Shown here: positions 1 to 41,823 of the stretch, one piece after another
Position numbering within the stretch: the first letter of the stretch is position 1
Layout: the number at the start of each line of letters is the position of its first letter
NCBI GenBank assembly: GCA_020072965.1
Contig: JAIQFY010000044.1
Span: 1-41,823, forward strand
DNA length: 41,823 nucleotides
Source of the DNA: Terriglobia bacterium
GTDB lineage: Bacteria; Acidobacteriota; Terriglobia; JAIQFV01
Reading direction: 5' to 3'
Notes under the pieces: generated by a model
Databases searched by the model: none
What the model was told of the DNA's origin: nothing
The model's input: only the letters and a program-made list of their open reading frames with translations
Made by a program: the position numbers and the translations under genes

Positions 1-1106
1 AGACCACCACATCCGCCAACGGGCTCATCTACGGGCAGTACCATGCCCCCATTTTGTTGTACATCTTCCCGGAGAACATCCCCGGCTCGCCGGTCGTCCC
101 CAATAATTTTGAGGCGATTGATTTCCTGGCCTGCGGCGGTTATACGTCCTCCGCCGGAACTCTTGTAGGACAACTCAATCCCTGGCCCGGTGCGGCGGCT
201 CCTTCGCTCGCAGCTTGTCCGGGTGCGATTGCACCCCCTGTCGCCAACGCCGGAGCTGCCCAAACAGTAGCTTCCGGAGCGGCAGTTTCGCTTAACGGGA
301 TCGCCTCCACCGGAACGGCCCCCCTGACCTTCTCTTGGGTTCAGGCCGCCACGGATGTTCCTCAGGTAATCCTCTCCAATGCGGGAACCGCCACTGCGAG
401 CTTTACGGCGCCCGTGGTCGGTGCCCCCACGGTATTGCACTTCACGCTGACAGTGACGAACAGCGCCGGGACCTCCAGCGCCTCAACGACCGTCACTATC
501 AACGGGGCAGCGGCTCCTACGCTCAATCCCATTCCAGCCCAGACAGTGGCTTCGGGAACGGCGGTGACGATGACGGCCACTTGCACGGATCCTGCTGGGC
601 TGGCGTGCACCTTCACGTGGCTCCAGACCTCAGGCACACCGATCGTGCTCAACCCGAACCCCTTCAGTGGCGCGACGATCAGCTTCACCGTCACGCTGCC
701 GGTGGGCACCATCAACAGCACCGTCCTTCAGTTCCAGGTGACAGCGACAAATTCCGCCGGGGTCAGCTCCTCGCCACTGCTCACTTCGGTCACCATCAAT
801 CCTCCGAAGGACGGCATCACCATCACTACGGCGGTCTACCGAATCGGGAAGCAGAGGTTGGACCTCACTGTCACGGATACCATCATCAGCCCGAACGTGA
901 TCTTGACTCTGCAGCCCTACATCACGACTGGGGGAACCCTGTTTACGCCTCCCAACGGGACACTCACCAACAACGGAGGTGGTAACTACGTTCTCACTCT
1001 GGTGGGAGCACCCGAACCCGCCGTTCCACCGGCAACCCCCCTGGTTGTCAAGTCCAACTTGGGAGGGGCCAGTCCAAAAACGGCTCTTACCAAAATCCGG
1101 CAGTAA
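1..1106 (+). CDS. Secreted PKD-domain protein, 3' part (paralog of the next gene)
   Basis: The reading frame is open from the left window edge, so the 5' part is missing; the first ATG in the frame (54) is internal. Codons from base 3 read TTSANGLIYGQYHAP, which matches the middle of the complete paralog at 1238-3742. Two PKD-like beta-sandwich domains follow, the first opening with the typical PVANAG-QTV-SG pattern, the second starting near base 520 and containing a CTD-x6-CTF cysteine pair. A C-terminal domain of about 100 residues ends the protein (SPNVILTLQPY, then VGAPEPAVPPATPL). Similarity to the next gene runs to the stop codon, so this is a tandem duplication. A perfect hairpin follows directly. 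PKD-like domains are usually extracellular adhesion or spacer modules; the function here is unknown. Confidence 0.85.
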   Translation, partial: TTTSANGLIYGQYHAPILLYIFPENIPGSPVVPNNFEAIDFLACGGYTSSAGTLVGQLNPWPGAAAPSLAACPGAIAPPVANAGAAQTVASGAAVSLNGIASTGTAPLTFSWVQAATDVPQVILSNAGTATASFTAPVVGAPTVLHFTLTVTNSAGTSSASTTVTINGAAAPTLNPIPAQTVASGTAVTMTATCTDPAGLACTFTWLQTSGTPIVLNPNPFSGATISFTVTLPVGTINSTVLQFQVTATNSAGVSSSPLLTSVTINPPKDGITITTAVYRIGKQRLDLTVTDTIISPNVILTLQPYITTGGTLFTPPNGTLTNNGGGNYVLTLVGAPEPAVPPATPLVVKSNLGGASPKTALTKIRQ

Positions 1107-1119
1107 CCTGACCGAGAGT

Positions 1120-1150
1120 GGTCGAAGAGCAGTGATCCTGCTCTTCGACC
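1120..1150 (+). terminator. Hairpin terminator, copy 1 of a repeated element
   Basis: A perfect 13-bp stem (1120-1132 with 1138-1150) has a 5-nt loop, and the pairing can be extended outward with one G-U. It lies 14 bases after the stop of the first PKD gene. There is no clean T-tract, only a T-rich stretch further on, so it could be a 3'-end stabiliser instead of an intrinsic terminator. The core GGTCGAAGAG / CTCTTCGACC recurs after the next two genes. Confidence 0.7.
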
Positions 1151-1237
1151 GCTCATTCCAAGTGCGGCATTTTACTTTATGGAGTCTGTAATAAGAGGCC
1201 AAAGGAAACCCTGATGGCCCACAAGAGGAGAACAATA

Positions 1238-3742
1238 ATGAACAAGAAAATGAGCTCGGCAATATATCATCGTACCCGCCGCAAGTTGTCCTGGGCGTCT
1301 GGCGCATTGACCCTCTTGTTTCTGGTCGTGCTCGTATGGACCAGCAACACAACGGCCCAGGGTCCGATTTCACCGACGCAGTTCGACATTACGGGCTTCC
1401 TCCAGGAGGCCACGTTAACGACCCCCGCTGATGCGCACTCGGGTGGCCAGCTGAAGGTCAATGGCCATGTAGTGGTCGTTCCCAGGGAAACGATCGTGAT
1501 CCTCCCAGCGAACGCGCTTACGTGGCAGGAACTCTTTGCTCAGGCCCCGGCTCCTTACACGGGCGTAGCAACGGGGTTGGCGATGGCCGATGTTCCGGCA
1601 CCCCTCACCACGTACGAAATGGAGGTGGTAGGCAATCGCATAGGTAATACCTACATTGCCGGGCTCATCTACATCTCCCAGCAAGCCCTGAACTCAGGGG
1701 CGGGGTTCATCAACTTCATCGATTACACCCTGGGCGAGATGCGAGTCGGTGGAATCATCAATGACCCAAATTGCGCGCAGGGGGGTACCTCAGTGACGAA
1801 CCCCCTCTGTTCCGGTGCAAGGGTACGAATTAACGACCCTACGGGGAAGTTCGGCAGAGTGATGACCCCGGATCAACGCTTCACGCTCGACCCCGATAAC
1901 CCGACGATCATGAGCGGATCCGGTTTCCCCGCATGCTTTCCGCGCACCGACCCGGCCGTCGCTGACGATCCGCTGTGCCCCCAGGCCCAGCGCCCGAAGG
2001 ACCTGACAGGTGCCTTCGTCGGCAAGTTCTTCACGAACGATCCGGGGGCCGCCCCCGGTGTGCCACCCGACGCGACGAAACAGGCGCCCTTCGAGGTCGG
2101 TGACTACATCACCTATGCGGGAACACTCGTCACAGACAATGCGGCAACTCCTACTGCCGGACCATGGCCGGCTAACGGGGCCGCCGGCACCTACATCTCC
2201 GCCCACACCATCACCAGCAACGTCGCCATCTTCACTGCCCCGGGAACCAATCCCGCTTACGTGATGACCGACGTGTTCATTCTTGGCACCGGCGGATTGA
2301 CGGTTCTTGGCGCCGCGGAGGCGGTAATTCGAACCCGCTTCGAGGGAATGACCACCGACCCAAGTAAGACGATTCATCTCTATGGAATCGATTATAACCC
2401 CTCCACGGGAGCCCCGAGCGACCGTGATTGGGGCACTATAGGGGTCGATCCAGGTCCGCCCGCGGGCGCAGTTCTGGGCCGTTGGCGCTTCCGTCCCCCG
2501 TGTGCTCCCTTTGGGACCGTTCCGACAAAACCTGACAAGCAATGCGTCATGAACGCGTCAGGCGTCTTCCTGCCGGCTACGCGGGAGATGCGCGCTGTGA
2601 TCGAAGGGGATTGGTTCCCAGGTCAGACCGCCACATCTGCCAACGGTCTCATCTATGGGCAGTACCACGCGCCTATCCTGGAACTTATCTTCCCGGAGAA
2701 CATCCCTGGGAGTCCGATCATACCGGCTAACTTCGAGGCGATCCCCTTCCTAGCCTGTGGCGGTTATACCTCGTCTGCAGGGACCCTTGCGGGGCAGCTC
2801 AATCCGTGGCCCGGTGCTGCGGTTCCGTCGCTTGCAGGTTGTGCGGGTGCGATCGTGCCGCCGGTCGCCAACGCCGGTGCCGCCCAGACAGTGCCTTCGG
2901 GTTCGCTTGTGACACTGAACGGCAGCGCCTCCACGGGGACGGCCCCCTTGACCTTCGCTTGGGTCCAGGCCGCTGCGGATCCGAACCAGGTGCTCCTCAC
3001 GGGTGCGAATACAGCTAACCCAACCTTCACGGCACCCTTAGTTGCAGCGCCGGTTGTGCTGAACTTCACCTTGACCGTGTCCAATAGCGCCGGGGCCTCC
3101 TCTGCCTCCATGACCGTCACAGTCAACGCGGCAGCGGCTCCCACTGCCATCGCTCCAGCACCTCAGACAGTAATTTCTGGAACGCCAGTGACGTTGACGG
3201 CCACTTGCACGGATCCTCAAGGGCTGGCCTGCACCTTCAGCTGGCTCCAGACCTCAGGCGCACCGATCGTGCTCAACCCGAATCCCTTCAGCGGCGCGAC
3301 GATCAGCTTCACCCTCACGCTGCCGGTGGGAACGACCACCAGCACCGTCCTGCAGTTCCAGGTGACGGCAACGAACTCTGCCGGTGTCAGTTCGGCTCCG
3401 CAATCGACCTCGGTGACCGTGAACCCGGCTCCGGACGCTGTCATTATCACTTCGGCAGTGTATCGGACCTCCAAGCAACGGCTGGATCTCACAGCTTCAT
3501 CGTCAGTGATCAGCCCGAACGTCATCCTGACCTTGCAGCCTTATGTTACGACCCAGGGAACTACTTTCGACCCAAGGACTCTGGGGAGCACGGCCAACAT
3601 CATGACCAACAACGGAGGTGGTCTCTACATCATGACACTGGTGGGAGCACCTGAGCCCGCCGTGCCGCCGGCAACACCTCTCATAGTCACTTCCAATCTG
3701 GGAGGGAGAGGTACCTCGGCGCTGACCCTGATCCGGCAGTAA
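1238..3742 (+). CDS. Large secreted protein with two PKD-like domains
   Basis: About 834 residues. The ATG at 1238 is preferred over the in-frame ATG at 1214 because AGGAG lies 7 nt upstream and the leader AGGAGAACAA recurs before the gene at 3908. An N-terminal signal sequence has a basic stretch, then a hydrophobic core (ALTLLFLVVLVWTS) and a likely cut near TTAQG. Residues about 50-540 form an unrecognised conserved region shared with the gene at 19246-21798; shared motifs include a VNGHVVVVP-type segment, LTWQELF, FISQQAL (here YISQQAL), DQRFT.D.DNPTI, QAPFE..DYI.Y.GTL and FLPATREMR. Two PKD-like domains follow (about 545-730), then a C-terminal domain. The product is probably exported or surface attached. 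The N-terminal region is found beside the giant multicopper oxidase in its other copy, which hints at a common surface role; its function is unknown. Confidence 0.9.
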   Translation: MNKKMSSAIYHRTRRKLSWASGALTLLFLVVLVWTSNTTAQGPISPTQFDITGFLQEATLTTPADAHSGGQLKVNGHVVVVPRETIVILPANALTWQELFAQAPAPYTGVATGLAMADVPAPLTTYEMEVVGNRIGNTYIAGLIYISQQALNSGAGFINFIDYTLGEMRVGGIINDPNCAQGGTSVTNPLCSGARVRINDPTGKFGRVMTPDQRFTLDPDNPTIMSGSGFPACFPRTDPAVADDPLCPQAQRPKDLTGAFVGKFFTNDPGAAPGVPPDATKQAPFEVGDYITYAGTLVTDNAATPTAGPWPANGAAGTYISAHTITSNVAIFTAPGTNPAYVMTDVFILGTGGLTVLGAAEAVIRTRFEGMTTDPSKTIHLYGIDYNPSTGAPSDRDWGTIGVDPGPPAGAVLGRWRFRPPCAPFGTVPTKPDKQCVMNASGVFLPATREMRAVIEGDWFPGQTATSANGLIYGQYHAPILELIFPENIPGSPIIPANFEAIPFLACGGYTSSAGTLAGQLNPWPGAAVPSLAGCAGAIVPPVANAGAAQTVPSGSLVTLNGSASTGTAPLTFAWVQAAADPNQVLLTGANTANPTFTAPLVAAPVVLNFTLTVSNSAGASSASMTVTVNAAAAPTAIAPAPQTVISGTPVTLTATCTDPQGLACTFSWLQTSGAPIVLNPNPFSGATISFTLTLPVGTTTSTVLQFQVTATNSAGVSSAPQSTSVTVNPAPDAVIITSAVYRTSKQRLDLTASSSVISPNVILTLQPYVTTQGTTFDPRTLGSTANIMTNNGGGLYIMTLVGAPEPAVPPATPLIVTSNLGGRGTSALTLIRQ

Positions 3743-3756
3743 GCGAATCAGTTCCT

Positions 3757-3793
3757 CGCGGTCGAAGAGTAGAATTTCTCCTCTTCGACCGCG
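3757..3793 (+). terminator. Hairpin terminator, copy 2 of a repeated element
   Basis: A perfect 13-bp stem (3757-3769 with 3781-3793) encloses an 11-nt loop, 14 bases after the stop of the second PKD gene. The arm sequence CGCGGTCGAAGAG carries the same core as copies 1 and 3, whereas the loop differs. The conserved arms with variable loops suggest that the stem is what is maintained. Confidence 0.7.
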
Positions 3794-3907
3794 CTGTCTC
3801 TTCACAACTTCAATGTGATTCAAGGAAAGAGTTAGGCGCGAAGATTAATTGTGGAAAACGCAGTGATTTTGAATGCGATAAACGAAGCAACAACAAAGGA
3901 GAACAAA

Positions 3908-4804
3908 ATGAAGACAACACGCAGAATAATGATACTAGCCGCCTTGCTCCTGGTGGCAGTCGCAACGCAATCGTTCGCGCAGGGCCTGCTGGGCCTTCTG
4001 GCCCCCAAATCACCCATTCTCTTGGGTACAACCGGTGCGTGCAAGAACGCTTTTCCCGGTGGTCCGTGCACTCAAACAAGTACCCTTGTGCAGATCGATC
4101 CACTTACCGGCGCCCTCATCAAGACGATCGGTCCGGTAGGCTTCACGGTCAACGGGCTGGCCTATGACGGCATATTCGGGAAATTGTACGCTTCAACGGC
4201 CATCGGAGATGTGCGTTTTCACGGCTTAATCACGATCGACACCAAAACGGGAGCTGGTACGCCTGTTAATCCTGCAGCCCCCAATTTCGGGCTGGCTGGC
4301 GATCCTTCCCCGATCCACGGCATCACTATCGATATCCTCGGGCGTATGGTCGGCTGGTATGATGAATTTCCACCACCGATCGGGATCACCGATACATTCG
4401 TTCAAATCAACAAACGCACTGGGGTCGCAACTGAATTCAAAAACACCGGGATCGACACGGGTAACAATGGGCTTGCGTTCAGCAATTTCAACATCCTGTA
4501 TAATATCGACACTACCCGTACACAGCCGGACGGTACTATCACTCAAACCGCTTACATCATCAATCCTCGTGACGGAAAACCGTTTTGCTTTAAATTCTTG
4601 TCTCCACCCACACCGGCGGCTCTCGGCGATTTCAATCCTGATAACGACCTCTACTATGGGCTTAACTTCGACCCCACACAACCCGGCGCATTCAAGACTT
4701 CCATCGTAGTGGTAGATCTCCGCGCTGGAACAGTGACCCCGCTTGGGCCAACTGTCCCTGACCTGCACGTGATCACGTTCGTCAAGACCATCAAGTTCTT
4801 CTAA
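3908..4804 (+). CDS. Secreted beta-propeller-like protein of unknown function
   Basis: 298 residues. The frame opens further upstream, but the ATG at 3908 is chosen: AAGGAG lies 6 nt before it, and it gives a good signal peptide (KTTRRIMILAALLLVAVATQSFAQ, cut after AQ). The mature protein contains repeated blade-like phrases such as LVQIDPLTGALIKTIG, LAYDGIFGKLYAST, GLITIDTKTGAGTPV, FVQINKRTGVATEF and VVVDLRAGTVTPLG. These are the ID-x-x-TG pattern of beta-propeller proteins similar in style to DUF4394 secreted proteins; roughly four to five blades are visible. A cysteine pair lies near the N-terminus of the mature part (GACKNAF, GPCTQT). The gene follows the PKD paralogs, shares their ribosome-binding leader and is followed by the third repeated hairpin, so the three genes look like one regulated group. 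The ligand or partner is unknown. Confidence 0.8.
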   Translation: MKTTRRIMILAALLLVAVATQSFAQGLLGLLAPKSPILLGTTGACKNAFPGGPCTQTSTLVQIDPLTGALIKTIGPVGFTVNGLAYDGIFGKLYASTAIGDVRFHGLITIDTKTGAGTPVNPAAPNFGLAGDPSPIHGITIDILGRMVGWYDEFPPPIGITDTFVQINKRTGVATEFKNTGIDTGNNGLAFSNFNILYNIDTTRTQPDGTITQTAYIINPRDGKPFCFKFLSPPTPAALGDFNPDNDLYYGLNFDPTQPGAFKTSIVVVDLRAGTVTPLGPTVPDLHVITFVKTIKFF

Positions 4805-4846
4805 GTAAGCGGGAAAATATCGGCAGTGAGTTAGCTTAATCCCTCG

Positions 4847-4881
4847 GCGGTCGAAGAGCAAGGTTCCAGCTCTTCGACCGC
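4847..4881 (+). terminator. Hairpin terminator, copy 3 of a repeated element
   Basis: A perfect 13-bp stem (4847-4859 with 4869-4881) encloses a 9-nt loop, 42 bases after the stop codon at 4804, and is followed by CTCTTTCC. The arm GCGGTCGAAGAGC matches copies 1 and 2. Confidence 0.7.
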
Positions 4882-4935
4882 TCTTTCCGCGGTTCAGGGC
4901 CGACCACTCTTCCCAACCAAATAATTCTCTTCAGG

Positions 4936-4953
4936 AGTGGTAGAATTACCACT
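4936..4953. promoter_or_regulatory. Operator-like inverted repeat upstream of 5081
   Basis: AGTGGTA and TACCACT form a perfect 7-bp inverted repeat around GAAT, about 130 bases before the start at 5081. It is outside any gene and too short for a convincing terminator, so a protein-binding site for the downstream gene is possible. No good -35/-10 pair was found beside it. Low confidence. Confidence 0.25.
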
Positions 4954-5080
4954 TGGGACATTAGTCAACTCCATGATTCAGGTTGTTTAGGAACGGGTGA
5001 GTGTTCTTGGTCCTCGGCATTGCGTCATTAATTATTGGTCTTCAAAGTAAGGCACTAGAAGCGTAAGAGGGGTAGTACGT

Positions 5081-6883
5081 ATGAAAAGAATTTTACAAGC
5101 ACTGTTTATCGCAACAATATTTTGTCTGTTGGTACCAGGAATCGGCCAAGCTCAAACAGACTGCACGGCGGGGGCGCAAATGATCACCCCCACCAACGGG
5201 TCGACGCTTCCAGCAGGTGCAGTGACATTCGAGTGGTGTAATGCAAATGCTGACTACTTCCTGACGATAGAAAGCGTGGTTGGCGCACATGATATTTTCT
5301 TTGCCTTTGTCGGGGGAATAGGCCCAGGCGCCGGCGTGGTTTCTGTAACTCTGGGACCCGCTTGCGCCCCAGTGTCTCCCATCCAGTGCATCCCGCCGAA
5401 CGGTGAAATCATCCACGTCACGCTAGACACGGTGAGATCTAAAACTATCCTCTCATCCTTCCAGTACACCTATACCGCCGCAAGCCCAACGAACCCGGAC
5501 ATTACGATGACATTCCACATGCCGCCGAACGGCGCGTCAGCAACCACTTCTGGGTTGGGACCCTTGGCGGTCATTTACGGTCAGATGAGTACGTCGATGA
5601 CAACGAATCCGGTAGCCATTGCGAACTTCGGTTTCACCAGCGGGGCGGGAGCCGGAGCCCTGATCACGGAGGCAAGCGTGCCGGCAGCGACCGTCTTAAC
5701 GGCGGCGCGTTTGTTCGTCGATTTCAATGCCTCCACCGGGCAGGATAGCGGAGTGGCACTGGTGAACCCGGGTGCGAGCCCGCTATCTGTCAACGTGATT
5801 TTGATGAGTCAGACGGGCGTTGCCAGCACTTGTCCGAATGTGCAAGTCGCCGCCCATGGGCACACTGCCCTGTTTGCAAGTCAGTTTGGCTGTCCGTCTT
5901 TAGCGAGTCCGTTTCTCGGGACGTTGACGTTCACCGCGGCTGGTCCCTTTGCCGCAGTCAATCTGCGCGCGGCCCAGAATGGCCACGCGGAGCAAATCTT
6001 CAGTGCCTTGCCAGTGGTTGACCCCACGGTTGCGCCTGCCGGAACCAACTTGATTTTCTCTCAGATCGTGGATGGAGGCGGAAATCCAACTCAGATCCTG
6101 TTGATGAATACATCGGGATCACCGATCAGCGGTATAATTTCTCTTTTTGATGATACGGGGAACCCGATCGCGTTAGACTTTGGAGGCGGGCTGGTCATTT
6201 CACAACCCTATTCAATCAGCGGGAATGGAGTACAGAAATTCTCAACAACCGGCCAGGGGACGTTGAAGGTCGCTTATGCCGTGGTGACGCCCACGTCAGG
6301 GCAGCTTCCCTCGGGGGCCTCGATTTTCGGATCAAGGGGTGCAACCGGGGTGGCCTCTCAAGCAGGGGTTTTGAATGCGCCACAGACCAACAATGCCCGG
6401 GTCTATATCGAACGGACCTCCGCACCCCTCAACCGGAACACTGGAATTGCGATCGTGAATCGAAATGCTTCCTCGGCCAATGTAACGCTTCATCTGGTGA
6501 GCCTGGACGGCTCGTTTGATCAGACGACGAGTAAGACCTACAGTGCCAATGCCCATGATGCAGAATTCATAGACCAGTTCTTCCCGGCGGGCGCGGTCCC
6601 TGTAGATTTCAAAGGGGTCCTGGCAATCCAAAGCAACCAGCCGCTTGCGATTGTCACGCTGCGCCTGACGAACAATCAGCGCAGTGAAGAAATCTTCTCA
6701 ACCTTGCCGGTTGCGGATCTCAACAATCCGCCGTTGGGTCCGCTCTTCCTCCCGCAGGTAGTCAACGGCGGGGGCTATAAGACACAGATCATTGTATTAG
6801 GGACATCCCTTGGCCTCGGGGCTGTCAACATCAATTTTTTCGACGACACGGGAGGCATCGTGCCCTTGGCCCAGCTTCTGTAA
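5081..6883 (+). CDS. Modular secreted beta-sandwich protein
   Basis: 600 residues, ATG preceded by GAGGGG at a workable distance. The signal peptide is LFIATIFCLLVPGIGQA with a cut after AQA. Residues 25-135 resemble a degenerate fibronectin-type module (GSTLPAGAVTFEW, then an exposed loop and a VTLDT-type edge strand). Residues about 165-600 hold alternating beta-sandwich units. One type reads DSGVALVNPGASPLSVNVIL or NTGIAIVNRNASSANVTLHL. The other reads FSQIVDGGGNPTQILLMNTSGSPI or LPQVVNGGGYKTQIIVLGTS, each followed by FDDTG. Such units are frequent in secreted acidobacterial proteins and also occur in the protein at 17635-19107. The last unit stops just after FDDTGG, about 80 residues shorter than the earlier copy. 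The protein is probably at the cell surface; the function is unknown. Confidence 0.85.
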   Translation: MKRILQALFIATIFCLLVPGIGQAQTDCTAGAQMITPTNGSTLPAGAVTFEWCNANADYFLTIESVVGAHDIFFAFVGGIGPGAGVVSVTLGPACAPVSPIQCIPPNGEIIHVTLDTVRSKTILSSFQYTYTAASPTNPDITMTFHMPPNGASATTSGLGPLAVIYGQMSTSMTTNPVAIANFGFTSGAGAGALITEASVPAATVLTAARLFVDFNASTGQDSGVALVNPGASPLSVNVILMSQTGVASTCPNVQVAAHGHTALFASQFGCPSLASPFLGTLTFTAAGPFAAVNLRAAQNGHAEQIFSALPVVDPTVAPAGTNLIFSQIVDGGGNPTQILLMNTSGSPISGIISLFDDTGNPIALDFGGGLVISQPYSISGNGVQKFSTTGQGTLKVAYAVVTPTSGQLPSGASIFGSRGATGVASQAGVLNAPQTNNARVYIERTSAPLNRNTGIAIVNRNASSANVTLHLVSLDGSFDQTTSKTYSANAHDAEFIDQFFPAGAVPVDFKGVLAIQSNQPLAIVTLRLTNNQRSEEIFSTLPVADLNNPPLGPLFLPQVVNGGGYKTQIIVLGTSLGLGAVNINFFDDTGGIVPLAQLL

Positions 6884-6902
6884 TTCAGCTCATGGGCTGG
6901 GC
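6869..6902 (+). terminator. Possible hairpin overlapping the gene end
   Basis: GCCCAGC (6869-6875) pairs with GCTGGGC (6896-6902) across a 20-nt loop that includes the stop codon of the modular protein. No T-tract follows, so a terminator role is uncertain. Confidence 0.25.
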
Positions 6903-7818
6903 AGATGAATGCCGTAAAGGCACGCCAGAGGATGGTACGCAAGTAGACCCGGCGCAAGTAGGACTCACACAAGGCCACCCGACCCGCGTTCGTTGTTCTT
7001 GATGACCTGATTTTTGCACCAAAGACGGCTATTCTCCTCATCTACCCGTTTTACTTTGGTCGCTTCCTACATTGCCCGAACTTTCATCCTCCCCCTGTAA
7101 CGCGTTCTCTTCCCTCCCGACGCGCTCATGTCCCAATGCGAGAGGATCCCTGCATCTGATTCCCCTTGGTTTTGACTTCTGGCGATGTGCTGTTTACACT
7201 GAAGGAGAATCTACTTCTACACAACATAAGTCGCAGAATTCTGAGTGCTTTTTGACGTTTATTGCAGCGAAGAAAGCTAAATAAGCTTAAAAACATCGCT
7301 CCCACTGGAGGGGCATATGAACCAAATCTCCAGGATGGTGTGCGATCAGTTCCGAAATTATCATGTCTGGGTGTATATCAGCCAGAAATCCCGCTACCCT
7401 CTTCTGATAGAGCAATAGAACTTGCTGAGGTCGCCGTGTGCGCATCTCTATTTGAAACAGTGAGCCTCACCTTGGCTCACATTGAAACACCGGATCGTCC
7501 TCTCACCCCTTCCCTCAGTAAATCAAAGATAACAGAGTCTGTACTTTAGCTCCAATCCAAGCTTTGGCTTGAGAGTTGCTTAAACTCAAGTGGGTCCTGC
7601 CTCAGCAGTCTCACGGCTAGCGAGTTACCCGCAGAGACTGAAGGGTGTGATCCAGCCAGGGGGAACGCCAAGAATGCCAGCCAGCATGACCAGAAGGAGC
7701 TTCGTAACAGGCTTCAGTCCAGCCCCGGTTGGCATCGCACATACTCCTCGCAAGACCACGGGGGTCAAGGTTTCAGCATCGACTGCCTTTGGCAATTCGA
7801 ATCGACAAGGAGAAAGTC
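6903..7818. other. Gene-poor stretch before tatA
   Basis: No convincing gene in either direction: the short open frames here lack good ribosome-binding sites, signal sequences or recognisable motifs. CCAAGCTTTGG near 7557 is a short palindrome. CAGTCTC (7606-7612) pairs with GAGACTG (7634-7640) around a 21-nt loop, about 180 bases before tatA. This could be a structured leader, but it does not match a riboswitch consensus that I know. Confidence 0.4.
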
Positions 7819-8019
7819 ATGGGTGAGGGATTGTTACAACCAATGCATCTGTTAGTCATCATTGGCATCGCGCTGTTTGTGTTTGGTCCCAAGAAGATTC
7901 CCGAATTGGGCAAAGGGCTGGGCGACGGGATCCGGGGTTTTAAAGAAGCCCTCAACGGCAATCATGCCGCAGTCGAACAAAAAGCCGTCGAAGCTCCCAA
8001 GCAGATCGAGGAGAAATAA
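7819..8019 (+). CDS. tatA: Sec-independent protein translocase subunit TatA
   Basis: 66 residues. The frame is open from 7729, but the ATG at 7819 is right: AAGGAG lies 6 nt upstream and translation gives the canonical TatA/TatE form. A short N-terminal hydrophobic helix (LLVIIGIALFVFG) is followed by the hinge FGPKKIPELGKGLG and an amphipathic helix (GIRGFKEAL), then a short charged tail. TatA multimers form the pore of the twin-arginine pathway, which exports folded and cofactor-loaded proteins across the inner membrane together with TatC. No tatB or tatC is nearby, so this is a stand-alone gene, as is common in Acidobacteria and delta-proteobacteria. None of the secreted proteins in the window shows an obvious twin-arginine signal. 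Confidence 0.93.
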   Translation: MGEGLLQPMHLLVIIGIALFVFGPKKIPELGKGLGDGIRGFKEALNGNHAAVEQKAVEAPKQIEEK

Positions 8020-8155
8020 ACCACAGGGTAGGGTGCATTGACACTCCCGGCTTGATCAATTGGAGCGTCGTTGTTATCAGTAGATCTACCGGATGGGATC
8101 TGTTGAGGCGATATGAAGAGACGTCTGGCAAGAGGTCCCGACTAGAACAAAGCGG

Positions 8156-8185
8156 TTGAAGAGAGTATAGCTGGGCAAGTATACT
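8156..8185 (+). promoter_or_regulatory. Sigma-70-like promoter with an inverted repeat over the -10
   Basis: TTGAAG (8156-8161), an 18-nt spacer and TATACT (8180-8185) make a plausible promoter about 75 bases before the Cys/His-rich gene. Within it, AGTATA (8164-8169) and TATACT (8180-8185) are perfect inverted repeats separated by 10 nt, so the -10 is itself one arm of a dyad. A repressor or MerR-like regulator site is possible. No regulator gene is linked. Confidence 0.45.
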
Positions 8186-8258
8186 GACTCTTCACAAATC
8201 ATCTGTTTCAATAAACAGCATGCCCCTGTATAGAGGGCGACTGGGTAGAGCGAACGTC

Positions 8259-8666
8259 ATGCGTCTTGAGCGCATTTCAAAATGGGAATTGCATCGTGGC
8301 ATTATCGCATTGGGACTCTTTTTGTTCTTTAATGCGGCCTACGTATTCCCGTTGAGTTCGATCGTCTACCTTCTCAGAACTCCGCAGACGAGTTGCTGCC
8401 GGATCATGCATTCTCGTTGTTGCGAGAAAAGCACATCGCACTACCACCCCAATGGATCCCACTGGGCCAGCACATCGGATTGTCCGCATACCTGTGGCTT
8501 TCCGGCAACCCTAACGGCCCACGCACAGGCATTCGTGCCACCCAGTAGTTTGCTGGCAGATGAGAGTCTGCTGCAGGAATCACCCATTGCATCGGCCGAA
8601 ACACAGATCCCTCCAATTCATCAATTTCCTCTCCTCTACCAGCGTCCTCCGCCTGGCCGCTCATAG
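8259..8666 (+). CDS. Small Cys/His-rich membrane-anchored protein, possible metal binder
   Basis: About 135 residues from ATG 8259; the frame extends to an ATG at 8220 and neither start has a strong ribosome-binding site. A hydrophobic anchor (IIALGLFLFFNAAYVF and on to about residue 40) is followed by an exported segment rich in metal ligands: CCRIMHSRCC, then HYHPNGSH, then CPHTC. The tail is proline-rich and of low complexity, ending PPPGRS. I do not recognise a named family. The ligand spacing suggests binding of a soft or transition metal such as copper, which fits the SCO chaperone and multicopper oxidase in the region. It lies 54 bases before the TonB-dependent receptor in the same direction, so the two are probably co-transcribed from the promoter at 8156. 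Metal specificity is inference. Confidence 0.6.
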   Translation: MRLERISKWELHRGIIALGLFLFFNAAYVFPLSSIVYLLRTPQTSCCRIMHSRCCEKSTSHYHPNGSHWASTSDCPHTCGFPATLTAHAQAFVPPSSLLADESLLQESPIASAETQIPPIHQFPLLYQRPPPGRS

Positions 8667-8720
8667 AAATTCAGAGGCCTTCGTCAAAGCATCCACAATT
8701 CTGAACGGGGGAGTATTCCA

Positions 8721-10934
8721 ATGAGCGGAAGGCACAATCGTTTGTTCGTTCTCCTGTTGCTATTCTGTGCAGGGGTGGCATATGGGACGGTCTTTGGCAA
8801 CCTCAAAGGCATTGTTCATGATCCCGATCACAGGCCGATTTCAGGCGCCCAGGTCAAACTCCTGGCGCGAAACTCTGATTGGTCACAAGAGACCACAACC
8901 GATTCCGATGGCGAATTTCAATTCACTGCGGTTCCCATCGGAGAGTATCGTGCTATCGTTAGTTTTGAGGGGTTCAACTCCGTCGAACAACAGGTGGTTG
9001 TTGTTTCAGGAAGCTCGCCGATTTTGCATTATCAAATGGTTTTATCCGGGGTGACTCAAAGTGTCGAAGTCTCGGAAGCTGCTGAAGTGGTCAACACGAC
9101 CTCTGACACGCCCATCACTCTCGTGGATAGAAAGCAAATTGAGCGAACGCCCGGAGCAGACCGCACGAACAGCCTGGCTATGATTACCAACTATGTACCC
9201 GGCGCCTATGTCGTTCATGATCAGCTTCACATTCGAGGCGGACATCAAGTGACATGGTCGGTCGACGGGATTCCAGTGCCCAACACCAACATTGCGAGCA
9301 ATGTCGGCCCGCAATTTGATCCGAAGGACATCGATTACATCGAAGCGCAGCGCGGCAGTCTTTCTGCAGAATCGGGCGACCGGACTTATAGCGAAATCAA
9401 CGTGGTTCCCAGGACCGGCTTTGAGCGCAACCGCGAAATCGAGCTCGTGACGAGTTACGGAAATTACAACCAGACGAATGATCAGCTCACATTCGGCAGC
9501 CATACCGAACGGTTCGCTTACTATGGAAGCGTCAATGGAAATCGGAGCGATCTGGGACTGGAAACGCCGACTTCGGACGTCCTCCATGATATGGCAAGCG
9601 GCCTCGGTGGCTTTGGCATGCTGGTTTACAATCTTAATGAGCACAATCAACTCCGCCTGGTGAGTTCTTTGCGCCGGGATCAGTATCAGATTCCCAACAA
9701 TCCGGATCAACAAGCCTCCGGCGTCATGGATGTCGAAAAAGAGAGCGATGCTTTCGTCAATTTCAGCTGGGTGCATACCGGCGGACCTGGCCAGATGCTC
9801 ACAGTGTCACCCTTCTTTCATTTCAACCGGGCTAACTATGTGGGCGGTCCCAACGACCCCCAGTTGAGCCCTCAGGACAATCACGCATCCCGTTATGCAG
9901 GCATGCAGGTCACTTACAGTGCCGCTTGGAAGAAACACAATCTGCGGAGCGGAGTGTACGGCTTTGCCCAACATGACAGCACGCTGTTCGGGCTTCAATC
10001 CACCGATGAAAGCATTCTCTCGATACACCAGAAAGAGAATCTCTCTGGCAATCTCGAGGCATTCTTTCTGGAGGATCAGTACAAGCCCACTTCCTGGTTG
10101 ACCCTGAATGGAGGGGTGAGACTGACTCACTTCTCCGGATTGGTGTCTGAAAATGCTGCCAGCCCCCGGTTGGGAGCGTCTATCCGGATCCCACATTGGA
10201 ACTGGGTGGTTCGAGGGTTCTACGGGCGTTACTATCAAGCCCCTCCCCTATCGACGATTTCCGACTCATTGCTCAACTACGCACAGGAACAGGGCATCGG
10301 ATTTCTCCCGCTCCACGGCGAGCGGGACGAGGAGCATGAGTTCGGTTTGTCCATCCCCCTCCGAGGCTGGGTGTTCGACGTCGCTTCTTTCCATACCCAT
10401 GCCAGGAACTTCTTTGATCACGACGAACTGGGAAACTCCAACATTTTCTTCCCTCTCACGATTGAAGGGGCAAATATACGTGGCTGGGAAATGACCATGC
10501 GATCTCCCGAGATTATCCACCGCGGCCAGCTTCATCTCGCTTATTCGAACCAACATGCCGAGGGCTTCGGAGCAGTCAGTGGCGGAATGACCGATTTCTC
10601 TACACCGGATGGTCGCTTCCTGTTGGATCATGACCAACGCCATACCCTAAACGTCGGATTCGACATGAAATTGCCCTGGCACAGCTGGACCTCAGGGAAC
10701 GTTTACTACGGTTCCGGCTTCGCGGATAGCAATGGACCCGGTCATCTCCCCGGGCACACCACCGTTGACCTCACTCTCGGAAAGAGTCTGAGGGACAATC
10801 TCTCGGTTTCGGTAGGTGCGCTGAACATCGCCAATCGAAGATACTTGCTCGACAACAGTCCGACTTTTGGAGGCACACACTACGCCGACCCGCGTCAAGT
10901 ATTCGTACAGGTCCGATACCGCTTTCATTACTGA
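8721..10934 (+). CDS. TonB-dependent outer-membrane receptor
   Basis: 737 residues, ATG with GGGGGAG upstream. Signal peptide RLFVLLLLFCAGVAYG. Residues about 25-115 form a carboxypeptidase-regulatory-like domain (GIVHDPDHRPISGAQVKLL, then TTTDSDGEFQFTAVPIGEY). The plug follows (about 130-250) with QLHIRGGHQVTWSVDGIPVP and DIDYIEAQRGS. The rest is a 22-strand-type beta-barrel ending in aromatic FVQVRYRFHY, the usual last strand. At 737 residues it is shorter than typical SusC or OAR-like acidobacterial receptors and closer to siderophore or metal-type receptors. It imports a substrate using TonB/ExbBD energy; a TonB-like protein is encoded at 28667. The position next to a Cys/His-rich protein and upstream of SCO suggests uptake of a metal or metal chelate, which is inferred only. 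Confidence 0.9.
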   Translation: MSGRHNRLFVLLLLFCAGVAYGTVFGNLKGIVHDPDHRPISGAQVKLLARNSDWSQETTTDSDGEFQFTAVPIGEYRAIVSFEGFNSVEQQVVVVSGSSPILHYQMVLSGVTQSVEVSEAAEVVNTTSDTPITLVDRKQIERTPGADRTNSLAMITNYVPGAYVVHDQLHIRGGHQVTWSVDGIPVPNTNIASNVGPQFDPKDIDYIEAQRGSLSAESGDRTYSEINVVPRTGFERNREIELVTSYGNYNQTNDQLTFGSHTERFAYYGSVNGNRSDLGLETPTSDVLHDMASGLGGFGMLVYNLNEHNQLRLVSSLRRDQYQIPNNPDQQASGVMDVEKESDAFVNFSWVHTGGPGQMLTVSPFFHFNRANYVGGPNDPQLSPQDNHASRYAGMQVTYSAAWKKHNLRSGVYGFAQHDSTLFGLQSTDESILSIHQKENLSGNLEAFFLEDQYKPTSWLTLNGGVRLTHFSGLVSENAASPRLGASIRIPHWNWVVRGFYGRYYQAPPLSTISDSLLNYAQEQGIGFLPLHGERDEEHEFGLSIPLRGWVFDVASFHTHARNFFDHDELGNSNIFFPLTIEGANIRGWEMTMRSPEIIHRGQLHLAYSNQHAEGFGAVSGGMTDFSTPDGRFLLDHDQRHTLNVGFDMKLPWHSWTSGNVYYGSGFADSNGPGHLPGHTTVDLTLGKSLRDNLSVSVGALNIANRRYLLDNSPTFGGTHYADPRQVFVQVRYRFHY

Positions 10935-11688
10935 TGCAACCAGGGGAATTTGGAGGCCGAAAGCGGCACCTGCAAGCGATCGAGGAGAGGTTCCCCCCAC
11001 AAGATCAAGTTATTCTCGATGCAATGATCTCATGACCAGTAAAATCGTCAGTCAAGTGGACTAACGATTGCTTGGAAAGGACAAGTAGTAGATTCAGAAT
11101 TCAAAGGATTTATGATCTTCTTGGGAGCCAGAGTAAAAGTCATGCGACAGTACCACGGTCACGGCATCGGTCGTCGAGTCCGGAAGGTGGGTTCTAATGC
11201 CTTCACCTTCCTGCTCGCACTCGCCGTTCCTCCCCAGGCAGCCAACGCCGTACTCTACCTCACTGGAGATATAGCCTCCCCGGAGGCAGGTGTCTGGAGG
11301 CGCATACGTTTGATGATTTCAAATCATGCGCCCACATTACGCCGCACACAATCCTTTACAAGCACGCCTTGAAATCAAGACCGTTTGAGAGGGTCAACAG
11401 TTAGCATCAATTGATACTCATCTCTGTCAAAAATACATCCCCCCACAGATGTGAAATTGGCCGTCTCGCCTTCATTCACCATGGGTCCCGGCAGGGTTAC
11501 CGGCGGATCGGGTGTATAATTCACAATCGACCGATTTAGAGATACTGCCCTCTGAGGGCTTTACTGGCAGAAAAGCGCACAGCGGACTCGTTAACACCAT
11601 CGGGACCATCAAACGTGGGAGTACTTTCCGAAGAGGCTTGAGCTGCCATCTTCGGGGAGACTGAGTTGATCAGGGTGCGGAGACGTAC
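10935..11688. other. Intergenic stretch between receptor and SCO gene
   Basis: No recognised gene. A frame at 11112-11372 could encode 86 residues with a signal-like core (NAFTFLLALAVPPQAANA) and AAAGGA just before its ATG, but nothing after it is recognisable, so it may be a decayed gene. TATAAT occurs at 11515-11520 without a good -35, about 170 bases before the SCO gene, and could mark its promoter. Confidence 0.4.
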
Positions 11689-13131
11689 TTGAAAAGAATG
11701 ACCGACAAAATGGCTAGACTGTTCTTATTAGGGGGACTGGTGCTCCTGCCGCCCGGTTGGGTACGGGCCCTGAGTGCTGCAACTGACGCCCCACTCCAGG
11801 AAGATGACCTCCAATACAGTTGTCCAATGCATCCCGAGGTCAGGTCAAAGTCACCTGGCGCCTGTCCAAAGTGCGGGATGGAGTTCGTTCGGAGATCGGA
11901 TGCGGCAAGAGTGGAGAATGGCCCCGTCGATTCTAAGAAGGAGAAGCCGGCAGACACTCACCCCCATCTACAGATTCCCGATACGGCGGTTCTCGATCAA
12001 GAAGGCCGTCCAATAAGATTTTATAGCGACCTGGTAAAAGGACGAACAGTTGCCATCAACTTCCTGTTCACGACTTGCACCACGATTTGCCCTCCTATGG
12101 CGGCAATGTTCCGAAAAGTGCAGACTGAGCTCGGGGATCGTGTGGGAGGTGACATCGCGTTGATCTCAGTCACTGTGGACCCGAACACGGACGTCCCTGA
12201 GCGGCTGAAGGGTTTCCTCGCGAAGTTTAAGGCGGGACCAGGCTGGACTTTTGTCACGGGGAAGAAGCCGGAGATCGATTCTCTGTTGCGATCGCTGGGT
12301 GCTTATGTTTCGGATAAGAATGACCACAGTCCCATGATCCTGATCGGGAATGAGGCGACGGGGTACTGGACGCGGACTTATGGACTCGCCTCCCCCGCTT
12401 CGATCGTAAAACTCATCAAAGAGGCGGCGGAAGGAAGGACCGCGAGAGAGGTCGACTCTGGTCAAACGCCTCCCGAACCCTCGCGTACCCTACACGAGCG
12501 TGGAGACAAAGATGGCCCTGCTTCAATTCCGCGGCCATCTCCTCCCGCGATCAGAAATGGCAACGGACTCCAAGGGGCTCAATCCCGCACACTTGAAAAG
12601 GACACGGCGTCACGCTCTGTGGCCGCGGCCCACTACTTTACGAATCTCCCGCTGCTCACTCAGGAGAACAAACCAGTTCGGTTCTACGAGGATATGCTCA
12701 AGGGAAAAATCGTCCTGGTCAACTTCATGTTCACTACCTGCACCGGAATATGCCCGCCGATGACTGCAAACCTGGTAAGGGTTCAGACTCTGCTCGGGGA
12801 GCATGCCGGCCGGGAAATAAACATGCTCTCCCTCACCGTTGATCCGCTCACTGACACCCCCGAAATGCTCAAGAAATATGCCGACAGCTTTAAGATCAAA
12901 CCCGGATGGTATTTTCTCACCGGAAAAAAAGAAAACATCGATTGGGTGCTTTACAGGCTCGGAGGATACGTAGAAGACAAGGTAGAACACAGCGGATTGC
13001 TTCTCATTGGAAACGACACGACCGGCGAATGGATCAAGGTGTCGGCCATGGCAAGGCCGGCTGACATCGCCGAGGCCGTCATGAAGTGGTTGGAGAATAA
13101 GCCGAAGGCCGAACCAAAGCTCGCCCCATGA
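11689..13131 (+). CDS. Double-SCO copper chaperone/thiol-disulfide protein with heavy-metal-binding motif
   Basis: 480 residues from TTG 11689 (GGAG 6 nt upstream); ATGs at 11698 and 11710 are alternatives. A signal peptide covers residues 1 to about 30. A heavy-metal-binding motif follows (YSCPMHPEVRS at 43-53, then CPKCGM at 59-64), as seen in copper-handling proteins. Then come two complete SCO1/SenC thioredoxin-fold domains. The first (about 95-250) has the copper-binding cysteines CTTIC at 130-134 and His 213. The second (about 315-470) has CTGIC at 351-355 and His 434. Family members insert or reduce copper in periplasmic cupro-enzymes such as the CuA site of cytochrome oxidase. Both halves keep all three ligands. 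The stop overlaps the next start (ATGA). The likely client in this locus is the giant multicopper oxidase. Confidence 0.92.
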   Translation: MKRMTDKMARLFLLGGLVLLPPGWVRALSAATDAPLQEDDLQYSCPMHPEVRSKSPGACPKCGMEFVRRSDAARVENGPVDSKKEKPADTHPHLQIPDTAVLDQEGRPIRFYSDLVKGRTVAINFLFTTCTTICPPMAAMFRKVQTELGDRVGGDIALISVTVDPNTDVPERLKGFLAKFKAGPGWTFVTGKKPEIDSLLRSLGAYVSDKNDHSPMILIGNEATGYWTRTYGLASPASIVKLIKEAAEGRTAREVDSGQTPPEPSRTLHERGDKDGPASIPRPSPPAIRNGNGLQGAQSRTLEKDTASRSVAAAHYFTNLPLLTQENKPVRFYEDMLKGKIVLVNFMFTTCTGICPPMTANLVRVQTLLGEHAGREINMLSLTVDPLTDTPEMLKKYADSFKIKPGWYFLTGKKENIDWVLYRLGGYVEDKVEHSGLLLIGNDTTGEWIKVSAMARPADIAEAVMKWLENKPKAEPKLAP

Positions 13132-14918
13132 AGCAGTTTTCTATTCGCACCGTTCCAACCGCCCCGGGGGTTCAAGTCACAAATTCGCGAGAAGAGCCTG
13201 ATGAGAAACCTGACCCCATCAACTCGAACTTCTATTATTCTCCGGGACAACAGCGTGCAGCAAAGATGAAGCCGAGTTCCCGCCGATTGCCTTCGAGGAC
13301 AATGAAGTCTTTGGGTGACGTCAAGAATACAGCCTTCCCCCTGTCGGGCTTACTGACAATTTTGTTGCTGTCCCTCAACTGCTGGATCTTCGCCCAAGCC
13401 AGACAAAGTTTCTCCCCTCAGGATCGCCTGGGAAAGCAGATTTACCTCAAGGGAGAAGATGGGGAGCGGGGGGAAATCAATGCCGTCCTCGGCGTCGGCG
13501 ACCTGGAGTTGCCGGGTACATCCTTTCCATGCGTCAACTGCCATGGACCCCGCGGCGAAGGAACGAGCGAAGGCGGTCTGCAGCCTTCCCCCCTGACCTG
13601 GACTGAGCTCAGGTCGCCACATACCTCCCCCTTGACTGGACACAAAAGAGGTCCTTACAACGAGGCGACATTGGCCCGGGCGATCAGCCACGGTCTCGAC
13701 CCGGGGAATCTGCCGTTGCACCCCGGCATGCCCCATTACCAAATGTCTCTGCATCAGATGGCTGACCTGATTGCCTATCTCAAGAAGCTCGGTAGTGATG
13801 CCGACGTGGACTCGGGCCTGAATGATACAATCATCGACCTCGGCTCTGTGCTGCCAATGACGGGTCCACTGGCGCAAGCGGGCCAGGATGTCAAGGCGAC
13901 ATTGAACGCTTATTTCACTGAGATCAATTCACAGGGTGGAATCTATGGCCGCAGGTTTAACCTCCAGGTTGCAGATTCCCACGGCGATGCCGAGGGGACG
14001 CTGAAGGCGACCCGAAAATTGGTCGAAGAAGAAGCCGTCTTCGCCTTGATCGGCAGCTTCGAGCCATCCGGCAGCGACCCTACAAATGAATACCTCAGAC
14101 AGAAGGAAGTCCCCTTGATTGGTCCGACGACGCTTCTGCCACGGCCTTCCATTCCACCGAACCCTTATGTATTCTACCTGCTTCCCACTTTTAGAGACCA
14201 GGCACGAGTCCTTGTTGATTTTGTCCATTCAAGAACAAAGGTCGAACCGCCAAAGCTTGCCGTCATTTCCGAGAGGGGCGAGGTATATGCCGACGCGCTG
14301 GCGGGGCTGAAATTGCAGGCTAAGATGTACGCGATGAACCTGGTTTTTGAAGAGGATTACAAGCCGGGCCTGCTTTCTCCCTCGACTGTCGTCAAAAACC
14401 TGGTGGCGAAACAGCCGGAGTATGTGTTTGCCTTCGGGAGCGCGGATGACGTGGTGGCCCTGGGGCTTGAAATGAAACGAATCGGTTTTACCCCGCCGCT
14501 TTTGGGTTCGGCGACCCTGGTCGGTCGTCTAGCGTTCAGTCTACCCCCTGAGATCGCAAGCAATTGTTTCCTCTCCTATCCTGCAGCCTTCCCCAATCGA
14601 GAGGAGCTCGAAGAATTCCTGTCCGTCTTGAGAAAAGCCAAAGTCGAGTTGAGAAGTCCCGCGTTTCAAGCGTCCGCTTACGCTGCGGCGAAGATCATGG
14701 TTGAGGTAGCAAAACGTAGTAGCCGGCAGATCACCCGTGCGCAGCTGATTCAATCGATGGAGAAGCTGAGGGATTTCCAGACGGGAGTCGTACCCCCGGT
14801 AACCTTCGGCCCCAACCGGAGAGTCGGTTGTTCGGGATCGTACATTGTTGGAATCGATCTTAAGAACAAGAGGCATGTCCCATTCAGTGAGTGGATGGTT
14901 CCCAGAGATCAACCCTGA
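13128..14918 (+). CDS. Cytochrome c fused to a periplasmic binding protein (LivK type)
   Basis: 596 residues if translation starts at 13128, overlapping the SCO stop as ATGA. Internal ATGs at 13266 and 13302 would place the hydrophobic signal segment (PLSGLLTILLLSLNCWIFAQA, about 71-91) nearer the N-terminus and may be the true starts. A class I cytochrome c domain covers about 95-220: heme site CVNCH at 135-139 and axial Met in PGMPHYQM near 201. From about 235 to 590 runs a Peripla_BP_6-type domain (GSVLPMTGPLAQAGQDVKA, INSQGGIYGRRFNLQVAD, ALIGSF), the fold that binds branched-chain amino acids and other small ligands for ABC transporters. No permease or ATPase gene is linked, so it may sense or bind a ligand while passing electrons. 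It is transcribed with SCO and faces the oxidase arm. Confidence 0.88.
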   Translation: MKQFSIRTVPTAPGVQVTNSREEPDEKPDPINSNFYYSPGQQRAAKMKPSSRRLPSRTMKSLGDVKNTAFPLSGLLTILLLSLNCWIFAQARQSFSPQDRLGKQIYLKGEDGERGEINAVLGVGDLELPGTSFPCVNCHGPRGEGTSEGGLQPSPLTWTELRSPHTSPLTGHKRGPYNEATLARAISHGLDPGNLPLHPGMPHYQMSLHQMADLIAYLKKLGSDADVDSGLNDTIIDLGSVLPMTGPLAQAGQDVKATLNAYFTEINSQGGIYGRRFNLQVADSHGDAEGTLKATRKLVEEEAVFALIGSFEPSGSDPTNEYLRQKEVPLIGPTTLLPRPSIPPNPYVFYLLPTFRDQARVLVDFVHSRTKVEPPKLAVISERGEVYADALAGLKLQAKMYAMNLVFEEDYKPGLLSPSTVVKNLVAKQPEYVFAFGSADDVVALGLEMKRIGFTPPLLGSATLVGRLAFSLPPEIASNCFLSYPAAFPNREELEEFLSVLRKAKVELRSPAFQASAYAAAKIMVEVAKRSSRQITRAQLIQSMEKLRDFQTGVVPPVTFGPNRRVGCSGSYIVGIDLKNKRHVPFSEWMVPRDQP

Positions 14919-15114
14919 GTCCCCCGCAGAGGTATTCAGTGGATAGAATAAACCCGAATTTCAAAGTTGAAGGCCGTGATTAGTGTGGGGGAAAGCGTCG
15001 ATTTCCCTTAAGGGATGCTAGGCTTCCCTCTATTCAGGCCGCCTCAACAAGCATGGACCGACAGAACAGCGTCAGCTGTCTCTCCCCCCATCCCCGGCTC
15101 CTGTCGACAGTCCC

Positions 15115-17265
15115 CTATGGGTCTGGTACAGCAGGGGGGAACGGCTTCTTGTCTTGTATCGCCTGCAATATCAGTTGTGGGAGGTCTTGATAGCGGGCAC
15201 CCAGGGAGGGGCACTCGAAAAACACGTAATAGACGCCTGTCTGTGGCACAACAAAGGTCACTTCATAAAGGCCCTCACTCACGGCACTAGCCCACTCGCG
15301 CTTCTGCCAGGTTCCGGGAGCCAGCAAGATCAGCACCCCCAGGTCCCGCAATCCGGTTCGAGGTTGTCGAGTGGTTGGATCAATGGCCTTGAATTGCAGC
15401 CGCACGGTCTCTCCAACCGACACTCTCTTTTCTTTCGACAAGGGTTCGATCTGAATCGGAATCTGGAGCCTCCTCTTGCTTGTCGGGTTGGACTGTACCT
15501 CGGCCGCGAAACAATGAACAAAGCGCGGAGAATCCAGCAGGAAGGCGACATCATAATGGCCAGGGCGGGAGAGTTTCACGTGGGTTGAGTAGACTCCAGA
15601 TGCCACCTCTCTCAAACTTCGGTCAATCACCATCACAGCCCTGGGTTCGCGGCCATAATTTCTGAAACTCCCCATGGGAGCCGCCATCCCTTCCTCGTAG
15701 TAGTAGATCGTCTTGTCGGCGGCATTGGCGATCAAGACTGAGCTGCCTTCCGGCGCAGGCACAATGACATCAGCGCTTGCCGGACTTTTAGCTTTTCCGG
15801 GAGGAGTTTCGCCTCCGGGAATCTCAGTCACAGGCACGGTTCCTTTCCGGCCGATCGATTCCAACTGAATCATCGTCACCTGCTCCGTCTCACGGGACTG
15901 GATGTAGGCGAATGTCTGTGTGAAGGATATTTGTTCGGGGGATCTTCCCACCTCCAGTGAATGCACGATGCGATCCGTGGATGAATCGAAAATATAAACC
16001 ATGTTTTCTTTTTCATTAACCACAAACCCCCACCGCCCCTGGTCAGCAAAACGGATGACTTTCACTCCAGGTCGGGTCTTCATGACCGCGCGGATCCTGT
16101 GACTGTGGGCATCGATCACGGAGACAGTGCCGTCCTCCCCGTCGGCGACATAGGCCGCCTGACTCAATGGAGAGAAAGCAACGGACACAGGGTTGTGTCC
16201 GACTACGATGCTCGCGCTCTTCCGAAGCTGGCGTGTATCGATGACCGTCACGGTACCCTCTTGGGCTTTGTCGGTAACGAATGCGTACCCGCCATCGGTC
16301 GTGAAAGCCATCTCATGGTGTCCCGGCCCTGCAGGGATTCGTGAAATCACCTTGTCCTCGGAGGCATCGATGACGGTGATTGCTCCCGGTGTATCTCCGC
16401 TATCCCCATCATTGCCCACCCAGAGGTATTTTTCACCGGGTTGTAAGGCAAGGCGAATGGGATTCGGACCCGCGTCCAGTTCCCGTATTGACCTCCAGGT
16501 CGCCGTGTCAATGACCGCGACTTGATTTACCAACGGCATCGTGACATAGAGCTTCTTGCGATCGCCCGTCAGTACCCAGTCCTGTCCCGGACTTTTCAGC
16601 TGGACCGTTGTCAGGAGTTTGCTGCCGCCATAACCGAAAAGCGGATCGACCACCGAGATGCTGGCATCATCATTAAGCGCCAGCACATAGTAAACGTTGA
16701 GATCGACTTCGGGCCGTGTGTTTAAACTGGGACCGAGGAAGGACTGGATTTTGGCGTGACAATCTTTCGCTTCAGTAATTTTCTCGGCAGGACGAATGTC
16801 CATCCACGCCGCCGGGTGAAGACCTCTTACCGGATTTCCGCTGGTGCTATCATTGATCTTGAACTGCACCTCCGCATCCTCGCCTTCCCGCACTTCCGCA
16901 CCGCCAGGGGCATTGCCGGCCAGGGGCCGGAGGGAAAATTCCACCGCTATTCCCTCCTGAACTGATTTTTGCGGTGTGTGGCTGGGATCGGGGTTCGCTC
17001 CAGAATTCGGATCAGCTCTTCCCCCAGTAGGATTGGATTTTTTTGTTGGTTCGGTTGGTCCCTGCTTCTGGTATTCAATGTTAGAATCAGGTACACGAGG
17101 AGCAGCGGTCTGTAAACTTGTACCTCCCCCGTTCTGTTTCGAGGCTGCCCAAGTGTTCCCAAAAACCTGGGGGAGAAGCAACGCAAGGAGAAGTGACAAT
17201 CCCGTGAGACATCGAAAGGGATTCATTTTTGCGACCGCAATCATCTGTTTAGATCTCAGGTCCAT
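15115..17265 (-). CDS. YVTN-type seven-bladed beta-propeller protein with flanking Ig-like domains
   Basis: 716 residues from ATG 17265; ATGs 7 and 13 codons later are alternatives because the ribosome-binding site is weak. The signal core is LTGLSLLLALLLPQVFG. Residues about 105-165 form an Ig-like segment (DAEVQFKINDSTSGNPVRG, then HPAAWMDIRP) resembling YtkA-like domains. Residues about 185-540 are propeller blades with the repeated pattern VAVIDTATW, ITVIDASEDKVI, VTVIDTRQL, VSVIDAHSH, each with a -YVAD or -FVTD turn. This is the YVTN/YncE/cytochrome-d1-like propeller family; no heme ligand set for d1 is obvious. A C-terminal domain (about 540-715) again has two Ig-like parts. A sigma-70-like promoter precedes it at 17357-17386. 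The protein is predicted to be periplasmic or on the surface. It may scaffold the oxidase complex; the role is inferred from position. Confidence 0.85.
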   Translation of the reverse strand: MDLRSKQMIAVAKMNPFRCLTGLSLLLALLLPQVFGNTWAASKQNGGGTSLQTAAPRVPDSNIEYQKQGPTEPTKKSNPTGGRADPNSGANPDPSHTPQKSVQEGIAVEFSLRPLAGNAPGGAEVREGEDAEVQFKINDSTSGNPVRGLHPAAWMDIRPAEKITEAKDCHAKIQSFLGPSLNTRPEVDLNVYYVLALNDDASISVVDPLFGYGGSKLLTTVQLKSPGQDWVLTGDRKKLYVTMPLVNQVAVIDTATWRSIRELDAGPNPIRLALQPGEKYLWVGNDGDSGDTPGAITVIDASEDKVISRIPAGPGHHEMAFTTDGGYAFVTDKAQEGTVTVIDTRQLRKSASIVVGHNPVSVAFSPLSQAAYVADGEDGTVSVIDAHSHRIRAVMKTRPGVKVIRFADQGRWGFVVNEKENMVYIFDSSTDRIVHSLEVGRSPEQISFTQTFAYIQSRETEQVTMIQLESIGRKGTVPVTEIPGGETPPGKAKSPASADVIVPAPEGSSVLIANAADKTIYYYEEGMAAPMGSFRNYGREPRAVMVIDRSLREVASGVYSTHVKLSRPGHYDVAFLLDSPRFVHCFAAEVQSNPTSKRRLQIPIQIEPLSKEKRVSVGETVRLQFKAIDPTTRQPRTGLRDLGVLILLAPGTWQKREWASAVSEGLYEVTFVVPQTGVYYVFFECPSLGARYQDLPQLILQAIQDKKPFPPAVPDP

Positions 17266-17356
17266 AAGTAGGTTTCCATGCCAAGCTGCTGATCACCCAT
17301 TTGTTGGCATCAGGGCAATTCTGCCCTTCGCCTCAACCGCCGTGATTTTGAGTCCG

Positions 17357-17386
17357 GGTATACTTTATCACGTGGGGGTCAGTCAA
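17357..17386 (-). promoter_or_regulatory. Sigma-70-like promoter for the YVTN gene
   Basis: Read on the minus strand, TTGACT (17381-17386) and TATACC (17357-17362) are separated by 18 nt, about 90 bases before the start at 17265. Confidence 0.45.
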
Positions 17387-17634
17387 TCTCAAGTATCATC
17401 CCGGAGCGGCATATCGATTTTTACAGCCAGATGGGTAGGGCCGACTTTATGCAGACTCGGGGAGGATCCCGACATCATAGCTCTGACTTGGGGCTAGCGG
17501 AAGGCAATCGGACCGCAGCAGGTCGGGGAGGGGAGGCATCGCAAGTTCTTTTTCGTGTTACGCAAAAATTCCCCATCTCTTTCCGAAGTCCATTTCGGCG
17601 GAAAGACTGAGAACGCTGCCGAACCCCTTTTTCT
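17387..17634. other. Intergenic stretch between the secreted-protein gene and the YVTN promoter
   Basis: Together with the promoter this makes a gap of about 370 bases. No gene, tRNA-like fold or strong terminator was seen. The gap suggests that the YVTN gene has its own transcript. Confidence 0.4.
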
Positions 17635-19107
17635 TCAGCGGATCACGGAGGCTGTCACCGTGGTTAAGAAATCGAGCCTCCCGTTTCCAAAGATCTCCAG
17701 CATGGTCAAAGGGATTGATGAGATGACATGGATGTGCCCGCCAATTTGAGGTGAGAATCCTGGAATCAGTTCGATCAGTTGTTGGGAAATGCGCCCTCCG
17801 GCAGCGACGGTCACCGACCCCTGGCCAGTGAGACTGCCTGTTGGGGAATAAACTTGGATCTGGACTGTGGCCGCAGTCGAGTTAGGATTTTGAAAGGCCA
17901 AGCCCGTCCAATAGCCGACGCCCCCAGCGTCCCCCGAAGCTACCTGGGCAAACACTGCCTCAGAATAGGTCTGGGCCGCGACCGGAACCGCCGTGGCGAA
18001 CCGATGTTGTGCATTGTCGCCGATCACGGCGGAACCCATGACTGGCCCTCCTGGAGATGAAATCTCCAACGAGCCCACCACCAACCCCGGCCCGGAAATT
18101 CCAAACAAGACCGTCCCCTGCCCCACCACTTGACCTTGATTCGGCACGAGGATCCGCTGAGGATTTGTTTGAACGCCGTTGACGACCAGGTTTCCCTGCT
18201 CGTCCAGCAGGCTCACCGTGACTTCCAACGGAACCAAGGAAGGATTGACCAGACTCAACTCCGTGAACCAGTCGGGCCCCACCACAAATTGCGGCATGAA
18301 GAGCCTCGTTGCACCTTGGTTCATTGGCGGAGGGGACTGACCCACAAGAAGCCGACTGTTCGAAATCTGCTGAAAAGCGCTGAGAGGCTGGGAGGATTGG
18401 ACCGTCATATAGCCGTTAACCAGTGGAACTCCCGGAAAGTCCCCCAGCTTGGGGAAGAAATTCATCACCGAACTGTCCAGCATTTCCTGTGGCTCCAAAG
18501 TAACACTCTTGTCAAACTCATAAAACGCCGTATCCACGAACGAAAGCGTCACGTTCGCCCGCACTGGATTGTCATTGATGAGGGTGAATTCAAAATTTCC
18601 CACGGGATCCACTCTCGATTCAGGGAGGGTGAATTGCGTGGCTGAGCAGGTAGGATCGGAAGAACCTGCGAAAGCAAGGATGTTCGTGGGAGTGTTCAGA
18701 AACATCGCATGCACATCCGGGCTGGGGGAGCTGACCTCAACCCATCCTCCCGCGAAGCCCTCGAACCGTGGATCGTACTCGCTTAGAAATTTCGAAACTT
18801 GGGCCAGCGCAGGGATCGTCACGGAAGTGCTCACGGTGACCGTGAAACGCGCAGAGCCCGAACTGCCGGGGTCGCGGGAGTATCCGCGCAGTTGGACTTC
18901 AGCCGCCGAGCTTCCGCTATTGGTCAGTGCAAGTCCCACTTTTGCTGTCGCGTCATTGCGGAGTACGGGTATCTCGAAGGTGTTCGCTGCGCCGAGGGTT
19001 GGAATCAAAAGGAACATCGCCAGGGCGAACAGGCGATATGCGAAACTCCTTTTCTGAGGAATGGAGCGTATAGTCTTTCCTGGTCGGTTGTTGGCCTTAA
19101 TTTTCAT
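17635..19107 (-). CDS. Modular secreted beta-sandwich protein
   Basis: 490 residues; GGTGAGG precedes the ATG on the minus strand. Signal peptide after a basic start: FALAMFLLIPTLGAA, cut before NTFEIP. The mature part consists only of repeated beta-sandwich units: KVGLALTNSGSSAAEVQLRGYS, FEFTLINDNPVRANVTLSF, FMPQFVVGPDWFTELSLVNPS and GYWTGLAFQNPNSTAATVQIQVYS, each followed by a turn such as LLDEQGNLV or SPTGSLTG. The same unit types occur in the protein at 5081-6883, so both belong to one acidobacterial-style family of secreted modular proteins. It stands between the PKD paralog and the YVTN protein in the minus-strand arm of the oxidase locus, 138 bases after the former, with hairpins in between. 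A structural or adhesive surface role is likely; there is no catalytic motif. Confidence 0.85.
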   Translation of the reverse strand: MKIKANNRPGKTIRSIPQKRSFAYRLFALAMFLLIPTLGAANTFEIPVLRNDATAKVGLALTNSGSSAAEVQLRGYSRDPGSSGSARFTVTVSTSVTIPALAQVSKFLSEYDPRFEGFAGGWVEVSSPSPDVHAMFLNTPTNILAFAGSSDPTCSATQFTLPESRVDPVGNFEFTLINDNPVRANVTLSFVDTAFYEFDKSVTLEPQEMLDSSVMNFFPKLGDFPGVPLVNGYMTVQSSQPLSAFQQISNSRLLVGQSPPPMNQGATRLFMPQFVVGPDWFTELSLVNPSLVPLEVTVSLLDEQGNLVVNGVQTNPQRILVPNQGQVVGQGTVLFGISGPGLVVGSLEISSPGGPVMGSAVIGDNAQHRFATAVPVAAQTYSEAVFAQVASGDAGGVGYWTGLAFQNPNSTAATVQIQVYSPTGSLTGQGSVTVAAGGRISQQLIELIPGFSPQIGGHIHVISSIPLTMLEIFGNGRLDFLTTVTASVIR

Positions 19108-19127
19108 AGTCCCTCACCTTTGAGCAG

Positions 19128-19183
19128 TCTTCACTTATCATCCGGAGTGAAGATCCTGAATTAATCTTCAGCGGGTGAAGATT
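19128..19183 (-). terminator. Two adjacent hairpins between secreted-protein genes
   Basis: TCTTCACT (19128-19135) pairs with AGTGAAGA (19146-19153), and AATCTTCA (19163-19170) pairs with TGAAGATT (19176-19183, 5-nt loop). The arms of the two are similar, and a further ATCTTCACCC follows at 19201, so the region is built from a repeated TCTTCA word. Termination or partial attenuation between the PKD gene and the next gene is likely. There is no long T-tract. Confidence 0.45.
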
Positions 19184-19245
19184 CAGTCAGATGTTCCTCA
19201 ATCTTCACCCACTGCAATTCCTCACTTAACCTACTCATGCCACGT

Positions 19246-21798
19246 TCACTTGATAGCAACCGTGGATGTGGCTGTACCTCCAAAACTTGATGTGACCGTT
19301 ACACTGGTGGGTGATGTTGTCGTAACCGTTGCGGTGTATGTATTCGTCGCCGAAGCATAGATCATCACCACGTCCGGGATGCCTGCCACATGGAGCGTCA
19401 GTTGTGGCTGCCCCGTGTTTGGAGTATTGATTGAGCTGGCGTTGGATGTAGCTGTCACATCCAATCGTGATTTTGCCCTCCGCCAGGTCGCGTTCGTAAT
19501 ATTGACGGTATCGAGAGGTGGCTTCACAGTCACGTTTGTAATTCCCGTGGAGCTGAAACCCGCGGCATCCGTGACCTTCAACTGGAATGTAAACGTAAAA
19601 GGCGGTTGGATGGGAGTCAGGGCCGGCGCCGAGAAGGTCGCTGTCGACGACGTTGCCGTGTTCGTCACCGTCAAGGTGAGTTGCGGAGTCGCCGGGGCAG
19701 TCTGGGTCCACTGGAACGATAAGGGTGTGCTCGGGTCGATAGCGCTGCCGCTGATCCTGACAGGTGACAGCCCGGAGTTAACCTGCTGGTCGGCACTCAT
19801 GGTGATCACCGGAGCCCCAAGAGGAACCACCGTCACACTGGTCGTTGAAATTGCCGAGGACGTGAAGCCGTTGTCAACCGCAAGCGAGAAGGTCAGCACC
19901 GTCGGCACGGTTACTGGCGGCGCCGTGAAGAACGCGCTCGGGAAACCCGGATCCTGGAGCCCTGGGGGGTTAGGAAGTGTCGGCCCGCCGCTCTGCAACC
20001 AGGTGTAGTTGAGCGGAAGCGTTGGATTGTTTGTGTCGAAGCTCCCGGTGCCGTTGAGGATCACCGACGCTCCGGAATTCACCGTCTGCGAAGGACCCGC
20101 ATTGGCGACCGGCGCGGAAATCACGGTGCCCAGGCTGCAACCTGTGGGAGGAGCAGGAGAGACCAGTCCCGGCCACGGATTGAGTTGTGAGAGGTTGCCT
20201 AACGCGGTCGCGCTCGCGTTTGACCCGGCCCCAAAGTACGGCCCGGAACCATTGACCAGGAATGGAAACTCCTGGAACGGCATTGGCACCGGCGGGCTTC
20301 CAATAATCAAACTTTCGGGAAAAATGAAAGTGAAGTTAGGCGCGTGATACTGCCCCGCGATCAAACCGTTGGCATATCTTTTTGCAGTCGTCAGCAACGT
20401 ATCGAGCGCCGAACCCGACACCTGTCCGCCCGTCAGCGTACGGCTGACAACGCGCATCTCGCGGGTGGCCGGAAGGAAGTTGCCAATCGTGGTTCTCAGG
20501 CGGGCGCGCCCCTTCAAGCCCCCTACGGGTGGGCCAAAGGGATCGGCGGTTCCGTAGTACCGATCGCTCTGATGACCGCAAGAATCCACATCAATTGCAT
20601 AAATATCAACGAGCTGAGTCGGGTCCGTGGAGAACGCTGTAACGCGGAGTTTCTCTACCGCCTCTTGAGGGAAAAGCGGATTGGGAATACCGCCGATACC
20701 CAGCAGCATCTCTTCGATGTTGAGATAGGCCGGCATGGAGCCTGGCGCTGTGAAGATGCCGAGGTTCGCGTTGATCGTGTGCGCCGAGATGTAAAGGCAA
20801 TTGTTGTTCAAGGCACTGGGCACGCAAAGGGGATCAGCATCTTTGACGAGTGTGCCTGAATAGTCGATGTAATCGTTGATTTCGAACGGGGCCTGCTGCG
20901 TTGAGTCGGGAATCTGAATATTCAGGCCCGTTCCGGGGTCCACTATTGGCGCCGGAATGGTGAAGATCGTCTGGAAGCCGCCCGTAATGGGATCCATCGG
21001 GCGGTTCTTCTGGGGACAGAGGGGATCGATGCTGACAGTGGGGTCGGTCCGCGGGATGCACATGGGATACCCGGTTTGTGCATGGATGGTCGGATTGTCC
21101 TCATCAGACGTGAAACGCTGGTCATGCGATTGAGCGCTGCCAAACCGCCCGCTGGGCGTATTGATACGTACTCGCGCCTTGATTTGCGGTGAGGTGCTGC
21201 CAAGGGGAGAAGAACTCACCCACAATTCCCCTTTGGCGTAATCGATATAATTAATGAACCCCTGCCCGACTTTCAGCGCCTGTTGCGAAATGAAGATGAA
21301 CGCTGCAAGATAGCGGTCATTCGCGCCGTCAGATACGCGGTTGCCGATGACCGTCACCTCATAAGAGGCCAGAGGGGTCGGGATATCGCTCAATGCAAGG
21401 CCAGTCTGGTCGGCGCCGAGAAGTCCTGAGCCCATCCCATATGGACCTGTGGAGCAAGGCAACCCGGTCGACGCACAACCGAGACTGGCAGGTACGGTTG
21501 AGGACGGAGCGAGCTTGAATAGCTCCTGCCAGGTCAGGGCAAACGCGGGCATCTGGAGCAGAGTGTTCTTCGGAACCGTGATCTGTGTCCCGTTCACCGT
21601 AAGAGTTCCGCCACAGGTGACATCGGTCCTGCAGGCGGAATCCAGTGTCGCCTGCTCGATGAACCCGGTCACCTGGAAGGGCGAAATCGCTTGGAGAGTG
21701 GCAGCGTAAGTGTTGCCCCTGGACAGCAATCCTGTGAACAGGAAGAGACCGAAGGCGATACAGCTGAGCATTTTCATGATCGAACCATAGCTTTTCAT
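19246..21798 (-). CDS. Large secreted protein with PKD-like domains, third paralog
   Basis: 850 residues. GAGGTG lies 6 nt before the ATG on the minus strand. Signal peptide LSCIAFGLFLFTGLLSRGNTYAA. The N-terminal region (about 35-560) matches the protein at 1238-3742 segment by segment: PFQVTGFIEQATLDS, GGTLTVNGTQITVPKN, LTWQELF, FISQQALKVGQGFINYIDY, DQRFTSDEDNPTI, QQAPFEINDYIDYSGTLV, NFLPATREMRVVSR and NGLIAGQYHAPNF. It then has two PKD-like domains (PVANAGPSQTVNSG near 565, a second near 660) and a diverged C-terminal domain. It differs from the plus-strand pair by extra cysteines (SACRTDVTCGG, GCASTGLPC). It follows the giant oxidase by 120 bases on the same strand and is probably co-transcribed with it. 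The family appears to accompany this oxidase; biochemical role unknown. Confidence 0.9.
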   Translation of the reverse strand: MKSYGSIMKMLSCIAFGLFLFTGLLSRGNTYAATLQAISPFQVTGFIEQATLDSACRTDVTCGGTLTVNGTQITVPKNTLLQMPAFALTWQELFKLAPSSTVPASLGCASTGLPCSTGPYGMGSGLLGADQTGLALSDIPTPLASYEVTVIGNRVSDGANDRYLAAFIFISQQALKVGQGFINYIDYAKGELWVSSSPLGSTSPQIKARVRINTPSGRFGSAQSHDQRFTSDEDNPTIHAQTGYPMCIPRTDPTVSIDPLCPQKNRPMDPITGGFQTIFTIPAPIVDPGTGLNIQIPDSTQQAPFEINDYIDYSGTLVKDADPLCVPSALNNNCLYISAHTINANLGIFTAPGSMPAYLNIEEMLLGIGGIPNPLFPQEAVEKLRVTAFSTDPTQLVDIYAIDVDSCGHQSDRYYGTADPFGPPVGGLKGRARLRTTIGNFLPATREMRVVSRTLTGGQVSGSALDTLLTTAKRYANGLIAGQYHAPNFTFIFPESLIIGSPPVPMPFQEFPFLVNGSGPYFGAGSNASATALGNLSQLNPWPGLVSPAPPTGCSLGTVISAPVANAGPSQTVNSGASVILNGTGSFDTNNPTLPLNYTWLQSGGPTLPNPPGLQDPGFPSAFFTAPPVTVPTVLTFSLAVDNGFTSSAISTTSVTVVPLGAPVITMSADQQVNSGLSPVRISGSAIDPSTPLSFQWTQTAPATPQLTLTVTNTATSSTATFSAPALTPIQPPFTFTFQLKVTDAAGFSSTGITNVTVKPPLDTVNITNATWRRAKSRLDVTATSNASSINTPNTGQPQLTLHVAGIPDVVMIYASATNTYTATVTTTSPTSVTVTSSFGGTATSTVAIK

Positions 21799-21918
21799 CT
21801 AAGCACCTCTGGACTTGTCTTTCTTTGAGAATGTTTGCGTCCGCCCATTCGTCTTTCGCTACGATATTTCTTGAGAGCGCCAGCTGGGGGGGGCGATCCC
21901 CCGCGGGCGCGTGAGTCT

Positions 21919-24900
21919 TCATTTCACGCGGAATATTCCCCAGAGTCCCCCGTCGAACATGAAGGACTGCTGGTCGCGGAAGAGGTAATCCCCTCTCACG
22001 CCAAACTTGCCCCCAGCATTACTGATGACAAACGTGTGGTGGTCGCTCGGCCCGATCCCCATTTGGGAGCCCAGATATGCGGAAAGCGGATTATCACCGA
22101 TGACAGTTGAGCTATTGGTAAACGGTTCCTCCTCCCAGCCATGACCGTGGATTTGAAACACGTGATTGCGGGAGTGACCACCGGGCTCAAGGACATGGAA
22201 TCGCACTTGCATTCCTGCCGTCGCGGTAAAAACGGGAGTCACCGGGTCACCACCCACCTGGGAGTTTGAGAGCACATTGGTAAAATCAAAGGTGCGGGTG
22301 TCTGTGAGGGCGGTTTCCGGCAGGAAGCCCATTCGCTTCCATAACGGCTCGGTGCGGTAGTTAAACGCTTTGTGGCCCGAGTCCTCAGGGTCTTCCGCCT
22401 CGGCCAGCAATTGAACCGTCGAATTCAGGTCAGTGCCGCCATTGTAGCGAAGGTTCAAGTCGTCTTGAATGAGCAAAGCAAAATCGCGGAATGCGGGCCC
22501 TTTCCAGGGAGTCACCGTAGCCGACGCCCGGGAATTGGCATCCTCCACCCACGTTGACCACTGCGGCTCGATGATGAGCGCACCGATCGCGCCCTTGTTG
22601 CTGTGCTTGATCGGGTCGGAAGAGATGAGGTTGGTAGCGCCGTATTCGATCGCAGTGGCATCGCGTTTGCCATTCTTCACAGTCACTTGACCGGCATACC
22701 ACCGATAGAGAACTGTGGATCCAGGCGGGACCACACCGGGGGTGTTCATACCGACGTCTGTGCCGTCATCTCCGGTCGTCATCGAATAGGTCACCAGCTG
22801 CGGGTGCAGTCCCACATCGCTCGAAGGGATGAGTTGGTTCGCGTTAAAAAAATCGACAATCGGCGGCATGGTATTGAAGCCATTCACATCCGGAAGGACG
22901 GCGGGCAAACGGTTGGTGAGAGTGAGTTCGATGCAATCGCCCGCCGCGGCCCTCAGAACCAGCGGTTCAATGGGGACGCCGGGTTTCAATCTTCCGTTCG
23001 AGTCGAGGTCAGCACTGCGAACATAAAGGATGGCCGTTGGATCGCTAAGCTGCCCTGTGTTTGTGATGCGCGGGTTATAGACTAACGGTCCGCCTAGAGC
23101 TTGTTGAGCAGTAATTGCCGTGGCGGCAAAACTGCGTGTGGGGGCGGCGGAAGGACATATCCCTTTGGTCACTGTATTACTATTGGTCGGGGTATGGCCT
23201 GAGAGGTTATTCGGCAACGGGAGAAGATCTGTTTGCGGCGCCGCCTGTCGATCATAGACCCGCATCAGTCCCCACATCCCATTCCACAGATCGTCCACAG
23301 AGGAACCTGTCTTGTATAGATAATCGATGAACGGCCGGTTGCCCGCCGAGTCCAGGCGATGGGTGATGAATTCGAAATGCTCTGAAATGCCGGCCATTTG
23401 CGAATTGCGATAGCCGGAGTTGGGATCGCTGGGCTCGAACAGCCATTTGATCCCGTTCATACTGAAGTTGTGGCTTTCCTCCGTCGCCCCCACCATAACC
23501 CGTATGTGCACACTGTCCTCTTCATAGGCCCGCAGCAGCGGCGTGAAGGGGTCGGTCGGCAATACGCCGCCAGTAAGCGGTGGATAGAAATTGGGCTGCG
23601 TGTTCAGGGCCGGATCCTTGCGTGTGATTTTAGAGGAGAACACGTGCGACAGATCCCCGGCGACACCGCTTGCCTGTGTGTTGCTGAGCGGATCCCGGAC
23701 ACGGAGCGGGATGGGCTCGTTGCGGTAGTTCACTGTCATTGTGCCAACATCAGCTGCCGAGATGGCCTCTGGGCAAGGGGGGGCAGCTGGGCCGGGACAG
23801 CCAGCTGCCGGAATAAGCCCGTAGATCGGATCCTCGTCCCGGACCGGCGGATTAACCGCTTTTCCCTCCGACGTGTACGCGAGTTGATAATCAGCGAACT
23901 CGAACATGAATTCGCGGTAGGTATCGGCCTGGTTGGCAGTAAGGATGTCTGCACGCCAGCTGGTGGGCCCCCCATCAAAGCCGCTGCCCAGCATCACTCC
24001 CGTTTCTGGATTTCGCCAGGTAGAACCCTGTGGCTCTACTACCAACCCGGCATACAGACCGGCCTGCTGGTGTGTCGAAGGTCCAAAATGGTCGTGAGTA
24101 AACACTGTTCGCAGGGTGCGATCCTGACCGGCGTTGTTCAGCGTATTGTCGGCATACCACCGCTGTACCGTGGTCTGGGCGCCGGGCGTACCGAAGTAGG
24201 GATGCGGCTTGGCGCTGAGCATCACTTTCGCCCCTCCCCCACCAACGGTTTCCAAACCGCCCGCAGCATTGATCGCAGTGATGCGTTCAACGACTTCGTC
24301 CGGGCTGAAGGTACCGTCTTCATAATTGAAGCCGTTTCCAGAGCCATCAGACGCGGTGACATCGAACTTCACGAGGTGAATGTGCTGGCCAATAACATCG
24401 GTTGGGGTGCGGACCTGGAAATCGTCCTGTTGGTATTCGTTCGGCACGAGGTTGGTATGGTAATAGGTGATGCAGTCGTTGGTGTTGGCGCGGAAGAAGA
24501 ACGGCTCGGGCGGCCTGATCCCAGCAAGGGTCGAAGCCACATCGCCCCACAGAGTGAGGATGCGCGATTGCGGGAAGTGCCAGCCCTCCTTGTTGAACTT
24601 GATATCGAGTTGGATGGCAGCCGCCCTGTAAATTCGCGGCACCCCGACCGCTTTCCCGGTGTCGTCTTCGCAAGGGTCAGCAAAGGGGGCCCCATGTTGG
24701 GGTGGCAGGCCGTTCGTGACAAAGTTGCCTGGAGTGCCGTCGGGATTATAGCTCGGATGCAGGCGCACCCCGTGATACGCCATGGCGATTTTTTCGAGAG
24801 GCGAGCCGTCTTCCGGCACACTGATGGCAGCAGCCGTGAGGAGCTTTTTATGGAAGTCCAAACGGGTCTCGGCATGATCCGCGGTTCCCCCCGTGATGAT

Positions 24901-26751
24901 GTGCCGGGGCAGGCCCCCATCGTCGATAGTGTCGAGTGGCGGGTGCGGCGGCCGGTGGCCGGCTACCGCGCCGGGCGACACGAGATGGCCAGCGCCGTCG
25001 TAGGCTGCAGCGGCAAAGAACGGATAGCCCGGATTTCCACTTCCGTTCACTACTACCTGGCCATTCTGGATGCTGACCGTGGCTCCGGGCAGGGGGGCCA
25101 TGGGCAGAGTGGGAAGAGGAACTAACGCCGGTATGGGCGTTCCTACCGCGATTTCGCCATCGGGCAGCGCGCGCGCGCCCGGGGCAGGCCTTCCAGACGC
25201 GTCCAGGACCGTCCCTGCCTCAAACACATCATGGCTGCGCCACAGCTCCCACATGCCTTGAGCAAAATGCGGGTAAAAATGACAATGGAAAATGGCATCA
25301 CCGACGATCTTATTGCGGTTGCCGCTACCGTTGTAGGTGATTTCGTAGGTCCAGCCCTGGCCGGGGCCGATGGCTTGGCTGTCGAGATAGGCGGAGTTGT
25401 CACTGTCGGGGGTGTGCAACCACTGATGTGTGTGCAGGTGGAAGATGTGGTGCTCTTTAGGTCCAGCATGCAGGTTCCGGAACTTGACGTGGTCGCTGAT
25501 GTAGCTATGGTGGACATTGGAAGGGTCGTCGGGATAAAACGCCTGCGTGGCCACGATGCCTGCTGCCGGGTCCGATCCGTTGGCGGGAATATCCACCACC
25601 ATAGCAGGGTCTCCTACCGCCCAGGAGGATAGGAAGAACTCTTCAAATTTGCACTCGGTACAGCCCTTCATTGGGCCGAGCCCGATGCGATTGGCAAAAA
25701 TCTCGGCGCCCACTCCGGCCGAGCCATAGTTGATGGCGAATCCATCCCGCACGCTGTGCAGGGTGTTGCTTAAAACCGGATCGAGAATAAAATCGTCGAA
25801 GAACGCCTGGTGAGCGATGATCTCATCATGAAAGATCACCGTAAACTCGCGAAATGGCTGATCACGATCCGGGTAAATTGCATTCACTCGGTAGGTCCCG
25901 GTTGGGAACCGACCGGCATTGGGGCCCGTGATCATGGCGTTTAGATCCGAATGGACGATCTCGTTGCCCAGGGTCATTTTCAGGATGGGGAGACCCGCGC
26001 GTGGATGCCCCGCAGGATAGACAGCGCTGTAGTTGATCTTGGGATGTGCATCCGGCGTCGTGCCGTTGCTGGCCAATGCGAGATCGGCTGCCGTAATCTG
26101 GCTGCGGTAATACTCGGCGCCCGCGGGCTCTACATTGACGGCTCCAAACAGCCCTGCGGAGAGCGTGCCCCCATCGCCTTCCCCACTGGTCGTCGCCCCC
26201 GCACTATAGAGTAGAAATGTCCCTTCTTTCTGAGCTGCGAAAGTATAAGTGGCGCTGCCCCCGGGAAACACCAGGCTGCTCACGTTCGTTCCAACGTTGG
26301 AACCGTCGGAGGCAATGCTGCCGACCAGTTGCATTCCCATGACATGAATACTGGCCGAGCGCGTCGCGGGTTCGTCAACAGCCAGCGGGACGGAGTTGAG
26401 CAGGTTGGTAAAGTTAATTGTGAGGCAATCGTTCACGTTCATGCGGAGAACGATGGGGCGCGGGCGCTTACCATCCCTCAGTCTCACATTTCCGCTCGCC
26501 AAGGGTGTTCCAGGGTTGATGGGAACCACATCACGCTTCAGAGCAAAGATCATCCCGGCAGGGTTGGATGCCCCGAGGCGATTGTAGAAAAACGGTTGAT
26601 TCAAAGCCACAACATCGGCCGTCTTTGTCCCTGTACACTGGGCCGACAGGTGACCGGGAGCGAGTGTAATTAATGTCCCAATCAGGAGCATCAAGAATAA
26701 CAGAAGCCGTTTAGAGTTAGGATTCGTTATAAGGCGGTTGGTGCTGGACAT
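21919..26751 (-). CDS. Giant multicopper oxidase, MnxG/McoA-like
   Basis: About 1610 residues. The start at 26751 is chosen over 26781 because a perfect AGGAGG sits 7 nt upstream and a signal peptide then begins MSSTNRL and runs through LLLFLMLLIGTLITL to LSAQ. The protein contains several cupredoxin domains. Four HxH motifs for a type 1 plus trinuclear copper site are present: HLHTH near residue 440, FHCHFYPHFAQGMW near 489-501 (type 1 Cys with His and Met), GQHIH near 790 and FTHDHFG near 886. A further HGHGW lies near 1536. The motif order is permuted relative to small laccases, as in giant Mn(II) oxidases. Phrases after the HCH site (GARALPDGEI, GTPIPALVPLPTLPMAP) resemble my memory of McoA-type enzymes. 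These oxidise metal ions or phenols with O2 as acceptor. The protein is exported by Sec. The substrate is not determinable here; Mn(II) is a hypothesis. Confidence 0.93.
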   Translation of the reverse strand: MSSTNRLITNPNSKRLLLFLMLLIGTLITLAPGHLSAQCTGTKTADVVALNQPFFYNRLGASNPAGMIFALKRDVVPINPGTPLASGNVRLRDGKRPRPIVLRMNVNDCLTINFTNLLNSVPLAVDEPATRSASIHVMGMQLVGSIASDGSNVGTNVSSLVFPGGSATYTFAAQKEGTFLLYSAGATTSGEGDGGTLSAGLFGAVNVEPAGAEYYRSQITAADLALASNGTTPDAHPKINYSAVYPAGHPRAGLPILKMTLGNEIVHSDLNAMITGPNAGRFPTGTYRVNAIYPDRDQPFREFTVIFHDEIIAHQAFFDDFILDPVLSNTLHSVRDGFAINYGSAGVGAEIFANRIGLGPMKGCTECKFEEFFLSSWAVGDPAMVVDIPANGSDPAAGIVATQAFYPDDPSNVHHSYISDHVKFRNLHAGPKEHHIFHLHTHQWLHTPDSDNSAYLDSQAIGPGQGWTYEITYNGSGNRNKIVGDAIFHCHFYPHFAQGMWELWRSHDVFEAGTVLDASGRPAPGARALPDGEIAVGTPIPALVPLPTLPMAPLPGATVSIQNGQVVVNGSGNPGYPFFAAAAYDGAGHLVSPGAVAGHRPPHPPLDTIDDGGLPRHIITGGTADHAETRLDFHKKLLTAAAISVPEDGSPLEKIAMAYHGVRLHPSYNPDGTPGNFVTNGLPPQHGAPFADPCEDDTGKAVGVPRIYRAAAIQLDIKFNKEGWHFPQSRILTLWGDVASTLAGIRPPEPFFFRANTNDCITYYHTNLVPNEYQQDDFQVRTPTDVIGQHIHLVKFDVTASDGSGNGFNYEDGTFSPDEVVERITAINAAGGLETVGGGGAKVMLSAKPHPYFGTPGAQTTVQRWYADNTLNNAGQDRTLRTVFTHDHFGPSTHQQAGLYAGLVVEPQGSTWRNPETGVMLGSGFDGGPTSWRADILTANQADTYREFMFEFADYQLAYTSEGKAVNPPVRDEDPIYGLIPAAGCPGPAAPPCPEAISAADVGTMTVNYRNEPIPLRVRDPLSNTQASGVAGDLSHVFSSKITRKDPALNTQPNFYPPLTGGVLPTDPFTPLLRAYEEDSVHIRVMVGATEESHNFSMNGIKWLFEPSDPNSGYRNSQMAGISEHFEFITHRLDSAGNRPFIDYLYKTGSSVDDLWNGMWGLMRVYDRQAAPQTDLLPLPNNLSGHTPTNSNTVTKGICPSAAPTRSFAATAITAQQALGGPLVYNPRITNTGQLSDPTAILYVRSADLDSNGRLKPGVPIEPLVLRAAAGDCIELTLTNRLPAVLPDVNGFNTMPPIVDFFNANQLIPSSDVGLHPQLVTYSMTTGDDGTDVGMNTPGVVPPGSTVLYRWYAGQVTVKNGKRDATAIEYGATNLISSDPIKHSNKGAIGALIIEPQWSTWVEDANSRASATVTPWKGPAFRDFALLIQDDLNLRYNGGTDLNSTVQLLAEAEDPEDSGHKAFNYRTEPLWKRMGFLPETALTDTRTFDFTNVLSNSQVGGDPVTPVFTATAGMQVRFHVLEPGGHSRNHVFQIHGHGWEEEPFTNSSTVIGDNPLSAYLGSQMGIGPSDHHTFVISNAGGKFGVRGDYLFRDQQSFMFDGGLWGIFRVK

Positions 26752-26758
26752 GAATAAA

Positions 26759-26764
26759 CCTCCT
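26759..26764 (-). promoter_or_regulatory. Ribosome-binding site deciding the oxidase start
   Basis: AGGAGG on the minus strand, 7 nt before the ATG at 26751. It selects this start over the ATG ten codons upstream. Confidence 0.8.
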
Positions 26765-28194
26765 CGAATTTGCATTACCATCTAAGAACTATTTGGAAGA
26801 GGGGCAGTTGCTACCCTTTCCAGCAACAGCACTTCATATAGAGGCCATGCCGAAGTAAAACAGAAAAAGTTACGATTGAACTTTCTCTGACTCATTCCAG
26901 GTCTTGGTAGAGAAGTGGAAGAATGAGCTTGAAATTGTGAATCCCTGGCATGCGTCAAGGTTCTGCTACTCGTCCTTCGGTCTTCTCTATAGCAAGATGC
27001 GACCCAAACCTGGTCATCCTTCACCAACAAGGGCTTCACGAGGACCTTGAGATTACAAAGCGGATGGCTGGACTTATCAAGAATGCGGTATGAACTCCCC
27101 AAGGGCATCAAGAAACATAAACTTAGCCCCATATCCCTGCGACCAGATTCCCGAGTGTTGCCGTCTTCCCAGGTCCTAAAATAAATCAAGACCCTAAGCG
27201 CCGTCTCTCCGGATGAAAGCTCCCATCTCCATGATTTTTCGCAACTAAGCGGAATTCGATGTGCGAAATAAGAGAAATAAGACAAAAAACATCCAGATTC
27301 AGCTTTCGTGGGTGAAAGGAGGCGTTCTTGATCAACTTAGCTGAGTGATCAAATTGGTTGAGTGTAGATTGTCTACCTCGACAGGAGCGATTGGCGGTCT
27401 CGTTACCTGCCATGACACTCAGCTCTCTGAAAACTCGCGCCTATAACCAGCAAGTGGGGTGCCAGATCAGGACTTGCCCCGGAATTGGAATGACATGGAG
27501 GGGAATTGGGAGGGGGCCCATTCAATGTTGTTTGCGTTTGGAATTGCAGAGCACGGAAAGGGGGATCTAACACGGGGTCTTGACTATAAGTCCATGAATG
27601 TACGTATTTACAAGACTGGAATCTCACCGGGGGATCTTGGGGGCTGCTACTGGGTGATTGATCAACATCTCATATGAACTTTGACCTCATGGGCCGAAGA
27701 AAAAACCAATCCCTTGGGAGGAATCACAGAGTGGAGGGATGTTTCAGCATGGGTCGTTTGGACAGCCCAAGTGTTCTATAACAGGACGGCACACCCCTAC
27801 GGCGTGGAGGCGCTTCCTCCGAGTATGAAGGGTGCTCTTGACTGCATCCTGATATACCCTATTAATTTTTTTTAGCCACAACCCTGCAGGAACCAAAAAT
27901 AGAAAGTTGTGCTCATGGCCCAGGTCGGGCCCCTGTTTGAACTAAGCACAGGCTGCGGGGCGAGGCACGATCAACAGATTTCTAAATCGACTCTTGCGAA
28001 TTGAAGCTCGCCGTTGAGGAGCGGCGAACCAAAGCCTTAATTCCCCTCGAAGGAATGCACCGCAGTGTTCAACCACACGATTTGCTTCATGGCCTCCAAT
28101 CCTCACCAAAAAATTCACCTGACGGGTTCTTTGAAGGCGGTTTTGTGAACCGGAGGGCACAGGACTTAACGGGCACCCACGACGAAAGATCCAA
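26765..28194. other. Long gene-poor stretch upstream of the oxidase
   Basis: About 1.4 kb with no recognisable gene. A minus-strand frame (26782-27285) would begin at TTG and encodes nothing I recognise. TCGCCG (28008-28013) and CGGCGA (28022-28027) form a short hairpin. On the minus strand a mini-frame of 17 codons starts near 28090 (MKQIVWLNTAVHSF) and stops at once. This, with several overlapping short frames, looks like decayed sequence or a dispersed repeat. The oxidase promoter must lie here but no convincing -35/-10 pair was found. Confidence 0.4.
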
Positions 28195-28389
28195 CTATTC
28201 ACTTAATTCGAAGAAGGCATCGAGGGATTGAAGCAATTGGGTCTTGCACTCTTCAGCAGAGCCTTCGATCAAATGCATCGTGATTGTGTTCGTCGTCCCA
28301 TCTTTCATCATCACGTACGCTTCAGGCACTTCGTCCAGTTCTTCTGCATCGAACATCCGAATTCCGTACACGATTGCCTTCTTCTCCAT
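28195..28389 (-). CDS. Small protein of unknown function
   Basis: 64 residues; GAGGTG lies about 6 nt before the ATG on the minus strand. The sequence is acidic (EELDEVPEAY, EGSAEECKTQLL), soluble, without a signal or membrane segment. Its pattern of a beta-strand-rich first half (KKAIVYGIRMF, AYVMMKDGTTNTITMHLIEG) and a C-terminal helix (EECKTQLLQSLDAFFEL) suggests a small folded domain. I recognise no family. It stands alone between a gene-poor stretch and a divergent TonB-like gene. Confidence 0.6.
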   Translation of the reverse strand: MEKKAIVYGIRMFDAEELDEVPEAYVMMKDGTTNTITMHLIEGSAEECKTQLLQSLDAFFELSE

Positions 28390-28666
28390 GATTCACCTCG
28401 TCGTTTGATTGCGCCCGATCGAAGATTAGCTACTGTAAGGATTTCCTCGTTCCCCAAGTTTACCATTATTTTCAGGGGATAACAGCGGGAAGAAGAAATG
28501 GAACTTCAAAACCTGGCCGACGTCTAATCTATCAGAAGACGCCCAATTGGAAGCGACAATTGAAAACTGACTCAGCCGATGCGCCGGGATCAGCCCGGGA
28601 CGGAGGTTCATTTCGATCCGTCGAAAAGATCCACTTCAGGAGTTGGGTTGAAGGGAGGGTAGAGCG

Positions 28667-29425
28667 ATGTTTGACACAATGGATACTAACCGATCTCAAA
28701 GCGGAGACCCCAGTCATTCCCTGACTGTCATTCTCTCAGTGGGGTTTCATGGGGTGGTCCTGGTGTCCCTCATCCTGGTCCCCCTGATTTACACCGAGGC
28801 ACTTCCTTTGAGGCAAATTCGAAATTATTTTCTCACGGCGCTCCCATCGTCTCCCCCACCTCCGCCAGTGCACGCCGTTAGAATCATTGGCGTGGAACGG
28901 CGTGTGTCAGAGATCCATCCCAATCAGCTCCTGGTACCCGCCGAAATTCCTCCCACTGTCGCCAGAATTATCGATGAGGGACCACCCGATTCCGACCCCG
29001 TGGCTCTCCCTGATGGAGTTATAGGAGGACTTAAAAGTTCCTCCTCCGCCGAACTTCCACGCTGGCTACCTCATCTGCGTCAGGCCGCAATTCCTCCGCC
29101 TCCAAAGCAGAAAACACAATTGTCAAAACCCCTCAGGATGCCTGTCAGTATCGGAGTCCAACAGGCGAAGCTGATTTATGCGCCGACTCCCGTGTATCCA
29201 CCTTTGGCCAGGTCAAATCACATTCAAGGTGCTGTAGTGTTGGAGGCCATCATTTCAAGAGACGGGATGGTACAAGATCTCAAGGTGGAAAGTGGCCATC
29301 CTCTTCTTGTTCCAGCCGCAGTGGACGCGGTCAGCCAGTGGCGCTACCGGCCCACTCTGCTGAACGGCCAGCCGGTTGAAGTCATCACAACAATTACTGT
29401 AAATTTCAAACTGGGTGGCAATTGA
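28667..29425 (+). CDS. TonB-like energy transducer protein
   Basis: 252 residues; GGGAGGG precedes the ATG. One N-terminal membrane segment (about 20-45, VILSVGFHGVVLVSLILVPL) is followed by a proline-rich periplasmic stretch (SSPPPPPVHAV, AAIPPPPKQKTQ) and a C-terminal TonB domain from about 165 (PTPVYPPLARSNHIQGAVVLEA, SRDGMVQDLKVESGHPLLVPAA, WRYRPTLLNGQPV). TonB couples the inner-membrane proton gradient, through ExbB/ExbD, to outer-membrane receptors. No exbB or exbD gene is adjacent, so it probably uses complexes encoded elsewhere. It could serve the receptor at 8721, although the 18 kb distance makes this weak. Acidobacteria carry many such paralogs, so the partner is open. Confidence 0.88.
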   Translation: MFDTMDTNRSQSGDPSHSLTVILSVGFHGVVLVSLILVPLIYTEALPLRQIRNYFLTALPSSPPPPPVHAVRIIGVERRVSEIHPNQLLVPAEIPPTVARIIDEGPPDSDPVALPDGVIGGLKSSSSAELPRWLPHLRQAAIPPPPKQKTQLSKPLRMPVSIGVQQAKLIYAPTPVYPPLARSNHIQGAVVLEAIISRDGMVQDLKVESGHPLLVPAAVDAVSQWRYRPTLLNGQPVEVITTITVNFKLGGN

Positions 29426-29530
29426 GGGGGCCCTTGCTCGAAATAGTTTATGGCTGTAGGGAATGACCCTCTAGGGGAACCTCAAAGAATGCTGATTCAC
29501 TACCCCCATTACTTGAGGCATATTTTGTTC

Positions 29531-29560
29531 TTGACAGAAGGCGAATAAAAAGCGAATATA
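29531..29560 (+). promoter_or_regulatory. Sigma-70-like promoter for the radical SAM gene
   Basis: A perfect TTGACA (29531-29536), 18-nt spacer and AATATA (29555-29560) lie about 85 bases before the ATG at 29644. Confidence 0.5.
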
Positions 29561-29597
29561 GATCCACTCTCAAGGTCGACCAAACCTACTTTTGACA

Positions 29598-29619
29598 AAC
29601 CCCGCCGAAAGGCGGGGTT
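29598..29619 (+). terminator. Strong GAAA-loop hairpin in the leader of the radical SAM gene
   Basis: A perfect 9-bp stem, mostly G-C (29598-29606 with 29611-29619), is closed by a GAAA tetraloop and followed by ACTTTTG. It stands after the promoter and just before the ribosome-binding region at 29626, so it could be an attenuator, a 5' stabiliser, or the terminator of the TonB gene 170 bases upstream. Confidence 0.5.
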
Positions 29620-29643
29620 GACTTTTGAGGAGATCAAGAGGAG

Positions 29644-30672
29644 ATGCATCGCAGAGATAGCAGTCAAGATTTGAAGGAAGGACTTGAGCCATTCAGTTCT
29701 CCCCTACCGCTTTCCGGGATTGCCCGGATGGCGTCTCAAAGCGACCTGGCCGACGAGAAGAATGACGTCCAGTACTTCTCGCTCCCCTCGAAATCAATTT
29801 TGAACCGCTGCTCAAACCCTTCCATGCCTTTTCAATGGACCATCAACCCCTATCGTGGTTGCGAGTTCGGATGCAAATACTGCTATGCCCGGTACACACA
29901 CGAATTCATGGAATTACGCAACGGAATTGACTTCGAAAAGAAGATCTATGCCAAGGAGGAGGTCTCAAAGAATCTAAGACGGGAACTCACCCCCCATCGG
30001 GTCAGAGACGCCGTCATTGCGATTGGAACGGCAACCGATCCTTATCAGCCGGCTGAACGCGAATTCAAGGTGACCCGCCAAATTCTCGAAACCCTCACGA
30101 TGGCTCGCGAAGTACAGTTCTCGATTACTACAAAATCCGATCTGGTGCTCCGCGATTTGGACCTTTTAAGGAAAGCGGCCAAAACCAATCGGGTCCGGGT
30201 GAATCTCTCCATCACCACAACCGACGAGAGGTTGGCCCGGCTGATGGAGCCACGCGCACCTCGCCCCGCCCTGCGTTTCAAGGCCGTTCGAACCCTGGTC
30301 GATAACGGCATTTCAGCGGGCGTTTTCATGATGCCACTGCTACCCGAAATCACGACCTCGGATGAGAATATGGAATCTGTTGTCCGAACGGCTGCGCTCG
30401 CCCGGGCAGAGCACCTCTTTGCAGGGGTTGTATTCCTGATGCCCTCGGCTCAAAAACAGTTTTTCCCCTTTCTGGATCGGCACTTTCCCGAGTTGACAAG
30501 ACGTTACCGGCGGATGTTCGCTCGCTCTGCTTACCTTCCGGAAGATTACACAAGACAAATTCAAGAGAAGGTTCACCGTTTAAGGGAAAAACACGGAATT
30601 CCCCATGCCTCGAACCTAAAATCTCAGTCCCACGAGGAAGTGGCGCAGCAGTTGGATTTGGAATTCATGTAA
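29644..30672 (+). CDS. Radical SAM protein, PA0069/Rv2578c family
   Basis: 342 residues. Two AGGAG-like sites lie before the ATG at 29644, one of them abutting it; the next in-frame ATG at 29728 is possible. The cluster-binding motif is CEFGCKYC at residues 73-80 (CxxxCxxC), right after NPYRG, which is typical of the SplB-related PA0069 family. A second conserved part reads IAIGTATDPYQPAE and then ITTKSDLVLRDLDLL. Radical SAM enzymes bind a [4Fe-4S] cluster and cleave S-adenosylmethionine to a 5'-deoxyadenosyl radical. Members of this family are related to spore photoproduct lyase but their substrate is not established. It is monocistronic and convergent with the reductase gene at 30956. Confidence 0.88.
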   Translation: MHRRDSSQDLKEGLEPFSSPLPLSGIARMASQSDLADEKNDVQYFSLPSKSILNRCSNPSMPFQWTINPYRGCEFGCKYCYARYTHEFMELRNGIDFEKKIYAKEEVSKNLRRELTPHRVRDAVIAIGTATDPYQPAEREFKVTRQILETLTMAREVQFSITTKSDLVLRDLDLLRKAAKTNRVRVNLSITTTDERLARLMEPRAPRPALRFKAVRTLVDNGISAGVFMMPLLPEITTSDENMESVVRTAALARAEHLFAGVVFLMPSAQKQFFPFLDRHFPELTRRYRRMFARSAYLPEDYTRQIQEKVHRLREKHGIPHASNLKSQSHEEVAQQLDLEFM

Positions 30673-30799
30673 TTGGGAAGAAAACCGGGGGCAGAGAAAA
30701 AAAGGGAGATAAAATTTCGAGGGTAATGTTCAACGAATTAAGTTCGGGGCTAAGGGTCCACCTCTTCACAGACATCGTGTTTAACGTCCACAACCGCTC

Positions 30800-30953
30800 T
30801 CTTGACCTTCATCTTCTGACCTCTGACTTCTGACTTCCGCCCTCGTGCTTCTGGCGTCTGGCTTCCCGCTTCTGCCTTCTTTTCACTACCCCCTATCACC
30901 TAATACCTATCCCCTGCCACCTGACACCCGGCACCTGACACCCGACACCTTGC
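30800..30953. repeat. Degenerate tandem repeat with a strict 7-bp period
   Basis: From 30800 the sequence can be cut into 22 consecutive 7-base units without one insertion or deletion. The left half has the form TTCTGAC (for example 30814, 30828; also TTCTGGC, TTCTGCC), the right half ACCTGAC (30919, 30933; also ACCCGGC, ACCCGAC). The shared core is YCTGRC, so both halves stay in one phase. The array begins 128 bases after the stop of the radical SAM gene and ends 3 bases before the stop of the convergent aldo/keto reductase gene. No hairpin potential was seen. Confidence 0.85.
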
Positions 30954-30955
30954 CC

Positions 30956-32098
30956 TCAGCCCACGGCTCCCGAATCCTTGAACAATCTCCGATACTTTTC
31001 AAAGGGGAGAGGAGGAACACCCGCCAGTTTCAGATTTTCCTCCACGTGAGAGGCCTGGCTCATCCCAACGAGCGCGACGCTTATACCGGGGGTAGACCGG
31101 GAAAACTGGATGGCCCGCTGGGCATCGCTTTCCAGATTCCCGTCGAGAATCTCCACAATTTGTGCGGGCAAATTTTTCGCGAGTTGTGCCTGCAGAATTG
31201 TAGCGCTTGCCATGACGGTGATACCCATGTCTTCCGCATACTTAAGGGTAGAAGTCTGGGTTTCCTTGGAGCGTTGGTTCCAATAACCGAAGGCTTCCGG
31301 CATGGCGAGGTTAAAGGGAAGTTGAATCACTTTGAAGTGGTGCCCGTCTCCTCCCACGGTTTTCGCCAGCTCGACCATTTCACCTAACGACATGTAGTCA
31401 GGCGCAGTCGAGGCCACCCGGTACGCATTCCACGTCGCCGTCCCGTACATCCGGATCTTCCCGGCCGCAACGTTTTTCTCCAGCAACTCAAAGGCGCTCA
31501 ACATCCGTTTGTAAAATTCCTGCCGGGGAACTTCACTCAACTGCGTTTCAGGATTGTGCAGGTAGTAAATGTCAACGCCCTCGATTCCGAGGTTCTGCAG
31601 CGACCGATCGAGTTGATTCTGAAGATACCGGGGTTTCAAAGAGTGACATCCTGCGACGATGTCCTCGCGAAACAGGACGCCCGGTTGGATAAAGTTTTTT
31701 TCGAAATACGCCTGCATATCCTCCTGGCTATTCGGCGCATGGCCTTCAAACGGGATGAACCCTCCCTTTGTGGCAATGATCAGTTCATCGCGCGACGATT
31801 GGCCCGAAGAAAAGAGCTGCTGAAGCGCCGCGCCCACCGCCCGCTCGCTTCGCTGAAAGCGATAATTAATGGCGGTGTCAATGACGTTGGTGCCCAGCTT
31901 GACCGCATGGGTGATCGCGCTGGTGTACGCGCCATCGCTCGCGTCGTCGTCACCCCCAAGGTAAGTGCCAATCCCAATGGAAGACATCCAGAGCCCCTGT
32001 TGGAGTCGAAAATGGCCGTCCACGGAACGAGACTTCAACCGGTCGCGGTATCGAGCGGTCCCTTCGGGGGTTGCACACTTGAGTTCGCTCAAAAACAT
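30956..32098 (-). CDS. Aldo/keto reductase
   Basis: 380 residues. AAGGGAG lies just before the ATG on the minus strand. A TIM-barrel oxidoreductase with the catalytic set of the aldo/keto reductase family: Asp and Tyr in NVIDTAINYRFQRSE, Lys in LIIATKGG and His in VDIYYLHNPE. The C-terminal NADPH-binding part includes ILQAQLAKNLP and ARAIQFSRSTPGISVALVG-like segments (QRAIQFSRSTPG). Family members reduce aldehydes or ketones with NAD(P)H in the cytoplasm. At 380 residues it is longer than the usual 280-330, mainly through an N-terminal extension of about 37 residues (FLSELKCATPEGTARYRDR). The gene starts 36 bases after fabI on the same strand, so the two are likely co-transcribed. The substrate is unknown. 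Confidence 0.9.
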   Translation of the reverse strand: MFLSELKCATPEGTARYRDRLKSRSVDGHFRLQQGLWMSSIGIGTYLGGDDDASDGAYTSAITHAVKLGTNVIDTAINYRFQRSERAVGAALQQLFSSGQSSRDELIIATKGGFIPFEGHAPNSQEDMQAYFEKNFIQPGVLFREDIVAGCHSLKPRYLQNQLDRSLQNLGIEGVDIYYLHNPETQLSEVPRQEFYKRMLSAFELLEKNVAAGKIRMYGTATWNAYRVASTAPDYMSLGEMVELAKTVGGDGHHFKVIQLPFNLAMPEAFGYWNQRSKETQTSTLKYAEDMGITVMASATILQAQLAKNLPAQIVEILDGNLESDAQRAIQFSRSTPGISVALVGMSQASHVEENLKLAGVPPLPFEKYRRLFKDSGAVG

Positions 32099-32134
32099 TC
32101 TCCCTTATGTGTCGACGAGCCGGGTCACCCAGCC

Positions 32135-32911
32135 TTAGGCGCCAAGAATATGATATCCCGCATCAACAAAGATCGTGGTTCCGGTGATTCCCCGGCTCAA
32201 GTGACTGACCAGGAAGAGCGCTGTGTCTCCCACTTCCGCAGCCTCGATATTGCGCTGGAGAGGGGCGTGCTCGCGGTGGAATTCGAGCAGTTTTGAAAAC
32301 CCTCCGATGCCCATGGCGGCCAACGTTTTGATGGGGCCCGCCGAGATCGCGTTGACGCGGATCCCATACGGACCCAGATCCGCCGCCAGGTAACGCACCG
32401 TCGCTTCCAGAGAGGCCTTGGCCACTCCCATAACGTTATAATGAGGGATCACGCGCTGACTTCCCAGATAGGTCATCGTCATGATGGAGCCGCCATTTTT
32501 CTTCATCAGGGGCAACGCATACTTTGAAAGCGCGATGAGCGAGTAAGCGCTCACCTGCTGGGCAATGCGCCATCCTTCGCGTGAAGTGTCCACAAAATGC
32601 CCTTCAAGGTCCTCCTTCAAGGCAAAGGCGACTGAGTGAACCAGAAAGTCGAGGGACTCATACTTGTTTTCGATGACCTCAAATACATGGCGGATCTGCG
32701 GGTCGTGTAAAACGTCGCAGGAGATCACGAGGGGGGGATCTTCCAGGGTCTCTGCAAGTTCCTTCACCCATTCTTCGAGCCGCTCGCCCTGGTAGGTGAG
32801 GGCCAGCTTTGCGCCCTCATCGGCGCAGGCTTGTGCGATGGCCCAGGCAATGGACCGTTTGTTGGCAACTCCCACCACGAGACCTTTCTTCCCTTCAAGA
32901 AGCTTTTCCAT
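32135..32911 (-). CDS. fabI: Enoyl-[acyl-carrier-protein] reductase (NADH), FabI
   Basis: 258 residues from the ATG at 32911; the longer frame to 32938 would start with TTG inside the ribosome-binding region and is rejected. The short-chain dehydrogenase fold has the FabI-type cofactor motif GVANKRSIAWAIA at residues about 13-25. The catalytic Tyr-x6-Lys is in HYNVMGVAK, with GGSIMTMTYLGS before it, and RVNAISAGPIKTLAA after it, which is diagnostic for FabI rather than FabG. FabI catalyses the last reduction of each fatty-acid elongation cycle, enoyl-ACP to acyl-ACP with NADH, in the cytoplasm, and is the target of triclosan. It is followed by the aldo/keto reductase gene. Confidence 0.96.
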   Translation of the reverse strand: MEKLLEGKKGLVVGVANKRSIAWAIAQACADEGAKLALTYQGERLEEWVKELAETLEDPPLVISCDVLHDPQIRHVFEVIENKYESLDFLVHSVAFALKEDLEGHFVDTSREGWRIAQQVSAYSLIALSKYALPLMKKNGGSIMTMTYLGSQRVIPHYNVMGVAKASLEATVRYLAADLGPYGIRVNAISAGPIKTLAAMGIGGFSKLLEFHREHAPLQRNIEAAEVGDTALFLVSHLSRGITGTTIFVDAGYHILGA

Positions 32912-32938
32912 TTCTGCTGAGCTCCCTCGCTCCTTCAA

Positions 32939-33311
32939 TAGCAGTTTATCAATCTGGGCTTTCCGGTTTTTCAGAATGACTTCGGCCGCGGCGGACGAAG
33001 CGCCGGGTTGGCCGAGCGGGCGTGAAAATCAAAGCTGGATAATCGCCGCATTATAGCAGATCGATCCTTTCGAGCCTTCAAAAAAACCGGATGAGCATGC
33101 TGGAAGAAAAGGTACAGGTTGACCCGTTCCGCGCATTCGTAATGTCAGATTGAATTTCCAGAGAGGCGCTCCGGATGAGTATTCCAGGATTAACCCTCAG
33201 ATTACCCTCTGGACCTGTCTTTCGATGCTTTTTTGAAGGCGGAACATAACATAAACGTCTCCAAAATTGAAGAACGTTGTTATACAGCATCCGCTGCAAA
33301 TTCCTGTTAAA
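32939..33311. other. Divergent intergenic region between fabI and pyrF
   Basis: About 370 bases. It holds the fabI promoter on the minus strand. Nothing else was identified; the pyrF promoter could not be placed with confidence. Confidence 0.4.
33050..33058 (-). promoter_or_regulatory. Extended -10 promoter for fabI
   Basis: On the minus strand TGCTATAAT forms a perfect extended -10 (TGnTATAAT), about 140 bases before the fabI start. The -35 region is weak, as is usual for extended -10 promoters. Confidence 0.5.
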
Positions 33312-34034
33312 ATGCCGGCGATGAAGATCGAGGATCGAATCATTATCGCCTTGGACATGAACTCGCGCGCCCGGGCCCTCGAATGTGTAGCTGAGCTCAT
33401 GCCCCAGGCGAGCTACTTCAAGGTCGGCAGCCAGTTATTCACTGCCTGTGGGCCCGATCTGGTTCGTGAAATCGTGGCGCTGGGGGCAAGGATCTTCCTT
33501 GACCTGAAGTTCCACGACATCCCTCAAACCGTCGCCAACGCGGTGCTAGAGGCAGCCCGTTTGAAGGTGGCCATGCTCACTCTTCATGCCAGCGGCGGCA
33601 TGACAATGCTTCAGGCGGCCTCGCGTTCGCTGGCCGAGAAGTATTCCCCGGAAGAGCGCCCTCGTTTAATTGCGGTTACCATGCTGACCAGCATCGGTGA
33701 GGCTGACTCCCGTGAGATTGGTTTCTCCCTTCCGATGGCAGATCAATCCGTGAGACTGGCGCATATGGCTCAGCGTGCAGGTCTTGACGGAGTGGTCGCC
33801 TCCCCGCTTGAGATCGTGCACATCCGGGAGGCCTGCGGCAAGGATTTTTTGATTGTGACTCCCGGGATTCGTCCTGCAAATGCTGTGCTCGATGACCAAG
33901 TGCGCATTGCCACTGCTGAAGCTGCCCTTCAGTCCGGCGCGGACTATCTCGTTATTGGACGCCCCATCCTGGAAGCGCCGAATCCCCGCCAGGCCCTTCA
34001 AGAGCTGGTGGCCTCCTTGCGGACTATTTCCTGA
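33312..34034 (+). CDS. pyrF: Orotidine 5'-phosphate decarboxylase
   Basis: 240 residues from ATG 33312; a second ATG three codons later (33321) is equally plausible, and the longer frame from TTG 33267 is not needed. The TIM-barrel carries the family signatures: RIIIALDMN (substrate Asp), YFKVGSQLF, the catalytic LDLKFHDIPQTV (Asp-Lys-Asp array), HASGGMTML, VVASPLEI and TPGIRPA with DYLVIGRPI. The enzyme converts orotidine monophosphate to UMP, the last step of de novo pyrimidine synthesis, in the cytoplasm. No other pyr genes are adjacent. Confidence 0.95.
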   Translation: MPAMKIEDRIIIALDMNSRARALECVAELMPQASYFKVGSQLFTACGPDLVREIVALGARIFLDLKFHDIPQTVANAVLEAARLKVAMLTLHASGGMTMLQAASRSLAEKYSPEERPRLIAVTMLTSIGEADSREIGFSLPMADQSVRLAHMAQRAGLDGVVASPLEIVHIREACGKDFLIVTPGIRPANAVLDDQVRIATAEAALQSGADYLVIGRPILEAPNPRQALQELVASLRTIS

Positions 34035-34294
34035 AAGATCAAATCAACGTGGGCCTGCGAATTCGCCGGGCGTCGTACACCTCCTCGCCAAGTGCCCTTG
34101 CGCGAAGGGATCGAATTTGGAGGATTTTTGCGAGTCTGCGGTAATGACATGACTTGAATGAATTTCAAATTCGTCACGCTTCCTCCCTTACACCATTTTC
34201 CAAATTTCCCTCCCTCTGATATGATTGGTGTTTGACAATTCCAAGCGCATCCGCGAAGGCCGCCGGATTTGATCTTCCGGGGCGACAGAAACTT

Positions 34295-34924
34295 ATGAAT
34301 GGAACTGGAAATTCCAAGTTTGATTCGCTGGTTTTTGATCTCGGCAAGGTGATCATCGATTTCGATCCCATGCGGGCGATTCGCAGGTTAGAAGGCCGAA
34401 CACCGTACTCGACAGCAGAGCTGTTGGCAAGAATGAAGGAAACGGATGCGGTGGTCCGGTTTGAATCGGGCGCGCTTACCTCCGAGCACTTTTACACGGA
34501 GATCGCTGCTCATCTTAAGCTAGGGGTGAGCTTTGTGGAATTCATCCCGATCTGGTCGGACATTTTCATGGATGAGTTGATTCTGGACAAGCCTTTCTTC
34601 GAGCGTCTCAAACCTCGCTATCGGCTGGTGTTGCTCTCGAATACCAATGCGATGCATGCGGCCTTCCTGAGGAATCGGTTTCCGGTCCTTGATGTCTTTG
34701 ATTCCCAAATCCTTTCGCATGAAGTGGGGGCGATGAAACCATCCGATAAGATTTACAACGCCGCTACCAACGCGGCACGCACGACCCCGGAAAGAATGTT
34801 TTATGTGGACGACATCCCCGCTTATGTCGAGGCGGCCTCCCGACTGGGATGGGTCGCGGTACCCTTCCAGGGAAAGGAGCGGTTGGTCCGCGATATGCAG
34901 GCGCTCGGCATTCACCTTGATTAA
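34295..34924 (+). CDS. HAD-superfamily hydrolase, YihX-like
   Basis: 209 residues. The ATG at 34295 is preferred; the upstream TTG at 34232 lies in non-coding sequence. HAD motifs are in order: I VFDLGKVIIDFD (nucleophile Asp; Gly at the third position as in YihX-type DLGNV enzymes), II LLSNTN, III EVGAMKPSDKIY with the Lys, IV FYVDDIPAYVEAA with the metal-binding Asp pair. The cap segment between I and II is helical. Enzymes of this group are phosphatases of sugar phosphates; YihX hydrolyses alpha-D-glucose 1-phosphate. The precise substrate here is unknown. A second HAD gene follows after 24 bases, so the pair is probably one operon. Confidence 0.87.
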   Translation: MNGTGNSKFDSLVFDLGKVIIDFDPMRAIRRLEGRTPYSTAELLARMKETDAVVRFESGALTSEHFYTEIAAHLKLGVSFVEFIPIWSDIFMDELILDKPFFERLKPRYRLVLLSNTNAMHAAFLRNRFPVLDVFDSQILSHEVGAMKPSDKIYNAATNAARTTPERMFYVDDIPAYVEAASRLGWVAVPFQGKERLVRDMQALGIHLD

Positions 34925-34948
34925 ACGGTTGGTGACGGTCTCAAACCC

Positions 34949-35641
34949 ATGATGACTCGACAGAATCTCATCTTTGATGCGGATGACACCCTCTGGGAAA
35001 ATAACATTTACTACGAGGAGGTCCGGGAGAGATTTTTGAGCTTAACAGACGCACTGGGGGTAAGCCGCACTGAAGTGGAAACCCGGATCGATCAAACAGA
35101 ACAAAAGAACATTGGACTCTATGGTTACGGCAGCGAGAATTTCATCCGCTCCCTGAGGGAGACATACGCCTTCTTTGCCGGGGATCGGAACCATCTTCAG
35201 TCCACCCTTCGCCACATTGATTCACTGGGGTCGGCGCTCTACGATTTCCGCATCGAACTGCTTCCACGGGTGGCGGAGACCCTGGCATTCCTTCGTGAGC
35301 GGCATCGATTTTTCCTGTTGACCAAGGGAAATTCCAGCGAGCAGACCTCCAAGGTGAAGAAATCGAACCTCCAAGAGCTTTTTGAAGCGGTCGTCGTGGT
35401 TCCCGAGAAGAATGTGGCGACTTACGAACGTGTCGCCGGTGACCTCGCCCTGGATAAATCCATTACCTGGATGATTGGAAATTCCCCCCGCAGTGACGTC
35501 AACCCGGCCCTGGAAGCAGGACTGGGAGCCGTTTATGTGCCACACGCCGTGACCTGGCATTTCGAGAAAGTCCCGGTGCGTACTGAATTCCCCCGTCTCA
35601 TCGTCGTCAATCAGTTCGCAGATCTCCTGGAACACTTTTAG
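34949..35641 (+). CDS. HAD-superfamily hydrolase
   Basis: 230 residues; the start has two consecutive ATG codons (34949, 34952). HAD motifs: I LIFDADDTLWENN (nucleophile and acid Asp), II LLTKGN, III VVPEKNVATYERV with Lys, IV MIGNSPRSDVNPALEAG with the metal Asp. Members with motif DADDTLW and an all-helical cap are general phosphatases or nucleotidase-like enzymes in the cytoplasm. In motif IV the usual GDS is GNS, a common variant. It is adjacent to another HAD gene that is not closely similar, so this is not a recent duplication. Confidence 0.87.
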   Translation: MMTRQNLIFDADDTLWENNIYYEEVRERFLSLTDALGVSRTEVETRIDQTEQKNIGLYGYGSENFIRSLRETYAFFAGDRNHLQSTLRHIDSLGSALYDFRIELLPRVAETLAFLRERHRFFLLTKGNSSEQTSKVKKSNLQELFEAVVVVPEKNVATYERVAGDLALDKSITWMIGNSPRSDVNPALEAGLGAVYVPHAVTWHFEKVPVRTEFPRLIVVNQFADLLEHF

Positions 35642-35740
35642 AGAATAAAGCGGATTGCTCTTCCCCATGGCACCCCGGTGCTGGTGCTCAGGTGAATTCA
35701 CGTGTGGCGCCGCTTTATGGCCTCGTAAAGAGTGAGCGGG

Positions 35741-36346
35741 CTATTCCGGAAGGCTCAGAAGGGTGTGATAGAGGGCGCGGACTAGTTCTTTGGTGCGCTC
35801 CTGGGTTCCCGAAGTATCGATCTCATAGTCCGCATATCGCCGCTTCTCGGAGAGAGGCATTTGGGCGCTGATTCGCAGTCTTGCCTCGTGTTCGCTGAAA
35901 TTCCATCGCGATCGGATCCGCTCGATCTGCTGGGCTTCTGTACACCAGACCACAATCAGCTTCTCGAACCGCTTGTAACTCCCGCTTTCCACCATCAAGG
36001 CGGCATCGACAATCGAAACCGGATAACGATGTTTTCGTGCCATATCTTCCATCATCTCCGTGCTGCGGCGAATGATGATGGGATGGGTGATTTCGTTGAG
36101 TTTCAGTCGAAGATCACAACTATTGAACACCAAAGCACCGAGGGCGGAACGGTTGATGGTTCTGTCCTCATTGAGAATCGCGCTTCCGAAGACCTCGACA
36201 ATCCTGAGGTAGGCTTCTCCGCCCGGTTGGACGATTTGATGGGCCACCTCGTCGGCGCTGACGATGCCCGCTCCGAGGGCTTCAAAGAACCGGCACACGG
36301 TCGTTTTTCCGCAGGCGATTCCCCCTGTCAAACCGATTCGTCGCAT
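35741..36346 (-). CDS. coaE: Dephospho-CoA kinase
   Basis: 201 residues from ATG 36346 with GGAG 5 nt upstream; the longer frame would begin at a TTG. Walker A GGIACGKT at residues 8-15, then the conserved VSADEVAHQIVQPG, a lid and CoA-binding region LNEITHPIIIRR, and VDAALMVESG with the conserved L-(F/V)E-(S/G) pattern, then SRWNFSEHEARLRISAQMP. The enzyme phosphorylates the 3' hydroxyl of dephospho-CoA with ATP in the last step of CoA synthesis. It follows folD after 46 bases on the same strand. Confidence 0.95.
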   Translation of the reverse strand: MRRIGLTGGIACGKTTVCRFFEALGAGIVSADEVAHQIVQPGGEAYLRIVEVFGSAILNEDRTINRSALGALVFNSCDLRLKLNEITHPIIIRRSTEMMEDMARKHRYPVSIVDAALMVESGSYKRFEKLIVVWCTEAQQIERIRSRWNFSEHEARLRISAQMPLSEKRRYADYEIDTSGTQERTKELVRALYHTLLSLPE

Positions 36347-36392
36347 CAGTGCTCCATTGCCGCACAATAGTCCGGCGGCAAGAATTGTTAAC

Positions 36393-37319
36393 TTACAAGA
36401 GATGCCCCAGCCGCGCTCGCGCGGCGCATGCCGTGTTGTGAATCAACATGGCGATGGTCAAGGGTCCCACCCCCCCGGGCACGGGAGAGAGTTTGCCGGC
36501 CACACGACTGACCGAAACGGGATCGACATCGCCGACGATCAAATACTTCTTTTCCTCAAACTGCGCTAACCGCACGGGATCGTCTTTGAACACCCTGGAA
36601 ACAAGCCCCGGGTCACTGACCTTATTGATCCCGACGTCCACGACCACGGCACCCGCCTTGACATACTCCTGGGTGATCATAAGCGGGCGGCCGATGGCGG
36701 CGATGAGAATGTCGGCCTCCCGGCAGACCGACGCCAGAGCCTTGGTTCGAGAGTGGCAGACGGTGATGGTCGCATGGGCATGCATCAATAGAATCGCTAC
36801 GGGACGGCCCACCAACACGCTCCGCCCCACCACGACCGCGCGCTTGCCCTCCACCTCGACTCCCGACCGGCGGAGCATCTGCATCACTCCGCTGGGTGTG
36901 CACGACGCCCAGGCATGGTTTCCCATCAAAAGGGCTCCCAGGTTCATGGGGTGCAGACCATCCACATCTTTATGCGGAGAGACTCGCAACAAAACCTCTT
37001 TTTCACTCACTTGAGGGGGAAGGGGCAGTTGAACGAGAATCCCGTCAATCGAATCATCGGCGTTTAAAGCGTCCACTTCTCCCAAGACCGCCGCGGTATC
37101 CGCAGATTGAGGAAGCTCAATCTTTCGACTGACGATTTCCATGCGGGCACAGGCAGCCACTTTTCGATTCACGTAAATCCTCGATGCGGGGTTGTCCCCC
37201 ACCAACACCGCAGCGAGCCCCGGCGTGTGCCCGGCCTTTTTGAGCCGTTCGATGTCGTGACCAAGTTCGGCATAAATCTGGTTGGCAATGCTCGTGCCAT
37301 CCAGCACTTGAGCGGTCAT
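36393..37319 (-). CDS. folD: Bifunctional methylenetetrahydrofolate dehydrogenase/cyclohydrolase
   Basis: 308 residues from ATG 37319, preceded by AAAGG; a further 54 codons are open upstream but not conserved and add nothing to the fold. Signature parts: YVNRKVAAC (catalytic Lys and Tyr), DGILVQLPLPPQ, PHKDVDGLHPMNLG, the NADP site VVVGRSVLVGRPVA, and PVPGGVGPLTIAMLIHNT. FolD oxidises 5,10-methylene-THF to methenyl-THF and hydrolyses this to 10-formyl-THF in the cytoplasm, supplying one-carbon units to purine and fMet synthesis. It forms a likely operon with coaE downstream. Confidence 0.96.
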   Translation of the reverse strand: MTAQVLDGTSIANQIYAELGHDIERLKKAGHTPGLAAVLVGDNPASRIYVNRKVAACARMEIVSRKIELPQSADTAAVLGEVDALNADDSIDGILVQLPLPPQVSEKEVLLRVSPHKDVDGLHPMNLGALLMGNHAWASCTPSGVMQMLRRSGVEVEGKRAVVVGRSVLVGRPVAILLMHAHATITVCHSRTKALASVCREADILIAAIGRPLMITQEYVKAGAVVVDVGINKVSDPGLVSRVFKDDPVRLAQFEEKKYLIVGDVDPVSVSRVAGKLSPVPGGVGPLTIAMLIHNTACAARARLGHLL

Positions 37320-37549
37320 CCCATAACCCTTTCGACGAAACGATGGGATCAGTCTATCCAGCGCAAATTCTTTTGGCAAACGAATTAGGGATCCAGTAGG
37401 AAAGAGCCGATCCCTCAAGACCCCTCCCAGCCCCGTCCCCTCACAGCAGGTCCCCCGAATGTCGGCTCCTTCATGCGCCATCCTGATAAGGTTTCAGTCC
37501 TTCCAAGGCGTGTGATAAGATTTTGAGATGGTGTAGAAAGGACTCTCTC

Positions 37550-37927
37550 ATGCCATTTCTAGCGGAACGCCGCCAGCGGATCAAGTTATATGCGGTTATC
37601 GGATTGCTGATCGTCCTGGGATTGTTCTACAGGTACTACAATATTTTTGAGGAACGACGGATCAACCAGTTTTTCGACCTCGTTGTTGCCGGCGACTATC
37701 CATCCGCTTACAAACTGTGGCAGCCCACTCCCAGCTACAAATACAGCGATTTCCTGGAGGATTGGGGAGACTCCAGCTTCTACGCCGAAAGCAAAATCAC
37801 TTCCTTCCACCTCGAAAGCTCACATTCCAAGGGGAATGTCGTGGTGATCAAAATCCTTTTGAATGGGAAAAAGGAAATCGCTCTTATCGTCAATAAAGAA
37901 GATAAGCATTTTTCATTTGCTCCCTAG
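37550..37927 (+). CDS. Small membrane-anchored protein of unknown function
   Basis: 125 residues from ATG 37550 (AAGGA about 8 nt upstream); the longer frame starts with TTG at 37523. One N-terminal membrane helix (KLYAVIGLLIVLGLFYRYY) follows a basic start. The outer part has the pattern of a small NTF2-like fold: a helix with FFDLVVAGDYPSAYKLW, then SYKYSDFLEDWG, then beta-strands KGNVVVIKILLNGKKEIALIV and a final KHFSFAP. Function unknown. The gap to the alpha/beta hydrolase is 12 bases, so they are probably translated from one transcript. Confidence 0.75.
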   Translation: MPFLAERRQRIKLYAVIGLLIVLGLFYRYYNIFEERRINQFFDLVVAGDYPSAYKLWQPTPSYKYSDFLEDWGDSSFYAESKITSFHLESSHSKGNVVVIKILLNGKKEIALIVNKEDKHFSFAP

Positions 37928-37939
37928 TAGGATGCTCGC

Positions 37940-38827
37940 ATGGAGTTCAAAACGGTGGCGATGATCGCAGCGCGAGTCTTGGTCGTTCTGGTAGCGATCG
38001 TGCTGATCCTTCGGTTAATGGAGAACAGGTTCATCTTTTTCCCTGAAAAGGTGTCGGCAAAAACACCCCTCCCGCCCACCCCCGGGTTCGCATTGGAAAG
38101 TATTTGGCTTCAGAGCGTCGATGGAGTCCGTGTGAACGGCTGGCTGATTACTGCTCAAAGCCCGACCCCTTCGGCACGGACGACGATTCTTTATCTTCAT
38201 GGCAATGCAGGAAGCATGTTTGATCGCATCGAGCGCATTCTCCCGCTGGCTGCGCAAGGATTCTGTATCTTTGCGCTCGATTACCGCGGTTATGGTTGGA
38301 GCAGCGGCAGCCCCACCGAGGCCGGACTCTACCGCGACGCGGCCGCCGCTTATGAATTTCTGGTTCATCAGAGACATGTTGACCCCGGCACACTCTTCTT
38401 CTATGGCGAATCCCTGGGGACGGCTGTCGCCGTTGAGCTCGCCCTTGACCATCCCGGTGGAGGCTTGATCCTGGAGTCCCCTTTCACGTCTTTCGAGGAG
38501 GTCGGAAAAGCGCATTACTTCTTCATTCCTGGATTTGTCTATTACTTTATGAGCAACGATTGGAATTCCATCGATCGCATCAGGCGGCTCAATATCCCCA
38601 AATTCATTGTGCACGGGGATCGCGACCAGGTAATTCCATTTGAGCAGGGTCAGCGTCTCTTTGAGGCTGCCCTGCCACCCAAGACGTTCTATCCGATCCA
38701 TGGCGCCGCTCACATGGAGTGTCTGGAGCTCGGAGGCCGGGAATTGATGGACCGGCTGAAGGCTTTCGTGATCGAGGCCCAGGCCCTCCAGTCAAAGCGA
38801 TTCCCCGAACCCGCACGCGAACTCTAA
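37940..38827 (+). CDS. Membrane-anchored alpha/beta hydrolase, ABHD13/YfhR-like
   Basis: 295 residues. One N-terminal membrane helix (about 8-27) and a FIFFPEKV motif are typical of the ABHD13/YfhR group. The alpha/beta-hydrolase core runs from about 60: oxyanion part YLHGNAGS (85-92), [10 protein letters not shown], nucleophile Ser 158 in GESLG, acid Asp 229 in HGDRDQVIP and His 258 in GAAHMEC. The active site would face the periplasm. Group members are serine hydrolases of poorly known substrates. The gene is third-to-last in a four-gene plus-strand run and comes 65 bases before the prolyl isomerase gene. Confidence 0.88.
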
Positions 38828-38892
38828 TGGAAAAATCCCCTGCTTTCATATATATTGGGCCGTCGAAATCTAAAACCTACAAGGAGCTTTCA

Positions 38893-39951
38893 ATGCAATT
38901 GAGATTCTTGAATATGAAGCGCGAGGCCAGGAGACTCGTAGCGATCATGGCCCTGCTACTGGGTGCCATTATCATCAACGCGCAGACCCCGAAGCCGGCA
39001 CCCGCTCCGCCCCCTCAAACGCCCGAGAAACCGGCGGCCCTTGCGCCGATTCTACAAAGTGCCACCCAGTCCTCGCAGCCGCCACTTTTCCCCAAAGATA
39101 TGGTCATCATGACGGTGGGTGACCATAAACTTACCGTGACGGACTTCAATCAAATTATGGAGATTTTCCCCGCTCAACAGCGGACCTATTACAGCGGGCC
39201 TGGCAAGCAGAAGTTTGCTGACGATTTCAGTCAACTCCTGATCCTCTCCGACGAAGCGAAGCGACGAAAGGTCGACGAGGAGCCTATCGTAAAAAAACGA
39301 CTCAAGCTGATGGCCGATCAAACCCTGGTCCAAGCACTGGTCCAAAAGGTGCAGAACGACATAAAAGTGGCTGATGATGATGTCCAAAAGTATTACACCG
39401 CCCATCTTAAAGACTACGATGAGGTGAAAGCCAGGCACATCCTCATTCGCCCCAAGAGCAGTCCCGCCCCTCTTCCTCAAGGCAAGAAGGAGTTGACCGA
39501 CGAGGAGGCAAAGGCCAAGGCCGTGGAGATCTATAAGCAGGTCTCGGCGCCCGGGGCGGACTTCGCTGCCATCGCCAAAGAAGAGTCTTACGATCAAGGA
39601 TCTGCCACCCGCGGGGGAGATCTCGGCACATTCCACCACGGGCAGATGGTCCCGGAATTCGACGCTGCTGCATTCGCTCTGAAGCCAGGGGAAATCAGCC
39701 AACCCGTGAAGACCCAGTTTGGATACCATGTGATCAAGGTTGAGGAGAGGAAGACCCGAACGGTGGAAGAAGCCAAATCGGATATTGAAAACACTCTTCG
39801 CCGGGAAAAACTGGAACAGGTGCTTGAGGGGATCAAGAAATCCGAAAAGGTAGAGTTGAATGAGCAGTTCTTCCCCCCGGCGTCACCGCCCACCCTGCCC
39901 AAGCCGCCCTCGGCCCCGCCAGCCACCCCGCCGACGGAGAAGAAGAATTAA
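38893..39951 (+). CDS. Peptidyl-prolyl cis-trans isomerase, parvulin type (SurA/PrsA-like)
   Basis: 352 residues. The ATG at 38893 is chosen: AAGGAG is 6 nt upstream and a signal peptide follows ([19 protein letters not shown]). The frame is open much further upstream but overlaps the hydrolase gene. After a Pro/Ala-rich linker comes a SurA-N-like chaperone part (about 75-180), then a parvulin domain (about 183-305): [69 protein letters not shown]. The C-terminus is again Pro/Ala-rich. It is a periplasmic folding factor for exported or outer-membrane proteins. The next gene starts 7 bases after its stop. Confidence 0.93.
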
Positions 39952-39958
39952 TCAAGCC

Positions 39959-41191
39959 ATGACTTTCTCGAGAATTCTGGTGACGGGGGTCTCAGGCGCT
40001 TCGACGAGCGAGTGCCTCCGACGGGTGCAAACCGACCTCGGCAGTGAGCGCGTGGAGGTTTACAATGTCGGGCATGAGATCATGAACCTGGTCGGCGAAA
40101 GCGGCATGTCCCTGGAAAGTGGCAATATCCTGAATGCCCCCAAAGAAACCCTGACGGCCCTGCGCATGGCCGCCTTTGAGCGGATACATCAGCGGCTTTC
40201 GGAAGTTCACAAAATGCACCTGGTCGACGTCCATGCGACGTTTCTGATGCGGTCCGGGCTGAAGGAGGGCCTTTCATTCAACGAGGTCAAGAAATTCAGT
40301 CCGGATCTGATGCTGACGGTGATTCAAGGCCCCCAACAAATCCATCGCAAGCTTCGGGGTCACCCCGGGGCGTACCTTCATCTCACCGTGGCCGACATCG
40401 TCAAGTGGCAGGAATTCGAAGTCTACATCACCAACATGCTGGCGCGGATCCTGGGTGTCCGTCACTTTGTGGTGGCAGAGAGTCAAACGGAGACGCTGAA
40501 GACCATCCTCCTGGACCTCGTGCACAAGCCTCCCGTTTATGCCAGCTACCCGATGACCCATTTGCCTGAGGAAGAAAAACCCAAGGTCCGACGTTTCGTT
40601 GAGTTTCTGAAAGAGCGCTTCACGGTCTTCGATCCCGCCGCAATCGATTCGAGTCATGATCTCTCCCCCCACTTCAGCGAGGAGGATAAGCGCGCCATTT
40701 CCAACCACACCATCGTCCGTGACCTGGAGTGGATGATTGGCATCAACAGCGACAAGGTGGTCGCCTATCTTCCGAGGATGGTTTTCTCCAGCGGGATGAA
40801 TGATGAACTGCGCTTCGGACACGAAACCGGGAAGGAAACCTATATCGTCCTGGAACACCACGATCCCTCCGCCCTGCCGTCCCTTTCTCCCTTTACGGAA
40901 TACAAGTCCCGGGTCTTCTGGTCGTGTGAGGATTTCCGGTACTATCTTGATCTCGACCCCCAACTCCGCAATGTTTACGATGCCTGCGAGGAGAGAATCC
41001 TGGAACGGATTAAAGAACGCAAGCTCACGCACGATACCACCCCGCTGAGCGAGGAGCGGTTCCGAACCGAAAGCCACGCCTTCTGGCAATATCATTTGAC
41101 CCCCGAGGAATATGATCAGAAGAAGAACCTCATTGACCGCGTAGTTACTTACATCTTCAATAAGTGGCATCGAACCCGGCCTTCGGGCTGA
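39959..41191 (+). CDS. Adenylate-kinase-like P-loop protein with degenerate Walker A
   Basis: 410 residues from ATG 39959; an in-frame ATG at 39860 lies inside the previous gene and is rejected. Residues 1-190 resemble archaeal-type adenylate kinase (AdkA): ILVTGVSGASTSE at the P-loop position, VEVYNVGHEIM, LVDVHATFLM, SPDLMLTVIQGPQQI, and TNMLARILGVRHFVV. The Walker A motif GxxGxGK(S/T) is altered: the usual Gly-Lys is Ser-Thr (GASTS), so the phosphate-binding Lys is missing. Residues about 200-410 have no recognised fold. I recognise no named family; the protein is cytoplasmic and of unknown function. It may bind a nucleotide differently or have lost catalysis. It closes the plus-strand run after the prolyl isomerase. 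Confidence 0.75.
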   Translation: MTFSRILVTGVSGASTSECLRRVQTDLGSERVEVYNVGHEIMNLVGESGMSLESGNILNAPKETLTALRMAAFERIHQRLSEVHKMHLVDVHATFLMRSGLKEGLSFNEVKKFSPDLMLTVIQGPQQIHRKLRGHPGAYLHLTVADIVKWQEFEVYITNMLARILGVRHFVVAESQTETLKTILLDLVHKPPVYASYPMTHLPEEEKPKVRRFVEFLKERFTVFDPAAIDSSHDLSPHFSEEDKRAISNHTIVRDLEWMIGINSDKVVAYLPRMVFSSGMNDELRFGHETGKETYIVLEHHDPSALPSLSPFTEYKSRVFWSCEDFRYYLDLDPQLRNVYDACEERILERIKERKLTHDTTPLSEERFRTESHAFWQYHLTPEEYDQKKNLIDRVVTYIFNKWHRTRPSG

Positions 41192-41222
41192 GTCCTCGAC
41201 GTTGTTTTGTGCAAAAAATCAC

Positions 41223-41251
41223 TTGCGTAACCGGGCCGTTTTTTGTATTCT
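41223..41251 (+). promoter_or_regulatory. Sigma-70-like promoter for the zinc-ribbon gene
   Basis: TTGCGT (41223-41228), 17-nt spacer and TATTCT (41246-41251) lie about 90 bases before the ATG at 41342. Confidence 0.45.
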
Positions 41252-41341
41252 TGCGCGTTTTTAGTCTGTGCTTAAGCGGATCTGGGTGGCCCGAGGGGGC
41301 GAGAACCACGAAGGCGCGAAGCAGGAAAGGAGCGAACTGAT

Positions 41342-41527
41342 ATGGCAGAAAAGAAAATCTCGAAGACAGCTCGCGCCAGTATGACCGACCGGGAAATGAC
41401 AAATTATACAAAGTCGTGCCCGAATTGCGGCGAAAGTATGGTGGCGACGAAGTTTGTCAGGTCGGCCGAGCGACCCGGCGGCATGTACTGGGTCTGCCCG
41501 AAGGATGACTACTCGCAGCGTACGTAG
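41342..41527 (+). CDS. Small zinc-ribbon-like protein
   Basis: 61 residues; AAGGAG lies about 11 nt before the ATG. A basic N-terminus (AEKKISKTARAS) precedes CPNCG at residues 26-30 and a second knuckle half CPKDD at about 52. Only three cysteines are present, so the fourth ligand would have to be another residue, such as an Asp, or zinc is bound weakly. GGMYWVCPKDDY resembles the second half of short zinc-ribbons. It has its own promoter upstream and a strong terminator downstream, which supports it as a real monocistronic gene. Function unknown. Confidence 0.75.
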   Translation: MAEKKISKTARASMTDREMTNYTKSCPNCGESMVATKFVRSAERPGGMYWVCPKDDYSQRT

Positions 41528-41583
41528 CCTGCGAAGGCACCACATGGCAACCTCAAAGTATTTTCGAAAATATTTTGGTTGGG

Positions 41584-41614
41584 AAAAGGCAGTCTGCGCA
41601 GACTGCCTTTTTTT
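41584..41614 (+). terminator. Strong intrinsic terminator
   Basis: A perfect palindromic stem, arms AAAAGGCAGTCTG and CAGACTGCCTTTT, with a short central loop (41584-41596 with 41599-41611), runs into a T-tract. It ends the zinc-ribbon transcript 57 bases after its stop; the A-tract on the left makes it bidirectional. Confidence 0.92.
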
Positions 41615-41688
41615 GGTTTGGCGGCATGAACCCTACCGCGTGAACCTGAATTCCGAGATTGAGAACCCCAAGGTATTCTTTAAATGTA

Positions 41689-41717
41689 TTGACATTATAG
41701 GTTAGCATACGTATACT
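41689..41717 (+). promoter_or_regulatory. Near-consensus sigma-70 promoter
   Basis: TTGACA (41689-41694), 17-nt spacer and TATACT (41712-41717). The words AGCATACGTAT and GTATACTGCT around the -10 form an imperfect inverted repeat centred near 41711, so a regulator may bind there. Confidence 0.75.
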
Positions 41718-41739
41718 GCTGAGGCAGGAGGTGGATCTC

Positions 41740-41823
41740 ATGAAGCTCCATGCCCAGGCAGCACTCACGATTAAACAACGTCAAGAGGTACACCGGTTGC
41801 ATCGCGAAGACCACGTTAGCATA
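41740..41823 (+). CDS. Transposase-like helix-turn-helix protein, 5' end
   Basis: Only the first 28 codons lie in the window. AGGAGG is 8 nt before the ATG at 41740. The start reads MKLHAQAALTIKQRQEVHR and continues LHREDHVSI. The MKLHA-AAL-x-QR opening and the helical charged stretch after it are typical of the N-terminal helix-turn-helix of IS481-like transposases and related integrase-family proteins. A plain DNA-binding regulator is the alternative. The strong promoter right upstream fits an insertion-sequence gene, though no terminal inverted repeat could be confirmed on one side alone. Confidence 0.5.
   Translation, partial: MKLHAQAALTIKQRQEVHRLHREDHVSI

Follow-up and report, generated by a model that had tools for sequence, protein, structure and literature searches.

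A cytochrome c–binding protein fusion recurs at MnxG-type multicopper oxidase loci and is a candidate accessory cytochrome of the oxidase

Introduction

In a 41,823-nucleotide stretch of Terriglobia bacterium DNA (hereafter the window), one open reading frame joins a cytochrome c domain to a ligand-binding domain of the LivK type, which raises the question of what such a protein does near an oxidase gene and whether its binding half still binds a ligand. An earlier note on this DNA proposed that the binding domain senses a ligand and gates electron flow to or from the oxidase system, rather than feeding a transporter. Here, the heme site, binding pocket and gene neighbourhood of the fusion are compared with those of its homologs and of known systems.

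Results

The fusion and its heme domain

In Pfam searches, the Cytochrom_C match of the fusion covers residues 135-221 (E 1.2e-6) and the Peripla_BP_6 match residues 236-575 (profile positions 2-337 of 343, E 5.1e-44). The first codon of the ORF overlaps the 3′ end of the preceding SCO ORF by 4 bp, and the true start is probably internal, at the ATG at 13302 (residue 59), ahead of a hydrophobic stretch. The features of the locus are collected in Table 1. The same two domains are joined in independent assemblies, namely in the loci L003 and L004, in 7 plasmid records (residues 102-592) and in several genomes of the window's phylum; this confirms, as a single ORF, the union of heme domain and LivK-type domain that the earlier note had described, and a sequence or frame error as its source is ruled out.

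Both marks of a class I cytochrome c, a CxxCH motif and a distal Met, are present in the window fusion. In the alignment, C135, C138, H139, M201 and P202 are kept in 23/23 fusions, and CxxCH was found in every fusion match listed; we infer that Met201 is the axial heme ligand. Among ten intact close fusions, mean pairwise identity was 0.455 in the cytochrome domain against 0.298 in the binding domain. Structure prediction of the fusion gave a mean pLDDT of 45 from an alignment of only three sequences (the window, L003 and L004).

Table 1. Features of the fusion and of its neighbours in the window
Feature	Position	Strand	Size or residues	Basis or remark
HMBD heavy-metal-binding domain and two SCO1/SenC domains, one ORF	11689..13131	+		Pfam; CTTIC and CTGIC motifs
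Cytochrome c–Peripla_BP_6 fusion	13128..14918	+	596 aa as ORF	
Class I cytochrome c domain	13428..13793	+	residues about 101-222	Pfam PF00034; conserved C, C, H, M, P
CVNCH motif	13530-13544	+	residues 135-139	
Met201 codon	13728-13730	+	residue 201	in MP motif
LivK-like (Peripla_BP_6) domain	13827..14915	+	residues about 234-596	Pfam and pocket alignment
YVTN-type beta-propeller	15115..17265	-		Pfam; counterpart of mnxG operon second gene (PMC11409713, available part)
DUF5719-matching protein, between oxidase and propeller	17635..19107	-	490 aa	Pfam
PKD-domain protein, between oxidase and propeller	19246..21798	-	850 aa	Pfam
Giant multicopper oxidase, MnxG homolog	21919..26781	-	1620 aa	PDB match, motifs

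The amino-acid pocket of the binding domain

For the pocket comparison, 16 ordinary proteins, namely E. coli LivJ and LivK and 14 ordinary homologs, were set against the fusions in an alignment. The fusion set of 23 (20 intact and three reduced) was selected for homology to the fusions of the window and of Paraburkholderia and includes the near relatives L003/L004, L034/L035 and L095/L126. Ser79, Thr102, Tyr150, Tyr202 and Glu226 of LivJ, which we take to be the residues that contact the alpha-amino-acid ligand, correspond in the window to P313, L336, V386, S438 and A462. At position 79, Ser or Thr stands in 16/16 ordinary proteins and in 0/20 intact fusions, and position 150 is aromatic in 16/16 ordinary proteins and in 0/20 intact fusions, with no single substitute common to all fusions at either position. 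Tyr at position 202 occurs in 9/16 ordinary proteins and 0/20 intact fusions, and Thr at position 102 in 6/16 and 1/20; position 226 does not separate the two groups, and positions 102, 202 and 226 vary among the ordinary homologs too. The case for pocket loss is made from positions 79 and 150, together with the three homologs whose binding domain is reduced.

In these three MnxG-linked fusions, the binding domain has shrunk by roughly half or more while the cytochrome is kept. Over the 372 window positions from the cytochrome end to the C-terminus, 154 are filled in L005 (Sulfidibacter corallicola), 113 in L121 and 179 in L122, and in all three a GGIYGR-like stretch close to the start of the binding domain persists; the patches conserved in the domain are GGIY.R and the C-terminal PNRR region. 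In a distant fusion group (L080, L090, L095, L126 and L128), Tyr79, Asp102 and Glu150 recur, a pattern that may reflect a different pocket or relatedness alone. Taken together, the amino-acid binding pocket of the fusion appears lost. The binding domain, which the earlier note had called complete, is so by length, and its pocket is not, for the contact positions are replaced; the loss of ligand-contacting residues, which that note had named as what would count against its proposal, is found at LivJ positions 79 and 150.

An MnxG-type oxidase, SCO domains and no permease on the contig

MnxG belongs to the multicopper oxidases and is known to oxidize Mn(II). In the 1620-aa ORF, which lies 7 kb from the fusion ORF on the opposite strand, HCHFYPHFAQGM and several HxH motifs were read from the sequence, which we take, by the motif definition assumed here, to be copper-ligand motifs. 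The ORF also matches the solved MnxG (PDB 9bxa, 9bxa_A) in 4 stretches at E 4.9e-107. By homology it is an MnxG-type, putative Mn(II) oxidase, an identity that the earlier note had missed. The fusion is thus found in the company of an MnxG homolog, a beta-propeller and two SCO domains, each of the latter carrying a CxxxC motif. No homologs above 50 bits of the 490-aa and 850-aa proteins were found among the neighbourhoods compared.

The transporter search covered BPD_transp_2 (LivH/LivM-type) permeases on contig C75, which the window spans entirely and which is only 41.8 kb long, and none was found there; the absence of a transporter nearby, as remarked earlier, accordingly holds for the permease. 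The genome's five BPD_transp_2 matches lie on contigs C19, C67 and C89, and the C89 pair (C89:130301-131968) lies beside the ordinary LivK-like protein of the genome (C89:132518). Since that ordinary protein stands beside two permease matches, a permease near the fusion would be detectable. Proteins of the cytochrome c assembly family Cytochrom_C_asm are also encoded in this genome. Of the features of LivK-type (HAAT) binding proteins, the window fusion has the Peripla_BP_6 domain, but neither the amino-acid contact residues nor an adjacent permease; it shares domain family and length with LivJ and LivK, whereas it carries a cytochrome c in front.

Comparison with published manganese-oxidation loci

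In Pseudomonas putida GB-1, the putative mnxG operon consists, according to the available part of PMC11409713 (Table 4), of mnxG, a YVTN beta-propeller gene, two SCO genes, a gene for an 'amino acid/amide ABC transporter substrate-binding protein, cytochrome c domain' (IMG 641547574, with counterparts in strains DSV-1 and MS-1) and SurA, and a matching operon with one gene labelled ABC is described in Pseudomonas sp. OF001 (PMC8218464, available part). By annotation, the fifth gene of the GB-1 operon and the window fusion have the same two domains and the same neighbours. As the gene set of the window is that of the published GB-1 operon, the fusion belongs to an already known kind, and the window is, judged from its gene content, a rearranged version of the published mnxG locus in another lineage. 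It differs from the GB-1 operon in that the two SCO domains form one ORF with an HMBD domain, in that the SCO–fusion pair and the oxidase–propeller group lie on opposite strands with two extra genes in between, and in that no SurA match was found among the 16 window ORFs run against Pfam, whereas SurA ends the GB-1 operon. In Leptothrix, the mofA operon likewise includes a cytochrome c gene, mofC; this resembles the window by description, with a cytochrome c encoded in the operon of a multicopper Mn oxidase, but in the available part of its source mofC is described solely as a cytochrome c domain-containing protein (PMC8218464, section 7).

Co-occurrence with MnxG and SCO

In a sample of 396 genomes of the window's phylum, at least 12 gave an MnxG match (E 1e-10 or lower), 9 of them strong (<1e-60), and at least 7 a close fusion (<1e-40); two more (G337 and G418) have the fusion in reduced form on the contig that carries MnxG. 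With the two reduced fusions counted, strong MnxG and fusion occurred together in 8 genomes, MnxG alone in 1, the fusion alone in 1 and neither in 386 (Fisher p 6e-15); with intact fusions only, the counts were 6, 3, 1 and 386 (p 1e-10). These p values are to be read with thresholds set after viewing the matches and with related genomes that are not independent, and the absences are uncertain, as at most 2 MnxG and 3 fusion candidates per genome, picked in a first look, were scored. Chance co-location of MnxG and the fusion was rejected by this test over the 396 genomes. Two genomes speak against the link on the same best-candidate scoring, G247 with MnxG and no fusion, and G129 with the fusion and no MnxG. 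A genome of the same genus, G001, had an ordinary binding-protein match only, and no fusion was present within four further stretches fetched for their MnxG, namely L114, L115, L118 and L130, the last of which has a weak MnxG match.

Of 21 fusion loci, the window included, 15 had a same-strand SCO match no farther than 400 bp away, 18 had one anywhere in the stretch, and 18 had a multicopper-oxidase match of any kind; some oxidase queries were taken from these same loci, their oxidase nature resting on Pfam matches. The search for the fusion beside SCO and giant oxidase genes, which the earlier note had suggested, thus bore out the tie to the oxidase system at the locus and across genomes alike. 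Where both SCO and oxidase were present (17 loci), SCO was nearer to the fusion in 14, and it lay 3.5-8.8 kb away in L117, L122 and L035. In G337, SCO (CSTIC), cytochrome c (CAGCH) and a binding-domain remnant form one ORF of 572 aa, stop to stop. Banci et al. reportedly described, in 2011, a Sco–cytochrome c fusion protein of P. putida, in which SCO and cytochrome c would be joined as in this single ORF; the window differs from it in having adjacent genes and, in addition, the binding-protein half. The name of such a fusion was absent among the 17 PDB sequences listed.

More distantly related fusions, which come from Paraburkholderia, Cupriavidus and, within the window's phylum, several families, lie near other proteins with multicopper-oxidase domains. 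A 2723-aa Paraburkholderia protein gave no Pfam oxidase match and no PDB match at 0.01; the one sign of an oxidase there is that its Cupriavidus counterpart resembles a multicopper oxidase at its N-terminus. In G247, a SurA-like gene follows two SCO genes, as in P. putida, and the contig (L123) ends shortly after the SCO genes; in G310 (L112), a DsbA-like gene lies downstream of the fusion. No SurA-like or DsbA-like gene was found among the other selected neighbours run against Pfam, and we give little weight to the compatibility of these two neighbours with an assembly role.

Discussion

By sequence comparison, the fusion recurs with MnxG, the beta-propeller and SCO, its heme site is complete, and its amino-acid contact positions are lost. 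We tentatively propose, at slightly less than an even chance, that it is an accessory cytochrome of the MnxG-type locus, acting as a heme-bearing redox partner to SCO when the oxidase receives its copper. The fusion would be exported to the periplasm and its heme attached; the cytochrome domain would then trade electrons with the neighbouring SCO proteins, in their disulfide and Cu(II)/Cu(I) states, during the loading of copper into the large oxidase by SCO, and the binding-protein half would act as a docking or structural module rather than as a sensor. The proximity of SCO to the fusion and the single SCO–cytochrome c ORF of G337 support this role. P. putida MnB1 and GB-1 no longer oxidize Mn once cytochrome c maturation is lost (1998 work, as described in the available part of PMC9634551), a phenotype that a SCO-partner role would fit and that PMC9634551 itself explains by electron transfer from Mn(II).

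Several loci speak against this proposal: neither SCO nor oxidase was found in the stretches examined of L111 (G129) and L116 (G067), L113 (G297) has SCO with no adjoining oxidase, and L128 has an oxidase-like match with no SCO. It is just as conceivable that the cytochrome works in an electron side path. No functional study or experiment on the fusion gene was found in the literature searched, which consisted mostly of papers outside subscription.

Multicopper oxidases reduce O2 themselves, which argues against the main rival explanation, namely that the cytochrome passes the electrons of Mn(II) oxidation from the oxidase to the respiratory chain for energy; that SCO is closer than the oxidase gene in most loci with both is a further point against it, and we consider it rather improbable. 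It draws support from the proposal that terminal oxidases receive the electrons of Mn(II) by way of c-type cytochromes and from the induction of some c-type cytochromes by Mn(II) at 18 °C (PMC9634551), as well as from mofC in the mof operon (PMC8218464, section 7); however, the induced bands given in the available part of the former are PetC, CcoO1/CcoO2, CcmE and a cytochrome c5, and the fusion is not among them. The electron-outlet and copper-loading models differ in the copper content that they predict for MnxG in a fusion-deletion strain. Less probable still is a structural subunit within an outer-membrane oxidase complex, whose heme would provide stability or local electron storage: an outer-membrane Mn-oxidizing complex with cytochrome c has been hypothesized (PMC9634551, available part) and the patches left in the binding domain would suit it, but heme ligands kept in all 23 fusions suggest a redox role.

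A ligand-sensing cytochrome gated by its binding domain, as first proposed for this locus, could invoke the full-length binding domain of the window, a fold family that binds amino acids or related ligands and the Tyr/Asp/Glu pattern of one distant fusion group. It is nevertheless very unlikely, because the LivJ 79 and 150 contacts are lost in every intact fusion without a common substitute and the binding domain is reduced by half or more in three MnxG-linked loci; gating could conceivably proceed through another ligand and other residues, which is unsupported here for the window's type. That the protein is a regular part of an ABC uptake system, its heme being incidental, is scarcely credible, since the Peripla_BP_6 family match in its favour is set against the contig without a permease match, the lost contact positions and the oxidase and SCO neighbours.

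On a wider version of the copper-loading reading, SCO and cytochrome c, together with a binding protein in decay, would make up a general cassette in which heme drives the copper loading of giant multicopper oxidases that are secreted, in several phyla and for at least three oxidase types, and this cytochrome would explain the Mn-oxidation loss of the maturation mutants; we regard this extension as possible but doubtful.

The gene set of the mnxG operon is already known in Pseudomonas, and what is reported here is a rearranged locus in another lineage, with a putative role for the fusion. For the cytochrome c requirement of Mn(II) oxidation found in P. putida in 1998, three competing explanations stand (PMC9634551, available part). 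The fusion is a specific candidate for this requirement, being encoded at the oxidase operon, close to the copper chaperones, and kept despite the decay of its binding half; judging from its sequence and neighbours, its role is more likely to be building or serving the oxidase than sensing a nutrient.

Gene arrangement around the fusion

In the window, the SCO1/SenC (SCO) copper chaperone domains are encoded together with an HMBD metal-binding domain in a single ORF (see table). The Sulfidibacter corallicola locus L005 likewise carries two SCO stretches in a single ORF, and separate SCO ORFs were found at the compared loci L003, L004, L112, L117, L118, L119, L120 and L123. Below the cut-off, residues 561-824 of the PKD protein resembled the C-terminal part of the myxosortase-dependent M36 peptidase family, and the beta-propeller matched lactonase-type nitrous-oxide reductase and hydrazine synthase beta models.

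Features of the window
Feature	Position	Remark
Three ORFs (842, 317 and 600 aa)	1214-6883	no Pfam match at 0.001
HMBD and two SCO domains	11689-13131	single ORF
Beta-propeller	15115-17265	
PKD protein (850 aa)	19246-21798	between oxidase and propeller genes

Fusions at other loci

Two close relatives of the cytochrome c-LivK-like fusion, L111 (G129:C37) and L116 (G067:C31), had neither an SCO nor an oxidase match within the stretch examined, and the MnxG homology search, in which at most two first-look candidates were scored per genome, gave no match in the G129 genome. Among the distant fusions, those of L126 (genome G085) and L127 (genome G241) adjoin SCO, and Pfam identified two further neighbours of the L126 fusion: a 1.7-kaa protein that matches Cu-oxidase_2 and carries a CarboxypepD_reg domain, and a Kelch protein. 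The equivalent neighbours at L127 were assigned by homology. The distant fusions of Cupriavidus and Paraburkholderia (L034, L035) are located close to a 0.5-kaa multicopper oxidase and a 2.7-kaa giant protein, the latter without an MnxG match, and type II secretion genes come next at the Paraburkholderia locus.

S. corallicola contains two MnxG-type loci, L005 and L129, within a single genome; the fusion is intact in one, whereas that of the other, L005, retains less than half of its binding domain.
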